Below are positions 1 through 52,096 of a stretch of DNA of 52,096 bases, one piece after another; position 1 is the stretch's first letter, and each line of letters opens with the position of its first letter. This DNA is from a virus. The stretch lies in IMG/VR virus record IMGVR_UViG_3300036770_008238, positions 1-52,096 of that record, one strand, 5' to 3'. The notes under the pieces were generated by a model that did no database searches, was not told the DNA's origin, and saw only the letters and a program-made list of their open reading frames with translations. Made by a program: the position numbers and the translations under genes.

Positions 1-488
1 GCGCAGCAGTTGGTGGTTCTGGAGGCGGTGCTGCTGGAATAGGAAGCACTGGTGGTGCTAGCGGTACGGCAAATCAAGGTTTTGCCGGTAATGGCGGTGG
101 TGGCGGTGCTGGCGAGGCTGGAGCAACGGATGGGACAGCCCAAGGTGGGGATGGCGTTTCATCGCAAATAAACGGAACAGCAACGTACAGAGCGGGCGGC
201 GGAAACACTCCGAGCGCAGCAAGTAATACCGGTGGTCTTGGTGGGGGTGGCTCATGGTCTGGAGGAACTAAGGCTGGTGGCACAAACACTGGTGGTGGTG
301 GTTCTGGTGGGGCTGCTCAATTCGGCACTGGTGGCGCTGGTGGTTCTGGAGTGGTTATTGTTCGCTACCTAACAGCAGACGCAAGTACCTACACAATCAC
401 TGGCGGAACAAAAGTCGTAGGACCTGCAGGCGCAACTGCTTACACGGTCCACACATTCACATCTAGCGGAAGTTTGGTGGTCGCATAA
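1..488 (+). CDS. Glycine-rich adhesin/tail protein, 3' part
   Basis: This is the C-terminal part of an open frame that enters from the left edge (codon phase starts at base 3) and stops at 486-488. The protein is a run of Gly/Ala/Ser/Thr segments, then a segment reading [10 protein letters not shown], and ends in a short beta-rich tail, [16 protein letters not shown]. The same ending occurs in the glycine-rich proteins at 4656, 5531 and 9860, so these are paralogues. Such Gly-rich proteins with a VIVRY/HTF core are common in phage tail-fibre regions and are thought to form receptor-binding tips; that role is inferred here. The stop overlaps the ATG of the collagen-like fibre gene (TAATG), indicating translational coupling. 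The N-terminus is outside the window, so total length is unknown. Confidence 0.8.
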
Positions 489-3400
489 TGGCGATTGATT
501 TCCCGAACTCTCCCGCACCGAACGACACATACACGGTCGGCGACAAGACGTGGATTTTCATTGACAGCAAGTGGCAAAGCGGTAACGGTCCGATAGGTCC
601 TACGGGTCCAACAGGTCCGACTGGTCCAACTGGCGCTACTGGACCAACTGGTGCAACGGGTGCGGCATCAACCGTTCCTGGTCCTACTGGTGCTACTGGT
701 CCGACTGGTGCAGACGGATATGTTGGCTCCGATGGTGCCACTGGCGCTACTGGAGCAACAGGACCACAGGGTGAAGTCGGCGCAACAGGACCGACTGGTG
801 CCACAGGACCACAAGGAGATGTTGGCGCTACAGGACCGATTGGACCGACAGGGGCAACAGGACCACAGGGAGAGACTGGTTTAACTGGAGCCACTGGTGC
901 AACTGGTCCCCAAGGGGAAACCGGAGCAACAGGACCCGTTGGGGCAACTGGGGCAACAGGCGATGTCGGTGCAACAGGGCCCGTCGGGGCAACTGGAGCC
1001 GTAGGTCCGACGGGTCCAATAGGTGCCACAGGACCAACTGGCGCCACTGGTCCAGAACAATATGTAACGGTTTCTTCTGGTGCTCCCGCATCTCCGGTGC
1101 AAGGAGAAATGTGGTTCGATTCCGACACCACGCAAACATTCATTTATTACGATTCAACGTGGATCGAGATCGGCGCCGCTGGCGCAGTAGGCGCAACGGG
1201 TCCTACTGGTCCTGCTGGTGCCACTGGTCCCGAAGGCGCTGAGGGCGCAACTGGACCCGCAGGTGTAGAAGGTCCAACAGGACCAACTGGTGCGACTGGT
1301 GATACTGGAGCAACTGGACCAACAGGAGACACTGGACCCACAGGACCAGCAGGTGCAACTGGCGCCACAGGTCCAACAGGTCCTGTTGGTGCTACTGGTC
1401 CTACTGGTCCGAACGGACCGTTGAATGACCTATCTGATGTAACCATAACTGATGTTGCGACAGGAGACGTTCTTTACTATGGGGGAAGCGGCTGGGTAAA
1501 CACACCCATCGCAGGTATCGCCGCAAGTTCTTCAATAACTGTTTCCACGACCGCACCAGCCTCCCCGTCCGAAGGAGACATGTGGTTTGAATCCGACACA
1601 GGAAGAACCTACGTTTATTTTGATTCATACTGGGTGGAAATAGGTGCGGTTAGCACTGGTTCGCGAATCGCCATCAGTGGCGGCGCACCCGTCAACCCCG
1701 TGGAAGGCGACTTGTGGTTTGATTCTGATACAGCAAAAACGTTTGTTTACTATGACTCGTCGTGGGTGGAAGTAGGCGCCGCCAACAGCGTTCCGCAAGT
1801 CCTCGACGACTTGACGGACGTATCCGCTGCATCGCCGACAAACGGTCATTTCCTACAATGGAACGGTACGGCTTGGGTCAATGATGAGATCGACTTGGGT
1901 ACGGATACGACTGGTAATTATGTTGCGACGATTGCCGGCACTACGAATCAGGTGTCGGTGTCTGGGTCTGGTTCTGGGTCGGCGGCGGTCACGTTGTCTA
2001 CTCCGCAGGACATTCATACGGGTGCGACGCCGACGTTTGCGGGTGCAACATTGTCGGGCTCTTCGTCTGGTGATTTGTTGCGTATTACGCAGACTGGTGC
2101 GGGTAATGCGCTGGTTGTGGAGGATTCAACGAATCCTGATTCGACGCCGTTTGTTGTTGATAATGCTGGAAGGCTCATCGTTGGTCATACGGGTTTCGTT
2201 GATGTTGATACGTTCACACCTGCAACACAGTTGCATCATTATGGGGCGGGTCTTGGGCTTTACAGGTGGAGTGCGAACGGAACTGGTGTAACTACGTATG
2301 TCGCAAAATCTCGCGGCGCAACTGCGGGTTCTTACACCACTCTGCAATCTGGTGACCAGTTGCATGTTCTGAGTTCTTATGGCGCTGACGGTACGGGTTT
2401 TGTAAATGCGGCTCAAATTGCCACGACTGTTGACGGTGCGGTTTCTACTGGTGTTGTTCCTGGTCGCATAACTTTCAATACCGCTTCTTCTGCTGGAACC
2501 ATTACGGAGCGTATGCGTATCGACTCCGCTGGACAAGTAGGAATCGGTGGAACCCCGTCGGCTGGCGACACGCTACGCCTCTCCAAAAACATCACTGGGG
2601 CAGTCAACAGTGGTGGAGTGTACGTCAGCGGAGCCATCCAATCAGATGTAACCACCGCAGTCCGCGTGTTTCGGTCAACTCCGTCAACCGCCAACAGCAA
2701 CTTTACATTGACGCAAATCTCGCACTATAGCGTCGTTGAGGGCACGTACAGCAACATTACGGCTGGCGGTGCGGTAACGAACCAGTACGGGTTCTTGTGC
2801 GGTCCGATGACGCAGGGTACGAACATCTACGGTTTTGTGGGTCAGGTCGCCGCCGCATCAGACCGCTGGAACCTATACATGAGCGGCGGAGCCGCAAACT
2901 ATCTGGCTGGTCGCCTCGGCGTAGGCGCGACCCTGACATCTGGTGCGATGGCGTTGATTACGAACACGACCGCCGCCGACGTTGGGCTAATCGTCAAAGG
3001 GGCCGCGTCACAAACAGGTGATTTGTTTTCAGTTCAAAACTCTGCGGGCACAAAACAGTGGCACATCAACAGTTCCAACGCAATCGGACACGGCATAGGA
3101 ACCGCCACTACAACTGGTTTCGTTGCCAGCGCTGGACTAGTCGCAAAAACATCTACCGCGTTCGGACCCCAGTACGTGTTGGGCAACAAAACCAACGACA
3201 CGAGCGCCCCTTATGTCATTCTTGAAAAAGACCGAGCGGATGCAGTCGTTCAATCAGGTGACGTTTTGGGCAACATTCAGTTCCGAGGTTATGATGGGGC
3301 GAACTATCGTCCAGCAGCGGCAATCGTGGCGGTGGTTGACGGCACTCCAGACACTGACGATATGCCTGGGCATCTGCGTTTCAATACGACAGCCGACGGT

Positions 3401-4060
3401 TCATCCACGCTTACGGAGCGTATGCGTATCGACTCCGCTGGACAAGTCGGAATCGGAACGACACCTGGAGCGGGAAGAAACTTGGTCATTGGCAAAGCAA
3501 TCACTGGTTCCACTGGCTCAATAGCAGTTGTTGTCAACTCGACCATACAGTCAGACGTAACTGCCGCCACGGAAATCTTTAGGTCAGCGCCATCCACCGC
3601 TGCTCAATCATTCACTCTTACCAGCCTTAGCCATTTTTACACTCTTGGTGTTTCTACTCCTGGGTCTGGCTCTGCAATAACAAACCAGTACGGTTTCTTT
3701 GCTGGTTCTTCGTTGACTGGAGCCACGAACAACTACGCCTTTTACGGAGACGTAGCCGCCGCATCAGGTCGCTGGAACCTTTTTGCCATCGGCACAGCCG
3801 CGAACTACATGGCGGGTCGTCTCGGTGTCGGAGCAACGCTGACTTCTAATGCGATGGTGCGGATTACAAACACAACCGCTGCCGATGTTGCACTTATTAT
3901 CAAGGGTGCGGCAAGCCAGTCTGGCTATTTGACGGAATGGCAAAATAGCACCGGAACCACGGTGGCATACGTAAACGCCGACGGTACATCATCGTTCGGA
4001 GGAAATCCACTAACATCTTCACAAGCCGCCGCCGTCCTAATCATGGACATCGGCGCATAA
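488..4060 (+). CDS. Collagen-like tail fibre protein (1190 aa)
   Basis: A long fibre protein. Residues 1-33 form a small module (MAIDFPN...[11 protein letters not shown]) that recurs as the 61-aa protein at 9085. Two collagen-like blocks follow (about residues 36-190 and 230-325), made of Gly-X-Y triplets dominated by GPT and GAT. Between and after them, three copies of a module with the core (G/E)xMWFxSDTxxTxxYYDSxWxEIG occur. The C-terminal two thirds is beta-rich and contains two copies, about 300 residues apart (near 673 and 976), of a block starting [15 protein letters not shown] and ending in an LGVGATLTS...NTTAADV...IKGAASQ unit. Collagen-like GPT triplets form triple helices in bacterial and phage fibres; the protein probably forms a trimeric side or tail fibre. 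Proline and threonine in the triplets are candidate substrates for the hydroxylases and glycosyltransferases at 10.9-16.1 kb (inference). No S74-type intramolecular chaperone motif was recognised at the C-terminus. Confidence 0.9.
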
Positions 4061-4075
4061 CAACAGGAGCAAAAC

Positions 4076-4303
4076 ATGACAATAGATTATTCATCGTTAC
4101 TGACAAACGAACAAAAGAAAAATCTGCTTCAGCAGAGAATTTCGCAGTTCGCAGCGGAAGCATGGCAACACGAATTGAACAAAAAGACATGCGAGCAACT
4201 TGGCGACGAAAGCGGAGTGGAGAGTGCAAACAACGCACTTTCGGTTCTTGATGCCGCCATATCCGTACATCAAGCCGAATTAAACGAAATACCGTCCGAA
4301 TAG
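4076..4303 (+). CDS. Small hypothetical protein in fibre operon
   Basis: A 75-aa soluble protein, strongly helical by composition, with many Glu/Gln/Ala residues (for example LLQQRISQFAAEAWQHELNKK). It starts 15 nt after the collagen-like fibre stop, with an AGGAG ribosome site a few bases upstream, and is followed 10 nt later by the next small gene. It has no signal peptide, membrane segment or Cys motif. No family was recognised. Its place in a tightly packed tail-fibre operon suggests a small structural or assembly role, but nothing in the sequence proves this. Confidence 0.7.
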   Translation: MTIDYSSLLTNEQKKNLLQQRISQFAAEAWQHELNKKTCEQLGDESGVESANNALSVLDAAISVHQAELNEIPSE

Positions 4304-4313
4304 AAGGTAAGCC

Positions 4314-4649
4314 ATGGCAGCCGGAGATAGAACAGAACAGAGACTTGGCGGACCAACGCAGTTGGGTACGACTACCACGACGATTGCGACGTGTGCGGCG
4401 AGCAGAGTCGAGGTGATCAAGCAGATCATAATCTGCAACACGGACACGGTTGACCGCACTGTGACTCTCTCGATTGGTTCGGCGGCTACGGCCGCCAACC
4501 GTTTCATGTCGCAGTTGCCAATCGGCGCGAACGACATGATGGTGTTCGATACCGCCCTCGTTCTAACGGCTGGCGAAACCCTGCAAGGTCTTTCGGATGC
4601 GGCGAGCGTCGTGAACGTCATCGCCATCGGATGGGAAAAGGAAGTCTGA
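4314..4649 (+). CDS. Small beta-rich virion-type protein, paralogue of 9503
   Basis: A 111-aa protein without signal or membrane segments. It matches the general pattern of the protein at 9503-9850: an N-terminal region with many small residues, a central 'ICNTDTVDRTVTLSIG' (AVNSDTTDRKLTIEFG in the paralogue), then a segment about maximal amplitude (DTALVLTAGETL versus ESGLILVVPGLV) and a C-terminal VxVIAxGW strand. The shared 'N-S/T-D-T-x-D-R' core and strand order suggest the same beta-sandwich fold. Small proteins of this kind sit beside adhesins in many phage tail clusters. A role as a fibre-associated or decoration protein is inference from context. Confidence 0.7.
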   Translation: MAAGDRTEQRLGGPTQLGTTTTTIATCAASRVEVIKQIIICNTDTVDRTVTLSIGSAATAANRFMSQLPIGANDMMVFDTALVLTAGETLQGLSDAASVVNVIAIGWEKEV

Positions 4650-4655
4650 TTCCTG

Positions 4656-5534
4656 ATGCCGATTTCCACGCCGTACGGAGTGCAGGGGCTTAAGGATTAT
4701 GTGAAACTTTCTGCACCTCCAGTAATTGAATATCTCATTATTGCTGGTGGTGGAGGTGGGGGAAGCACAAATTTTGGAGGAGGGGGAGGCGCTGGTGGCT
4801 ATAGATGCTCAAGAACTGGTGAATCCTCTGGCGGTGGTGCCTCCGCAGAGGCAGTGATGCAACCATCCTCGGGTGTTACATACACCATTACGGTTGGTGG
4901 TGGTGGTAGTGCAAATACAAGCGGTTCTAATAGTTCTATTTCTGGAACGGGTTTGACCACGATAACTTCCAATGGTGGGGGTGCTGGCGGAACAGGGAAT
5001 CAAGGAGTTGGCGCAACTGGAGGTTCTGGTGGTGGTGGTGCAGGCAGCAACACGGCGGGCGGAGGTGTTTACACAAACCATGGGCAAGGCACCGCCAACC
5101 AGGGTTATAGGGGTGGCGGCGGGTCAAGAACCGCAAACTCGGATGGCGGTGGTGGAGGTGGTGGCGCTGGAGCAATCGGAATTGGAAACACTGGAGCGGG
5201 TACAGCCGTTGGGGGTGCTGGAGTTTCATCTTCAATAACAGGAACCGCAATCACTCGTGCTGGTGGGGGCGGCGGTGGGTACGCCATTAATAGTGGCGGT
5301 GCTGGCGGTGGTGGCGCAGGAAGTGGAACAACCCCAACTTCTGGAGGTGCAAACACTGGTGGTGGCGGTGGAGGTGGTGGCGCTTCTGGCAGTTCTGGCG
5401 GTTCTGGAGTGATTGTTTTGAGACATCCCAAAGTCTATAAAACTGGCATCGCGACAAATGCAATCATTACAACAGTAGAAAACGATACTGTCTATTTGTT
5501 TAATTCTACAGGAACTGTGCTCTGGCCCTCATGA
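4656..5534 (+). CDS. Glycine-rich adhesin-like protein (292 aa)
   Basis: Residues 1-25 are a short non-repetitive head. The sequence IEYLIIAGGGGGGS then opens a long Gly/Ser/Thr/Asn-rich region that closes at GGSGVIVLRHPK, followed by a short beta tail ending VYLFNSTGTVLWPS. The bracketing pattern (YLxVAGGGGG ... GGSGxVIVRY ... FxxxGT) is shared by the other three glycine-rich genes in this window, so it is one unit of an expanded family. The gene follows the previous stop by 6 nt and its own stop overlaps the next ATG (ATGA), so the cluster is a translationally coupled operon. A receptor-binding function is inferred from similar proteins in phage tail clusters. Confidence 0.8.
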   Translation: MPISTPYGVQGLKDYVKLSAPPVIEYLIIAGGGGGGSTNFGGGGGAGGYRCSRTGESSGGGASAEAVMQPSSGVTYTITVGGGGSANTSGSNSSISGTGLTTITSNGGGAGGTGNQGVGATGGSGGGGAGSNTAGGGVYTNHGQGTANQGYRGGGGSRTANSDGGGGGGGAGAIGIGNTGAGTAVGGAGVSSSITGTAITRAGGGGGGYAINSGGAGGGGAGSGTTPTSGGANTGGGGGGGGASGSSGGSGVIVLRHPKVYKTGIATNAIITTVENDTVYLFNSTGTVLWPS

Positions 5535-7303
5535 GCATCTCAAACTCTCGCAAACCACGCACGTCAACCGAGTACGGTATCTGTTCTGGCGGTACGGAAA
5601 CGGACATCACCGTTGCTGGGATCGGCTACAAGTTGCACACCTTCACGGGTGCTGGCAGTCTCGTTGTCACTACCCCTGGTTGGTTTGATGTGCTCGCTGT
5701 AGGTGGTGGTGGAGCGGGAGGCGGTAACGCAACCATCAATACAGCAAGGGGCGGAGGCGGGGGCGGAGGGGCGGTAATTTCGCAAACTGTTTATTTCTCC
5801 GACAATCAAACGATTGTCGTCGGCGCAGGTGCGACATATTCGCACTACTCCGCCGCTCGTGGCGGATTGTCCGCCGCAGGAGAAATCGTCGCCCCAGGTG
5901 GAGGACAAGGCGGATCATTCGAGTCGCAAATTCCACCGAATAATTGCGGTTCCGGTGGAGGCGGTGCAGGACGAAACGAGAGCGCTACAAACACTGGAGC
6001 GGCTGCCGGTCTGCCGTTTCTGGGCAATAGCGGAGGAACGGCATTCAGCAGCACCGCAAATAGCGGATTTAATTCCGCTGGCGGAGGCGGCGGCGGTGCC
6101 GGCGCAAATGGCTCGAATGGATCTTCAACGGTGGGTGGAGCTGGCGGTGCCGGGGAGGATATTTCTTCTTGGCTTGGTCAGTCGCCTGGAACAACTTTTA
6201 GAGCCGGGGGCGGCGGTGGTGGTGGAACCACCGGCGGAGCAGGCGGAACGGGTGGGGGTGGTGCTGGTTCAACCGGCAACGGGACGGGGACAAACGGGGG
6301 CGCAAACACGGGCGGTGGCGGTGGCGGTTCGGTAAATAGCGGTTCATCAACGTCTTCATCCAACGGCGGTTCAGGAATCGTCTACATCCGTCGTAGAGTC
6401 TCTGGTTCTGCTGTAGGAACGCTGACTTATGTGCCAGTACTTCTTGGTGTTGAGTATTTAGTTGTTGCTGGTGGCGGTGGCGGGAACGGAGCATCTGGCG
6501 GTTTTGCTGCTGGCGGTGGGGGGGCTGGAGGATACCGCTCTTCAGTGAGCGGCGAAAACTCTGGTGGTGGTGCTTCTGCAGAAACACCGACGCCAATCCT
6601 CGTCGGTACTCATTCAGTAACAGTGGGTGGCGGTGGAGTTTCTGGAGCAAAAGGAAGCGATAGCAATTTTGGTTCCATCATTTCCGTTGGTGGCGGTTTT
6701 GGTGGCTGGGGTGGAAGTTCTACCGTTTCCACGAATGGAGGCGCTGGTGGTTCTGGTGGTGGTGGCGGCACCATGTCAGGAACACCAGGTGCGGGCAAAA
6801 TTGGTGGAACTGGGACGACAGGTCAGGGTTATGGAGGTGGAACCGCACGTGACCATAACAGCAACGACACCAACATTCAGGCTGGTGGTGGTGGAGGCGC
6901 TGGAGAAGTAGGGCAAAACGGCGGAGCAAGTGTTGCTGGTCGCGGTGGGAATGGGGTCGCGTCATCCATTACTGGTTCTTCCGTAACCAGAGGCGGAGGA
7001 GGCGGTGGCGGTTCTTTCCAAAACACTGCAGGAGCAGGAGGCTCTGGCGGTGGTGGTGCTGGAGGCGTGTACACGTCTTCAACCAATGGCTCTGCTGGCA
7101 CCGCCAATACTGGCGGCGGTGGCGGCGGTTCTGGTTTTAGTCCATCAGTCGGCGGAGCAGGCGGTTCAGGATTAGTAATCGTTCGCTACCCAACATCCAA
7201 CGCCACTGGTCTCTCCGTAACTGGCGGAACAATCACCACATCTGGTTCTTACACAATCCACACATTCAATGCATCTGGCACTTTCACGGTGGCACGGGCA
7301 TGA
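5531..7303 (+). CDS. Two-unit glycine-rich adhesin-like protein (590 aa)
   Basis: Two tandem glycine-rich units are present. The first begins at IGYKLHTFTGAGSLVVTTPGWF followed by DVLAVGGGGAGGG and closes at GGSGIVYIRRRV (about residue 285). The second begins at VEYLVVAGGGGGNG (about residue 310) and closes at GGSGLVIVRYPTS, then ends with YTIHTFNASGTFTVARA. It is thus about twice the length of the 292-aa neighbour and looks like a fusion or duplication of that unit. Gly runs are interrupted by short polar segments (NTGGGGGG, SSTVGGAGG). The start overlaps the previous stop (ATGA). It is probably a surface-exposed fibre or adhesin subunit; the fold cannot be read from sequence, and short-read assembly through the Gly codon repeats could be imperfect. 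Confidence 0.8.
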   Translation: MSISNSRKPRTSTEYGICSGGTETDITVAGIGYKLHTFTGAGSLVVTTPGWFDVLAVGGGGAGGGNATINTARGGGGGGGAVISQTVYFSDNQTIVVGAGATYSHYSAARGGLSAAGEIVAPGGGQGGSFESQIPPNNCGSGGGGAGRNESATNTGAAAGLPFLGNSGGTAFSSTANSGFNSAGGGGGGAGANGSNGSSTVGGAGGAGEDISSWLGQSPGTTFRAGGGGGGGTTGGAGGTGGGGAGSTGNGTGTNGGANTGGGGGGSVNSGSSTSSSNGGSGIVYIRRRVSGSAVGTLTYVPVLLGVEYLVVAGGGGGNGASGGFAAGGGGAGGYRSSVSGENSGGGASAETPTPILVGTHSVTVGGGGVSGAKGSDSNFGSIISVGGGFGGWGGSSTVSTNGGAGGSGGGGGTMSGTPGAGKIGGTGTTGQGYGGGTARDHNSNDTNIQAGGGGGAGEVGQNGGASVAGRGGNGVASSITGSSVTRGGGGGGGSFQNTAGAGGSGGGGAGGVYTSSTNGSAGTANTGGGGGGSGFSPSVGGAGGSGLVIVRYPTSNATGLSVTGGTITTSGSYTIHTFNASGTFTVARA

Positions 7304-7332
7304 AATCGTTTATCATGGAAGCGGAGTAAATC

Positions 7333-8199
7333 ATGCCCTGTGTATACGCCCTTTATTCTTCGGAAAATCCCAAAGAAATCAAATATGTTGGTCGTTCGCA
7401 ATTCGATTCTCCACAAAAACGCTTGAGTACACATATTCAAGAAGCAAATCAAGGGAAATCAAATACATACAAATGTAAGTGGATACGACATGTTTTGACG
7501 TCTGGTTTTAAAGTTGAAGTTATAACTTTGGAAACAAATTTATCATGGGATGAATCTGCAAAAAAAGAAATGGAATATATTTCGCATTATAAATCGCTTG
7601 GGCATAAATTAACAAATTTGACACTCGGCGGCGATGGAGCACTCGGAATGGTGCATACCAACGAAACACGACTCAAGATGCGCATCGGTCATCTGGGACG
7701 CAAACACTCGCCAGAAGCAATAGAGAATATGAAAAAAGCCCGCAAGTTTGTAAGTGCGGAAACTAGAGCCAAACTGAGCGCATGGCAAAAAGGTAAACCA
7801 AAATCAGAAGAGCATATACAAAAAATGAGAAAACCAAAATCCGCTGAACATGTAGAAAAAATGCGTCAAGTCAATCTAGGTAGACAATTTTCAGAAGAAC
7901 ATAAACGAAAAATTAGTATTGCGGGTAAAGGGCGTATTGTTTCAAAGGAGACTCGAGACAAACTGAGTAAAGCGAAAAAAGGTTTTAAGCATACACCAGA
8001 AGCAATAGAAAAAAATAGACAGGCTCATTTGGGGAAAAAAGCCTCGCTAGAAACCAGAATGAAACAAAGCGCTGCCAGGAAAGGCAAAAAAAGAACTCCG
8101 CTTTCTGCTGAAACTAAAAAAAAGATAAGTGATACTCTTATACTACGCAATAAGCGTTTACGAGAAAACCGAACATCGCCAACTGTAGGAGGTGAATGA
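7333..8199 (+). CDS. GIY-YIG homing endonuclease with NUMOD3 repeats
   Basis: A 288-aa protein with an N-terminal GIY-YIG nuclease core: VYALY at residues 4-8 and KYVGRS at 17-22, with an Arg-containing helix (PQKRLSTHI) and a Glu helix (KKEMEYI) downstream. From about residue 105 the C-terminal half contains repeated NUMOD3-type DNA-binding motifs of the form (K/R)xSPEAIENMKKAR, PKSEEHIQKM, TPEAIEKNRQAHLGKK and SLETRMKQSAARKGKK. This order (catalytic head, NUMOD3 tail) is that of phage free-standing homing endonucleases, which cut a cognate site to spread their own gene. The DNA is clearly more AT-rich than the flanking fibre genes, consistent with insertion. It lies between two fibre-type genes; its stop overlaps the start of the next gene, so it has kept the operon intact. 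No intron boundary is visible. Confidence 0.9.
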   Translation: MPCVYALYSSENPKEIKYVGRSQFDSPQKRLSTHIQEANQGKSNTYKCKWIRHVLTSGFKVEVITLETNLSWDESAKKEMEYISHYKSLGHKLTNLTLGGDGALGMVHTNETRLKMRIGHLGRKHSPEAIENMKKARKFVSAETRAKLSAWQKGKPKSEEHIQKMRKPKSAEHVEKMRQVNLGRQFSEEHKRKISIAGKGRIVSKETRDKLSKAKKGFKHTPEAIEKNRQAHLGKKASLETRMKQSAARKGKKRTPLSAETKKKISDTLILRNKRLRENRTSPTVGGE

Positions 8200-8903
8200 T
8201 GCCGCTGTCAAGCGTCCTCGGCGCATCATCCGTCATAAAGCCGGGTGTATGTACTTCTACAACCCGCCCTACAGCTCCATATGAAGGGCAACTCATTTAT
8301 GAAACCGATACGGGCAGGGTTGTTTCTTGGAACGGAAGTGCGTGGGTGCATACGGCGCCTAGTGGACTTGTGCCTATCGCCCCAACTTCAGTTGGCAAAA
8401 CTGGCACAAGCAGTACCGCAACAGCAAGTACCATCGGTCAAGTCACTTTTGCGCTATGTGAAACATTGTTGCTTAACGGAGTATTCACTAGTGCATATGC
8501 CAACTACCGAATCGTGTTCACAGGATTTGGTAGCACAGGCCTATCAATGAACTGCCGTCTCAGCGTCGGAGGTTCGCCGTCATCCGCTGCGTCGTACAAC
8601 CGACAGCGATTGGTTGCGACTAGCACAACCGTAGCAGGCGTAAGGTCAACGGGCCAAACGTCGTGGGAAATTGCCACCAACATTGATACGACAGGCGGCG
8701 ATAATTTGTCAATGGATATCTTCAACCCGCAAGCGACCGCTAACACGTCATTCAACGTTTTATCGCTAAGTACGGTAAGCAGCAGTTATTGGCAATCAGC
8801 CGTTGGGTATTTCAACGCAACCACATCATTTGACGGAATACAATTGTTAGCAAGCACTGGCAATATCAGCGGAATCGTTAGCGTGTACGGGTACAACCAA
8901 TGA
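8199..8903 (+). CDS. Tail-fibre-type beta-rich protein (234 aa)
   Basis: The N-terminal region carries a 'GxVCTSTTRPTAPYEGQLIYETDTGRVVSWNGSAW' type module, the same kind of 'P-x-EGxLxYxTDTxxxxxWNGxxW' repeat found in many phage fibre proteins and related to the MWFDSDT modules of the large fibre at 488. The C-terminal about 160 residues look like a beta-sandwich binding domain (ending VSVYGYNQ). Two ATGs are available at 8196 and 8199; the AGGAGG at 8187-8192 is better spaced for 8199. The previous gene's TGA (8197-8199) overlaps the start. A role in host binding is inferred; there is no enzymatic motif. Confidence 0.75.
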   Translation: MPLSSVLGASSVIKPGVCTSTTRPTAPYEGQLIYETDTGRVVSWNGSAWVHTAPSGLVPIAPTSVGKTGTSSTATASTIGQVTFALCETLLLNGVFTSAYANYRIVFTGFGSTGLSMNCRLSVGGSPSSAASYNRQRLVATSTTVAGVRSTGQTSWEIATNIDTTGGDNLSMDIFNPQATANTSFNVLSLSTVSSSYWQSAVGYFNATTSFDGIQLLASTGNISGIVSVYGYNQ

Positions 8904-9085
8904 GCAAAATTAGGATTTACGACGGCGGTTATTCGGATGAGCAACGCAAAACCGACCAAGCGACGGCAAAAGAAAAACTTGAACAGGAACAAGCGCAAAA
9001 AGACGCCAAAGAATCAGCCAAAGCCAAACTCGCCGCCTTGGGTCTAAGCGAAGACGAAGTTAACGCAATAATCGGAGGCATCTGA
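8900..9085 (+). CDS. Small helical hypothetical protein
   Basis: A 61-aa protein: a short head (MSKIRIYDGGYSDEQ), a highly charged Lys/Glu/Gln/Ala helix (about residues 15-43) and an ending AALGLSEDEVNAIIGGI. The ending resembles the 'LGLTEEEVxALxG' tails of short phage proteins near tail fibres. The start overlaps the preceding stop (ATGA) and the stop overlaps the next start (TGATG). The helix could be a coiled coil that trimerises or caps a fibre; this is inference only. Confidence 0.7.
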   Translation: MSKIRIYDGGYSDEQRKTDQATAKEKLEQEQAQKDAKESAKAKLAALGLSEDEVNAIIGGI

Positions 9086-9270
9086 TGCCGATTGATTTCC
9101 CTGCCTCCCCAACAACTGGCGACTACTACTCATACGATGCCCGCACCTGGAAATGGGACGGTACGGCTTGGATACTCGTCGCAAGTGCTACTCTGGTAAA
9201 CAACGTGGACGGCGGCGGACCAGATTCGGTCTACGGCGGTATCGCAACCCTTGACGGGGGAGGTGTCTAA
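9085..9270 (+). CDS. Small protein with fibre N-terminal module
   Basis: A 61-aa protein whose first half, MPIDFPASPTTGDYYSYDARTWKWDG, is clearly related to the first 33 residues of the collagen-like fibre at 488 ([26 protein letters not shown]). In the large fibre this module is probably the attachment or registration segment. Here it stands almost alone, followed by a Gly/Asp-rich tail (VDGGGPDSVYGGIATLDGGGV). The gene is coupled to its neighbour on the 5' side by overlap and abuts the next gene directly. It may be an adaptor or a remnant of a shortened fibre. Confidence 0.7.
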   Translation: MPIDFPASPTTGDYYSYDARTWKWDGTAWILVASATLVNNVDGGGPDSVYGGIATLDGGGV

Positions 9271-9495
9271 ATGGCCGTAACTATTCAACTAAGACGAGGC
9301 ACTGCCGCCGCGTGGACGGCATCTAACCCGACCTTGGCTGCCGGCGAACTCGCCTTGGAGACCGACACCGGCAGATACAAGATCGGCAACGGTTCAACGG
9401 CTTGGACGAGCCTTTCGTACTCGTCTTTGCCGTCGAATGCGATTACCTCTGGAGAAAACGACCAAGTCGTCCTAGCGACGCAGATTTTCGGATAG
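9271..9495 (+). CDS. Mtd-N-like (major tropism determinant N-terminal) protein
   Basis: A 74-aa protein with the characteristic pattern IQLRRGTAAAWTASNPTLAAGELALETDTGRYKIGNGSTAWTSLSY. This is the small N-terminal domain found at the base of phage receptor-binding proteins such as the Bordetella phage major tropism determinant and many fibre or hyaluronidase-like proteins. In those proteins it is followed by a long shaft; here the domain is essentially the whole protein, with only about 25 extra residues. It probably acts as a small base or adaptor of the adhesion complex. It starts on the base after the preceding stop, and a 7-nt gap separates it from the next gene. Confidence 0.75.
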   Translation: MAVTIQLRRGTAAAWTASNPTLAAGELALETDTGRYKIGNGSTAWTSLSYSSLPSNAITSGENDQVVLATQIFG

Positions 9496-9502
9496 GAGAA
9501 TC

Positions 9503-9850
9503 ATGGCTGTATTTAGCAAAGAACTACTGAGCGGTTCAACGAACGGCAGGCTCATTAAGGTAGCGGCGACCGCCACTGCTGGCACTACCATTCACACGGC
9601 GCACGCCACCGCAGAAGACGAGATTTGGCTGTACGCGGTCAACTCGGATACGACCGACCGCAAGTTGACGATTGAGTTCGGCGGCACGTCTTCGCCAGAC
9701 GACCTCATCGAGCAGACGATTACCGCAGAGTCTGGTTTGATTCTTGTGGTTCCAGGTTTGGTTGTTACTGGTTCAGTTGTGGTGCGTGCTTTTGCCGCGT
9801 CAGCCAATGTTGTGATGATTGGCGGCTATGTCAATCGCATCACGGCGTAA
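9503..9850 (+). CDS. Small beta-rich virion-type protein, paralogue of 4314
   Basis: A 115-aa protein (MAVFSKELLSGSTNG...GGYVNRITA). It shares the 'xVNSDTTDRKLTIEFG' core, length and strand pattern with the 111-aa protein at 4314. Both copies sit just upstream of a glycine-rich adhesin gene (4656 and 9860), so the pair 'small beta protein + glycine-rich protein' appears to have been duplicated as a unit. An AGGAG ribosome site precedes the ATG. The likely role is structural; no motif points to an enzyme. Confidence 0.7.
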   Translation: MAVFSKELLSGSTNGRLIKVAATATAGTTIHTAHATAEDEIWLYAVNSDTTDRKLTIEFGGTSSPDDLIEQTITAESGLILVVPGLVVTGSVVVRAFAASANVVMIGGYVNRITA

Positions 9851-9859
9851 GGGGTAGCG

Positions 9860-10705
9860 ATGCGTTTCGGTGAGCGTACACGCTCAGGCACATCAGTATC
9901 AGGGTGGACAAAGCGACCTACTGCTGGTGTCGGGTACGGTGTTGCGACGGGTGGCACTTCGTCGTCTATCACGGTGAGCGGTCAGGCGTACACGCTTCTT
10001 ACTTTCTCATCTGACGGGAACCTTGTCGTATCTCAGGCTGGGGTGTTTGATTTGTTGCTCATCGGTGGTGGTGGTTCTAGCAATACTTCAAACGGTGCCT
10101 ACGGTGGCGGTGGCGGTGGCGGCGTTCTAGGAATAAGCACAACTCTGACGGTGTATTTAGCCGCAGATACCTATGCCGTTGATGTGGGTGCAGGTAGCGG
10201 TGGGGGATGGGGTGCGAACGGCTCACGAAGTAGCGTCGCTGGTTTCATCGTTGGTGGTGGCGGCGGTGGTGGTGGTCGTGGAAACAACTACTGCGGTGAC
10301 GGCAACCTAAACTTTCAGCAGAGATTCCCTTTCCGTGGTGCTAATGGTGGCGGTTCAGTGCTTGATGCATTATTCGCAAGTGGAACAATAGGATTCGCAG
10401 GCGGCTATGGTCCTGCGGCAATAAATACGGGGGCTGGTTCTGGTGGCGGTGGCGGCGGTGCTGGTGGAAGTGGTGGAAACGCTTCGGGCGGAACAGGTGG
10501 CTCAGGCGGAAACGGAATAAACATCTCTGGCTTCACGGGTGCTGGTTCCGCTTACTACGCAGGGGCAGGGGCAGGTGGTTCACCTTCTGGTACGGCAGGT
10601 CTTGGTGGCGTTGCTGGCGGTGGCGGTGCTGGCGTGAACTACGGTGCTGGCGGCTCTAACGGTGCTGGTGCGGCTGGCGCAGTATTCGTGAGGTTCAAGG
10701 TATGA
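9860..10705 (+). CDS. Glycine-rich adhesin-like protein (281 aa)
   Basis: It opens with a short head (MRFGERTRSGTSVSGWTKRPTAG) followed by YTLLTFSSDGNLVVSQAGVF and DLLLIGGGGSS, then a Gly-rich body and a closing AGAVFVRFKV. The head 'R.P...GYG...GG' plus 'HTF/LTF..G.LVV..PG.FD.L.VGGGG' is the same as in the first unit of the 590-aa protein (5531), so the two are close paralogues. The last four bases overlap the next gene (ATGA). It is probably part of the receptor-binding array; the number of Gly runs differs from the other copies, as expected for a rapidly evolving adhesin. Confidence 0.8.
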   Translation: MRFGERTRSGTSVSGWTKRPTAGVGYGVATGGTSSSITVSGQAYTLLTFSSDGNLVVSQAGVFDLLLIGGGGSSNTSNGAYGGGGGGGVLGISTTLTVYLAADTYAVDVGAGSGGGWGANGSRSSVAGFIVGGGGGGGGRGNNYCGDGNLNFQQRFPFRGANGGGSVLDALFASGTIGFAGGYGPAAINTGAGSGGGGGGAGGSGGNASGGTGGSGGNGINISGFTGAGSAYYAGAGAGGSPSGTAGLGGVAGGGGAGVNYGAGGSNGAGAAGAVFVRFKV

Positions 10706-10932
10706 GCGACACACGCACCTACTTCGCAAAGGTTGAGAACGGCATCGTGACCGATGTTCGCGTCGTCGCCTACGACTTCATCGTTGCAAACCCCGACCGA
10801 TACGGTGACGCTTCGCTCTGGATTGAGTGCTTCCAAGATGGTTCTGGTCGTGGCTATTGCGGTGTCGGTTGGACTTATGATGCGGTGAACGACGTATTCG
10901 TAGCACCGGAAAGCGAACCCGCAGAAGACTAG
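10702..10932 (+). CDS. Small tail-region protein
   Basis: A 76-aa protein (MSDTRTYFAKVENGIVTDVRVVAYDFIVANPDRYGDASLWIECF...). The pattern 'YFAKVENGIVTDVxVxxxDFI...PxxxxxWIEC...G.GxxYD...DVFVAP' is seen in small phage proteins next to fibre genes, including those of marine T4-like phages. Function is not established. It is translationally coupled to the glycine-rich gene before it and is the last gene of the fibre operon before the glycosyltransferase. Confidence 0.7.
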   Translation: MSDTRTYFAKVENGIVTDVRVVAYDFIVANPDRYGDASLWIECFQDGSGRGYCGVGWTYDAVNDVFVAPESEPAED

Positions 10933-10941
10933 ACTCGCTAC
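10930..10941 (+). promoter_or_regulatory. Possible -10 box for the glycosyltransferase gene
   Basis: TAGACT at 10930-10935 ends 6 nt before the ATG at 10942, the same spacing seen at several leaderless starts in this window. The box overlaps the stop codon of the preceding gene, and no -35 match is present at 17 nt, so this is only a candidate. Confidence 0.3.
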
Positions 10942-11994
10942 ATGCGATTCCATGTGGTGAGTTTGCCACACACCCAAACGAACCTAGATTTCACGGCGTG
11001 TGCCTTCACCGAGAAGGTGCGCAAGTTTGCCATCATGATGAAGTCTCTCGGGCACACGGTGTATGTATATTCAGGGGACAAAAACGAAGCACCGTGCGAC
11101 GAGCACATTCAGTGCTTCACGGAGAAAGAAAGACTCGCCGCCTGCAACGGCGGGCACTACACGATGGCGTCGTTCGACGACTCAAAACCACATTGGGTCA
11201 AGTTCAACCAGACCGTAATTAAAGAACTGCGCGGTCGCCTAGAGGAACGAGACTTCATATGCGTCATCGGCGGCTATTCGCACAGGTCAATCGCCTACGC
11301 CTACCCGAACCATATGACGGTCGAGTTCGGCATCGGATACCCAGGAACCTTCGCCAAGTATCGTGTGTTCGAGTCGTATGCGTGGATGCACTCCATTTAC
11401 GGCGCGGAAGCCAAGAATCCTGCGGCGGCTGATGGCAGGTTCTATGACGCAGTCATTCCCGCCTACATAGACATCGCTCAGTTCCCATTCGTGGAAGAAC
11501 CGAGCGATTACTACTTGTTCATGGGGCGCCTCATAGAACGCAAGGGCTTCAACATCGCCGTGGAAGCCTGCAAGAAGGTTGGCGCCAGACTGCTCATCGC
11601 AGGGCAGGGTATTCCACCTTCGTACGGAGAATACGTGGGTGTGGTCGGCTCGGAGAGACGCGCCGAATTATTCGGTAACGCAATTGCATCGTTCGCACCA
11701 ACCATTTACGTGGAGCCGTTCGGCACGGTTGTAATTGAGTCGCAAGCCTGCGGAACCCCAGCGATAACTACTGATTGGGGCGCATTTACCGAGACGGTAA
11801 CTAATGGCTTGAACGGCTATCGATGCCGCACACTGAAAGACTTCGTTGGGGCAATGGAGAAAGCAAAGTCCCTAGACCGCAAAAAGATTAGGGAATACGC
11901 CGTGGCGCAATATGGACTGGATGCCGTGGCACTTCGCTACGACGAGTACTTCAAGCGTCTTTCTACGCTCTGGGAGGACGGTTGGTATTCGTAA
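10942..11994 (+). CDS. GT4-type glycosyltransferase (350 aa)
   Basis: A GT-B fold glycosyltransferase of the GT4 (group 1) type. The N-terminal half resembles an acceptor-binding Rossmann domain (VRKFAIMMKSLGHTVYVYSG). The C-terminal half has the donor-binding signatures: YYLFMGRLIERKGFNIAVEA (about 190-209), LLIAGQG, and YVEPFGTVVIESQACGTPA followed by TDWGAFTETV (about 254-283), which contains the EPFG and the E-x7-E element that holds the nucleotide sugar. It therefore transfers a sugar from a nucleotide donor; donor and acceptor cannot be read. It lies directly after the fibre genes and just before four hydroxylase-like genes, so modification of virion fibres is a reasonable guess; a host-surface glycan is the alternative. 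Confidence 0.85.
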   Translation: MRFHVVSLPHTQTNLDFTACAFTEKVRKFAIMMKSLGHTVYVYSGDKNEAPCDEHIQCFTEKERLAACNGGHYTMASFDDSKPHWVKFNQTVIKELRGRLEERDFICVIGGYSHRSIAYAYPNHMTVEFGIGYPGTFAKYRVFESYAWMHSIYGAEAKNPAAADGRFYDAVIPAYIDIAQFPFVEEPSDYYLFMGRLIERKGFNIAVEACKKVGARLLIAGQGIPPSYGEYVGVVGSERRAELFGNAIASFAPTIYVEPFGTVVIESQACGTPAITTDWGAFTETVTNGLNGYRCRTLKDFVGAMEKAKSLDRKKIREYAVAQYGLDAVALRYDEYFKRLSTLWEDGWYS

Positions 11995-12692
11995 TGACGA
12001 CGATCACTTTAAGAAAAACGCAAATTGATTCACCGGCTCTGCGTCAATCACGGGTGAGACGCGACTGGATGGACGCCACGCACAACAAGCACGCATACCA
12101 GTGTCGTCCGATGACCGTAGCCAACGTCTACGGCTGGGAGCTGTCCCTCCCGTGCGAAGTCAGGGTCGCCTGGAGGGGAGGGAACCACAACGTCGACATA
12201 CTCAACTCCCCGAAATTCGGAGTTTCCGCAGGGATTATAGGAATGATAACTTTCCCGATCGGATGGAGGTTCAAGACGGAACCCGGCCACTCCATACAAA
12301 TAGGAGGTTCCCCCAATCTGATACTGCCCGGGGCTCAAGCACTGTCGGCGATCATTCCGACGGACTGGTGGCCCGACGAGTTCCAGATGAATTGGGTTAT
12401 AACCGAAGTCGATAGGGAGGTTGTTTTCCCCGAGGGTTTTCCGTTCATGTTCTTCACCGTCATCAAGAACTCGGTCGCCGAGGAAGCCAAATTATTACTG
12501 GATTCTTCGCCGGAAAACAGGGAAGCCGTCGAATCGCGCATCAAATACGGAGAAAGCAAAATGAGGCGGAACGTGGAAGAGCCGTGGACTTGGACTCGAG
12601 GCATCAAGACGGGTCTCGATGCCGACGGGAGCAGGATAGGGCCCGCCTTCACCGGCCTACCCAAGCTTCACGAACTCGGCGACGAAGGCTGA
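11994..12692 (+). CDS. DUF6065 family protein
   Basis: Recognised by the DUF6065 pattern: RRDWMDAT...AYQCRPMTVANVYGWEL near the N-terminus, then GIIGMITFPIGWRFKTEPGHSI, IIPTDWWPDEFQMNWVIT and a final FPEGFPFMFFTVI. In the family this looks like a beta-sandwich with cupin-like strand order, but the biochemical activity is unknown to me. The ATG at 11994 overlaps the previous stop (TAATG) and is preferred to a TTG 12 bases upstream. Genes of this family are often seen beside 2OG-Fe(II) oxygenases and glycosyltransferases in viral clusters, which fits its place here. The 3' end overlaps a small convergent gene by 25 bases. Confidence 0.75.
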   Translation: MTTITLRKTQIDSPALRQSRVRRDWMDATHNKHAYQCRPMTVANVYGWELSLPCEVRVAWRGGNHNVDILNSPKFGVSAGIIGMITFPIGWRFKTEPGHSIQIGGSPNLILPGAQALSAIIPTDWWPDEFQMNWVITEVDREVVFPEGFPFMFFTVIKNSVAEEAKLLLDSSPENREAVESRIKYGESKMRRNVEEPWTWTRGIKTGLDADGSRIGPAFTGLPKLHELGDEG

Positions 12693-12832
12693 GAATCGGC
12701 TATCTCGGCGACCCTGTCGATCGTCCGCTGATCCACGAGCGAGGCGAGGACGTGTCCAACCCATTGATACGAGGACTTTTCGCAGTAACCCTTGGATTGC
12801 ATGACCTTAGCTATCGATTCGACGTCAGCCAT
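12668..12832 (-). CDS. Small hypothetical protein (54 aa)
   Basis: An open frame read on the minus strand: MADVESIAKVMQSKGYCEKSSY... ending IADSQPSSPSS. It starts 8 bases inside the end of the minus-strand oxygenase gene (12825-13526) and so would be its coupled downstream partner. It converges with the DUF6065 gene and overlaps it by 25 bases. It contains one Cys and no membrane segment. No family was recognised. Support comes from operon spacing and normal codon use rather than homology. Confidence 0.5.
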   Translation of the reverse strand: MADVESIAKVMQSKGYCEKSSYQWVGHVLASLVDQRTIDRVAEIADSQPSSPSS

Positions 12833-13526
12833 AGGGATTGCTGCTCGCTTTCGTGCCGTCTTCGTTGTATCCCGGCGTGTATTTATGGAATCTATCGTTG
12901 TAGTCGAACATCGTAACCGCCGAGTACTTCACGCCCGACTTAACCGGCAACGAGGCGTGCGAATATATGAAGTTCGACGGACAAATTACTATGTCCCCTT
13001 TCCTCGGGGCGTACTTTTGGTCTATGTACGGAAACCAAAGCTCCCCTCCCTCAAAATCGTCGTTGAGATAGCCGACCGTGGAGACTGAACAAGTGTAGGA
13101 AAATCCGTGATCGGCATGGACGTTGAAGTGCTGACCGACGCCGTATTTGACGAAGTTCACGGCCTCTATGTACTCCATGGTTATTCCGTATTGAGACGTG
13201 TAGTTGTCCACGCAGGCCTTCGTGTATGCGATCAAGTCGTTGAGCAGGCGAGCCATATGAACGTACTCCTGTGGGGCCGAGTCAAGCTCCGATTTCCTAA
13301 GTTTGCAATCGAAACAGTCCCTATAATCTTTCATCTCCTGGTAGTCGCCGACGAGCGCAGGGGACCAAGATACCGTCTTGGACTTCCCGATCGCCATGGC
13401 GTTTTCTATGGTCTGAATGTCGGTCGTGTACTCCGGCAACACGGAGCGATAAATTTTTATGCCGAATCTCGGGTCGTCGATGCTCTCCACTTGAATTTGT
13501 GGCTGCGTTGTTGCCGGTGCGTTCAT
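12825..13526 (-). CDS. Prolyl-4-hydroxylase-like 2OG-Fe(II) oxygenase (1)
   Basis: A 233-aa member of the 2OG-Fe(II) oxygenase superfamily, prolyl 4-hydroxylase type. The iron-binding triad is HAD in FNVHADHG (about residues 134-136) and His in YSHASLPV (about 190); the 2-oxoglutarate-binding position in SGVKYSAV is Lys, as in collagen-type prolyl hydroxylases. The linker VGYLNDDFEGGELWFP is the typical 'LND-F/Y-EGGE-x-F' strand of the P4H family. The reaction would be O2- and 2-oxoglutarate-dependent hydroxylation of a protein side chain, with proline most likely. It is divergent from the three plus-strand paralogues that follow. The start ATG lies 6 nt behind a -10-like TAGGGT, suggesting leaderless translation. 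Substrate assignment to phage fibres is inference. Confidence 0.85.
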   Translation of the reverse strand: MNAPATTQPQIQVESIDDPRFGIKIYRSVLPEYTTDIQTIENAMAIGKSKTVSWSPALVGDYQEMKDYRDCFDCKLRKSELDSAPQEYVHMARLLNDLIAYTKACVDNYTSQYGITMEYIEAVNFVKYGVGQHFNVHADHGFSYTCSVSTVGYLNDDFEGGELWFPYIDQKYAPRKGDIVICPSNFIYSHASLPVKSGVKYSAVTMFDYNDRFHKYTPGYNEDGTKASSNPYG

Positions 13527-13532
13527 GTTTTA

Positions 13533-13542
13533 ACCCTATCAT
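13533..13542. promoter_or_regulatory. Overlapping divergent -10 boxes for leaderless starts
   Basis: Two -10-like hexamers overlap here. On the plus strand TATCAT (13537-13542) ends 6 nt before the ATG at 13549. On the minus strand TAGGGT (13533-13538) ends 6 nt before the ATG at 13526. No good -35 is visible for either. The symmetric 6-nt spacing matches the better supported leaderless promoters elsewhere in the window. Confidence 0.45.
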
Positions 13543-13548
13543 TTACGT

Positions 13549-14124
13549 ATGGACCGAGCTGGAAACACGGAAAACATAGTCTTCGTACAAGGCGTTATTT
13601 GCGGTAATGATCTTGTGGCGTTGCGCTCCTACTGCGAATCGGTCGAGCACTGGTCCTCCAACTCGTACGACGGAAGCGACGACAAAATACACCACGTAAC
13701 GTCGTTCTCCGAACCATGCCTATCGTCGCTGAAGGTAGCCGTGGATCATGTTCAGTGGATGATAGAGGAGCGCTTTGGTAGAGAATTGATGGGGCAAAAC
13801 CCGAACATAAGGAAGTGGGAGGTCGGCGATTATCAGCCACTGCACGCCGACGGAGAAGATACGGAGGGGAAACCCAACGAAGCCTATCCGGTGGATTATG
13901 CGTCGATCGTCTACGTCAACGACGACTACGATGGCGGAGAAATAGAGTTTCCGCTTCAGGGGATAAAGTGGAAGCCGGTAGCCGGAACGGCCGTATTCTT
14001 TCCCGCCAACAAATGGTTCTCCCACATGGTCCACGAAATAACGAGCGGCACGAGATACACGTCTCCACAGTTCTGGATGCCAACGAAACACGTCAAATTG
14101 CGCGATTTTTATGCCCTTGCATGA
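13549..14124 (+). CDS. Prolyl-4-hydroxylase-like 2OG-Fe(II) oxygenase (2)
   Basis: A 191-aa P4H-type oxygenase. The iron ligands are HAD in QPLHADGED (about 98-100) and His in WFSHMVHE (about 159), with Arg in SGTRYTSP as the likely 2-oxoglutarate anchor. It also has the family strand YVNDDYDGGEIEFP. It is clearly related to the genes at 14111 and 14646, which share VGDYQ(P/S)xHAD and NDDY(D/E)GG, so the three are tandem duplicates. The probable reaction is hydroxylation of a peptidyl residue using O2 and 2-oxoglutarate. It shares a divergent control region with oxygenase (1) and its 3' end overlaps the next gene by 14 bases. Possible substrates are the Gly-Pro-Thr fibre (488) and the PPPF protein (16618); this is inferred from context only. 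Confidence 0.85.
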   Translation: MDRAGNTENIVFVQGVICGNDLVALRSYCESVEHWSSNSYDGSDDKIHHVTSFSEPCLSSLKVAVDHVQWMIEERFGRELMGQNPNIRKWEVGDYQPLHADGEDTEGKPNEAYPVDYASIVYVNDDYDGGEIEFPLQGIKWKPVAGTAVFFPANKWFSHMVHEITSGTRYTSPQFWMPTKHVKLRDFYALA

Positions 14125-14644
14125 CTCTGGTTACGGAATAGAGTGGTTCCACGATTCCATACGGAACATTGACGAGCTCGTTGCATCAGTATCTTCGCTT
14201 CCCTGGTCGCGGCCGCAAAATGTGGACAGGAAAGACAGATCAAACTCGGTTTTCTACATGATGTCGCGCGATCGGCATCCGGTGGAATTTGGTTTCGTCG
14301 ACGAATTCTTGTCTTCCGGCTTGGCCGAATACAGGGATAAATATAGGTTGCAGAAGCTCAAATACGAATCGGTTGAGGCTTTGCTGTACGAGGAGGGGGA
14401 ACGATACGTGGAGCACTTCGACAACGGCTCCCCGCACGTCGCCAACAGGATATGCAGCATGGTCGCCTATTTGAACGACGATTACGAGGGCGGAGAGATC
14501 GAATTCCCGATCTTCGGCTTGAAGACCAAACCAAAAGCCGGATCATTGGTCGTTTTCCCATCAAACTATCCCTACTTGCACGTCGTGCATCCGGTTCTTT
14601 TCGGAAAACGATATGCATTGAACGTCTTTTTCTGCTACGAATGA
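14111..14644 (+). CDS. Prolyl-4-hydroxylase-like 2OG-Fe(II) oxygenase (3)
   Basis: A 177-aa member of the same P4H-like series. The iron site is H-x-D in VEHFDNGSP (about 101-103) plus His in PYLHVVHPV (about 157), and GKRYALNVFF carries the Arg for 2-oxoglutarate. The strand VAYLNDDYEGGEIEFP is nearly the same as in its neighbours, while the N-terminal substrate-binding half differs, suggesting the paralogues act on different sites. All catalytic residues are present, so this copy is not degenerate. It overlaps the preceding gene by 14 bases and the next begins two bases after its stop, so the three are one transcription unit. Confidence 0.85.
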   Translation: MPLHDSGYGIEWFHDSIRNIDELVASVSSLPWSRPQNVDRKDRSNSVFYMMSRDRHPVEFGFVDEFLSSGLAEYRDKYRLQKLKYESVEALLYEEGERYVEHFDNGSPHVANRICSMVAYLNDDYEGGEIEFPIFGLKTKPKAGSLVVFPSNYPYLHVVHPVLFGKRYALNVFFCYE

Positions 14645-14645
14645 A

Positions 14646-15239
14646 ATGAGGAATTGCGAGGAGGTTACTCCGCCTGGGTACTGGGGATCGGGAGCGGAGA
14701 ACATACACGTAGTCGATAACTTCGTGTCGCCCGATGATTTGTACAAAATAATGACCTACGCCGAATCCATAAGGACTTGGGGTGAACTTGACGACGCATG
14801 GGACCAGCGAGTTCATTCGTTCGAGATGATCCACTCCAATTGCGAAGACGTGGCGGACTTCTTGAAATCGCTGACCGATTCGATCAGGGAGTCCATATCC
14901 GAAGCTCTCTACGCCGAATTGACCGAAGCTGCTCCGAGCATAGTCAGATGGAGAGTCGGAGACTATCAGTCACCGCACGCCGACAAGCAGGAAGTCGACG
15001 GTTCTCCGAACCGGTATCCGGAAAACGACATTGCTTCGATCGTTTACCTCAACGACGACTACGAAGGCGGGGATATCTATTTTCCAAATCAGGACTTAAG
15101 TTTAAGGCCCAGCGCAGGTTCGCTCGTATTCTTTCCCGGCGACGTCAACTACCTCCACGGAGTAACGGCCGTGAAACGGGGGGTTAGGTACACGATGCCT
15201 AATTTTTGGAGCATTAGGAGCATCTGTAAGTTTTCTTGA
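14646..15239 (+). CDS. Prolyl-4-hydroxylase-like 2OG-Fe(II) oxygenase (4)
   Basis: A 197-aa oxygenase with HAD in YQSPHADKQE (about 110-112), distal His in NYLHGVTAV (about 172) and Arg in RGVRYTMP (about 181). It shares IVxWxVGDYQxxHAD and ASIVYLNDDYEGGDIYFP with oxygenase (2), making these the closest pair of the four. The ATG at 14646 is used because the ATG at 14641 reads straight into a stop. The 3' end overlaps the convergent GlcNAc-transferase-like gene by 26 bases, placing a hydroxylase and a glycosyltransferase tail to tail. Full catalytic set retained; substrate unknown. Confidence 0.85.
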   Translation: MRNCEEVTPPGYWGSGAENIHVVDNFVSPDDLYKIMTYAESIRTWGELDDAWDQRVHSFEMIHSNCEDVADFLKSLTDSIRESISEALYAELTEAAPSIVRWRVGDYQSPHADKQEVDGSPNRYPENDIASIVYLNDDYEGGDIYFPNQDLSLRPSAGSLVFFPGDVNYLHGVTAVKRGVRYTMPNFWSIRSICKFS

Positions 15240-16128
15240 ACTTTTCTAAATCTATTCCGATGAAATCAACTGCCATTTTTGCCGACTCTTGGTCTGGCGC
15301 GCCCCATAGCCCGGTTAGGGTTCCATCAAATATTGATGCGACTCTTTGGGTCGTATACGAGTCCATGGACCTCAGTATGGGCGGAGGAGCGTCGTGCATG
15401 AAAATGGTTCTCCAATCTCCTGATTTTTTTGCGTCAAAGAATTTATCTCCTTTATCCAGGTGGTAGATGTCAAGATAGTCAGTGGAAAAACTTCTGATCC
15501 CCCTGGAAATTAACCTAAAATATATGCTTAGCTCCTCTCCGTAAAACCACATATGGGGATCGGGCGGAACTACGGAAAAGGTTTTCGAAGCAGAAAACAT
15601 GTACGCGGCGGAAACGGCCCTATTCTCCATCCAGTCAACTTTTTTTCGAGGAACCCAATTTTTTGACCAAACCCGAAAATGTTCGTCCAAAAACAAAAAA
15701 GAAGATTCTTCATTTTTTCTTATCGGAACCATAAATCCTTCTGGACCCTCCATGCACGGACTCACGTGCTGGGAAATTACTATCTCGTTTTCGCAGGCGT
15801 TGGAAATGGCCTCGTATCTTAAGACAATTTCGGAATCCCAGTTTTTTCCGAAAATCATGTGGGCATCGCACTGCAGAACGTAATCGAAACACGCCGAATT
15901 TTCCATGGCCATGTAACGCGGTATTCCCACGCCCGTGGGAACGCTAGTTCTGTATTTTTTGTGCGCCGCCGGATATTCGTCGAGGTCGGAAAATTTATCA
16001 TCCGTTCTGAATTCGCATACGTTCACGAATACATCGTTTTCGTTGCTTTTGTTTTCAATTATTGACTTGACGGTTTGTTCAACGTGGGATTCGTTGTATG
16101 CCGCTATGGCGACAAGAATCGTCGCCAT
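15214..16128 (-). CDS. GlcNAc-transferase-like GT-A enzyme (Skp1/hydroxyproline type)
   Basis: A 304-aa GT-A glycosyltransferase. It opens with ILVAIAAYNE and an N-terminal nucleotide-sugar domain; DYVLQCDAHMIFGKNWDSEIV (about 82-102) holds the metal-binding acidic motif, followed by PPDPHMWFYGEELSIYFRLISRGIRSFS, a segment characteristic of the 'GlcNAc' family (Pfam PF11397). The type member in Dictyostelium adds GlcNAc to a hydroxyproline of Skp1 made by a prolyl 4-hydroxylase. Here the gene lies tail to tail with four P4H-like genes and in the same operon as a poly-Pro protein (16618), which makes a hydroxylate-then-glycosylate pathway plausible. It starts 5 bases after the preceding zinc-protein stop. 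Family assignment is by recognised pattern, not by search. Confidence 0.8.
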   Translation of the reverse strand: MATILVAIAAYNESHVEQTVKSIIENKSNENDVFVNVCEFRTDDKFSDLDEYPAAHKKYRTSVPTGVGIPRYMAMENSACFDYVLQCDAHMIFGKNWDSEIVLRYEAISNACENEIVISQHVSPCMEGPEGFMVPIRKNEESSFLFLDEHFRVWSKNWVPRKKVDWMENRAVSAAYMFSASKTFSVVPPDPHMWFYGEELSIYFRLISRGIRSFSTDYLDIYHLDKGDKFFDAKKSGDWRTIFMHDAPPPILRSMDSYTTQRVASIFDGTLTGLWGAPDQESAKMAVDFIGIDLEKFKKTYRCS

Positions 16129-16132
16129 TCGT

Positions 16133-16366
16133 TCACCACTTACCGAGCGGGCAAGTGGCGTCTTTGAGCTTCACCTTAAGATTCATGAAACACCCGCACT
16201 CCCTGCACTGATTCGTGACCCGCATGAGGCGGTCGCACGATAGGCAGATATTGAAGCGCGTGGTACTTTCGTCTTCGGTGGACTTTTTGACGTTTGGATC
16301 GAGGACGTCCCAAGGCCTAGTGGATCCGAGTTTCTTCTTGTATTCGCTCCAAGCGCTCATGATCAT
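16133..16366 (-). CDS. DUF6171-like zinc-binding protein (77 aa)
   Basis: A small Cys-rich protein, common in phages near structural or modification genes. It has YKKKLGSTRPWDVLDPN, then CLSCDRLMRVTNQCRECGCFMNLKVKLKDATCPLGKW at the C-terminus. The C-x2-C...C-x2-C-x-C...C arrangement should bind zinc. The 'RPWDLLNPN...ICxxCxxxxKxTxQCxECGCFMxxKxxxxxAxCPLGKW' pattern is that of the DUF6171 family, of unknown function. The start overlaps the previous stop (ATGA), and the glycosyltransferase starts 5 bases downstream, so it belongs to the fibre/modification operon. Confidence 0.75.
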   Translation of the reverse strand: MIMSAWSEYKKKLGSTRPWDVLDPNVKKSTEDESTTRFNICLSCDRLMRVTNQCRECGCFMNLKVKLKDATCPLGKW

Positions 16367-16590
16367 TCGGCCGGAGGGATGAAATCAACCCCGTCAAACG
16401 TCCATCCGGCGACTACCGAGGTTTTCAGTTCTTCCGGAACGAGAACTATTTGCGGATCGGAGCTTAGGGCGGCTACGGCGTTTTCGGCTTCCTGTGGGTA
16501 CCTCATCGCAAAAGCGACTTCTCCGTCCACTACCACCGCAAAAACGCTCATGGTTGCCTCATTTATACGAGGCACCGAGGAATTTGACAT
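16363..16590 (-). CDS. Small tail-region protein (75 aa)
   Basis: MSNSSVPRINEATMSVFAVVVDGEVAFAMRYPQEAENAVAALSSDPQIVLVPEELK...GWTFDGVDFIPPAE. The ending 'GWTFDGxDFIPP' and the 'xxxxVVVDGEVAFxxRYP' opening resemble short phage tail proteins that carry a fibre-attachment segment. Start chosen at 16590 because a strong GGAGG lies 5 bases upstream; an internal ATG at 16551 would remove 13 residues. Stop overlaps the following gene (ATGA). Function unknown. Confidence 0.65.
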   Translation of the reverse strand: MSNSSVPRINEATMSVFAVVVDGEVAFAMRYPQEAENAVAALSSDPQIVLVPEELKTSVVAGWTFDGVDFIPPAE

Positions 16591-16617
16591 ATTTACCTCC
16601 GAATTGAAACAATACTA

Positions 16618-17262
16618 CTATAAGCACGGACCGGAAGTGCATGGTCCACAAATGCAACAGATTATGGAGATTATTTGCGTTTCCTGCGAAGGGCATCCTA
16701 CGCATGGATCAGGGTTTCCGTAGGGCGCCTGCCAATAATAGGTCCTGTATTGAACATAACTGCCGCCTTCGCACCCGTAGAAGTCCTCCGAATACAGCAG
16801 AACTCCGTTGCAGCTCGTACACGCGGGTAGCGAAAACGGCGGTGGGAACGGCGGTGGGAACGGCGGTGGGAACGGCGGTGGGAACGGCGGTGGCGCAAAT
16901 GGCGGTGGCGCAAATGGCGGTGGCGCAAATGGCGGTGGGAATGAAGGTGGAGCTACCGGTGTTGCGGAATTACTCGACGCCGTGTTGTCGGAATTCACTC
17001 CGTATGGGGTTTCGAGTTTTACCGTGAATGTATACGATGTCCCGTTTGACAAACCGGTAACGGTTATTGATGAGCATGGCGATGCACAAGTCCCCTGGAT
17101 ACTGCTGGGTGAAGAAGTTGCTCTATAGGTTCCAGAATTCGATTTGCCCCGATATGAGGACTCAGTGAAATTAACCGTGACCTGACCGTTACCCGCCGTA
17201 GCCGTGCCGATTGTCGGCGTTGAAGGCTTCTTGCCCTGACTAGCGGTATTGCCGGGAATCAC
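16618..17262 (-). CDS. FN3 / PPPF-repeat / Cys-rich protein (214 aa)
   Basis: Three parts are visible. About residues 14-103 form a fibronectin type III-like domain (PSTPTIGTATAGNGQVTVNF ... GTSYTFTVKLETPYGV). Residues about 105-147 are a proline-phenylalanine repeat in PPPF/APPPF units. The remaining about 65 residues are rich in Cys (CTSCNG, DPCVGCPS, IICCICGPC) and may form disulfides or bind metal. There is no signal peptide, so it is probably a virion surface component. It starts at GTG 17262, overlapping the previous fibre gene's stop (GTGA), and shares the operon with the GlcNAc-transferase-like enzyme. The poly-Pro stalk is an attractive substrate for the four prolyl-hydroxylase-like enzymes next door; this is inference. 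Confidence 0.75.
   Translation of the reverse strand: MIPGNTASQGKKPSTPTIGTATAGNGQVTVNFTESSYRGKSNSGTYRATSSPSSIQGTCASPCSSITVTGLSNGTSYTFTVKLETPYGVNSDNTASSNSATPVAPPSFPPPFAPPPFAPPPFAPPPFPPPFPPPFPPPFPPPFSLPACTSCNGVLLYSEDFYGCEGGSYVQYRTYYWQAPYGNPDPCVGCPSQETQIISIICCICGPCTSGPCL
16838..16942. repeat. 12-bp tandem repeats encoding the PPPF stalk
   Basis: On the plus strand the unit GGCGGTGGGAAC is repeated four to five times, followed by three copies of the variant GGCGGTGGCGCAAAT-type unit and a degenerate copy. Read on the minus strand this gives PPPF and APPPF. Copy number of such short in-frame repeats changes easily, so stalk length is likely variable. Confidence 0.85.
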
Positions 17263-18371
17263 GTCGAGCTCAAATCACCAATCAGATACCACTCGTCGGT
17301 TCCTCTTTTGATCAGGGTCGCCGTCGAATATTGGGCTCTTAGATATGACCCCGGTGTCGCCCTGACGGTCACACCCCCGGTGGCAACGACTTGTGTCTTG
17401 CCGGCGCCATACTGGGTTATGGTGACCTGAGAGCCGATCGGGAATGCGTGAGCCGAATTGAGCGGCACCGTCACCGTATTTGCTGATCCGACGTTCATTT
17501 CGATTACCTTGTTCTTGTCTCCAAGAACCAGGGAGTAATTTGCGGTCTTGGTGTCTATTGAAAGATCGGCGATCTTTCCTCTTTCGATCCCCGCGGTGGA
17601 ACTGATGTCGGCGTTCACTATGGTTCCGTCTGCAATCATCGTGCTCGTAACAGTGCCCGTATCGGCGGCAGTTATTGCCGTGCCCGAAATCTTGGTCTTA
17701 TCAATTGCAGCCGAAGCGTTTATGTCGGCGTTGACAATTACCCCCGACCCAATAGCCGTAACCCCGGTTGAACTGACCGTTACGTCACCGCTCAGTGCGG
17801 TGGCGGTCGGAACGTTGCTCGCATTTCCGATAAGAACCTGACCGGCGGTAATGCTCGCCAATTTGCTATGGGCTATGGCCGCCGATGCGTTTATGTCTGC
17901 GTTGACTATCGTACCGTCGGCTATTTTCCCGCTGGTCACGGCATTGGCGGCGATCTTCGATTCGGTTACCTCTCCGTCGGTTATCGTGTTCATGATCACA
18001 CCGGTCAGCATCCACGAGTTCGCGTCAAGTTTCAACAGGGTGGCTAGCGAATAACGGGTATTCAGCTGGAGGACCGAACCCTCGGCGCTTATTGCGACAC
18101 CGGAGGCGCCCTGAACGTTCACGGTTCCGGCAGAGTCCAATAGAAGATTCACCCTGTCGCCGACGTCGAACAAAACGGAAGAGTCGGCGGGAACCGTCAG
18201 GGTTACGGAACCAGAGTTGGTGAATCTAATCAACCTGCCCAAATCCGAGGCCACGAGCGTATACGAGGTTCCCGACTGCGTATTTATCGTGTAATTGAAG
18301 TCGCTGGCCTGCAGCGTGTTCATTTGGGCCGCCGTTAGCGTTTGCCCGGCGGTAAATTGCTGAATCGTCAT
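17259..18371 (-). CDS. Tail-fibre-type protein with DGTIVNADI repeats (370 aa)
   Basis: The N-terminus reads MTIQQFTAGQTLTAAQMNTLQ, a head found in phage fibre proteins ('xFxxGxVLTAADMNxL'). A beta module (SYTLVASDLGRLIRF...VLFDVGDRVNLLLDSAG) follows, then repeats containing DGTIVNADI(N/S)ASAAI and a pattern 'SGKIADGTIVNADI' typical of beta-helical fibre shafts. A final module (TANYSLVLGDKNKVIEMN...IGSQVTITQYGAGKTQV) copies the first. It is therefore a fibre with similar beta domains at both ends of a repetitive shaft. The ATG at 18371 has a GGAG 6 bases upstream and is preferred to an upstream TTG. It heads the minus operon running down to the glycosyltransferase at 15214. Confidence 0.8.
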   Translation of the reverse strand: MTIQQFTAGQTLTAAQMNTLQASDFNYTINTQSGTSYTLVASDLGRLIRFTNSGSVTLTVPADSSVLFDVGDRVNLLLDSAGTVNVQGASGVAISAEGSVLQLNTRYSLATLLKLDANSWMLTGVIMNTITDGEVTESKIAANAVTSGKIADGTIVNADINASAAIAHSKLASITAGQVLIGNASNVPTATALSGDVTVSSTGVTAIGSGVIVNADINASAAIDKTKISGTAITAADTGTVTSTMIADGTIVNADISSTAGIERGKIADLSIDTKTANYSLVLGDKNKVIEMNVGSANTVTVPLNSAHAFPIGSQVTITQYGAGKTQVVATGGVTVRATPGSYLRAQYSTATLIKRGTDEWYLIGDLSST

Positions 18372-18386
18372 CGGTGGCTCCGTCAA

Positions 18387-18500
18387 TGTTTTTCGCGGCC
18401 AGAAATCTCTTGACCGATTTTACACCCTACTTCATCATTTTTGCTAATAACTGAACGAGTACAATTTAAAGCGAACTACTACTTATCCGAAAGACCCAAA
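18387..18500. promoter_or_regulatory. Intergenic divergent control region
   Basis: This spacer separates the minus fibre operon from the plus stalk/lysis genes. GAGTACAATTTAA at 18465-18477 contains a TACAAT -10-like box and resembles GAGGTACAATTTT upstream of the lysis genes (about 21972) and GAGGTACAGTAAAA (about 24592). On the minus strand TAAAAT (18418-18423) may serve the fibre operon. No convincing -35 boxes were found. Confidence 0.4.
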
Positions 18501-18590
18501 ATGACGACGACAAAAAAGTTGCTCTTCGTTGCAGCCGTGTCGGTGGCCTTCGTTCTACTGATGGCAGATAAAGCTGGCGGAACAATCTGA
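18501..18590 (+). CDS. Possible 29-aa membrane peptide
   Basis: ATG at 18501 opens a short frame: MTTTKKLLFVAAVSVAFVLL followed by MADKAGGTI and a stop 2 bases before the next gene. It has a basic N-terminus and one hydrophobic span of about 15 residues. It could be a small membrane peptide or a leader coupled to the large membrane protein at 18593. It is too short to support by homology, and no clear ribosome site precedes it. Confidence 0.35.
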   Translation: MTTTKKLLFVAAVSVAFVLLMADKAGGTI

Positions 18591-18592
18591 AG

Positions 18593-21931
<3,339 letters not shown>

Positions 21932-21969
21932 CCAACAATCTATGTAGCTAATTTTTTAGCGCCCCATTT

Positions 21970-21983
21970 TTGAGGTACAATTT
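21970..21983 (+). promoter_or_regulatory. Candidate late promoter element before lysis cassette
   Basis: The motif TGAGGTACAATTTT ends about 35 bases before the ATG of the M15 endolysin, which has its own GGGAGG ribosome site. The core GAGGTACA recurs before 24603, and a weaker GAGTACAAT lies before 18501. TACAAT would be the -10; the -35 is unclear. Confidence 0.4.
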
Positions 21984-22017
21984 TCCTTACCAGTAACAGA
22001 TTCTTCTGGGAGGAAAA

Positions 22018-22842
22018 ATGTCCAAAGTCGAATGGGATATAGTCGTACCGGTTAAGCAACCAGCTGACCTCAAGGGTATTCAACCGGGAAAGCTCCCAGA
22101 ATCACTTCTCAGGGCAGTAAAGGGCGGGAAACTGCACTGGCTTGCCGCCGCCGCATGGGAAGCCATGGTTGAAGCGGCAAAGGCGGATGGGGTTGAACTA
22201 AAGCCCGTCTCCGCCGGAGACACATATAGAAGTTTTGATTCTCAGCTTGCAGCGTTCCGTCAGCGCTACCAAAAAGAACCGATTCCCGGTGCCAGTACCA
22301 GAACTTTTCAGGGAGTAAAGTGGTACAAGAAATCACCAAAACTGGCGAGCCTTGCCGCGCCCGGCACGTCTCAGCACAACACCGGGCTCGCGGTGGATGT
22401 TCACACGGCCGCCGAACCGAAGCGACTCAAGTGGTTGATTGCCAATGTTCGCAAGTTCGGTTTCAGTTGGGAAGTGGTTCCAGAGGAACCATGGCACCTT
22501 CGTTACACAGAAGGTGATAATCCGCCCGCTGCTGTTGCCGACTACATGGCAAGAAACAACATTGCCAAGCCAGCAAATATTCCAGTCGCTGCAGCGCCAA
22601 CAACGGGAGCAGCACCGGCGGGAAAAGACGACGGCGGGGACTTAGACCCGGGCGACAGCGGTCCTCGCGTAACAAAACTCCAAGAAGAACTCGCTGAGCG
22701 CGGATTTTACAAAGGAGCCTTTGACGGTCAGTTCGGAGCAAAGACACAGGAAGCGGTCGTTGCATTCAAGCAATCCAAGGGTTACGGTGCTGGACCGAGG
22801 GCCGGCAAGAGAGTACTCGACGACCTGGGAATCGGAGCGTAA
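22018..22842 (+). CDS. Endolysin: M15 peptidase with peptidoglycan-binding domain
   Basis: A 274-aa two-domain lysin. The N-terminal domain (about 30-185) is a D-Ala-D-Ala carboxypeptidase/endopeptidase of family M15. It has the zinc motif SQHNTGLAVDVH (about 119-130, pattern S-x-H-x2-G-x-A-x-D) and EPWHLRY (about 157-163, E-x2-H). An Ala/Pro linker follows, then a C-terminal PG_binding_1 domain (about 207-270: DSGPRVTKLQEELAERGFYKGAFDGQFGAKTQEAVVAFKQ). It lacks a signal peptide, as expected for a phage lysin released by a holin. It begins the lysis cassette and is followed 3 bases later by a membrane protein gene. Confidence 0.9.
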   Translation: MSKVEWDIVVPVKQPADLKGIQPGKLPESLLRAVKGGKLHWLAAAAWEAMVEAAKADGVELKPVSAGDTYRSFDSQLAAFRQRYQKEPIPGASTRTFQGVKWYKKSPKLASLAAPGTSQHNTGLAVDVHTAAEPKRLKWLIANVRKFGFSWEVVPEEPWHLRYTEGDNPPAAVADYMARNNIAKPANIPVAAAPTTGAAPAGKDDGGDLDPGDSGPRVTKLQEELAERGFYKGAFDGQFGAKTQEAVVAFKQSKGYGAGPRAGKRVLDDLGIGA

Positions 22843-22845
22843 ATC

Positions 22846-23166
22846 GTGGAATACGTACTTTCTTTTGTGGCAGCCGTCACCGCAATAGTGGTTGCGATAA
22901 TAGAGCGTCGAACTCGTAGGGACGAAGAGCGCTGGGAGCTAAACACCAGAGAACACGAATCACTAGTGGAAAGGATGGAGTCAATAGGTAGCGGACTCGG
23001 CCGTTCGCTGGACAGAGTAGAGGACAACCTCGCTCACCACATAATCAGGCTGGAGAACAAAGTAGAAAGACACGATCAGGTTTTGTTCGACCATCTTGCG
23101 CATCATGCAGAACTAGAGGTAAACGCCCGATCGCGCAAAAAGCAAAAAACTGAGGTGACCGAATGA
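22846..23166 (+). CDS. Holin-like membrane protein with coiled coil (106 aa)
   Basis: Starts at GTG 22846. Residues 1-18 form one membrane span (EYVLSFVAAVTAIVVAII), followed by a basic stretch RRTRRDEE and a long amphipathic helix rich in Glu, His and Arg, probably a coiled coil. One N-terminal span plus a charged helical tail is the layout of DUF2746-type phage putative holins of actinophages. Location between the M15 endolysin and a second small membrane protein supports a role in lysis. Its stop overlaps the next start (ATGA). Confidence 0.65.
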   Translation: MEYVLSFVAAVTAIVVAIIERRTRRDEERWELNTREHESLVERMESIGSGLGRSLDRVEDNLAHHIIRLENKVERHDQVLFDHLAHHAELEVNARSRKKQKTEVTE

Positions 23167-23408
23167 ACATTGCAATGTTCAAAAATATTTGTTACAGAAT
23201 TCTTGCGACTTTTTTGGCGACGGGTCTTGGCGTGATTGGCGCAGGAACAATTGCCGGCGTAGGGATTGTTAAATCAATTTGGATGGCCGGGATCGGCGGT
23301 GTCGCCAGTGTCATTGAAGGTTTATCGCGCGCATATCTAAAGGACGGAAGTCTCGACGAAAGCGAAATCAACGCCGTATTCAACAAGGTTGAAGGAGACC
23401 AGGCGTGA
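23163..23408 (+). CDS. Holin-like membrane protein (81 aa)
   Basis: The first two thirds are hydrophobic and Gly-rich (ILATFLATGLGVIGAGTIAGVGIVKSIWMAGIGGVASVIEGL), enough for two membrane spans, followed by a short charged tail. The pattern, with an N-terminal 'RxLATFLxT' and a 'V.G.sivKsiwmAGlgGv..VIEgL' segment, resembles r1t-type phage holins. It probably forms the pore or triggers lysis with the proteins at 22846 and 24288. It overlaps both neighbours by four bases. Confidence 0.65.
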   Translation: MNIAMFKNICYRILATFLATGLGVIGAGTIAGVGIVKSIWMAGIGGVASVIEGLSRAYLKDGSLDESEINAVFNKVEGDQA

Positions 23409-23596
23409 GGCGCTTAGCGCCAATTTTTTTCCTAATTCTCGCTTCTTGCGGGTACGACGGTTACTACAGATACGAGTGTCAAGACCCGGAGAATTGGGAA
23501 GAAGATTACTGCAACCCGCCAATTTGTCTGGTGGACAATATGTGTACGGAGACGCTTTTGGGTTTTGACCCAACCGAGGAAACGATAGACCCATGA
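23405..23596 (+). CDS. Small phage lipoprotein (63 aa)
   Basis: Starts at GTG (GTGA overlap). A short signal peptide ends in a lipobox LASC, so Cys15 should be lipidated. The mature part GYDGYYRYECQDPENWEEDYCNPPICLVDNMCTETLLG has five further Cys residues. Very similar small lipoproteins (CGYDGxYRYxCQDPxNWxxxxCxPPxC) occur next to lysis or tail genes in many large phages, including marine ones. Their role is not established; spanin-like or superinfection functions have been considered for such proteins. Confidence 0.7.
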   Translation: MRRLAPIFFLILASCGYDGYYRYECQDPENWEEDYCNPPICLVDNMCTETLLGFDPTEETIDP

Positions 23597-24291
23597 CGCA
23601 CGACTACATGACGGGAATCGATGTTTCTCAATACCAGGGCAACATAACTTGGAAAAAGGTAAAGGATGCGGGAATAGATTTTGCCTACATCCGAAGCAAT
23701 GTGGGACTGAAGGAAGATGAACTACTGAAGCAGAACTGCAGTAGGGCCAGAAAGAATGACATACCTTTTGGGCTTTATGTTTACATCAAGCCAGAGGAGG
23801 ATGTCGTTGAACAAATGCGCATTGTTTTGGCAAACCACAAAAAGTACGGCGCAACACTCGTCCCCCAAATTGACATCGAGCATCATGGTGGTGTTACGCC
23901 AAGAGTCATGAAGCAAATTGTCAGGATGTGCGTCAAAATGGCGACCGATGCACTGGGCAAACCACCGGTGATTTACACTTACGCAGTTTTCTGGAACGCA
24001 CATGTAAACATGAGATTTGGAATCTCCCATTGTCCACTGTGGGTTGCCCGCTATGTGTATTACTCGGATGCCGAGTTCAAGGATAAGCCAATACCCAAAG
24101 ACCCCTCCTTGTGGGCAGATTATGCATTTGATTCTCAGAAACTCCCCCAACCCGTCAAAGGGTGGAAGACATGGGATGTTTGGCAGTTTGCGGCCAACCA
24201 CAATCGTGCAGGCAAGAGGCTTGGCATGACCTCGGCACATCTTGATTTGAACATATTGAAAAACACATCCATGGAAAGGTTGAAATTGTGA
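23593..24291 (+). CDS. GH25 lysozyme (232 aa)
   Basis: A muramidase of glycoside hydrolase family 25. The N-terminal GIDVSQYQGNITWKKVKDAG followed by IDFAYIRSN holds the first catalytic-site Asp (D10). PQIDIEH around residues 92-98 holds the D-x-E pair, and WDVWQFAANH near 197 and HLDLNIL near the end are typical family strands. It would cleave the MurNAc-GlcNAc bond of peptidoglycan. No cell-wall-binding domain or signal peptide is present. Together with the M15 peptidase it gives the phage two different wall-degrading activities. It overlaps the lipoprotein and the next membrane gene. Confidence 0.9.
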   Translation: MTHDYMTGIDVSQYQGNITWKKVKDAGIDFAYIRSNVGLKEDELLKQNCSRARKNDIPFGLYVYIKPEEDVVEQMRIVLANHKKYGATLVPQIDIEHHGGVTPRVMKQIVRMCVKMATDALGKPPVIYTYAVFWNAHVNMRFGISHCPLWVARYVYYSDAEFKDKPIPKDPSLWADYAFDSQKLPQPVKGWKTWDVWQFAANHNRAGKRLGMTSAHLDLNILKNTSMERLKL

Positions 24292-24569
24292 AACAGCGTC
24301 TGACTCCTGATGAAATTGATGCCCGACTGAAGTTTGTTGTCGGTTGTGTTTTAGCCGGCGTTCTCACCATAACCACAGTCGGCGTTCTTTATGCGCTAGT
24401 GTTCGTCACGCAGCCGATAGGTGTGCAGGCGGAGAACGACAAAATGTTTTTCGGGGTTCTTTCTTCTGTTGCGACATTTATAACCGGGACTCTTGCTGGT
24501 TTGATGATATCCACGGGTAGAAACAAGGAAGCATCACAGCCGGATTCGGCACAAGAGGTTTTTGAGTAG
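24288..24569 (+). CDS. Two-span membrane protein of the lysis cluster (93 aa)
   Basis: Starts at GTG 24288 overlapping the lysozyme stop. It has two hydrophobic segments, FVVGCVLAGVLTITTVGVLY and MFFGVLSSVATFITGTLAGL, separated by a short polar loop, and a charged C-terminus. The topology (two spans, both ends cytoplasmic) is that of class II holins or holin antagonists. It ends the lysis operon; a promoter-like GAGGTACAGTAAAA follows. Confidence 0.6.
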   Translation: MKQRLTPDEIDARLKFVVGCVLAGVLTITTVGVLYALVFVTQPIGVQAENDKMFFGVLSSVATFITGTLAGLMISTGRNKEASQPDSAQEVFE

Positions 24570-24664
24570 ACGATCCCGTCACCTTATTCGAGGTACAGTA
24601 AAATGAGTACGGATCTCCGCCGAGAACGTACCCGAATTTTTCTAATTTGTCTGGGAGGCACGGG

Positions 24665-25009
24665 GTGACCGAACAAATAATGCGGTGGCACCAAGACGGC
24701 CACAGCTTCAAGGTCGTCATGGACAAGTCCATGATCTTGATTACGGAATTCCACTGCCCCAACAGACTCGACGAAGGCGCACCCTGCAAACTGGAAGGAG
24801 AGTGCGTAGTGGAGCGATTCGCAACCGAATACGGATTCGACTGCAACGTCGGGGTATCCGAAATAAACGGAGTCGTGAGTATCGCCTGGACCCTGATAGG
24901 CGACACAAAAGACAGAGATGCCTGTCAGGTTTGGTTCATTCCCACCGACGACGAGTTTTTCGCCGCCTGGGCGGCCTCGCAAAAAGAAGACTTGCACCAA
25001 AAGGAATAG
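24665..25009 (+). CDS. Hypothetical protein (114 aa)
   Basis: The start GTG at 24665 has GGGAGG 6 bases upstream, which decides it against a TTG at 24647. The protein reads VTEQIMRWHQDGHSFKVVMD ... ITEFHCPNRLDEGAPCKLEGECVVERFATEYG...WFIPTDDEFFAAWAASQKE. The three Cys residues in the middle could bind metal or be structural. No family recognised. A short overlapping frame of 21 codons (24603-24667) precedes it and is more likely leader sequence. Confidence 0.6.
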   Translation: MTEQIMRWHQDGHSFKVVMDKSMILITEFHCPNRLDEGAPCKLEGECVVERFATEYGFDCNVGVSEINGVVSIAWTLIGDTKDRDACQVWFIPTDDEFFAAWAASQKEDLHQKE

Positions 25010-25030
25010 TTGTCTACTAATCTTCGGATT

Positions 25031-25411
25031 ATGAAAAAGTCCGAAGAAAAATGGAACAAATACCTCCTCGCCTTAACCAAGTTCGCCGAAGAAAAAGGGC
25101 ATACCGACGTGCCCGCCTCCTATTCGGTTCAATTGGAAAATTCGGTGCTAAAACTCGGAAATTGGACAGGATACATAAAAGCCAGGGGTCGCAACGGCAA
25201 ATTGTCGGAAGCAAGAAAAAACGAGTTGGAATCGATACCCGGTTGGACGTGGGAGGCCAGAAGACCCGGGCCGTGCGGGGACGCCGGCAGGGATCAACAA
25301 ATAGCCCTTGCCAGAAAGGGCGGGCGTAGCCTACAATCGATAGCGGTCGAATGGAATCTCTCGAGACAAAGAGTTCATCAAATCGTGAGAAGAATGGAGA
25401 TAAGCGCATGA
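25031..25411 (+). CDS. Helicase-associated-domain plus HTH protein (126 aa)
   Basis: Residues about 1-75 match a helicase-associated (HA, PF03457) domain: EKWNKYLLALTKFAEEKGHTDVPASY ... LGNWTGYIKARGRNGKLSEARKNELESIPGWTW. These small three-helix domains with conserved Trp residues bind nucleic acid. The C-terminal part, IALARKGGRSLQSIAVEWNLSRQRVHQIVRRM, is a helix-turn-helix like sigma region 4. It is probably a DNA-binding regulator. A TTG at 25010 is an alternative start; ATG 25031 is preceded by TAATCT seven bases upstream. Confidence 0.7.
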   Translation: MKKSEEKWNKYLLALTKFAEEKGHTDVPASYSVQLENSVLKLGNWTGYIKARGRNGKLSEARKNELESIPGWTWEARRPGPCGDAGRDQQIALARKGGRSLQSIAVEWNLSRQRVHQIVRRMEISA

Positions 25412-25587
25412 CCAAGGCCTTGGCGGGTTGGGCCGTTGGCTCAGGAATACTCTCCCTTGCTTCGCAAGTTTTTGCTTGGGTGGTAAGAAGAGAGTCGGAC
25501 ATCGATCTTTCGTTCTCATGGTTCGGTTCGTACGTTGGCTCGGCTTGTGTTTTACTCGTCATCACGACGATGCGAACCTCCCGATAG
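25408..25587 (+). CDS. Small two-span membrane protein (59 aa)
   Basis: Starts at ATG 25408, overlapping the preceding stop (ATGA), with GGAGATAA upstream. It has two hydrophobic spans: WAVGSGILSLASQVFAWVV and FGSYVGSACVLLVITTM, separated by RRESDIDLS. No family recognised. It ends just before the convergent methyltransferase gene. Confidence 0.6.
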   Translation: MTKALAGWAVGSGILSLASQVFAWVVRRESDIDLSFSWFGSYVGSACVLLVITTMRTSR

Positions 25588-25595
25588 GGGAGAAA

Positions 25596-26174
25596 TTACT
25601 TAAACGAATTACAAGCTATGGCGAAATGCCAGTGCCAGTGCCCCACCACCGGCCACAAAACTTTTCCGTCGTTCCAGCCGAATCCGTTCGGGTTTTTGGG
25701 TATCTCGTCGCAAACGTCCTTGAGCTCGACGAAACCGCACTTATCGAGAAGATTCCAAACTCTCTCGTGATGACAATTCCAATGATGGTGAGCACCGTCC
25801 CACTCCAAGTGCTCTCTCCCCGGTTGCGTGTTTACGTCTAGGTGCTCCATGGTGGAGACGACCATGTGCCAGGGCTCCTGTCCCGATGCCCACCTTTTTA
25901 TGGTCTTGTAGACGTCCGGTCCGCAAACCAAAAACTTCGCATTCGGCTTTGCGATCCTTTTCATTTCATGCAAAAAGCCCGCCACGTCTCTCCACGGAAT
26001 GTGCTCCAGAACGTGGCCCAAAAATACCGCATCAAACTCGTCGTCGGGAAACGGATACGGTTCCCCGTTTTTAACCAGCACGTCGGGCTTGGTGGTCGAT
26101 CCATCGTCCCAAACGTCGGTATTTACCCAACCATCCGCATAGTGAGTGCCGCAACCGGCGTTGAGCAATCTCAT
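25596..26174 (-). CDS. SAM-dependent methyltransferase (class I, 192 aa)
   Basis: A Rossmann-fold methyltransferase (Methyltransf_11 type). Motif I is LLNAGCGTHYADGWVNTDVW (SAM binding, residues 3-22); PYPFPDDEFDAVFLGHVLEHIP is the conserved motif II/III region, followed by EMKRIAKPNAKFLVCGPD. His-rich segments in the C-terminal half (DGAHHHWNCHHERVW, GHWHWHFA) are unusual and may bind metal. The start ATG at 26174 overlaps the upstream stop; a longer frame reaches 26216. It shares an operon with a PhyH-type oxygenase and a glycosyltransferase, so it may methylate a sugar or lipid. Confidence 0.8.
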   Translation of the reverse strand: MRLLNAGCGTHYADGWVNTDVWDDGSTTKPDVLVKNGEPYPFPDDEFDAVFLGHVLEHIPWRDVAGFLHEMKRIAKPNAKFLVCGPDVYKTIKRWASGQEPWHMVVSTMEHLDVNTQPGREHLEWDGAHHHWNCHHERVWNLLDKCGFVELKDVCDEIPKNPNGFGWNDGKVLWPVVGHWHWHFAIACNSFK

Positions 26175-26992
26175 TCGTCTCTTCCGACGTTTCCGCCATC
26201 TATGGGGAAATACCATCCAGTTCCGTTTTTGACTGCTGCCGGCATGTCTGATCTATGGTTTATCCCCGAATAGTGGGCTATCAAAGCCCTTCTCGTCATT
26301 TTTTTGTCATTGGGTACGGAGCCTCTGTGGACCAGGCGAGAGTGCCAGAACAGCACGTCCCCTCTTTGCGGGAGGTGCGTGACGACTTCCGCCTTTCGTT
26401 TCTCTATCTCTTCGGTGAAAATCGGCGTAAGAATGTCCTCCGAGTAAGTAGGCCATCTGTGATCCCGTTTTTCTCGGGGTAGTGCTTCTAATATTTTTTC
26501 GCGCGTGACCACCGGCCAACGATGAGACCCTCTAACGAATTGAAAAGGACCCGAGTCCGGATGTATGTCCTCGAGGGCGATCCATACGGCGACGTAATAA
26601 TCGCCGACGTGCGGGGGGTTGAGATAGGTGTCCTGATGCCAATCTCTCGTGGTGGATTTCCACCCGGTGAGATTCAGGTGAACGGCGGCCGGCTCCCCTA
26701 TCAACTGCCGCATTTGTTCGCTTATCGGCCCATGCATCAGAATGCTCATCAATTCAGGATGCCTCCTATACGGAGTGCAATCGGACCAACCCCCTGGATT
26801 GAGCATCACCAATGAGCCGTCAATCACGGCGCCGTTGTTCTTTATCCAGCATTCTTCGTACTCGGACATGAGCTTTTCTCCGACTTCGTCGGACAACAAA
26901 CCTTTTCTGAGCACGAAGCCGTCGTCGTTCCAGTCGAGCGGACCGGGTTCTGGCGGTGGAACGGATAGGGACTCGTAATTCACTGTGATCAC
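26171..26992 (-). CDS. PhyH-type 2OG-Fe(II) dioxygenase (273 aa)
   Basis: A member of the phytanoyl-CoA dioxygenase (PhyH) family. The iron triad is H-x-D in RDWHQDTYLN (about residues 118-120) and the distal His in VLFWHSRLVHRGS (about 219-223); Arg in MTRRALIAHYSG is the 2-oxoglutarate anchor. The segment DIHPDSGPFQFVRGSHRWP is the classic PhyH signature before the lid region. These enzymes hydroxylate small molecules or lipids rather than proteins, so its role differs from the P4H-like set. It starts at GTG 26992 overlapping the glycosyltransferase stop (GTGA). Confidence 0.85.
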   Translation of the reverse strand: MITVNYESLSVPPPEPGPLDWNDDGFVLRKGLLSDEVGEKLMSEYEECWIKNNGAVIDGSLVMLNPGGWSDCTPYRRHPELMSILMHGPISEQMRQLIGEPAAVHLNLTGWKSTTRDWHQDTYLNPPHVGDYYVAVWIALEDIHPDSGPFQFVRGSHRWPVVTREKILEALPREKRDHRWPTYSEDILTPIFTEEIEKRKAEVVTHLPQRGDVLFWHSRLVHRGSVPNDKKMTRRALIAHYSGINHRSDMPAAVKNGTGWYFPIDGGNVGRDE

Positions 26993-28068
26993 GATTCCAG
27001 AATAGAAGAAAAAACCGAATTCCAGGACTCACCCGTTTGCCTCATGGTGAAAGACTTGATGTTTTCGCTGTTTCTTTCTACGTCGTTTTTTCTAGTTTTC
27101 GGATTCGAGAGTTCGGATATGTGCATTTCCCACTCGTCGCCGTTTCTGGCGACCCTTCCCACTCCGTGATTGGCCAAAAACACGTATTCTGGAGTTGCGG
27201 AAGCAATGAATGGGACGCCGGCCGCGGCGTACTCTAGGCCCTTGATATAGGACTTGGCGTAGTTGAACGGAACGTCGCTCAACGGAACTATTCCGATATC
27301 TATTTTTTCGAACATTTTGGGGTATTCGAGTATCGGTCTCATTCCCTCGACCGAACAAATCCTCGGATTCAAATCGAGTTGTTCGTGCGCCAACGGTGCG
27401 TTTTTCGTGTGTCCGGAATGGTGGAATTTCATCTTGTTGTCGGTCAGTATCTTACCGAAGAACGGAGATATGCTCTCGAGGTCGTTGGAGCGCCACGGGG
27501 TAGCGCCTACCCAACCAACGGTGGGCTGCCTGCTTCCCCTGTCTTTTCGGTGAGACCATCTTTCTGCATCTATTCCGTTTCTGACCATTCTCACGTCGCC
27601 GTGGCGCTTCGAGTGAAACTCGTGCAGGAACGGAGTGGAGGTTATTATTGCGTCCGAGTTTTCGATGATGCTGAAGTAATGCTCCCTGTTTTGTTCCGGA
27701 TTTTTTTCCGGATCGGTCGCCTGATAGGCCCTGTTTGATTCGCTTAGACCGTGAAAATGATCGTCGATATCCACGATTATCTTTTGACCGAGACTTTTTG
27801 CCTTCTCCATGAAATCTGCGACTTTTTTGTGCATTATCAATTTCAATACGACGATGTCGAAGCCGTGTATCGCCTTGCCTTCGCTGACGAGCAAACCGAG
27901 ACCGTGTTCGGAACTGATTCCGGGGAAGCCCATTCCACAAACCCATTCGTGGTTTTTTTGCAACTCGTCCATCGGTAATTTGCACCTATACCAGGCACAT
28001 CCGTTGGGTTGTAGTGGGTTGGTTCCCCAAGCCCAGTCAAGCGTCAAATAGGCGAGCGTTTTGGCCAT
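26989..28068 (-). CDS. GT-B glycosyltransferase (359 aa)
   Basis: A GT-B glycosyltransferase. The N-terminal half has PNGCAWYRCKLPMDEL and IIVDIDDHFHGLSESNRAY, while ITSTPFLHEFHSK...MVRNGIDAERW and VGWVGATPWRSNDLESI mark the start of the C-terminal donor domain. IDIGIVPLSDVPFNYAKSYIKGLEYAAAGVPFIASATPEYVF is the EPF-like donor-binding region. The combination 'IDDDxxxL' and 'NGID' is common in glycosyltransferases of viral and metagenomic clusters. ATG 28068 is chosen over GTG 28074 because TAAACT ends 7 bases upstream. It leads the operon glycosyltransferase-PhyH-methyltransferase. Confidence 0.8.
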   Translation of the reverse strand: MAKTLAYLTLDWAWGTNPLQPNGCAWYRCKLPMDELQKNHEWVCGMGFPGISSEHGLGLLVSEGKAIHGFDIVVLKLIMHKKVADFMEKAKSLGQKIIVDIDDHFHGLSESNRAYQATDPEKNPEQNREHYFSIIENSDAIITSTPFLHEFHSKRHGDVRMVRNGIDAERWSHRKDRGSRQPTVGWVGATPWRSNDLESISPFFGKILTDNKMKFHHSGHTKNAPLAHEQLDLNPRICSVEGMRPILEYPKMFEKIDIGIVPLSDVPFNYAKSYIKGLEYAAAGVPFIASATPEYVFLANHGVGRVARNGDEWEMHISELSNPKTRKNDVERNSENIKSFTMRQTGESWNSVFSSILES

Positions 28069-28075
28069 TCGCACG

Positions 28076-28081
28076 AGTTTA
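28076..28081 (-). promoter_or_regulatory. Candidate -10 box for leaderless start at 28068
   Basis: TAAACT on the minus strand ends 7 bases before ATG 28068. The -35 position reads TTCTGG at 17 nt, a weak match. Confidence 0.35.
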
Positions 28082-28089
28082 GTCGCGCA

Positions 28090-28500
28090 TCAAACCGGCC
28101 AGAAGTACGGCGCCTCGGGATCGTCCGTCCACCCGTGCGCAGAATAAAAAACAGGGTCTTTTCTGACCAGATTGGACCTGTGACTGGAGTGAACGCGTTC
28201 GTCGCCCCACCATGCTGGCAAATCCATCTCGTCGGGCTCGATCAGAGATGATATTTTTTCAGTACAGGTATCGGCGAATCCGAGGGCGATCCAGGTCTTG
28301 CAAACGGCGATACCGTAAGCGGCCAGACCTTGGGGATTCGGGCGCCACATTTTTACGGCTGGATGGTTCGCCCAGCCTTTGCCACCGCCGACGATGCAGT
28401 TGAGTATTTGGAGGGTCTCTACTCTTTGCTTTCCGAGTCTTTTTTTGTCGAGAGATTCGGCGGATAACTTTATGTCGGCATATGGAACGAATGTTTGCAT
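28090..28500 (-). CDS. Pyrimidine-dimer DNA glycosylase (endonuclease V-like, 136 aa)
   Basis: It matches the Pyr_excise family related to T4 endonuclease V: MQTFVPYADIKLSAESLDKK, RLGKQRVETLQIL, GGKGWANHPAVKMWRPNPQGL and GIAVCKTWIALGFADTC. The T4 enzyme uses its N-terminal amine and a Glu as catalytic groups; RLGKQRxE is the region with the conserved Arg and Glu. It would remove UV-induced cyclobutane pyrimidine dimers in phage or host DNA, fitting a sunlit environment. ATG 28500 is 6 bases from a strong TTGACT-N17-TACGAT promoter, so the mRNA is probably leaderless. Confidence 0.8.
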   Translation of the reverse strand: MQTFVPYADIKLSAESLDKKRLGKQRVETLQILNCIVGGGKGWANHPAVKMWRPNPQGLAAYGIAVCKTWIALGFADTCTEKISSLIEPDEMDLPAWWGDERVHSSHRSNLVRKDPVFYSAHGWTDDPEAPYFWPV

Positions 28501-28506
28501 TGATCC

Positions 28507-28535
28507 ATCGTATGATTAGCGTTCATGAAAGTCAA
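28507..28535 (-). promoter_or_regulatory. SigA-type promoter, leaderless, for the DNA glycosylase
   Basis: On the minus strand TTGACT (28530-28535) is followed by exactly 17 nt and TACGAT (28507-28512); 6 nt later comes the ATG at 28500. Both hexamers fit the actinobacterial SigA consensus. On the plus strand TATGAT (28510-28515) overlaps it and lies 8 nt before the ATG at 28525, making a compact divergent control region. Confidence 0.75.
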
Positions 28536-28995
28536 TAGGAAAAAAGCCCCACAAAAGAAAGTTCTTGAAATCACAAGGACCGGGAAATGGGGTTCGGTCG
28601 TATATCTACATTCACTTGAATGCGGCCACTTGGAGGAAAGAAAAAGACCGGCAAAAACCGAGTTCGTGGCCTGCGGGAAATGCGTAATGGCGGACGACTT
28701 CGGAAAAAGAACCGTCAACCTAGTGAGAACCGGCGTCGGTTACGAATCCATTACGGAAATGGATTTGACTCCAGACCCGATCGAGCTGATTTTCTCGTCA
28801 TCGGAAAGAAATATAGCCCGAATCAAGGACGGAGTCTCGTCTTTCCTGGGCGTCGACCCAGAGGACGTGAGCGTTTTCGTCGAAGACGACGAGAACATGT
28901 TGGTGACGGGCGGCTCCGTTTTTCTTTCCGCCACCGACCTGGTGAGAATCGCAAAAATAGGAAACCCCAAGTTTGCTTCGACCGAAGAGGGCTAA
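28525..28995 (+). CDS. Zinc-ribbon-like hypothetical protein (156 aa)
   Basis: The N-terminal half has a basic start (MKVNRKKAPQKKVLEITRTG) and then HSLECGHLEERKRPAKTEFVACGKC, a C-x-H...C-x2-C set likely to bind one zinc. The second half is acidic: ERNIARIKDGVSSFLGVDPEDVSVFVEDDE...FLSATDLVRIAKIGN. No family recognised. Zinc ribbons of the form 'HxxCGHxxxxxxxxxxxxxxCxxC' are frequent in actinophage small proteins of unknown role. Its ATG lies 8 nt behind TATGAT. Confidence 0.65.
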   Translation: MKVNRKKAPQKKVLEITRTGKWGSVVYLHSLECGHLEERKRPAKTEFVACGKCVMADDFGKRTVNLVRTGVGYESITEMDLTPDPIELIFSSSERNIARIKDGVSSFLGVDPEDVSVFVEDDENMLVTGGSVFLSATDLVRIAKIGNPKFASTEEG

Positions 28996-29639
28996 TCCCC
29001 CTTGGACCCCTTGCATCGATGGGCGTAGGCGGGTCCCCAGGTGCAAGGATCCCACGGTCCCCAGCCCGAGTATTGATAGAGAAGGTATCCGGCCCTAAGG
29101 TTCGTCAATGGATCGAACAATGGCTCCTGGGTGCATATACCGAGGTCGAGGCACACCCTTGCCCACTTGTTTCTTTCGAGGTTGTAATTGACGCCGTTGA
29201 TCTGCATGAGTCCGGTGTCGGACCTGTGGTTCCACTCGGACACCCCGGTGATGTTGCAATCTGCGTCGACCATGTCGCCACCGCGCCTATTCGGGCAACC
29301 CCCTGATTCCCTCAGGATGATCTTTTCGAGCTTTGCATGGGTGTTTTGGGGCCACCCAGCCTGTGTGGCCAAGGCCGGCAACCAAGAAACGTCGCCGTGC
29401 CTAAAAACTATACCCCGATAAGGGTTTTTGACTTTTTCTTCGGCTTTTTGGGCCAATCTGGTCTGTCGGTCCCGTTCCGCCCTGCCGTCGTACGACATGA
29501 TCGATGCCTCCACCGGCCCGTAAATCTCGGATGGGGACAAGACGCTCGGAGCGGCGGCCTGCTGGGCGTTGGCTACTCCGATTGACAAATTGATAAACAG
29601 TATTGCGGATAACAGAAAGAACCTTGGTTTGCTTTTCAA
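28992..29639 (-). CDS. Secreted lysozyme/transglycosylase-like protein (215 aa)
   Basis: Residues 1-25 are a signal peptide (KSKPRFFLLSAILFINLSIG, cut near ANA-QQ). The catalytic region has KLEKIILRESGGCPNRRGGD (about 102-121, Glu as general acid) and SDTGLMQINGVNY (about 140-152), the SLT/lysozyme-like 'E-S ... GLMQIN' pattern. The end YLLYQYSGWGPWDPCTWGPAYAHRC closes the fold and may form a disulfide. It starts at TTG 29639, decided by an AGGAGA 7 bases upstream. Unlike the endolysins it carries its own export signal, so it may act from outside during infection or modify the wall before assembly. It overlaps the convergent gene at 28525 by 4 bases. Confidence 0.8.
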   Translation of the reverse strand: MKSKPRFFLLSAILFINLSIGVANAQQAAAPSVLSPSEIYGPVEASIMSYDGRAERDRQTRLAQKAEEKVKNPYRGIVFRHGDVSWLPALATQAGWPQNTHAKLEKIILRESGGCPNRRGGDMVDADCNITGVSEWNHRSDTGLMQINGVNYNLERNKWARVCLDLGICTQEPLFDPLTNLRAGYLLYQYSGWGPWDPCTWGPAYAHRCKGSKGD

Positions 29640-29839
29640 CCGACTTCTCCTGGCTTAGGGGATAGGACTAGAACGGCGAGCACACTGCTCAGCTCGTTCT
29701 TTAGCGGCTCACCTCTTGGTAAGTCATACCCTAAAGTATACCCCCCAAGGCCAAAAAGTTGAAGTTTTAAAGCCTTTTCACGAATGGCCAATAGCCACGC
29801 GGCCCTTATTTTGCGCCAAGTTCTTTTGTGAAAAAGAAT
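29640..29839. other. 200-bp spacer, possible structured leader of the lysozyme gene
   Basis: No gene is seen. On the minus strand, upstream of the TTG start, there are two possible stems: CTTGG...CCAAG bracketing about 30 nt (29720-29755 region), and CGAGC-TGAGCAGTGT-GCTCG (about 29676-29695). A c-di-AMP-type riboswitch was considered but its conserved core was not found. Confidence 0.3.
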
Positions 29840-31765
29840 TTATTTGACTGGGCAGGCTCCGGTTGCGCATTCATCCAGCAAAAGCTCACCGCCGACGGAT
29901 AAGTCCTGAAGGGGCACCGTGAAGTCAATGGACGAGGCCATTTTCTCATAAGTCTCACGCGAGCACTCCTCGTACGGAGGAAGCGGAAAGTTGTGATCGC
30001 TGTGGAGCAGGAAGGATACGGATTTGACGCCTTGTCCATAATTCTCCGACAACCATTCCTTGATTTCGGTCAACTCCTCCTTGCGGTAGTAGACGGTAAC
30101 GGATACTGCATTGTCCGCCCATGTCGTTTGCATCTTCTTGACCCATTCCAGCTGCTGTATGGCAGTCATCTCGGACGCCAAGATGGCTCCCTCCGGGGAT
30201 TGGCACGGAAAATCGACGACGTAGCGAGTGTGGTCCTCCCTGCCGTCGAGGCCGATATCCCACTGAACCTTGTAGCCGCGTTTGCGACACGCCTCCACGA
30301 GCGGATCGGCGGCGCCGAACCTGACTCGCCTGACGTAGTAGCGGGCATACGCCGGGTGAACGCCAGGAGTGACCCCAGGGAGCAGGGAGAGCGTTCCGGA
30401 GGGCTGGACGGTGGTGAGCCTTACCGAGACAGGGAAACCATTCTCCTTCGAGAACTTTTCATCAAAAGCCCTGAGGTGCTCGTATGCCGGGGAAAGCCAC
30501 GAAAGTTGCTCCTCGGTGGCCTGGAGTATTCCCGTCACGTTTTGACCGAGTCTTGCGTTCTTTTTTACGACTTCCGAAGTTTTCTCGTATGGGTACGAAA
30601 GCCTGGTCACCTGTTTCTGCACCTTGTAGAGGAGCTCGGAAATCTCCTTGAATTGCTCAAGCGACTCGATGTTCGGGAGGAATATCGTCGCAAGGTTGCA
30701 AGACTCGCCGTCGGCGAGAGCTATCTCGGCGCACGGATTGAAACCCTCCACGGTCGGATCAGGTCGCTTTTCACCGAGCCTTCCGTAGGTGCGAGCCAGC
30801 TTGCGATTAACGAGTCCGTACGGCTCCCCCGAGCCGTCGTACCCCTTCCACAGTTCGGGGAGAATCTCGTCGAACGAATCGGCATAAATGCTGTTGTTGG
30901 AATTCGCCCTCCAGGCTGGGATAGAGCCCGAGGACCAATTCTTGGCCCTGAGGAACAAAACGTCGTCGGGATCACCTATCGCTATTTGCGCCGACCTGCG
31001 AGACGAACCAGAAACGACTATGCGTCCGATGATGTTGCAAATGTCGAGAACGTCGATTGAACGCAACTTCTTGCCTTCGCGATTTTGCATTACCTTGCAG
31101 ATGTCCTCTATTCCGTCGATGAGAGCTTGCGGACCGGATGCGGTTCCGCCGAAGGTCTTGAGTGGCGCACCGAATTGGCGAATCAAAATGGTCGAATAGG
31201 TAAAGGACCTACCAGTGTCGAAGTAGGACTTGAGAACGCTGTGGAGCAGTCGCCTCCATCCGTTCCTGCTGTCGGGAACGATTATGTCGGCGTCGTTGGT
31301 TCGTTCGTGGACGATCGATACACCGGGCTTGATCTTGGGGAGATCGTGAATCTTGGATCTCTCGACCGAGAATCCGACTCCGCCACCGAGCATGAGGTAA
31401 TCAAAAAGCATCTCGAAGTCCTCTATCTTCTCGATGTTCGTGAAGTAACAGTTGTTGAGGGATGTTCCGCTGAATTTTCTCACCAGCGGAGTGCCGAGTT
31501 GCCACAAAGCTCGTCCCGCCGGGAGGCATCGGAGATTGAACATATGATCGAAAAGCCTCTCGGCCTCATCGTCGGAAAGTTTCGCTCCTATCTCGAGGGC
31601 TCCGTTCACCGTTCGCGCACAAGTCTCCACCCAGGTTTCGTTGCGCGAATCGTCCGCGATCCTCCTGCTGTAAGTGCGAAGATAAACGACCTCGCCGAGA
31701 CCGCCGAAACCCCATGGTGCTCTTTTGTCGGCGTAGGAAAGCAAAAAATTCGGAGACAATGACAC
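29840..31765 (-). CDS. nrdJ: Class II (adenosylcobalamin) ribonucleotide reductase, monomeric
   Basis: A 641-aa ribonucleoside-triphosphate reductase of the Lactobacillus leichmannii type. Landmarks: LNNCYFTNIEKIEDF (substrate-binding first Cys, near 105), GGGVGFSVERS, NPCAEIAL (about 343-350; active-site Asn, thiyl-radical Cys and Glu), QPSGTLSLLPGVTPG and the C-terminal CATGAC motif (Cys near 633 and 638) that receives electrons. It reduces NTPs to dNTPs using B12, in the cytoplasm, for phage DNA synthesis. It is shorter than the Lactobacillus enzyme (739 aa). GTG 31765 follows a GGGGGA ribosome site 7 bases upstream. No B12 riboswitch was found in the short spacer. All catalytic residues are present. 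Confidence 0.92.
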   Translation of the reverse strand: MSLSPNFLLSYADKRAPWGFGGLGEVVYLRTYSRRIADDSRNETWVETCARTVNGALEIGAKLSDDEAERLFDHMFNLRCLPAGRALWQLGTPLVRKFSGTSLNNCYFTNIEKIEDFEMLFDYLMLGGGVGFSVERSKIHDLPKIKPGVSIVHERTNDADIIVPDSRNGWRRLLHSVLKSYFDTGRSFTYSTILIRQFGAPLKTFGGTASGPQALIDGIEDICKVMQNREGKKLRSIDVLDICNIIGRIVVSGSSRRSAQIAIGDPDDVLFLRAKNWSSGSIPAWRANSNNSIYADSFDEILPELWKGYDGSGEPYGLVNRKLARTYGRLGEKRPDPTVEGFNPCAEIALADGESCNLATIFLPNIESLEQFKEISELLYKVQKQVTRLSYPYEKTSEVVKKNARLGQNVTGILQATEEQLSWLSPAYEHLRAFDEKFSKENGFPVSVRLTTVQPSGTLSLLPGVTPGVHPAYARYYVRRVRFGAADPLVEACRKRGYKVQWDIGLDGREDHTRYVVDFPCQSPEGAILASEMTAIQQLEWVKKMQTTWADNAVSVTVYYRKEELTEIKEWLSENYGQGVKSVSFLLHSDHNFPLPPYEECSRETYEKMASSIDFTVPLQDLSVGGELLLDECATGACPVK

Positions 31766-31842
31766 TTGATATTCCCCCTGTTTACATGGTGGCTTGGATT
31801 GAAGAGTTTACGATGATACCGCGTTCGGGTGCAAGGCCTTTG

Positions 31843-32187
31843 TCAATCTTTCAGAATTCCGATCTCTTTCGCCCTGTCGATCGTCACGTACGAACCCTTC
31901 TTCGCTATACGCACGGTAATTTTAGTAAACGGCGTTATTTGCCTGTCCTCGAATACGTCCTCTTCTACGAGTATTTTTTGTGATTCCTTCAGGCTCTCCA
32001 TTTTTGTGCTTGCGTCGGCGAAGGCTATTCGGTGGTTTTCGGATTTTTCGGGAGCGCAATCCCCCGTTGGGTGTCCGCACACCGGACACGGGGATCTGTC
32101 GGCCTTCAACAACCGAACTCCGTCCTGAAGTATTTCGTAGTGATCGCGCGTTCTGAAAAATTCCGGGTCCCTGAACACGTCCGACAT
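31843..32187 (-). CDS. Zinc-knuckle actinophage hypothetical protein (114 aa)
   Basis: MSDVFRDPEFFRTRDHYEILQDGVRLLKADRSPCPVCGHPTGDCAP..., then KILVEEDVFEDRQITPFTKITVRIAKKGSYVTIDRAKEIGILKD. The C-P-x-C-G-H-P-T-G-D-C motif recurs in actinobacteriophage proteins of unknown role and should bind zinc; the C-terminal strand pattern 'VEEDVFEx...VTxxIxAxKGxxVTxxxAxxxGL' is also typical. ATG 32187 is preferred to TTG 32193 because TAAAAT ends 6 bases upstream. Confidence 0.7.
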   Translation of the reverse strand: MSDVFRDPEFFRTRDHYEILQDGVRLLKADRSPCPVCGHPTGDCAPEKSENHRIAFADASTKMESLKESQKILVEEDVFEDRQITPFTKITVRIAKKGSYVTIDRAKEIGILKD

Positions 32188-32193
32188 GATCAA

Positions 32194-32199
32194 ATTTTA
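32194..32199 (-). promoter_or_regulatory. Candidate -10 box for leaderless start at 32187
   Basis: TAAAAT on the minus strand, 6 nt before ATG 32187. The -35 is weak (TTCACT at 15 nt). Confidence 0.4.
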
Positions 32200-32209
32200 C
32201 GTCGTTCGG

Positions 32210-32527
32210 TCACCAGTGAAGGGACACTCCCCTTCTTTCGTTCCAGGCCCTTTGGTGAAGGCTGCAACATTCCCCCGAGTTGTACATACTGAGGACCGTG
32301 GCGCATTCGTCCCACATACAAACCCTCCTGCCGTCGGCGGTAATTTTTCCGACCAGAGAGGCGTCCGATTTGAGCTTCTCTATTTTTCTTTTTCGGCGAA
32401 CTTCTTTCGCCCTGATTCTGCCGTTGTCCCTGGTTCTTTGCGTAACCGTTTGATTTTTTCTTTTTCGCTTGTTCCTTGCTTCTCTTGTGATTCTCTTTTT
32501 TTCGTTCAGTTCGGATATGCGCAGCAT
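32210..32527 (-). CDS. Basic zinc-binding protein (105 aa)
   Basis: The N-terminal two thirds are very basic (EKKRITREARNKRKRKNQ...GRIRAKEVRRKRKIEK). The C-terminal part has RRVCMWDECATVLSMYNSGECCSLHQRAW, similar to the 'CxxxxCxxxLSxYNxxxxCxxH' zinc finger of small actinophage proteins. It is probably nucleic-acid binding. ATG 32527 has TATCTT ending 6 bases upstream; longer frames run to 32557 or 32597. Confidence 0.55.
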   Translation of the reverse strand: MLRISELNEKKRITREARNKRKRKNQTVTQRTRDNGRIRAKEVRRKRKIEKLKSDASLVGKITADGRRVCMWDECATVLSMYNSGECCSLHQRAWNERRGVSLHW

Positions 32528-32681
32528 GGCAACAAGATACAGGTGTCGCCGGAACAAACCTCGTTCGTGCGATAATTTTTTCGTGCGAATCTTCCATTGG
32601 GTCGCTCTCCGTTATTGGTCGTTTTTGGAGAGGATGTACGACCGAAGGATCGCACGCTTGAACAAAAAAACCGACGCATAG
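32526..32681 (+). CDS. Possible small basic protein (51 aa)
   Basis: MATRYRCRRNKPRSCDNFF followed by VRIFHWVALRYWSFLERMYDR and RIARLNKKTDA. The amphipathic aromatic middle and basic ends look protein-like, but the ATG overlaps the start codon of the divergent gene (32527) and no ribosome site or promoter is clear. A minus-strand frame of 56 codons covers much of the same DNA. One or neither may be real. Confidence 0.25.
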   Translation: MATRYRCRRNKPRSCDNFFVRIFHWVALRYWSFLERMYDRRIARLNKKTDA

Positions 32682-32708
32682 CGCCTAGTCCGGGTTTTTC
32701 GTATCCAG

Positions 32709-32781
32709 TGGGCCGAGCGGGAATTGAACCCGCGACCGTCACCTTATAAGAGTGCTGCTCTCACCACTGAGCTACCGGCCC
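32709..32781 (-). tRNA. tRNA-Ile (anticodon UAU)
   Basis: A 73-nt cloverleaf on the minus strand: acceptor GGGCCGG/TCGGCCC, D arm GCTC...GAGC, anticodon loop CTTATAA (anticodon TAT), variable CGGTC, T arm GCGGG-TTCAATT-CCCGC and discriminator A. One mismatch lies at the base of the anticodon stem. The CCA end is not encoded. It would read AUA codons, which are rare in high-GC actinobacteria but used in this phage. Confidence 0.9.
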
Positions 32782-32807
32782 CTCGTGCACAGCGTGCACC
32801 GCCGGCT

Positions 32808-33017
32808 TCATATCAAATCGTCGGCGTCGGGAAAGAGCTCGGCGACCGATTCACGAAGTTTGTCGTAATAGACGACTCCCTCTTCGGTAATTTCGTAAAG
32901 ATCTTGCCCTTGCTTGTTCACTCCGACTATTCTGACGTAACCGAGAACCAACATCTTCTCGAGTTCGTCTCGAAGTTGTTTCGTCAACTCGTCCGGATTT
33001 TGGGGCCAAATATTCAT
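32808..33017 (-). CDS. Small hypothetical protein between tRNAs (69 aa)
   Basis: MNIWPQNPDELTKQLRDELEKMLVLGYVRIVGVNKQGQDLYEITEEGVVYYDKLRESVAELFPDADDLI. The pattern of helices followed by 'G...Y.IT..G...Y' is that of a winged-helix domain (the wing being QDLYEITEEG). It is probably a small DNA-binding protein. It starts 17 bases after the 3' end of tRNA-Met and ends before tRNA-Ile, so all three are probably on one transcript. Confidence 0.65.
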   Translation of the reverse strand: MNIWPQNPDELTKQLRDELEKMLVLGYVRIVGVNKQGQDLYEITEEGVVYYDKLRESVAELFPDADDLI

Positions 33018-33619
33018 TGCCGAAACCCACTCGTGGGCCGTGAGGGAATCGAACCCCCGACCGAGGCATTATGAGTGCCCTGCTCTAACCGCTGAGCTAA
33101 CGGCCCGTTGTTTTTTTCGGCCCACTCCATTTCTTTTCTTCCAATGAAATCGAGCAAGTCCGAGAAAGGCCTGAGTTCGCGAGAGTCGACGACGTAAAAC
33201 GCATAGTGTTTCTTCTTGAGGTTGTCGTATCTCGTCTCGATCCTCCACGAGCTCCTGGTGGAGCAAGGGACGACGACGCAATTCATGTTCTCCTTGCAGA
33301 CCATCACATAGGCGATCGGCTTTTGGGCCTTGCCCTCCCAGCTCTCGACCGTGTCGACTATCTGCGTAGGGTAGGGAAACTTTCCCAGATCCCAAGTGAA
33401 ATATCTTCCCTGGCCCTTCACTTCGAGGGTGCCGGCCCTGGTCACGACGTCTTTCTCGTGGGCGGTGAACCTCTTTATTTCTTCCGCACTCTTCGCCAAT
33501 TCCAAAGGTGGGCAGTACACCCAAAAACCTCTTTCGGCGATCAACGATGCGACGTACTTGTTTCGCTCGTGGCCCTCCCTGAAGGCCGCCACATAATCAA
33601 AACCGCCGAAGTTGCGCAT
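33014..33619 (-). CDS. PD-(D/E)XK-like nuclease whose frame runs through a tRNA
   Basis: A 201-codon frame. The first about 170 residues look like a restriction-endonuclease-fold protein: FREGHERNKYVASLIAERGFWV (helix with conserved Glu), then EKDVVTRAGTLEVKGQGRYF with Asp and E-V-K as the likely D...E-x-K metal site (about 57-68), and FPYPTQIVDTVESW. It may be a Holliday-junction or nuclease-type DNA enzyme. From about residue 171 the frame translates the tRNA-Met gene on the same strand, giving GPLAQRLEQGTHNASVGGS, a well-known artefact sequence. So the true C-terminus may overlap the tRNA, or a stop may have been lost. The start has a strong leaderless promoter. Confidence 0.7.
   Translation of the reverse strand: MRNFGGFDYVAAFREGHERNKYVASLIAERGFWVYCPPLELAKSAEEIKRFTAHEKDVVTRAGTLEVKGQGRYFTWDLGKFPYPTQIVDTVESWEGKAQKPIAYVMVCKENMNCVVVPCSTRSSWRIETRYDNLKKKHYAFYVVDSRELRPFSDLLDFIGRKEMEWAEKNNGPLAQRLEQGTHNASVGGSIPSRPTSGFRQ
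33034..33106 (-). tRNA. tRNA-Met (anticodon CAU)
   Basis: A 73-nt cloverleaf on the minus strand: acceptor GGGCCGT/ACGGCCC, D arm GCTC...GAGC, anticodon stem GGGCA/TGCCT with loop CTCATAA (anticodon CAT), T arm GGGGG-TTCGATT-CCCTC, discriminator A, no encoded CCA. An elongator-type tRNA-Met is most likely; a tRNA-Ile2 with modified C34 cannot be excluded from sequence alone. It lies wholly inside the 3' end of the nuclease frame. Confidence 0.9.
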
Positions 33620-33625
33620 TCCGTC

Positions 33626-33667
33626 AGGTTAGCGAATATTGACAGCAAAGTCAACGGCGATTAGTCT
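33626..33667. promoter_or_regulatory. Overlapping divergent SigA promoters, both leaderless
   Basis: Plus strand: TTGACA (33639-33644), 17 nt, TAGTCT (33662-33667), then 6 nt to GTG 33674. Minus strand: TTGACT (33649-33654), 17 nt, TAACCT (33626-33631), then 6 nt to ATG 33619. The two -35 boxes lie within each other's spacers, so only one promoter can be occupied at a time; this may act as a switch. Confidence 0.75.
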
Positions 33668-33673
33668 ACGACC

Positions 33674-33928
33674 GTGGAAAAATTCATCGTGTCCGTCAAC
33701 AGATTGCACGAAGACGAAGTCTCCTCCCTCTACGAAACGAAAAAATTGATTAGCATTCTCCTTGAGTCACGGGGATTTTTCCTGTGCTCTTCGGTAACGG
33801 AGGTGAGCGATGTACAAACCGATGACGATGGCGGCCTCGATAGACGTCGCCGTCATAAGGAACGCGATACCGACGGATCTAACCGACAACGTCGCAACCC
33901 CCAACGGAAACAAAAAACCGTCCCCTAG
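33674..33928 (+). CDS. 84-codon frame, probable N-terminal part of the VioC-like oxygenase
   Basis: GTG 33674 lies 6 nt behind a consensus promoter, so translation here is likely. The first half, VEKFIVSVNRLHEDEVSSLY and ETKKLISILLESRGFFLC, looks like the N-terminal helix of clavaminate-synthase-like oxygenases (compare 'FRLTPAEAAALAALA'). The second half (DRRRRHKERDTDGSNRQRR) is low-complexity and overlaps the oxygenase gene at 33810 in another frame. The two frames together cover about 316 codons, the usual length of VioC/AsnO-type enzymes. So this is either a separate small protein or the N-terminus of a gene broken by (or read with) a +1 frameshift. Confidence 0.45.
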   Translation: MEKFIVSVNRLHEDEVSSLYETKKLISILLESRGFFLCSSVTEVSDVQTDDDGGLDRRRRHKERDTDGSNRQRRNPQRKQKTVP

Positions 33929-34622
33929 CGCGCTTCTTCCGAAGCTGAACGAATTCCTGTTGGATTACGTCGAAAAGTACGGAAAACCGATCGCCTTCGC
34001 CAGGGAAAAAAACGGCGCACTGATACAGGACATCTACCCGATGCGGGAGGACGAGAAAATACAAATATCCTCCTCTTCGTCCGTCGTGTTGCAAATGCAC
34101 ACCGAAACCGCCTTCCACAAGTACAAACCGGATTGGGTGGTTCTTGCGTGCGTAAAGGGCGACAAAAAGGCAGAAACGCTGTACGCGACACTCGACGAGA
34201 TACTGCGTAATCTGGACGAGAAAACCATTTGGGATCTTCGTCAGCCCGAGTTCTTGACGACGATAGATCCCAGTTTTCTCCGGTCGGGGGAGAAGGATAG
34301 GGAAATAGTCGTCAGGCCGATATCGGGGTTCGGAGCCAACAAGTGGAACTTGATTTACGACGCCGACCTCATGAAGGGAATGACCGACCAGGCTTCTTCC
34401 GCGCTCAAAAAACTCGGCATCGCAATAGCCAAATCCACCAGGAGCGTGGTCCTGAATACCGGCGACGTTCTGGTCATCAACAACAGAGTCGCCATTCACG
34501 GAAGGCGGCCGTTCAAAGCCCGCTACGACGGAACGGATCGTTGGTTGAAGAGAGTTTTGGTGCGAGAGACCATGCCGCCGCGTTCGGCGATGAAGGGCTT
34601 CGTGGTCGTCAGCGAGGCGTGA
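33810..34622 (+). CDS. VioC/AsnO-like (clavaminate synthase-type) 2OG-Fe(II) oxygenase
   Basis: A TauD/clavaminate-synthase-like oxygenase of 270 aa. The iron triad is H-x-E in LQMHTETAFH (about 97-99) and His in NNRVAIHGRRPF (about 229); YDGTDRWLKRVLV supplies the Arg for 2-oxoglutarate. HGRRPFKARYDGTDRWLKR is very close to the same region of VioC, which hydroxylates free L-arginine, and AsnO, which hydroxylates free L-asparagine. The H-x-E in place of H-x-D is typical of this clade. The ATG has GGAGG upstream, but the protein is about 50 residues shorter than the family and the missing part is found in the overlapping frame at 33674. Substrate unknown; a free amino acid or a peptide-antibiotic component is most likely. 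Confidence 0.8.
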   Translation: MYKPMTMAASIDVAVIRNAIPTDLTDNVATPNGNKKPSPSALLPKLNEFLLDYVEKYGKPIAFAREKNGALIQDIYPMREDEKIQISSSSSVVLQMHTETAFHKYKPDWVVLACVKGDKKAETLYATLDEILRNLDEKTIWDLRQPEFLTTIDPSFLRSGEKDREIVVRPISGFGANKWNLIYDADLMKGMTDQASSALKKLGIAIAKSTRSVVLNTGDVLVINNRVAIHGRRPFKARYDGTDRWLKRVLVRETMPPRSAMKGFVVVSEA

Positions 34623-34920
34623 GCAAGTACTCGTATTTCTTTCTTTCCCGATATTCCTTGCTTTTTTGTTTTTGGCAAATCCTGCACCTTCGCACCCGAG
34701 AGTTTTTCTCGATGTACGTCTTGAACGAACCGTCGACGTACTCGTGTCCGTTCTTGCAGGATGAACGGTCGCGCGGATGGGGGCGTTTCGGATCGTGCCT
34801 GCCTCTCTTCGTCTCCCTGTTGACCAAACACGTCAAGCAGCAGTTGTAAACGCCATCGCCTACCACGACTCTCTTGGTGTTCTCGTTCGTGCGAACGTGA
34901 CCGTTTCTGCAACGACTCAT
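34609..34920 (-). CDS. Double zinc-ribbon protein (HNH-like, 103 aa)
   Basis: Two similar metal-binding units: CRNGHVRTNENT...NCCLTCLVNRE, and CKNGHEYVDGSF...RRCRICQKQKSKEYRERKKYEY. Each unit has C-x2-G-H ... C-x2-C. This 'C-x-N-G-H ... C-x-x-C-x-x-x' pattern is common in small actinophage proteins, some annotated as HNH endonucleases; a true H-N-H catalytic set is not obvious here. ATG 34920 overlaps the previous stop (ATGA). The 3' end overlaps the oxygenase gene by 14 bases, convergently. Confidence 0.65.
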   Translation of the reverse strand: MSRCRNGHVRTNENTKRVVVGDGVYNCCLTCLVNRETKRGRHDPKRPHPRDRSSCKNGHEYVDGSFKTYIEKNSRVRRCRICQKQKSKEYRERKKYEYLLTPR

Positions 34921-35054
34921 CCTTCGCTCCCGAACGTCTCGCAATGGAGAAGATATTCCTCGGCCTGGGCCACGAGGAAGTCCTCGTAAAGTGCGAGGAC
35001 CTCCTCTCTTTCATCCCGCCCGAGTCCGTCGAGATTCACCTTCGGAGGAGTCAT
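34917..35054 (-). CDS. Small acidic protein (45 aa)
   Basis: ATG 35054 overlaps the stop of the upstream secreted protein (ATGA), and the stop overlaps the next ATG. It reads MTPPKVNLDGLGRDEREEVL and ALYEDFLVAQAEEYLLHCET, ending FGSEG; helical and acidic. A longer frame to 35261 is a shadow. Coupling on both sides supports expression; function unknown. Confidence 0.6.
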   Translation of the reverse strand: MTPPKVNLDGLGRDEREEVLALYEDFLVAQAEEYLLHCETFGSEG

Positions 35055-36061
35055 CCAATCCTCGTCCACGTACCGCAACGCGAGCTCTGGAACCCGTAGT
35101 CCCCGGAAAGAATCTGCACGATGACCTCGCTGCCGTCGGCGTTGTCGTTGTCCAAAATGTCGCTCAATTCTCCGCCGAATCCCGAGAGACGAGCCCAGTA
35201 GCAACTTCCGGCGGTGGTGGTCTTGTAAATTCCCGGCTGAACGTCGCCGCCCACCCTCCAAAACCCGTTACCGAAAGACGAAGTGGGATTGGGCGAATAC
35301 GGAGACCAGGTGCCGCAACGAGACGACTTGAAACCTGCGTCGCCGGATTTGATCTCGACGATGGCCCTTCCGTTCACGTTCTCGTTGGCGATAATGTCGC
35401 TCAACGAACCGGAGAAACCGCTCATTCGCTCCCAGTAGCAACTACCCGAAGTGGAGCTCTGATAGAGACCGGGAGCGACGTCCACCCCGACCCTGAAGGT
35501 TCCGTTACCGAAGGTCGTGCGCTGACCCTGAGGTTGCGTCGTCGTGGTGGTTCGAACGGTCGTGGTGGTCGAACTCACTACGGTCGTGGTCGTTGTGGTT
35601 CCGATCCATCCGATGGTCACGGCAGGCGTCGTGGCGAATCCGCCGATTCCCAGCGAATTACCGGCGGCCACCCTGAACTCGTAGGTCACCCCACCGACCA
35701 AGTTGGAAACGCTCGCCGAAAGGTTGTTGATCGGAAGATCCGCGATCCTTCGCCAACTCGGCTGAGCCGAGGAACGAATCTCCACGGCGAAATAAGTCGC
35801 AACCGGATTTCCCCACGTCACGGGATTTCCCCACGTGAGCGAAAAGGTGGATGCGTCGAAAAGAATAGAGCGCACGTCGCCAGGTGCGGCCTTGGTGCGC
35901 ACCCAAGTCAACTTGCCCTTCCTGCGAACGCACTTGAGCCCGCGGGAATTGTCGACTTGACCGACCTTCGTGCACCTTTTCGGCGCCGAGGCATCGGCGG
36001 CCGAGGGAAGGACGGCGAGAAGGGAGAGTGCGAGCGCCGATGCGACGATCCGATTTCTCAT
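35051..36061 (-). CDS. Secreted FN3 protein with two actinobacterial repeat domains (336 aa)
   Basis: Signal peptide 1-24 (NRIVASALALSLLAVLPSA), a Cys pair in KRCTKVG...LKCVRRKGK, an FN3-like domain (about 75-150), a Thr-rich linker (TTTTTTVVSSTTTTV) and two C-terminal copies of a 70-residue domain: FGNGTFRVGVDVAPGLYQSS ... CYWERMSGF ... SSRCGTW and FGNGFWRVGGDVQPGIYKTT ... CYWARLSGF ... SSRCGTW. This domain (GDGTYxVGxDIxPGTYRT...CYWARL...) is widespread in secreted actinobacterial proteins, so the gene points to the host phylum and was probably acquired from a host. It may coat the infected cell or the virion. It is part of a four-gene minus operon with ATGA overlaps. Confidence 0.75.
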   Translation of the reverse strand: MRNRIVASALALSLLAVLPSAADASAPKRCTKVGQVDNSRGLKCVRRKGKLTWVRTKAAPGDVRSILFDASTFSLTWGNPVTWGNPVATYFAVEIRSSAQPSWRRIADLPINNLSASVSNLVGGVTYEFRVAAGNSLGIGGFATTPAVTIGWIGTTTTTTVVSSTTTTVRTTTTTQPQGQRTTFGNGTFRVGVDVAPGLYQSSTSGSCYWERMSGFSGSLSDIIANENVNGRAIVEIKSGDAGFKSSRCGTWSPYSPNPTSSFGNGFWRVGGDVQPGIYKTTTAGSCYWARLSGFGGELSDILDNDNADGSEVIVQILSGDYGFQSSRCGTWTRIG

Positions 36062-36303
36062 TTCGACGACGCTTTCGTTTCCTTGCCCGACAAAGCCTCG
36101 TACTCCGACTTGTAGAGCGCATTGAATTCGTCCTTGTGGGAATGGGCGAGAACGACGAGCGCCCTGCGACGAGCCTCGGCTCTCATCCTGTTCTTCGCCC
36201 GCTGTTCGGCGATGCGCTTCGCCTTCTCCGCCTCGGGAAGGGGTTTGCGTCCGCGCTTGTTGGCGCCCGCGGCGACGATCTTTTCATAAGCCGTTTTTTT
36301 CAT
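36058..36303 (-). CDS. Basic hypothetical protein (81 aa)
   Basis: MKKTAYEKIVAAGANKRGRKPLPEAEKAKRIAEQRAKNRMRAEARRRALVVLAHSHKDEFNALYKSEYEAL... has a Lys/Arg/Ala-rich helix and a 'KRGRKPLP' AT-hook-like element, so it probably binds DNA. The pattern 'KAKRIAEQRAKNRMRAEARRRALxxLxxxHxDEFxxLYxxEYxxL' is common in small actinophage proteins. AAAGG lies near the ATG. Its stop overlaps the secreted protein's start. Confidence 0.65.
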   Translation of the reverse strand: MKKTAYEKIVAAGANKRGRKPLPEAEKAKRIAEQRAKNRMRAEARRRALVVLAHSHKDEFNALYKSEYEALSGKETKASSK

Positions 36304-36382
36304 GTTCTACCTTTCGTGAGTAACTACTACGAAAAGCAAACTAACCAATCCCGAGACAAAAAACAACCCCGATTCAAAAAGC

Positions 36383-36411
36383 TTGCTTTTCCAGATATTT
36401 CCGGTTAGGTT
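36383..36411 (+). promoter_or_regulatory. SigA-like promoter for the gene at 36420
   Basis: TTGCTT (36383-36388), 17 nt, TAGGTT (36406-36411), then 8 nt to GTG 36420. The short gap implies a leaderless or near-leaderless mRNA. Confidence 0.55.
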
Positions 36412-36419
36412 GTTCAACC

Positions 36420-36863
36420 GTGAGCGTTTCCGAGAACAGGTTGCCGACGGCGACCGAAGAGCACAAGTGCGACGAGTGCGGACGGCCGATCAAGCTGTTC
36501 GCCGACGACATGTACAAGGGCGAGCACTCCTACAAGCAGGTCGTCGGAGGAGTATGCCTCGACTTCTCGGGCGGATACGAGGAATTCAACGACCTCTGCG
36601 GCCAATTCGCATCGGGGGAGAACTTCATCGACGGGTACGTGGCGCTTTGCCACGATTGCACCGTCCTGCTCTATAGCGCCATCCCGAACGCCGTAAAGAA
36701 GTTCGGTTTCGGGCTCCATACGCCCGACGACGAAAATTCGGACAAACCTTGCTGCCGATGGTCTTGGACCCTGAAGAAGATCGACGGAGAACTGAGGCTG
36801 TTCGTACCCGACGATACGGCCGAGCATTGGATCCCGGCCCCCGATGAGAAGCCCGAAAACTGA
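36420..36863 (+). CDS. Zinc-binding hypothetical protein (147 aa)
   Basis: Starts at GTG 36420. KCDECGRPIKLF near the N-terminus and ALCHDCTVLLY in the middle form a likely zinc site (C-x2-C ... C-x2-C). The remainder is globular, with acidic and aromatic residues (WSWTLKKIDGELRLFVPDD). No family recognised. The end overlaps the vsr-like gene by 20 bases. Confidence 0.65.
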   Translation: MSVSENRLPTATEEHKCDECGRPIKLFADDMYKGEHSYKQVVGGVCLDFSGGYEEFNDLCGQFASGENFIDGYVALCHDCTVLLYSAIPNAVKKFGFGLHTPDDENSDKPCCRWSWTLKKIDGELRLFVPDDTAEHWIPAPDEKPEN

Positions 36864-37275
36864 CCCCGCTACGAGCGCCAGGATGCGCCTGGTGCGTACG
36901 AGGGGTACTACCCCCGAGAAAGCCTTCAGGAGCGTTCTGAGGGCCTCTGGGACGCGTTATAGGTCGAATTGGAGGCAACTGCCCGGCACCCCCGATTTCG
37001 TCCTCCCTGAGCATCGTACGGCGGTATTCGTGCACGGCTGCTTCTGGCACGCCTGCTCCAAGTGCAAGTCCGTCCCCAAGCGCAATCGGGCCTTCTGGAA
37101 GGCCAAGCTGGAGGCGAACCGTCGGCGGGACGCCCGCAAACTGAGGGCTCTCCAACGGGCCGGCTGGAGGACCCTCGTTCTTTGGGAGCACGATTCCGAA
37201 AAACGGATGAACGAGCGCCTTATGTCATTCCTTGGTTCCCGATCCCGACGGAGGGTCGGCAGACGACTCGGATAA
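36844..37275 (+). CDS. vsr: Very short patch repair (Vsr) endonuclease
   Basis: A 143-aa Vsr protein. RMRLVRTRGTTPEKAFRSVLR is the N-terminal helix pair, LPGTPDFVLPEHRTAVFVHGCFWHAC (about 46-71) carries the catalytic Asp and His of the restriction-endonuclease-like fold and the zinc Cys/His residues, and AFWKAKLEANRRRDARKLRALQRAGWRTLVLWEHD completes the family. It nicks at T:G mismatches formed by deamination of 5-methylcytosine. The phage has no visible DNA cytosine methyltransferase here, so it may protect the phage from damage in a methylating host or act as a nicking enzyme. Confidence 0.88.
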   Translation: MRSPKTDPATSARMRLVRTRGTTPEKAFRSVLRASGTRYRSNWRQLPGTPDFVLPEHRTAVFVHGCFWHACSKCKSVPKRNRAFWKAKLEANRRRDARKLRALQRAGWRTLVLWEHDSEKRMNERLMSFLGSRSRRRVGRRLG

Positions 37276-37280
37276 ATCCG
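37269..37280. repeat. CGGATAAATCCG element (copy 1)
   Basis: A 12-bp near-palindrome (arms CGGAT/ATCCG around AA) overlapping the end of vsr. Copies recur at 37807-37818 and, with one change, at 37854-37865. Confidence 0.5.
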
Positions 37281-37310
37281 AACGACGGAAAGAAGGCGTA
37301 GGTATATAAG

Positions 37311-37781
37311 ATGAGGGCTATGAACGAAGAGAAACGAGAGTACTGGCTGATGTGCTATCCGGACCAGGTGGACGACGCACCCGAGAAAGGACTCGGACCT
37401 CGCCATTTCTACGCCGAGGCCGGCGATTCCGGTCCCATCTATTCGCTCTCGCTGATGCCGAACTCCAAGAGCGCCGCCGGTCTGCTCAAGTTCGTCGGAG
37501 GTCGCAGGTTCGACGGAACGAGAACCATATTCGCCGAGAACGGAAAGAGATACGAGGTTCCCGAGTACGAGCAGTTCGATCGCGCGACTTGCGTGAGAGT
37601 CGACGCCGACGCACTCGTCGAATCCGGTCTCGCCGAGATCGTCGAGGAGAACGATCCATTCGGTGCGATCAAACTCGTCGCCAAATCACCGGACTTGCCC
37701 GCCTCCTGCCTGATCGAGTTCGTCGAGCACAAACTCTCCGATCCGACCGTTCCGTCGTTCGACGCTCCGCCCGGGGCGTGA
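37311..37781 (+). CDS. Hypothetical protein (156 aa)
   Basis: MRAMNEEKREYWLMCYPDQVDDAP...FYAEAGDSGPIYSLSLMPNSKSAAGLLKFVGGRRFDGTRTIFAENGKRYEVPEYEQFDRATCVRVDADALVESGLAEIVEENDPFGAIKLVAK... A soluble acidic protein of unknown family; ATG 37320 is an alternative start. TATATA at 37302-37307 lies just before. It is the last gene before the low-complexity region. Confidence 0.65.
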   Translation: MRAMNEEKREYWLMCYPDQVDDAPEKGLGPRHFYAEAGDSGPIYSLSLMPNSKSAAGLLKFVGGRRFDGTRTIFAENGKRYEVPEYEQFDRATCVRVDADALVESGLAEIVEENDPFGAIKLVAKSPDLPASCLIEFVEHKLSDPTVPSFDAPPGA

Positions 37782-37806
37782 CCCGGACGCACCGGCGATC
37801 CCCGAT

Positions 37807-37865
37807 CGGATAAATCCGGCGACGAATAGGTCGTCTTCGATTTTTGAGCGGATCGGATAAATCAG
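37807..37865. repeat. CGGATAAATC element (copies 2 and 3)
   Basis: CGGATAAATCCG at 37807-37818 and CGGATAAATCAG at 37854-37865. They mark the left border of the low-complexity region and may be operators or transcription signals. Confidence 0.45.
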
Positions 37866-37908
37866 AATCGCTTCGGCCGCTCCAACACCGACGTGTGAGC
37901 GCCCACAC

Positions 37909-37945
37909 CGAACGCCTGTTCGCAAAAAGTTCGAACGCCTGTTCG
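37909..37945. promoter_or_regulatory. Pair of LexA-like (SOS) boxes, left
   Basis: CGAACGCCTGTTCG at 37909-37922 and the identical sequence at 37932-37945. Both match the Gram-positive LexA box CGAAC-N4-GTTCG exactly. They are 23 bases apart, start to start, at the left edge of the low-complexity region. Confidence 0.6.
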
Positions 37946-37959
37946 CCCCCACGGGTGGC

Positions 37960-39225
37960 GCTCATCACGCTCGTCGCACCTCGTCGCACGACGCTCGTCG
38001 TGTCGCACCTCGTCGTCACACCACCCTCGTCGTGTCGCCTCGTCACGCTCGTCGTGTCGCATCACGCTCGCCTCGTCACGCTCTTCGTGTCGTCGTCGCA
38101 CGCTTCGCAACACACACTCGTCTCACCTCGTCTCATCACACACACTCGTCACACTCGTCTCACTTCGTCTCGTCACACCACACTCGTCACACCACACACC
38201 ACACTCGTCACACACCTCGTCGTCGTGTCGTGTAGCACCCTCGTCGTGTCGCACTCGTGTTGTGTCGCACCCTCGTCGTGTCGTCGTCGTGTCGCACCAC
38301 GCTCGTCGTGTCGTGCGTCGTCGTGTCGCACACACGCTTCGCACCTCGTCGCACACGCCTCGTCGCACCACGCTCGTCGTCGTGTCTCGTGTCGTCACCG
38401 TGTCGTGTCGCACCACACGCCTCGTCGTGCCTCGCACCACACGCCACACCCCCCCTCGTGTCGTCGTGTCCCCTCGTGTCGTCGTGCCGTCGTGCCTCGC
38501 AACTCGCCACGGGAGAGGTGCGTCGTCGCATAGGCGTCGTACACGACACCCCCCCGATACACGACACCCTCGTACACCACCCTCGTCGTACACCACCCTC
38601 GTCGTACACGCCACCTCGTACGCCACTCTCGTAGCACACCACCCTCGTCGTCGTGTCGCACACACCACTCGTCGTACACCCCTCGCACACCCCCCTTCGT
38701 ACACCCTCGCCACACACCCTCGTCGTCGCCACTTCGTCGTCGCCTCGCAACTCGCCACGGAGGCGCCACGGAGAGGCTCGCCACTCGTGTAGCACCACCA
38801 CCTCGTCGTCGTGTCGTCGCAGGTGACGCCCCTCGTGACCCGACACGATCGACACACACCACACACCTAGTCGCCTCGCACCTAGCGTCGTACCACGCTC
38901 GTCGTGTCGCACCCTCGTAGCGTCACGCTCGTCGTCGTGTCGTGCGTCGTCGTGTGCCTCGTGTCGTGAGCGTCGCACAACGCTCGTCGTGAGCCTCGTG
39001 CCGTGTGCGTGTCTCGTCGTCGCTCGTGAGCGTCGTGCCTCGTCGTCGTACCTCGTAGCACCTCGTGCTACGCCGTGTCGTGCCTCGCCTCGTGTCGTGC
39101 CTCGTCGTGAGCGTGTCCCCTCGTCGAACTCGCCACGGCGACACGGCGTGTCGTCGCTCGTTCGTGTCCGTACACGACGAAGGCTCGCCACCGTCGGAGG
39201 GCGACGGTAGCGAGCCTCGTTGCCG
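37960..39225. repeat. About 1.3-kb C-rich low-complexity region, no credible gene
   Basis: The plus strand is built almost entirely from short words such as CTCGTCGTGTCGCACC, CACAC and CCTCGTCG, with very little AA, AT, GA or GG; C is far more frequent than G, so the strands are strongly asymmetric. Several long frames exist on both strands but translate to repetitive Ser/Arg/His/Val strings and are rejected as genes. A 12-base word AACTCGCCACGG recurs exactly at 38501, 38749 and 39127. The region is bounded by LexA-like boxes and by a strand switch in gene direction. It may be a replication origin, packaging or regulatory locus; nothing identifies it with certainty. Confidence 0.75.
39055..39071. 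other. Perfect hairpin within the low-complexity region
   Basis: GTAGCAC-CTC-GTGCTAC gives a 7-bp perfect stem with a 3-nt loop. No T run follows on either strand, so it is not a standard terminator. Confidence 0.5.
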
Positions 39226-39227
39226 TG

Positions 39228-39431
39228 CTAGGCGTTCAGCCCCCACACTCGCAACCAAGTGTCGGCTAGCACCTGAGCCTGCGTCTCGTTCAGGCAGGGA
39301 ATCGTGACGATGTGACTGTCCGAACTGTCGCCAGTCGGACTGCTCAACCACACCTCAACGGTGTCCCCGTTCGTGACGATGGTGCGAGGCGTACCCCTCA
39401 TCGCCACCTTGTCTCGTGTCTGCGTGTTCAC
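39228..39431 (-). CDS. Small hypothetical protein (67 aa)
   Basis: Starts at GTG 39431 with AAGGAG upstream and a clear promoter (39477-39505). MNTQTRDKVAMRGTPRTIVTNGDTVEVWLSSPTGDSSDSHIVTIPCLNETQAQVLADTWLRVWGLNA. A beta-rich middle followed by a helix 'ETQAQVLADTWLRVWGL'. No family recognised. It is a probable early gene, divergent from the gene at 39635. Confidence 0.7.
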   Translation of the reverse strand: MNTQTRDKVAMRGTPRTIVTNGDTVEVWLSSPTGDSSDSHIVTIPCLNETQAQVLADTWLRVWGLNA

Positions 39432-39476
39432 TTTCTTTCTCCTTGTCTCGTGTTGGGCTTGTTCCCAACGAACACA

Positions 39477-39505
39477 ACCTTAGGGCAAGTTCTGCCCCAA
39501 GTCAA
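39477..39505 (-). promoter_or_regulatory. SigA promoter with internal palindrome
   Basis: Minus strand TTGACT (39500-39505), 17 nt, TAAGGT (39477-39482). Between the boxes is GGGCA-AGTTC-TGCCC (39483-39497), an inverted repeat ideally placed for a repressor. A second inverted repeat TGTTC-CCAAC-GAACA lies near the start site. It drives the gene ending at 39228. Confidence 0.75.
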
Positions 39506-39546
39506 GTCCTGCGTGTGACGATTGCGTGACTTTCTCGCAGGCTCGG

Positions 39547-39594
39547 CGAACGCTCGTTCGGTCGCCCCACCCCCCCCGGGCGAACGCCCGTTCG
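39547..39594. promoter_or_regulatory. Pair of LexA-like (SOS) boxes, right
   Basis: CGAACGCTCGTTCG at 39547-39560 and CGAACGCCCGTTCG at 39581-39594, both exact CGAAC-N4-GTTCG. The second ends 4 bases before the -35 box of the plus promoter at 39599, a position suited to repression by LexA or a phage repressor. Confidence 0.65.
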
Positions 39595-39598
39595 GTAC

Positions 39599-39627
39599 TT
39601 GACTTGTCGCACTTGTTCCCCTAGTGT
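39599..39627 (+). promoter_or_regulatory. SigA promoter, leaderless, for the gene at 39635
   Basis: TTGACT (39599-39604), 17 nt, TAGTGT (39622-39627), then 7 nt to ATG 39635. Start of transcription should coincide with the start codon. Confidence 0.75.
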
Positions 39628-39634
39628 GTGGGGT

Positions 39635-39877
39635 ATGGAAGTGACCTATCTAACTACCGAACTGAACCTTCGTGAGACGCTCAGGCTCGCTCGCCGTTGC
39701 GAGCGTGCGCCCGTGTCTCGCTTCCGTTTCGGTTCGCCGTGTCGGTTCGTTCGCACCATTGACCTCGCCGTTCACCTAGTCCTGCCCGAAGCGTTGGAGC
39801 GTGTCGGCTTGGTGCGTCTGCCCAAGTACCTGCGCCGTACCTCGCCACGCTGGGGGCGTTCGTGGCGTTCGTGGTAG
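39635..39877 (+). CDS. Small basic protein under LexA-box control (80 aa)
   Basis: MEVTYLTTELNLRETLRLARRCERAPVSRFRFGSPCRFVRTIDLAVHLVLPEALERVGLVRLPKYLRRTSPRWGRSWRSW. A basic protein, rich in Arg and Leu, without membrane spans. The upstream frame to 39599 is excluded by the promoter. Its control by a strong promoter next to two SOS-like boxes suggests an early or damage-inducible gene. No family recognised. Confidence 0.6.
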   Translation: MEVTYLTTELNLRETLRLARRCERAPVSRFRFGSPCRFVRTIDLAVHLVLPEALERVGLVRLPKYLRRTSPRWGRSWRSW

Positions 39878-39890
39878 GCGAGGGCAATGC

Positions 39891-39919
39891 TTGACTTACT
39901 CGCCCGACTTCCGTAAGGT
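39891..39919 (+). promoter_or_regulatory. SigA promoter for the LysM-like gene
   Basis: TTGACT (39891-39896), 17 nt, TAAGGT (39914-39919). Transcription should begin near 39926, leaving about 33 nt of leader with GGGAG before ATG 39960. Confidence 0.75.
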
Positions 39920-39959
39920 GTAGTTCATAAGCAATTACCTACTACGAAGGGAGCAAGCA

Positions 39960-40238
39960 ATGAAGCAAGTAGTCACGAAGGTTCTGGTGGGAGCGTCGCT
40001 CGTCGTCGCAGTCGCCTCGTTCGTGTGGTTCGTCGGTCAGCCGAGGTTCTCGTGCTCGCCCGACCCCGTCAAGGTAGCGTACGGCGACACGCTTTGGGCT
40101 ATCGCCGAGCGTGAGTGCGAGGGCGAAGTTGAGTTCGTCGTTCACTTCCTCGTCGGTCAATACGGCACGACGATTCACGCTGGTCAGTTGGTGTGGTTGC
40201 CGTTGGACTACGACGACGCCACGAACGGCGACTGGTAG
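39960..40238 (+). CDS. Membrane-anchored LysM-like protein (92 aa)
   Basis: Residues 6-26 form an N-terminal membrane anchor or signal (TKVLVGASLVVAVASFVWFV). The rest fits a LysM domain: VKVAYGDTLWAIAERECEGEVEFVVHFLVGQYGTTIHAGQLVWLPL, with the typical 'GDTLWAIA' and 'I..GQ.L.LP' ends. LysM binds GlcNAc-containing wall polymers. A short secreted LysM protein expressed from a strong early promoter may act at the cell wall, for example in superinfection exclusion (inference). GGGAG precedes the ATG. Confidence 0.75.
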   Translation: MKQVVTKVLVGASLVVAVASFVWFVGQPRFSCSPDPVKVAYGDTLWAIAERECEGEVEFVVHFLVGQYGTTIHAGQLVWLPLDYDDATNGDW

Positions 40239-40246
40239 TCGCACGC

Positions 40247-40573
40247 TCAGGTCGGTCGGTGCGCCTCGCAAGTGGTGCGCCACCAACCTCGTGCGTCCTT
40301 GGTTCTCTCGCCCGACTCGCCACACTTCTCGCACACGGAGAACGACAGTCGCTCGTACTTCTCAACGGCGTTGCGCATCAGTTGCGCCCTAGTGTCGCTC
40401 GGCTCGTGCGTCGTTGCGTAGTAGTAGCGCAACCCTCCGAACTTCTCCTTGACCTGTAACACGGCGTACTCGGGATCGAGCGAGACGAGTTCGCCGTGGC
40501 ACGCTCGCACCAACTCCGACCAACCGTCGTCGCACTCCGTTACGAAGGGCAACGGTTCACGCTCGTCGTTCAT
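40247..40573 (-). CDS. Zinc-binding hypothetical protein (108 aa)
   Basis: Start ATG 40573; the longer frame to 40618 overlaps the upstream gene too far. MNDEREPLPFVTECDDGWSELVRACHGELVSLDPEYAVLQVKEKFGGLRYYYATTHEPSDTRAQLMRNAVEKYERLSFSVCEKCGESGERTKDARGWWRTTCEAH. The end has C-x2-C...C-x2-H, a zinc site. The middle, 'VLQVKEKFGGLRYY', is a known pattern of small phage and bacterial proteins where a C-terminal 'CxxCG' follows. Function unknown. Confidence 0.7.
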   Translation of the reverse strand: MNDEREPLPFVTECDDGWSELVRACHGELVSLDPEYAVLQVKEKFGGLRYYYATTHEPSDTRAQLMRNAVEKYERLSFSVCEKCGESGERTKDARGWWRTTCEAHRPT

Positions 40574-40724
40574 CGTCCGTTCCTTGCGCACGCTTACTGG
40601 CGAGCCAGTCGATCGCACCGAACAAGTCTCGCCTCATGCGCCACACGGTAACGCCGAGCGAGACGAGCGCCAACGGAAACAACACGGCGTCACGCACGAA
40701 CCTCGTGGCGTGTCGCAGGTTCAC
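40557..40724 (-). CDS. Small membrane protein (55 aa)
   Basis: GTG 40724 overlaps the stop of the upstream gene (GTGA). VNLRHATRFVRDAVLFPLAL followed by VSLGVTVWRMRRDLFGAIDW and LASKRAQGTDDERRA: one membrane span (about 14-28) with basic residues on the cytoplasmic side. It overlaps the next gene by 17 bases. Too short for the usual gene-finding threshold, but codon use and coupling fit. Confidence 0.6.
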   Translation of the reverse strand: MNLRHATRFVRDAVLFPLALVSLGVTVWRMRRDLFGAIDWLASKRAQGTDDERRA

Positions 40725-41362
40725 AATAGGCTCTTCGTTTCGAAGCCTCGTGCGACCATGCCGAAGGCGAGTGCGTCGTAGAACTGCGACCCTAGTTCGC
40801 TCTCTCCTCTAACGCTCTCCTCGTTCACCGACAACTCCAACGCTCGTGCGAACAACAACGGATACAAACCGTCCTCGCCGACCACCCGTTGGCGTCCGGG
40901 TATGAAGTTCTCCTCGTCCCACACGACGGTCTTGGGTACGGCGTACTTGTACGACTTCGTCACGAACGACACCTCGTCGCCGACGACATGGGTGACGGTT
41001 ATCGCCTCCTTGACCGAAGGGTTGCCGTTGGCGAACTCGGTTGCGAGGTTGGCTCCGTCCGTCTCGCTCGGAGCGTCGGAGACGAAACCCTCGGCGACCA
41101 TGGTCAGGGCGTCAATCGCCCAACCTTGGCGCAGTATCGCGGCCGCCTCGGAAGTGGCGACGAACCTGTCGTGGTGAGGGCGTCGTTGCATGGCGTCGGT
41201 CATCTGCGTCACCACGGCGAGCCTATCCCGCCTCCAGCCGTAGAGGCACTGGTTCAAGTCCTCGCCTATGCCGTGTTCCTTCACGCCGTCGCTCTTGACC
41301 TGCACGGCGGTCGCCAGAACCATGGCCAGTTTCATCATGCGACCCTCGTACGAGACTTCCAC
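40721..41362 (-). CDS. Hypothetical early protein (213 aa)
   Basis: MEVSYEGRMMKLAMVLATAVQVKSDGVKEHGIGEDLNQCLYGWRRDRLAVVTQMTDAMQRRPHHDRFVATSEAAAILRQGWAIDALTMVAEGFVS... A globular alpha/beta protein. The pattern 'AQMtDamqRRPHHDRFxATSEAAAILRQGWxIDALTMVAEGFVS' is shared with actinophage proteins of unknown function. GTG 41362 is chosen since TACCAT ends exactly 6 bases upstream; ATG 41341 is the alternative. It leads a three-gene minus operon. Confidence 0.65.
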   Translation of the reverse strand: MEVSYEGRMMKLAMVLATAVQVKSDGVKEHGIGEDLNQCLYGWRRDRLAVVTQMTDAMQRRPHHDRFVATSEAAAILRQGWAIDALTMVAEGFVSDAPSETDGANLATEFANGNPSVKEAITVTHVVGDEVSFVTKSYKYAVPKTVVWDEENFIPGRQRVVGEDGLYPLLFARALELSVNEESVRGESELGSQFYDALAFGMVARGFETKSLL

Positions 41363-41368
41363 GAACCT

Positions 41369-41374
41369 ATGGTA
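41369..41374 (-). promoter_or_regulatory. Candidate -10 box for leaderless start at 41362
   Basis: TACCAT on the minus strand, 6 nt before GTG 41362. No -35 match at 17 nt. Confidence 0.4.
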
Positions 41375-41440
41375 CGACCGAGTCCGAGTCGCCCCGTGTA
41401 CGACTACGGGGGGGTTCCCCTACGAGCGACAACTCTTGAC

Positions 41441-41446
41441 TAGCGT
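41441..41446 (+). promoter_or_regulatory. Candidate -10 box for leaderless start at 41454
   Basis: TAGCGT, 7 nt before ATG 41454, directly after TTGAC. No -35 at 17 nt. Confidence 0.35.
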
Positions 41447-41453
41447 TGCCGAC

Positions 41454-41678
41454 ATGGCACAAAAGAAGAAAACCACCAACAAGAAGAAGACGACGACCAG
41501 CAAGAAGAAGACGACGACCAACAAGAAGTCAGTCGCTCCGAAGAAGGTCGAAGTCGCACAACCAACAATCGTCTCGTCTGCGGGTATCGCACCGATCGTT
41601 CCCAAGGTTTGGGACAAGCCGATCGTCGTCGTCCCGAAGAAGAAGAGTTGGTTGAAGCGTTTGTTCAGCTGGTTCTAA
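41454..41678 (+). CDS. Lys/Thr-rich histone-like protein (74 aa)
   Basis: MAQKKKTTNKKKTTTSKKK, then TTTNKKSVAPKKVEVAQ, ending VVVPKKKSWLKRLFSWF. The first third is an H1/HU-tail-like Lys/Thr repeat, the middle is Pro/Val-rich, and the C-terminus is a short amphipathic basic-aromatic helix that could sit on a membrane. It could compact DNA or bind the membrane. Longer upstream frames are excluded by the promoter-like TAGCGT. It overlaps the convergent gene by 14 bases. Confidence 0.6.
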   Translation: MAQKKKTTNKKKTTTSKKKTTTNKKSVAPKKVEVAQPTIVSSAGIAPIVPKVWDKPIVVVPKKKSWLKRLFSWF

Positions 41679-41991
41679 CGAACCGACCGAGCGCACCGAA
41701 ACAAAACGGGAGCGCTCGCCGAGCGAGCGTATCGGCTATCCAAACGTCGCGATCACTCACGGCTCCGCGACTGACTCGTTGCCGTATCAGCACGCCCTCT
41801 TTCTCCAGTCTCTCCAACTGACTCAACGCAACCGAGCCGTTCGGGAACAACCGAGGCTCGTAAGCGACGAGCGAGTGAGTGTCTATTCCTCTGCCAGTCT
41901 TTCGGCTCGCAGCCAGAACGACCGCCACGAGTGCGGACTCGTCCTCGGAGAGTCTCTTGCCGAGCATCTCTTCGTTCGCCCATCTGGTCAT
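41665..41991 (-). CDS. Winged-helix-like protein (108 aa)
   Basis: MTRWANEEMLGKRLSEDESALVAVVLAASRKTGRGIDTHSLVAYEPRLFPNGSVALSQLERLEKEGVLIRQRVSRGAVSDRDVWIADTLARRALPF. The central part (helices followed by 'LSQLERLEKEGVLIRQRV') resembles a winged-helix DNA-binding domain. It overlaps the upstream coiled-coil gene (ATGA) and is the last gene of a four-gene operon. Confidence 0.65.
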   Translation of the reverse strand: MTRWANEEMLGKRLSEDESALVAVVLAASRKTGRGIDTHSLVAYEPRLFPNGSVALSQLERLEKEGVLIRQRVSRGAVSDRDVWIADTLARRALPFCFGALGRFVRTS

Positions 41992-42239
41992 CGCTCGTCT
42001 CCTTCGTCCTTCTTGTTCATCTTCTCGGATATGTCGTCAAGTCTCTCGGATATCTCCTTGAGTCTGTCGGCTATGTCCGCGATCAACTTCTCCAACTCGG
42101 TCAGCGACACCACGACGCGAGAGTATCCCCAACCGCGAGTCTCCCAACCGATGCGTTCGTTCTCCTGCTCCGTCGCTTTCTTTTGAAACTTACTCGTATC
42201 CCAAGGCCAGGGTGAGTGTCCTTCGACGTATCCGCTCAT
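41988..42239 (-). CDS. Coiled-coil protein (83 aa)
   Basis: ATG 42239 overlaps the upstream stop. MSGYVEGHSPWPWDTSKFQK, then a heptad-repeat helix VVSLTELEKLIADIADRLKEISERLDDISEKM. The longer frame to 42392 is a shadow. The short aromatic head plus coiled coil suggests an oligomeric adaptor; function unknown. Confidence 0.65.
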   Translation of the reverse strand: MSGYVEGHSPWPWDTSKFQKKATEQENERIGWETRGWGYSRVVVSLTELEKLIADIADRLKEISERLDDISEKMNKKDEGDER

Positions 42240-42496
42240 ACGAGTTCCTCCTGATTCAGTTCGGCGAAGAATTCTACTTGCAGTCGTGCGTGCCATCTGA
42301 TCGCGTCGTGCATTATCGCCATGGCTACGTGCGTCCACCCGGAAACGACCGCGGGTCGCACGACTGGCTCCGATGCGTTCCCGAAAAGACAAGGCTCGGA
42401 CTTGGCGAGCAGTTCGGCTACGAGCCTCGGCTGCACGTTGGTTCCGCTCGTCTCGCTCGCATGGGCGACGATGTCGTGGGTGTCGCGACTGGTCAC
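42236..42496 (-). CDS. Hypothetical protein (86 aa)
   Basis: GTG 42496 overlaps the stop of the small membrane peptide (GTGA). VTSRDTHDIVAHASETSGTNVQPRLVAELLAKSEPCLFGNASEPVVRPAVVSGWTHVAMAIMHDAIRWHARLQVEFFAELNQEELV. Mostly helical in its second half. No family recognised. The frame extends to 42625 but that part is antisense to nothing useful and precedes the promoter-proximal gene. Confidence 0.6.
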   Translation of the reverse strand: MTSRDTHDIVAHASETSGTNVQPRLVAELLAKSEPCLFGNASEPVVRPAVVSGWTHVAMAIMHDAIRWHARLQVEFFAELNQEELV

Positions 42497-42594
42497 AGAT
42501 TGTTCCCGATTATTCCGTCGGCGTTCACGAGCAGTGCGACTGCGCAAACCAGCGTCACCAATACGAGCACGGTTTTGAGGAGTCGCTTGGTCAT
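42493..42594 (-). CDS. Small membrane peptide (33 aa)
   Basis: MTKRLLKTVLVLVTLVCAV followed by ALLVNADGIIGNNL. A basic start and a span of about 18 hydrophobic residues: a small membrane protein or signal-bearing peptide. It is the first gene after the promoter at 42608-42636 and is coupled to the next gene. Confidence 0.5.
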   Translation of the reverse strand: MTKRLLKTVLVLVTLVCAVALLVNADGIIGNNL

Positions 42595-42607
42595 ACGATG
42601 CGAACCG

Positions 42608-42636
42608 ACGATACACGACGGACAAGACGTAGTCAA
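42608..42636 (-). promoter_or_regulatory. SigA promoter of the 42.6-41.7 kb minus operon
   Basis: Minus strand TTGACT (42631-42636), 17 nt, TATCGT (42608-42613). The first ATG follows 13 nt after the -10, so the leader is only about 6 nt. Confidence 0.75.
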
Positions 42637-42658
42637 CGGTTAGGGCGATGTGGTATAA

Positions 42659-42925
42659 ATGTTTCGTGGAGAACAGCTCACGGTGGCGCTAGAGATACGC
42701 ATAACCCCGATTACCACGGTGGTCAGGGGCGAGGGCTACGAATGCAAAGTGGAGAGGGGAGACATCCTCCACGACGGGGTCATGTACAAAGACCAGGTAC
42801 GCAGACTCACGCTGTCCAAACCCGACGGAACGAAAGTCGTACACGAGACGAAGGGCGCCAACTGCGACGTAGCGGGTCGCAAGTGGCTATCCGCCCAGAC
42901 GAACGGGGTCATCTACACCTACTGA
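42659..42925 (+). CDS. Small hypothetical protein (88 aa)
   Basis: MFRGEQLTVALEIRITPITT ... VVRGEGYECKVERGDILHDGVMYKDQVRRLTLSKPDGTKVVHETKGANCDVAGRKWLSAQTNGVIYTY. Beta-rich, two Cys residues. Start uncertain: TATAAA at 42654-42659 overlaps the ATG, so GTG 42683 with GGAG upstream is possible. No family recognised. Confidence 0.55.
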   Translation: MFRGEQLTVALEIRITPITTVVRGEGYECKVERGDILHDGVMYKDQVRRLTLSKPDGTKVVHETKGANCDVAGRKWLSAQTNGVIYTY

Positions 42926-42948
42926 GCGATTCGTTGTAAAATCTACGG

Positions 42949-43113
42949 ATGCACAACGAGAACGACGAAACGAACCGACCCGAGGTTCACCTTCATCGCA
43001 GGTCCACGGAAGCGTGGTACGTCTCGGTTTGCGGTAATGCCAACAAATCCTCGTACCTGACGCTGAATAGAGCGCTGGTCACCTGCGAGGAATGCAAGTC
43101 GGGAGGCGCATGA
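42949..43113 (+). CDS. Zinc-binding small protein (54 aa)
   Basis: MHNENDETNRPEVHLHRRST then EAWYVSVCGNANKSSYLTLN and RALVTCEECKSGGA. Cys-Gly followed by C-x2-C suggests a zinc site (H...C...C-x2-C). TAAAAT ends 6 bases before the ATG, so it is another likely leaderless start. Its stop overlaps the next ATG (ATGA). Confidence 0.6.
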   Translation: MHNENDETNRPEVHLHRRSTEAWYVSVCGNANKSSYLTLNRALVTCEECKSGGA

Positions 43114-43433
43114 TGGCTGGTCCACAGAAGAAGAAGCAAAAGCGCGAGGAGAAAAACGACGAGATGTCGTCCTTCGCCACGGCGGCCAACTCCCAGTACA
43201 ACACGATTACGCCGATGGTTGATGCGGAGTACTGTCGCTTTCATCACCCGCACAAGGGCATCAGTATCCACTGCTCCACCAAGAGCGAGCAGTTCCACGC
43301 CCTGTTCGCCGAGTTCGGGGAGAAGGGCTTGCGGGAAAAGATGATCGCCGAGTTGCGTCGCTATGCGGAGACGATAGACCCGAAGTGGAACGGAGTGCTC
43401 GACGAAGCCTTGGCGAGAACGAGCCAGTCGTGA
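43110..43433 (+). CDS. Hypothetical protein (107 aa)
   Basis: Starts MMAGPQKKKQKREEKNDEMSSFATAANSQYNTITPMVDAEYCRFHHPHKGISIHCSTKSEQFHALFAEFGEKGLREKMIAELRRYAETIDPKWNGVLDEALARTSQS. A basic head, a His/Cys-rich centre (CRFHHPHKGISIHC) that could bind metal, and a helical end. The ATGs at 43110 and 43113 are both possible. Coupled to both neighbours. Confidence 0.6.
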   Translation: MMAGPQKKKQKREEKNDEMSSFATAANSQYNTITPMVDAEYCRFHHPHKGISIHCSTKSEQFHALFAEFGEKGLREKMIAELRRYAETIDPKWNGVLDEALARTSQS

Positions 43434-43705
43434 GCGAAAACGTAGCCGACCTGAAGAAAAGGCAAATCGCCCTCTACGAGATGTTCGAAGAAGTCGCGGA
43501 GAAGTTCGGCAAGTGGGACAAAGGAGTGAAGGCGGACGGAGCGCACTACATGGAGAAGCATCCGTTCGTCAAGGAAGGTCTCGTGTGCTCCAATTGCTCG
43601 TTCTTCCAGGGCGGAAGGGCTTGCGAGATAGTTTCGGGCGACATAGACCCCAACGCCATCTGCAAGCTGTGGGTGATAAAAGACAAACTGGTGAAGGGAA
43701 GCTGA
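43430..43705 (+). CDS. Protein with HiPIP-like Cys motif (91 aa)
   Basis: GTG 43430 overlaps the previous stop (GTGA). The N-terminal half is helical; the C-terminal half has VCSNCSFFQGGRACEIVSGDIDPNAICKLWVI. The spacing C-x2-C-x8-C-x12-C and the 'FFQGG..C.IV.G.I.P.A.CKLW' pattern are those of HiPIP-like or small iron-sulfur/zinc domains often found in phage proteins. A metal cluster is likely but its type cannot be read. Confidence 0.65.
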   Translation: MSENVADLKKRQIALYEMFEEVAEKFGKWDKGVKADGAHYMEKHPFVKEGLVCSNCSFFQGGRACEIVSGDIDPNAICKLWVIKDKLVKGS

Positions 43706-43706
43706 A

Positions 43707-44243
43707 TCAGCCCCTGAGCCTCTTGCCGCACTTGGAGCAAATCTCCGCCCACGGATAGACCTTGCGATTCTCCATGGGGTGCTTGCATTCCAAGCTCTCG
43801 TAGTGCGCCTTGATGTAGTTGCGGATCGCCTCTCGGGCCAGCTCGGACATGGAGACGCCCATCTTCTCCGCGGCCGCCTTCCATTCGTCGTGGTCCTTTT
43901 GGGTGATGCGAATGAGGACTTGTTTCGTGGCCGGGCTGTTCGGCTTGCTGTTCGTGTTCGTCCTGCGGGTCAACGGCTCGCCGTCCATCACGGCGTCTAC
44001 GGCCGCCTGTATGTTGTCCCTATTCTCGTCGTCCATCTCGTTGACCATGTCCACTACGACGCCTTCGGCGACTTGTTCGGGTTTCGTCCTTGGTGCGCCG
44101 ACGCCGTCGTGCAAACCGAAGTTCTTGAAGAACTCGGATACGGAAAGACCGCCGACACCGAGTTTCTCATTCCTCACCCGCTTCCTGCGTTTCTTGCCCA
44201 ATTGAAAGGGGAACGGCTTGCTCCCGAACATCGGTTGATCCAT
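43707..44243 (-). CDS. RHH-domain protein with C-terminal zinc ribbon (178 aa)
   Basis: The middle/C-terminal part has TKQVLIRITQKDHDEWKAAA followed by EKMGVSMSELAREAIRNYI, a ribbon-helix-helix (Arc/MetJ-like) fold, and then CKHPMENRKVYPWAEICSKCGKRLRG, a zinc ribbon. It probably binds DNA as a dimer, perhaps as a repressor or packaging accessory. Its 5' end overlaps the small-terminase-like gene by 77 bases, unusually long; a later start is possible, but the N-terminal 'FGSKPFPFQLGKKRRKRV' looks real. Confidence 0.7.
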   Translation of the reverse strand: MDQPMFGSKPFPFQLGKKRRKRVRNEKLGVGGLSVSEFFKNFGLHDGVGAPRTKPEQVAEGVVVDMVNEMDDENRDNIQAAVDAVMDGEPLTRRTNTNSKPNSPATKQVLIRITQKDHDEWKAAAEKMGVSMSELAREAIRNYIKAHYESLECKHPMENRKVYPWAEICSKCGKRLRG

Positions 44244-44829
44244 CCTCTACGACCTCTCCGTCTATGACGTCGCTCTCACCCAATACGGCGCGAATGGTCT
44301 CCTGCGGGAGAGCACCGCTACGTCCCATCAACTCTAGCAATTGACGAGCTTCCGCTTCTGCGGTGTGCATGCGGGAAGTATCCAACTGTTCGGCGCCGGC
44401 GAGAGTCGCCCTTACGTTCACGTTCTGATTGCTCTCCATCTGGATGTTGATATTCGTGCGCTCCATTCCCAATAGCCTGAACCTGCGGTCCATGATGCCG
44501 AGCACCTGCTGTATCGCCTTGACGTCCGGCTCGAGCTGTATCTCCTGCCCGTCGTCGGCGGTCACCTTGCGATGTTGCGTCATGGGCCAGATCGCCGCCT
44601 GAAGGGCGTCCAGCCTCTCCAGCTCCATGCGTAGAAGCTCTGGGTACGCCATGAGCGCCTCGGAGTTCATGTCCTCCAAGACCTTGCGAATCCTCGTAGC
44701 AACGCCACGAGTCGTCATGTTGAAGCGCTTCGCTATCTCCGAATAGGAGACGCCAGCCTGCCTCAACTTCATTATCTTTAGGTCCCTCTCGCCGAGGAAC
44801 TCTTTGCTCAAAGCCTTGTTGTCGGCCAT
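44167..44829 (-). CDS. HTH protein, small-terminase-like (220 aa)
   Basis: Residues 14-50 form a helix-turn-helix: RDLKIMKLRQAGVSYSEIAKRFNMTTRGVATRIRKVL. A helical region LRMELERLDALQAAIWPMTQ and a segment AIQQVLGIMDRRFRLLGMER follow, the last typical of phage small terminase subunits and related DNA-binding proteins ('xxxVLxIxxRRxxLLGL'). Small terminase would recognise packaging sites. The ATG overlaps the primase stop (TGATG). No large terminase is in the window, so the assignment is tentative. Confidence 0.6.
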   Translation of the reverse strand: MADNKALSKEFLGERDLKIMKLRQAGVSYSEIAKRFNMTTRGVATRIRKVLEDMNSEALMAYPELLRMELERLDALQAAIWPMTQHRKVTADDGQEIQLEPDVKAIQQVLGIMDRRFRLLGMERTNINIQMESNQNVNVRATLAGAEQLDTSRMHTAEAEARQLLELMGRSGALPQETIRAVLGESDVIDGEVVEDGSTDVREQAVPLSIGQETQEAGEE

Positions 44830-46589
44830 CAGAAGGCCTCCGAAACCACCTGGTCAACTATCTCGAACGGGAAAATTCTCCCTCGCTTCAGTTTACTCGG
44901 CCACTTGCGCTCGTCACGCGCACCGCGGAAGTGTCGCAGTTCGTACGTGTATCCGTCCATCGAAAGCGGATCGGGAGTCAGCGATATGCCGAACTCGGGC
45001 CAACGAGACCACACGGCCGACCCGAACGGACGAAGTTCTCGGGTGGCCATGCTGGCGCCCAACGGTGCGTGATGCTCGATCCACAAAGCGCACTCGTACG
45101 CATCCTTGAGTTTGTCCAAGAACTTCGCAACCTCCACGGCCACCGACTCCGAATTGCGACCACCCGGATCCACGTACGACTTGTAGAGCGGACCGAACAT
45201 GATGAGCTCGGGCTTCACCCTCTCCACCTGTTGAAAGATGTAATTGCGATCCTCGTCCCTAAGCAGGTCTATGCCGGCGGGCTTCATCAAAAGCGAAGCG
45301 GGTATCGGCTCGGCTTTGCGCTTGAATTCTCGCTCCACTCGCAACTTAGCCTGCATGTACATGTTTCGGCTCATACGCCTGATGATGCGATCGGGGTTCT
45401 CAAGGTCTATGAACAGCGTCCTTACTGGCTCCATGCGCTGGAACGAGAAAGGATGAATCCCGAACGACGAAAGAATGGCTATTTGCCGAGCGAGCATCGT
45501 CTTGCCCACGCCCTCGGCCGCGACGACGATGACCCTCTCCTTGCGCTCCAGTATGTCGGGAATGAGCCATTCGTAATTCTCGGAATCTGCCTCGGCCATG
45601 AAGTCGTCCCATTTGACGAGACGACCCGTGTCAATGCTCTCGTTGACGAACATGCCCCCGACGAGCGACTGAACCCTGGTGAGCTTCGTCGCATCGGTGG
45701 TCTGCCTATTGGCGAGAACCTCCGATATGGCGAGAGCCAACTCCTCCATGGGATTCACGACCTGCTCTCGCTCCTCGGCGGTCAGGGGATAGATCTCCTC
45801 GAGCTGATCCAATGCATGACCCGCCTGAATGTGGTCGGTCACGTCTTTTACGAACGGTGAACGCCATAGACGAACGCTGCAACCGGCCGCCGAAAGAAGC
45901 GAATGCACCTCCGAAGAATAAGAGATTCCCGCATCGTCGTTGTCGGCGACGATCTCCACGAATGCGCCCGCCAACCATTCGGTGAAGTGCGACTCCCACT
46001 TACCCGATCCAGCGCCAGAAGGACCGGTAGTTGCGACGATCCCCATTTCCATAAGGGTGTCCGCGTCCTTCTCACCCTCCACCACCCACACGGGCTCGCC
46101 GTTTGCTACGGCGTTCAGCACTGTGGGCAAGTTGTACAACACCTTGCGAACACCGTCAAGCGTGTAGATCCACTCTCCCCTGATGTTCGGATCGGGTCGT
46201 CGTTGCAGGAAAGTCTTCTTGCCGTCCTCCGTGACGTAGCGAAGTTTCTCGTATACGAAATCTCCGTGTTCGTCGTAGTACTTGTACGCCTTGACGAGCT
46301 TCTTTGATTTCGGCTTGGCTTTCTTGGTGAAGGACTTGGACGAGTCCTTCGTGCCACCGTCCGCAAACATCATCGCAGGCTCTATGTCCACGGCTTGACA
46401 TATCTGCTCGAAACTGCATCCACCGCCCCTGTGGCAATAAACGGCGACGTTCCCGTTGTCGTCCTTCACGGAAAGCGAGGGGTTGTTGTCGTCGTTGCGA
46501 CACGGGCAACGAGCCATCCACTTTCCGTCGCCCTGCTGTTTCACTCCGTGCAAACGAGACAGAAGCCTTGATGCATTCTCGGACGGCAT
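44829..46589 (-). CDS. Primase-helicase (CHC2 zinc finger, TOPRIM, RepA-type ATPase)
   Basis: A 586-aa replication protein. Residues 28-58 have Cys28, Cys30, Cys52, His53 and Cys58, a CHC2-type zinc region. The TOPRIM domain has VWVVEGEKDADTLMEMG (about 168-184, catalytic Glu) and VEIVADNDDAG (about 209-219, D-x-D). The C-terminal ATPase has the Walker A variant VVAAEGVGKTMLARQIA (about 353-369), TLFIDLENPDRIIRR (Walker B-like) and an AAA_25/RepA-type end (LWIEHHAP). It would make RNA primers and unwind DNA at the fork. The gene starts where the whiB stop overlaps it, so both are on one transcript. Confidence 0.88.
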   Translation of the reverse strand: MPSENASRLLSRLHGVKQQGDGKWMARCPCRNDDNNPSLSVKDDNGNVAVYCHRGGGCSFEQICQAVDIEPAMMFADGGTKDSSKSFTKKAKPKSKKLVKAYKYYDEHGDFVYEKLRYVTEDGKKTFLQRRPDPNIRGEWIYTLDGVRKVLYNLPTVLNAVANGEPVWVVEGEKDADTLMEMGIVATTGPSGAGSGKWESHFTEWLAGAFVEIVADNDDAGISYSSEVHSLLSAAGCSVRLWRSPFVKDVTDHIQAGHALDQLEEIYPLTAEEREQVVNPMEELALAISEVLANRQTTDATKLTRVQSLVGGMFVNESIDTGRLVKWDDFMAEADSENYEWLIPDILERKERVIVVAAEGVGKTMLARQIAILSSFGIHPFSFQRMEPVRTLFIDLENPDRIIRRMSRNMYMQAKLRVEREFKRKAEPIPASLLMKPAGIDLLRDEDRNYIFQQVERVKPELIMFGPLYKSYVDPGGRNSESVAVEVAKFLDKLKDAYECALWIEHHAPLGASMATRELRPFGSAVWSRWPEFGISLTPDPLSMDGYTYELRHFRGARDERKWPSKLKRGRIFPFEIVDQVVSEAF

Positions 46590-46981
46590 CAGTCAGCCAT
46601 CAACTTTCTGACCGACGACCTCTCGTCGGCGAATCTCGGGTGAACCTTCATCGCCGTCCTCAACCTGACTCGCTGTCTTTCCGTCATTCCTCCCCATATG
46701 CCGAACGGCTCCCATTCCAGCGAATACGCGAGGCACCTCAACTTCACGGGACACCTGGCGCAAATCTTCAAAGCGTCCTTGGTGGTGTCGCTCAGCGACG
46801 ATGACCATCTCTTTCTCCTACCGAGAGAATCCGTTTCGCCTACCACCGGATACCACCACTCCGTGGGCTTACCGACGCAATCTCCTCCGCTCGGTGGAGA
46901 CGGTCTCTCGAATCTTTCGGTATTGGTGAGCATGTTCTTCGCGGGCTTCTTCTCCGCGACGGTTCCTTTTTTGACTGGCAC
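46589..46981 (-). CDS. whiB: WhiB-family iron-sulfur regulator (130 aa)
   Basis: A complete WhiB-like protein. Cys35, Cys74, Cys77 and Cys83 (C-x38-C-x2-C-x5-C) ligate a [4Fe-4S] cluster; WGG in PFGIWGGMTERQR (about 92-104) is the sigma-binding turn, followed by a basic C-terminus. The WhiB family is restricted to Actinobacteria and their phages, so it fixes the host phylum. Such proteins bind SigA region 4 and can redirect host RNA polymerase. GTG 46981 has GGGGGA upstream and lies about 15 nt behind the predicted start of transcription, so the longer frame to 47011 is excluded. It precedes the primase-helicase. Confidence 0.9.
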   Translation of the reverse strand: MPVKKGTVAEKKPAKNMLTNTERFERPSPPSGGDCVGKPTEWWYPVVGETDSLGRRKRWSSSLSDTTKDALKICARCPVKLRCLAYSLEWEPFGIWGGMTERQRVRLRTAMKVHPRFADERSSVRKLMAD

Positions 46982-47002
46982 GCTTCCCCCTTGTGGGCGG
47001 TC

Positions 47003-47031
47003 AGCGTACAACTACATCAGTGCCAAGTCAA
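47003..47031 (-). promoter_or_regulatory. SigA promoter for whiB-primase
   Basis: Minus strand TTGACT (47026-47031), 17 nt, TACGCT (47003-47008). It lies inside the 3' end of the upstream gene and overlaps its stop. It provides a separate start for the whiB, primase and terminase-like genes. Confidence 0.75.
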
Positions 47032-47527
47032 TAGTCTTCCAAAGTGCGAATAATTTCTTTCGTAGTAAAGACTTGATCGTCGGAACCCCTCCGCCAGCCA
47101 CCTGATCGACCATCTCCCTCGAATACCTACGGGCGATGGAATTGATGTCGTAGGTCATTGAGGTCCATGTGTCGCTATTGCGAATCTTTTCCCAAGCCCT
47201 ATCGTCGTACAACCCGTAATTATTGAACAAAGCGTCGTCTATATCGGACTTGGATGCGACTATCTCCATGTGCCAACCGGTTTGACGTTCTATGGCGAAT
47301 ATCAAATTCATCACCGACGACTCGCCGTGTTCTTTCTGTATTTGCTTTATCGCTTCGGCGTATTTCGCTTCTGCGAGCATGGCGCAGTGCGCATCGATCA
47401 TCTCCATGCGATCAAGGACCTCTTGATCCTCCTCCACTAAACCGCGTATCAGCTCAAGCTCTTCCTCGTGATCCAAAATCTCGTCCCCCTCGTCGTCAAG
47501 GTAGTCCTGCCACTCCTCGTCTTCCAC
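47012..47527 (-). CDS. Acidic hypothetical protein (171 aa)
   Basis: GTG 47527 starts 4 bases after the DUF932 stop. MEDEEWQDYLDDEGDEILDHEEELELIRGLVEEDQEV ... an acidic N-terminal third, then a globular helical part (RQTGWHMEIVASKSDIDDALFNNYGLYDDRAWEKIRNSDTW...). DNA-mimic or adaptor functions are possible for such an acidic protein, but nothing specific can be shown. Confidence 0.65.
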   Translation of the reverse strand: MEDEEWQDYLDDEGDEILDHEEELELIRGLVEEDQEVLDRMEMIDAHCAMLAEAKYAEAIKQIQKEHGESSVMNLIFAIERQTGWHMEIVASKSDIDDALFNNYGLYDDRAWEKIRNSDTWTSMTYDINSIARRYSREMVDQVAGGGVPTIKSLLRKKLFALWKTIDLALM

Positions 47528-47530
47528 GGG

Positions 47531-48547
47531 TCAACCTACCAAAAGTTTCTGCACTAGAAGCTTCTTCTTCGTGGCGACGGAACTCTCGTCCATGCTCGCC
47601 ATCGCCAATTCGGTGGGACTGGTGTGTCTGTAGTGATCAACGTACTCGCACGCCGTGTTGTAAACGCTCCATGCGTTGTGCCCGTAGGTGCCTGCGTTTC
47701 GATCGGAAAGGTAGATCTTCTCCAGTAGATCCCACACGGACTCCCTGTATTCCCGCTCCCTTTTTGATTCGCCCTTCTTTCTGGGCTGGATCGCATTGAG
47801 CACCTTCTCGCTTACGCCACGGGATTCGTTCTTGACGGACATCAACTGCCTTACGGAGTTACTCACTTCCGTGCGCCAGTGCACCGCGATATTGAGAACG
47901 TCACGGGCGTCCTGAATGATCGTGTCCACGTTTCGGGTATGGCGAGCGGTAAAAACCCTCTTTGCCTCCCTCTCCCCCAAAACGATCGTGTTGTTGCACA
48001 CCGCCCTGATCTCGGTGTTCGCATAGCGAATCGGCCAAATACCGTCGTGACCGGCCGAGATAACCAAATACCTGGATAGCGAGTCCGATCCGTCGGACGA
48101 TTGTATGTCCAGGCCGCCGAGGTCTATCGTTGCGAAAAACCTGGCTCCGTTCTTCAATACCCCGCAAGTGTCTATGACGGCATCGCCACCGGATGCATTG
48201 ACGACCGCCAGAGCTCTTTCCAGTACCTCTCTGTTTTGCCTCACCTCGTATCTCGTGCCGACGGTGGCCAGCGGATCAAACGAACCGTCGTGGTTCTGTC
48301 GCATCGTCGCCCTGCCATCCGGAATGATGATCGCCGATCCGTCGGCGTTTCTTATCAACTCCCCCGAATCATCCACGGCCGCCACCTTGGTCAAAACGAC
48401 GTCGTAGTCGGCATGGGCCGCCGTAAGCATCTGCTCGAGGGTGCCCATGCCCTTCATGGGCGTACCCAAACGATGCCACGGGATCTGCCTGTCGTTATAG
48501 GCGAATCTCGTCCAGCCAGTCTTGGTCCTGTCCAATCCGTGCGGCAC
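47531..48547 (-). CDS. DUF932 phage/plasmid-like protein (338 aa)
   Basis: It matches the DUF932/TIGR03299 'phage/plasmid-like' family: PHGLDRTKTGWTRFAYNDRQ, PWHRLGTPMKGMGTLEQML, TVGTRYEVRQNREVLERALAVV, GARFFATIDLGG, YLVISAGHDGIWPIRYANTEIRAVCNNTIVLGEREA and RHTRNVDTIIQDARDVLN. Proteins of this family are common on phages and plasmids and are thought to act in replication or DNA metabolism; the activity is unknown. GTG 48547 with GGGAGG about 10 bases upstream. Confidence 0.85.
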   Translation of the reverse strand: MPHGLDRTKTGWTRFAYNDRQIPWHRLGTPMKGMGTLEQMLTAAHADYDVVLTKVAAVDDSGELIRNADGSAIIIPDGRATMRQNHDGSFDPLATVGTRYEVRQNREVLERALAVVNASGGDAVIDTCGVLKNGARFFATIDLGGLDIQSSDGSDSLSRYLVISAGHDGIWPIRYANTEIRAVCNNTIVLGEREAKRVFTARHTRNVDTIIQDARDVLNIAVHWRTEVSNSVRQLMSVKNESRGVSEKVLNAIQPRKKGESKREREYRESVWDLLEKIYLSDRNAGTYGHNAWSVYNTACEYVDHYRHTSPTELAMASMDESSVATKKKLLVQKLLVG

Positions 48548-48605
48548 TTCGGTAATTCCCTCCCAGGGACGATTATCCCATAGACAAAAGACTAATAAAA
48601 ATAAA

Positions 48606-48619
48606 CGCCCACGGGTGAA
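48606..48619. repeat. GCCCACGGGTGAAC element (copy 1)
   Basis: GCCCACGGGTGAAC between the divergent genes at 48547 and 48670. A near-identical GCCCACGGGTGACC follows the stop at 49384. Possible binding site. Confidence 0.35.
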
Positions 48620-48633
48620 CCGGCCATTTGGTG

Positions 48634-48662
48634 TTGCTTTATATTGTTCGTCTCCTTAATGT
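48634..48662 (+). promoter_or_regulatory. SigA-like promoter, leaderless, for the gene at 48670
   Basis: TTGCTT (48634-48639), 17 nt, TAATGT (48657-48662), then 7 nt to ATG 48670. This fixes the start of the downstream gene. Confidence 0.65.
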
Positions 48663-48669
48663 GTTGCGT

Positions 48670-49383
48670 ATGGAAAAAGACGAATCATCCGACGAACAGC
48701 TTCTGCAAGAAGAGTTGAAGAAACAATGCTCCAACTACATGGCGGGAATAAAGGCGATGAAGGAGGCCGCCGTGCGGGAGGCGCAAGGCCCGGCCGACGT
48801 GCCGTCGCTGTTGGTGATCAGGTTTTTGGCCAAACCCGGAAACGAGGGTGACTCGCTCGTGCTCGCCAGTTTGGACGAAAACACTTTGATTTGCGAAAAG
48901 GTATACAACATGAGCTCCTATGCGGGTAAGGACGTGCAGCCGGGCTCGGTGGTCGGGTCCATGCTGAACGAGTTCTGGGCGACGCAACAAGTGAAGCCCA
49001 TCACCGTCGGGGTGGTGGCCGACAGCATCAGCATCAAACCCGACAAGGACGAGGAGTTCTACGAGGTCCACGGGGATACCGAGAAGTCCATGCACGAAAT
49101 ATTCATGGACGACCCTCTCGCATCGCAATGGTTGAGCGAGGCTTTGAACATATTCATCATGGATAGCCACGGGCGCATGGCGAGCATTTCGTCTTTCTAC
49201 GAATATCCCGACGACCAAAAACCACCCAAACCCAGGTACGAGGACGGCGAACCGTTCTACGACGGGTCACTGTTCGACATGGACCCGGACGACATAAAGG
49301 GCCAACGAATCATCTTGCAGATAGCACTCTTCTTTGCGGTCGTCGAATCGCTGCAGGAAGCGGAGAATCGGCAAAACAACTGA
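48670..49383 (+). CDS. Acidic hypothetical protein (237 aa)
   Basis: The promoter fixes ATG 48670 (the frame extends to 48628). MEKDESSDEQLLQEELKKQC, a helical start, then a globular part (LLVIRFLAKPGNEGDSLVLASLDENTLICEKVYNMSSYAGKDVQPGSVVGSMLNEFW...) and a Pro/Asp-rich stretch (YEYPDDQKPPKPRYEDGEPF). No family recognised; soluble. It is divergent from the DUF932 gene. Confidence 0.65.
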   Translation: MEKDESSDEQLLQEELKKQCSNYMAGIKAMKEAAVREAQGPADVPSLLVIRFLAKPGNEGDSLVLASLDENTLICEKVYNMSSYAGKDVQPGSVVGSMLNEFWATQQVKPITVGVVADSISIKPDKDEEFYEVHGDTEKSMHEIFMDDPLASQWLSEALNIFIMDSHGRMASISSFYEYPDDQKPPKPRYEDGEPFYDGSLFDMDPDDIKGQRIILQIALFFAVVESLQEAENRQNN

Positions 49384-49525
49384 AGCCCACGGGTGACCTG
49401 CGACACATGCGGAGAAAAATTCCTATTTGAGGGTTGCAAACAGTCATCCGAATACGTAGATTCCTAATCAAGCAATAGCAATTAGCAAGTAGCCATTATC
49501 AATCAACAAGAAAACGGAGCAATCC
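49384..49525. other. 142-bp spacer before the ParB-like gene
   Basis: It contains GCCCACGGGTGACC (49384-49397), the second copy of the element at 48606, and an AT-rich stretch with ATTAGCAAGTAGCCATTATC. GGAG at about 49516 serves the next ATG. No clear -35/-10 pair was found. Confidence 0.35.
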
Positions 49526-50410
49526 ATGAAGACCAAGACCACCACCGGAACACCCCAGGCGTCACAAGACGTTGAGGTAACGATTCAAATGATCACGCCA
49601 GAGGATGCGGCCATGTTGCTGCAGACGAACGTGAACAACCGCAAGCTCAGCCGTCGTCGCGTAGAGATGTACGCAAACGACATCAAGCGAGGAATGTGGA
49701 AGCTCACGGGCGACACGATCAAGCTGGCCAAGAACCCCAAGACCGGCGAAGTCCGCCTCATCGACGGGCAACACCGACTTCACGCCATCGTTTCGGCCGG
49801 CATGCCCATGCAGACCGTCGTGGCCACGGGCTTGAACGAGGATGCGTTCTCGGTGATCGATCGCGGCAAGACCCGCACCTACAACGACGTTCTCGGCATG
49901 AGCAACATCAAAAACTCGAACACCGTGGCGTCGGTTCTGCGACCGATCATCGCCCTGGATGCGGGATTGAACCCATACGGAAACGGCATGGAGCTCGTCA
50001 CGCCCGAGGACGTGGTGAATTACGCACAAGAGAACGACGAAATGGTCCAATGGGCCGTGAACCGTTCGTTCAAGATGCGAGAGCGAGTATCGGGATCGGG
50101 AACCGCATGGGCGATGTTCATGTACCTGCTCGCACAGAAGCACGGAGTAAAGATGGCGGAAGCCTTCACGGAGAGCGTGCTGTCCGGCGTCGGATACCGA
50201 GAAGGAGATCCGCGAGCGGCGTTGCGCAACTGGATCCTGAGGAACTACACCAAGTACAAGGGGACCTCTCGCGGTGCGTACGACATGTGCGCAATGATGA
50301 TCCGTGCCTACAACTACACCGTCGATGGAACGAAGATCGTGCAAATGCGATCCGTGGACAATTCCGGCGACAACTGGCCGACCATCAGCTCGAAGAAGTT
50401 CACGGCCTGA
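49526..50410 (+). CDS. ParB/sulfiredoxin-like phage protein (294 aa)
   Basis: KVTIQM-type N-terminus, then VEVTIQMITPEDAAMLLQTN, RRRVEMYANDIKRGMWKLTG and LIDGQHRLHAIVSAGMPMQTVVATG. The I-D-G-Q-H-R motif with a preceding 'xxAxxIKxGxW' helix is that of ParB/Srx-like nucleases and regulators. The C-terminal half is helical (ALRNWILRNYTKYKGTSRGAYDMCAMMIRAYN). Such proteins are common in actinophages; roles range from DNA binding to NTP-dependent regulation. GGAG lies 6 bases before ATG. Confidence 0.75.
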   Translation: MKTKTTTGTPQASQDVEVTIQMITPEDAAMLLQTNVNNRKLSRRRVEMYANDIKRGMWKLTGDTIKLAKNPKTGEVRLIDGQHRLHAIVSAGMPMQTVVATGLNEDAFSVIDRGKTRTYNDVLGMSNIKNSNTVASVLRPIIALDAGLNPYGNGMELVTPEDVVNYAQENDEMVQWAVNRSFKMRERVSGSGTAWAMFMYLLAQKHGVKMAEAFTESVLSGVGYREGDPRAALRNWILRNYTKYKGTSRGAYDMCAMMIRAYNYTVDGTKIVQMRSVDNSGDNWPTISSKKFTA

Positions 50411-50414
50411 CGCC

Positions 50415-50849
50415 GTGACGGTCAAGCGATTAGTCAAGATCGCCATCGTGGGGCTCATCGGCCTCACGGTGGCAATCTTTGCGCAAGCAAACGTGGCCAA
50501 CGGCCACGGGGGAGGCCTTGATTCCGACGGAGGCCACAACTGCTACGTGGGTAGCTGCGCAGGCACTTACCACTACCACCGCGGCCCGGGCGTATCGTCA
50601 AGCGGACGGTATTACCCTCCGGCTTTGTGCGTGAGCGTCTCCACGAAGACGACTCTCTCCAGGGCGGAAGCTGCTTTGATTCAATTCGAACTGTTCATCA
50701 ACGGATTCAACCCCGGGCCCGTGGACGGAATCTTCGGTCCTCGCACACAATCGGCTCTTCGTGCGTACGAGCGCTACGAAGGACTCAGGCTTTCTCCGCG
50801 GGGTTCAATTTATATCAGCACGCTGTATGCGATGGAAATTGATTGCTGA
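50415..50849 (+). CDS. Secreted YHYH / peptidoglycan-binding protein (144 aa)
   Basis: GTG 50415 starts just after the ParB-like stop. Residues 5-25 form a signal peptide (RLVKIAIVGLIGLTVAIFAQ). Then GHGGGLDSDGGHNCYVGSCAGTYHYHRGPG, a YHYH-type metal-binding motif, and finally a PG_binding_1-like domain: RAEAALIQFELFINGFNPGPVDGIFGPRTQSALRAYERYEGL. It is probably exported and attached to peptidoglycan. The YHYH motif occurs in secreted proteins of unknown activity. It may remodel the wall or act in exclusion. Confidence 0.7.
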   Translation: MTVKRLVKIAIVGLIGLTVAIFAQANVANGHGGGLDSDGGHNCYVGSCAGTYHYHRGPGVSSSGRYYPPALCVSVSTKTTLSRAEAALIQFELFINGFNPGPVDGIFGPRTQSALRAYERYEGLRLSPRGSIYISTLYAMEIDC

Positions 50850-50883
50850 TGGTTTCGGTCTCGAAGCAGATTGGTCTTCCAAA

Positions 50884-51120
50884 ATGACACATCGCAACAT
50901 CGTCGGTAGCAAGTATCAACCATTTCCCGAGGAAATGTTCGAGGTTTTTACCGAACACGTGACGCAAGTGCTGAAAAAAAGCTTGGAGCACGATGCGGCC
51001 AGACTTCTTCGTATGGTGCTCGAAGCCCACGATTGCGGGTTCGTTCTTGACGGCGAGCTGGTAAAAGAGATAAGAATTTTCCTCAGCGATCCGTCCCCTG
51101 CTCGCAAAAACACGGAGTAA
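50884..51120 (+). CDS. Small hypothetical protein (78 aa)
   Basis: MTHRNIVGSKYQPFPEEMFEVFTEHVTQVLKKSLEHDAARLLRMVLEAHDCGFVLDGELVKEIRIFLSDPSPARKNTE. Soluble and helical. ATG 50884 is chosen over ATG 50827, which lies inside the previous gene. No family recognised. Antisense frames here are shadows. Confidence 0.55.
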   Translation: MTHRNIVGSKYQPFPEEMFEVFTEHVTQVLKKSLEHDAARLLRMVLEAHDCGFVLDGELVKEIRIFLSDPSPARKNTE

Positions 51121-51224
51121 ATAATCGTCGGACTCCGAATAAAAGCCGGCGTACTGGTTTTCGGTTTCGTTTCCCCAATGAATGTCGGAAAAACGAACAA
51201 CACGTGCACGGGTTTTTGGTGGTC

Positions 51225-51230
51225 TAAAAT
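51225..51230 (+). promoter_or_regulatory. Candidate -10 box for leaderless start at 51237
   Basis: TAAAAT, 6 nt before GTG 51237; no -35 match at 17 nt. Confidence 0.4.
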
Positions 51231-51236
51231 TGTTCC

Positions 51237-51650
51237 GTGGCACGACGGAAGCGAAAGTTCACGTACTCGCTCAGCAAGACACAGTTGCAACTCGTCATAG
51301 AGGCCCTTCTGATGGCTAGGAGCGCCGGCGCACACGCAGAGGTCGTGGTGATAGCCGAGACGGGAGAAGAGCATCGTTTCGACGGAATAGTCAGCGACGG
51401 CACGATAGACAACCTCTTGGAAAAATTCGACGACAAAGGAGTCGGATACGACGTTCAGCTAATGCCTACGGGTAGGCCTTACACGAAGTCGGAAGACAAG
51501 TCGATCGAAGTAACGATAAACGCCCTGAACGACAGCCTGGGCGAAATAGAGGCGGCAGAAGAAGCCGAGGCGGAGAAAGCGGCTGCCGACGCCGTCCCCG
51601 ACCTCATAGACCAGATCTACAAGTTTTTGGGCGAGAAATCACCCGAATAA
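51237..51650 (+). CDS. Hypothetical protein (137 aa)
   Basis: GTG 51237. MARRKRKFTYSLSKTQLQLVIEALLMARSAGAHAEVVVIAETGEEHRFDGIVSDGTIDNLLEKFDDKGVGYDVQLMPTGRPYTKSEDKSIEVTINALNDSLGEIEAAEEAEAEKAAADAVPDLIDQIYKFLGEKSPE. Basic start, mixed alpha/beta middle, acidic helical end. No family recognised. It converges with the gene at 51617 with a 34-base overlap. Confidence 0.6.
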   Translation: MARRKRKFTYSLSKTQLQLVIEALLMARSAGAHAEVVVIAETGEEHRFDGIVSDGTIDNLLEKFDDKGVGYDVQLMPTGRPYTKSEDKSIEVTINALNDSLGEIEAAEEAEAEKAAADAVPDLIDQIYKFLGEKSPE

Positions 51651-51940
51651 TCCGATTTGCCGATTTTCGGACCTATTTTTATTATTCGCTTTGCGGTGTC
51701 GGCAAATTCAAGCTTGAGCAACAAAGCCTGAAGTGCCTCGTTGGGCGTATCCCCTACGCCAACGGCGTTCTGGTTTTCGTGGAACCATTCGTCGCACGTT
51801 GCGTCGTCTGCGTACGGACCTTCTTCTAGGTTGATCTCATCGGCGTTGGGCACCGCAAACCAAGCGCCGCCTTCGTAGACGCCCGAGTAGCGAGATTCAA
51901 ATATCGCCACGGGCCACGTCTCGTACGCGGAATTCCTCAT
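51617..51940 (-). CDS. Hypothetical protein (107 aa)
   Basis: MRNSAYETWPVAIFESRYSGVYEGGAWFAVPNADEINLEEGPYADDATCDEWFHENQNAVGVGDTPNEALQALLLKLEFADTAKRIIK. The pattern 'WPVAIFESRYSGVYEGGxWFAVPNADxI...AYGDDxxCxxWFxxxxxxVGVGDTPNEALxxL' is known from phage and plasmid proteins of unknown function (HicB-like fold possible). ATG overlaps the upstream stop (ATGA). Confidence 0.65.
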   Translation of the reverse strand: MRNSAYETWPVAIFESRYSGVYEGGAWFAVPNADEINLEEGPYADDATCDEWFHENQNAVGVGDTPNEALQALLLKLEFADTAKRIIKIGPKIGKSDYSGDFSPKNL

Positions 51941-52096
51941 CGCGAGCGCCTGAGTTTTTTCGCTCTTGTAATCAATTCGTGGTTGAGCTGTCTTTCCAGT
52001 TTTTCCATTTCTTTCTTGACTCTGGATTTTTCTCTGTTTTGTTTTTCCAACTCCTTATCCGCCAGCCAGCTCCCGTCATCTTTCTGCGTTGAGCCC
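51937..52096 (-). CDS. Basic coiled-coil protein, 3' part
   Basis: An open frame entering from the right edge: GSTQKDDGSWLADKELEKQN followed by REKSRVKKEMEKLERQLNHE and LITRAKKLRRSR. Very rich in Lys and Glu with heptad-like spacing, so probably a coiled coil. The N-terminus is outside the window. Confidence 0.55.
   Translation of the reverse strand, partial: GSTQKDDGSWLADKELEKQNREKSRVKKEMEKLERQLNHELITRAKKLRRSR

Follow-up and report, generated by a model that had tools for sequence, protein, structure and literature searches.

A recurrent phage cassette of prolyl-hydroxylase-like oxygenases and Pro-Pro-repeat tail proteins, with a proposed role in proline hydroxylation

A viral DNA of 52,096 nucleotides (IMG/VR record IMGVR_UViG_3300036770_008238, hereafter the window) carries four prolyl-4-hydroxylase-like oxygenase genes near a glycosyltransferase (GT) gene and a gene for a protein with a PPPF repeat (Table 1), which raises the question of what these enzymes modify. 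The initial annotation proposed that the phage builds a hydroxyproline-linked glycan on its own fibres, whether collagen-like or poly-Pro. The tie between the hydroxylases and a Pro-Pro-repeat tail protein stood up to analysis, whereas the coupling to a glycan and the collagen substrate did not. The layout had been described as oxygenases lying tail to tail with the GT, in an operon shared with the PPPF protein. The first description fits w2, w3, and w4 but not w1, a minus-strand gene cut off from the minus-strand GT/PPPF operon by the three plus-strand oxygenases; the second is correct for the GT but not for oxygenases 2–4, which run in the opposite direction. The PPPF gene, whose tract has the motif APPPF/PPPF, comes after the fibre gene and overlaps it by 4 bases. 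The collagen-like fibre and the GT4-type enzyme reported upstream are both present, with profile matches.

Table 1. Checked coordinates of the features discussed (L numbers denote other loci)
Feature	Position	Strand	Evidence
Collagen-like protein	488-4060		PF01391, E 3e-31
GT4-type enzyme	10942		PF00534, E 9e-17
DUF6065 protein	11982..12692	+	PF19541, E 1.4e-41
2OG-Fe(II) oxygenase w1	12825..13526	-	PF13640, E 6.6e-11; 53% in L030
2OG-Fe(II) oxygenase w2	13549..14124	+	PF13640, E 4.1e-08; 48% in L070, 44% in L030
2OG-Fe(II) oxygenase w3	14111..14644	+	PF13640, E 7.6e-15; 50% in L070
2OG-Fe(II) oxygenase w4	14646..15239	+	PF13640, E 4.8e-10; L070 homologue 50% identical
PF11397 glycosyltransferase	15214..16128	-	PF11397, E 9.5e-18
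DUF6171 Cys4 (zinc-ribbon-like) protein	16133..16366	-	PF19668, E 6e-9
Small conserved protein, L127 homologue 36%	16363..16590	-	Gene order in related cassettes; Pfam search without match
FN3-like protein with C-terminal PPPF repeat tract, proposed substrate	16618..17262	-	Weak fn3 match, E 0.002
Tail-fibre/minor tail protein	17259..18386	-	PHROGs tail families; tblastn to Gordonia phage minor tail proteins

All four oxygenases score above the Pfam cut-off for PF13640 (34.5–56.1 bits against 27; E 7.6e-15 to 4.1e-08). The intact iron and cofactor residues attributed to them are complete in each, as the HxD...H iron triad and the basic 2OG-binding residue (R/K) are found in 4/4 window proteins and in 228/231 relatives. 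By phmmer, w3 matches the Bacillus prolyl 4-hydroxylase (P4H) 3itq (E 6e-7). An AF2 model was examined for w4 (pLDDT 92), for which the best Foldseek matches were PBCV-1 vCPH, in first place, P3H1, Bacillus P4H, and PHD2. As modeled, w4 is a double-stranded beta-helix, and its nearest structural relatives are prolyl hydroxylases of viruses, bacteria, and animals.

The window is one example of a recurrent phage cassette, whose genes encode, in order, a tail fibre, an FN3 protein ending in Pro-Pro repeats, 1–9 oxygenases, and DUF6065; the fibre domain, the adjoining PP-rich tail protein, oxygenases, and DUF6065 are all found in the window and in many other loci. In a blind DNA scan of IMG/VR for (PPFx)4 repeats, with an oxygenase counted if it lay within 3 kb, oxygenases accompanied 64/91 PPFx loci (the other 27 had none within that distance, some having a GT only), compared with 12/103 loci of collagen GPT repeats (Fisher p 1e-17) and 4/97 of Pro-Thr repeats (p 3e-23). 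After removal of near-duplicates, for which the repeat gene was left out because the repeat DNA itself joined loci, the counts were 58/82, 12/97, and 4/94, respectively. The oxygenases of PPFx loci lie downstream of the repeat gene in 135 of 137 cases and on its strand in 120. Among PPFx loci from bacterial genomes, 2/73 had an oxygenase.

Two other anchors gave the same association, though members of cassette-type loci had supplied both the oxygenase model and the fibre query, so that the subfamilies were pre-selected. When loci were anchored on the fibre, an oxygenase was present in 40/41 of those with a Pro-rich gene behind the fibre and in 16/32 of the others; by cluster this was 20/21 vs. 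7/12 (p 0.016), or 23/24 vs. 4/9 (p 0.003) when FFPP genes anywhere in the locus were counted. When anchored on the oxygenase, 39/57 loci of at least 8 kb had a PP-rich tract, the 18 without one above threshold being in many cases on short contigs, as opposed to 8/205 oxygenase-free loci of the GT, GPT, and PT sets. The tie is thus seen whichever of the three anchors is used, and on many phage contigs. It could have its source in the conservation of a single operon: most PPFx loci form one connected group at 70% DNA identity, and the fibre domain adjoins the repeat in 38/40 oxygenase-positive loci having enough flank.

DUF6065 is a partner of the oxygenases, as it is present in 57/82 PPFx loci with oxygenases and in 0/38 without, and 144/165 of its copies lie within 100 bp of an oxygenase. 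DUF6171 is a possible adaptor common to the GT and the oxygenases. It occurs in 6/6 PPFx loci having a GT, immediately precedes an oxygenase in 28 cases, and is fused to a GT in L331. Some other cassette members encode a 'HIPKTSGT' sulfotransferase-like protein.

The repeat itself varies. The FN3 part of the window protein is 90% identical in amino acids (82% in nucleotides) to that of L539, but the tail is PPPF in the window and PPV in L539, and other cassettes have FFPP, poly-Pro, FPFFPP, or PPxFFx tracts. Some repeat proteins also have S74 fibre chaperone, fn3, or Hint domains, and the fibre has a C-terminal domain that is conserved across the cassette and shared with minor tail proteins of Gordonia phages. 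Across cassettes Pro-Pro is constant while the partner residue changes; therefore, proline is the likely target, as far as the sequences indicate. These data suggest that the cassette is probably dedicated to proline hydroxylation of a tail-associated Pro-Pro-repeat protein, with the GT as an optional extra. The repeat protein would be joined to the tail fibre or produced together with it, and the oxygenases, using O2, Fe(II), and 2-oxoglutarate, would hydroxylate the prolines of its tract, each paralogue probably favoring different positions or neighbors and DUF6065 serving as an obligate helper. The PF11397 enzyme in the window and the sulfotransferase-like protein elsewhere could add optional second decorations. 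The hydroxyls may stiffen the protein, keep a very hydrophobic FFPP tail in solution, or take part in receptor binding.

The acceptor of the GT is a separate matter. Its assignment to PF11397 was upheld by the profile search (score 65.2 bits, threshold 21), and its metal-binding DxH motif and its WD motif are invariant (DxH in 15 sequences). A sequence search of the PDB found no relative; the AF2 model has a GT-A fold closest to mucin-type ppGalNAc-transferases (TM 0.5–0.6), so that the enzyme is likely, on the model, a polypeptide O-glycosyltransferase. This resemblance would suit an enzyme that modifies Thr/Ser, for example in the Thr-rich 18593-21931 protein or at the Y-position Thr of the 488 protein, independently of the oxygenases, to which we give only slightly less than an even chance. 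Such a role bears on the GT alone and would leave room for proline hydroxylation by the oxygenases. Viral PF11397 relatives are mostly near Pro/Thr-rich proteins: among 80 GT-anchored loci, 36 have Pro-rich, mostly Pro-Thr, tracts and 21 include tracts in which Ser/Thr make up at least 24 of 40 residues, and the GT occurs in 11 PT-repeat loci and in no GPT-collagen locus. An S/T tract of 36/40 is present in the 18593 protein; however, so is an apparent signal peptide (judged by eye). The GT is moreover close behind the PP-repeat gene in the window, L071, L106, and L127, and the stretches examined of L071, L106, L127, and L083 have no Thr-rich tract. On plasmids, PF11397 genes sit near tail-sheath, T6SS, or T1SS genes.

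Alternatively, the enzymes could act in sequence as for Skp1, with GlcNAc being added by the PF11397 enzyme to hydroxyproline that the oxygenases had first formed in the PPPF tract. PF11397 includes Gnt1-like enzymes, and Gnt1, of GT60, acts on hydroxyproline; GT60 also includes a GlcNAc-transferase that acts on polypeptide, and not only on Hyp (PMC6939170). Both enzyme types flank one PPPF gene in the window, L083, L058, L076, and L556, DUF6171 adjoins both, and the modeled likeness to polypeptide O-glycosyltransferases is in keeping with such a step. However, the coupling of hydroxylation to GlcNAc addition proposed at first did not generalize, as an oxygenase is present in only 2/80 GT-anchored viral loci, and within PPFx loci the GT is found in 3/61 with an oxygenase vs. 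3/19 without (p 0.14), which is no positive association. In three FFPP loci the stretch examined includes a GT but lacks an oxygenase. These counts reject obligate P4H-to-GT coupling as a general rule and make the Skp1-like sequence unlikely; the GT is best read as an optional second decoration in some cassette members.

It is similarly doubtful that host metabolites, 2-oxoglutarate levels, or nucleic acid are what the oxygenases act on, with their genes hitch-hiking alongside the tail module. A part in host nitrogen and energy metabolism has been considered for cyanophage 2OG-Fe(II) oxygenases (PMC9602691), which often lie near tail genes; no FFPP neighbors were found among the cyanophage and marine single-cell phage oxygenase matches read. 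Against this stand the strong preference of the oxygenases for PPFx over GPT and PT repeats, the retention of Pro-Pro through repeat swaps, and the prolyl hydroxylases as best fold matches, as well as the cultured Gordonia phages sharing the tail domain, in which neither PP repeats nor oxygenases were found. A tblastn search of 50,697 phage records with the GT, the PPPF protein, and DUF6065 gave no match, and thus no cultured model was found.

Hydroxylation of Phe/Tyr rather than proline would accord with tracts that are mostly FFPP/YFPP, but it is highly improbable because PPV and poly-Pro tails, which lack aromatic residues, keep the oxygenase, and the closest folds are prolyl hydroxylases. 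Least probable of all is the 488 collagen-like fibre as main substrate: although oxygenases are slightly commoner in GPT than in PT loci (p 0.07) and Bacillus P4H hydroxylates both X- and Y-position Pro (PMC8968730), oxygenase density in GPT loci is ten-fold below that of PPFx loci, the fibre is 8 kb distant and outside the cassette, and its 70 Gly-X-Y triplets have Pro at X in 29 and at Y in none (both tracts have it at X only). This reading was rejected on the few oxygenases in GPT loci and the lack of Y-Pro, despite the PF01391 match.

For proline hydroxylation of the repeat protein, the linkage offers a specific candidate substrate for 2OG-Fe(II) oxygenases common in phages. A wider proposal, put forward tentatively and at somewhat less than even odds, is a phage system, widespread and as yet undescribed, whose several paralogous prolyl hydroxylases and DUF6065, with optional sulfo- and glycosyltransferases, build a decorated hydroxyproline-rich tail appendage that would tune folding, solubility, or host-surface contact of the very hydrophobic FFPP tail. 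If the prolines of the repeat protein are indeed hydroxylated, phages would post-translationally hydroxylate their own particles, DUF6065 and DUF6171 would gain a first functional context, and the small oxygenases could serve as a set of tools for the production of hydroxyproline polymers.

Several known systems resemble the cassette in part. The cyanophage S-SCSM1 encodes up to 24 2OG-Fe(II) oxygenases, and PMC9602691 states that the role of such phage enzymes had yet to be investigated. Cyanophage enzymes belong to the same PHROG and Pfam families and are present in multiple diverse copies, often near tail genes, but a PP-repeat neighbor is absent in the seven phage regions read. The Skp1 pathway (PhyA and Gnt1, CAZy GT60) likewise combines a prolyl hydroxylase with a PF11397 glycosyltransferase (PMC6939170), and the window encodes the two together; it differs in being a phage tail module with another acceptor, and its enzymes are not statistically coupled across viral loci. 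The closest precedent is PBCV-1, whose vCPH, the best fold match of w4, is a prolyl 4-hydroxylase known together with its Pro-rich repeat peptides (Eriksson, 1999, reference 161 of PMC7019647; PDB 5c5t) and proposed to act on Pro-rich repeats of viral proteins. It is a single enzyme of an algal virus, in contrast to the phage cassette, which has DUF6065 and 1–9 paralogues in an operon behind a tail-fibre gene. As cited in the same source (its reference 162), no hydroxyproline was found in PBCV-1 virions, which by analogy would count against virion hydroxylation here. Bacillus anthracis P4H and BclA share with the window a bacterial P4H fold (3itq, 5hv0) and a collagen-like GPT protein, but the proposed phage substrate is a PP-aromatic repeat and not Gly-X-Y. 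The cassette can also be set beside plant proteins. In extensin-type hydroxyproline-rich proteins of plants, contiguous prolines are hydroxylated and often glycosylated. The phage repeat protein differs from these in being phage-encoded and without Ser-Hyp4 motifs; if the wider proposal is correct, the cassette would represent a bacteriophage counterpart of plant hydroxyproline-rich glycoproteins.

The ORFs listed in the initial annotation of this IMG/VR virus record (52,096 bases) are all present at the starts it gave, and its observation was confirmed for ORFs, Pfam families and catalytic residues. Each of the four prolyl-4-hydroxylase (P4H)-like oxygenases, w1 to w4, scores above the Pfam cut-off for PF13640 (4/4) and retains HxD...H...R/K; membership of the 15214 gene in PF11397 was likewise borne out. 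A minus-strand operon of five genes (18386 to 15214) faces the oxygenases.

Genes of the cassette and its upstream region in the window
Feature	Position	Strand	Family or location
Collagen-like protein	488		PF01391; upstream
GT4-type enzyme	10942		upstream
DUF6065	11982		upstream
w1, 2OG-Fe(II) oxygenase	12825-13526	-	PF13640
w2, 2OG-Fe(II) oxygenase	13549-14124	+	PF13640
w3, 2OG-Fe(II) oxygenase	14111-14644	+	PF13640
w4, 2OG-Fe(II) oxygenase	14646-15239	+	PF13640
PF11397 glycosyltransferase	15214-16128	-	PF11397, E 9.5e-18
DUF6171	16133-16366	-	
ORF in glycosyltransferase operon	16363-16590	-	
FN3-like protein with PPPF tract	16618-17262	-	
Tail fibre	17259-18386	-	tail-fibre PHROGs

Elsewhere, the tail region of the window is interrupted by a GIY-YIG/NUMOD3 homing endonuclease (7333-8199), and a 74-aa ORF carries a Major tropism determinant N-terminal domain (9271-9495; PF18454, E 6e-16).

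The evidence for cassette function is entirely comparative. L007, a diverged contig from a search with w4, has its genes arranged as in the window: the end of the fibre, an FPPF-repeat FN3 protein, an acetyltransferase-like ORF and four oxygenase-like ORFs. In an oxygenase-blind test, IMG/VR was scanned for DNA encoding (PPFx)4, with (GPT)5 and (PT)6 repeats as controls, and oxygenases within 3 kb were called with a profile built from eight oxygenases; this profile and the fibre alignment used below derive from such loci themselves, and the contigs are partial. At least one oxygenase lay within 3 kb in 64/91 PPFx loci, versus 12/103 GPT and 4/97 PT loci (3.35, 0.32 and 0.09 oxygenase genes per 10 kb flank, respectively). 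With loci merged at 80% identity across 1.5 kb, the counts were 58/82, 12/97 and 4/94; at 70% identity many loci join into one connected family. Nearly all oxygenases near the PPFx repeat gene lie downstream of it (135/137), and 120/137 share its strand. Unlike the viral loci, PPFx repeats of bacterial and archaeal genomes had an oxygenase in only 2/73. Each window oxygenase has a relative of 48-53% identity inside such cassettes (w1 in locus L030; w2, w3 and w4 in L070, whose repeat is likewise PPPF). Among 20 loci compared, the usual order is fibre, PP-repeat protein, oxygenases and DUF6065, with sulfotransferase-like, peroxidase/thioredoxin-like or PF11397 genes as variable members. DUF6065 occurred in 57/82 PPFx loci with oxygenases versus 0/38 without, and 144/165 copies lay within 100 bp of an oxygenase. 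Our literature search, which does not prove absence, found no published description of this repeat-oxygenase linkage.

Other anchors gave comparable results. Where the fibre domain is immediately followed by a gene rich in Pro (12 or more per 40 residues), oxygenases are present in 40/41 loci, and otherwise in 16/32; by cluster, the counts are 20/21 vs 7/12 (p 0.016), or 23/24 vs 4/9 (p 0.003) when FFPP genes elsewhere in the locus are counted. Anchoring on w2/w4-type oxygenases (only loci of at least 8 kb) revealed a PP-rich tract in 39/57 loci, compared with 8/205 oxygenase-free loci anchored on the glycosyltransferase, GPT or PT. Cultured Gordonia phages have the fibre domain in common with the cassette, and the matching slot of the five examined held neither PP-rich proteins nor oxygenases.

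The repeats adjoining oxygenases are not always PPF. For instance, L539 carries (PPV)n on an FN3 scaffold 90% identical to the window's in amino acids (82% in nucleotides), 26-28 of 40 residues are proline in L533 and L538, the repeat is (PPxFFx)n in L543 and L556, and L513 and L515 show FPFFPP. Since proline pairs are common to all of these, Phe/Tyr are less likely targets than proline. For w4, the AF2 model (pLDDT 92) best matches the PBCV-1 viral prolyl hydroxylase, human P3H1, Bacillus P4H and PHD2. Some repeat-family members are fused to Peptidase_S74 or carry fn3 or Hint domains, which fit a tail appendage, and we infer that the repeat protein is located in the virion. Beside the L539 tail, a 446-aa protein (7476-8813) has a PF13640 domain at its C terminus and a weak WelO5-like match at its N terminus, and may consist of two fused oxygenase domains. 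Weak Hint/intein-like matches behind the repeat in PP-repeat proteins L059:8066-9304 and L058:3043-5559 suggest self-processed tails.

Taken together, proline hydroxylation of a Pro-rich fibre-associated protein is our best guess from these sequences, and here the initial annotation's interpretation holds. Its further proposal, an obligate hydroxyproline-GlcNAc pathway, is unsupported: among 80 viral loci found with the glycosyltransferase alignment, an oxygenase occurred in only 2/80, and PPFx loci showed no positive association between the two enzymes (3/61 vs 3/19). PPFx tracts were likewise found in 2/80, Pro-rich (mostly Pro-Thr) tracts in 36/80 and Ser/Thr-rich tracts in 21/80. The Skp1 hydroxyproline enzyme belongs to GT60, as does a polypeptide GlcNAc-transferase of T. 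cruzi (PMC6939170), so family membership does not give the acceptor. The DxH motif is invariant across 15 aligned sequences, and the model (pLDDT 81) is nearest to polypeptide GalNAc-transferases, which makes a protein acceptor plausible. The Cys4 protein DUF6171 immediately precedes an oxygenase in 28 cases, is present in 6/6 PPFx loci having the glycosyltransferase and is fused to that enzyme in L331 (930-2129); it may be a substrate adaptor common to both enzymes.

Five loci (L071, L106, L127, L686 and L727) combine FFPP-repeat genes and a PF11397 gene with no oxygenase within the stretch examined; here the enzyme may decorate unhydroxylated tails, or the oxygenases may lie off the contig. 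Plasmid PF11397 genes neighbour phage-tail-sheath (L130, Azospirillum), T6SS tss/Rhs (L131, Paraburkholderia) and T1SS genes (L128, Phyllobacterium), and parts of contractile injection systems may be glycosylated by this family. The window encodes at least three glycosyltransferases, one at 26989-28074 (phrog_7162, E 2e-36). A possible O-glycosylation target is the 1112-aa protein at 18593-21931 (counterpart L007 7484-9406), which has an apparent signal peptide, long Thr/Ser tracts (36/40) and apparent C-terminal membrane segments, and adjoins the lysis genes VanY (22018) and GH25 (23593).

Classical P4H targets proline at the Y position of collagen triplets. The collagen-like protein at 488 has Pro at Y in 0/70 triplets (Thr in 43) and at X in 29/70, and the suggestion that it is the main substrate is probably wrong. 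A Bacillus P4H also accepts the X position (PMC8968730), so the 488 protein may still be a minor substrate.

The closest known comparison carries a warning for proline hydroxylation by the cassette: according to PMC7019647 (its references 161 and 162), the P4H of PBCV-1 is active on peptides, yet hydroxyproline was not found in its virions.
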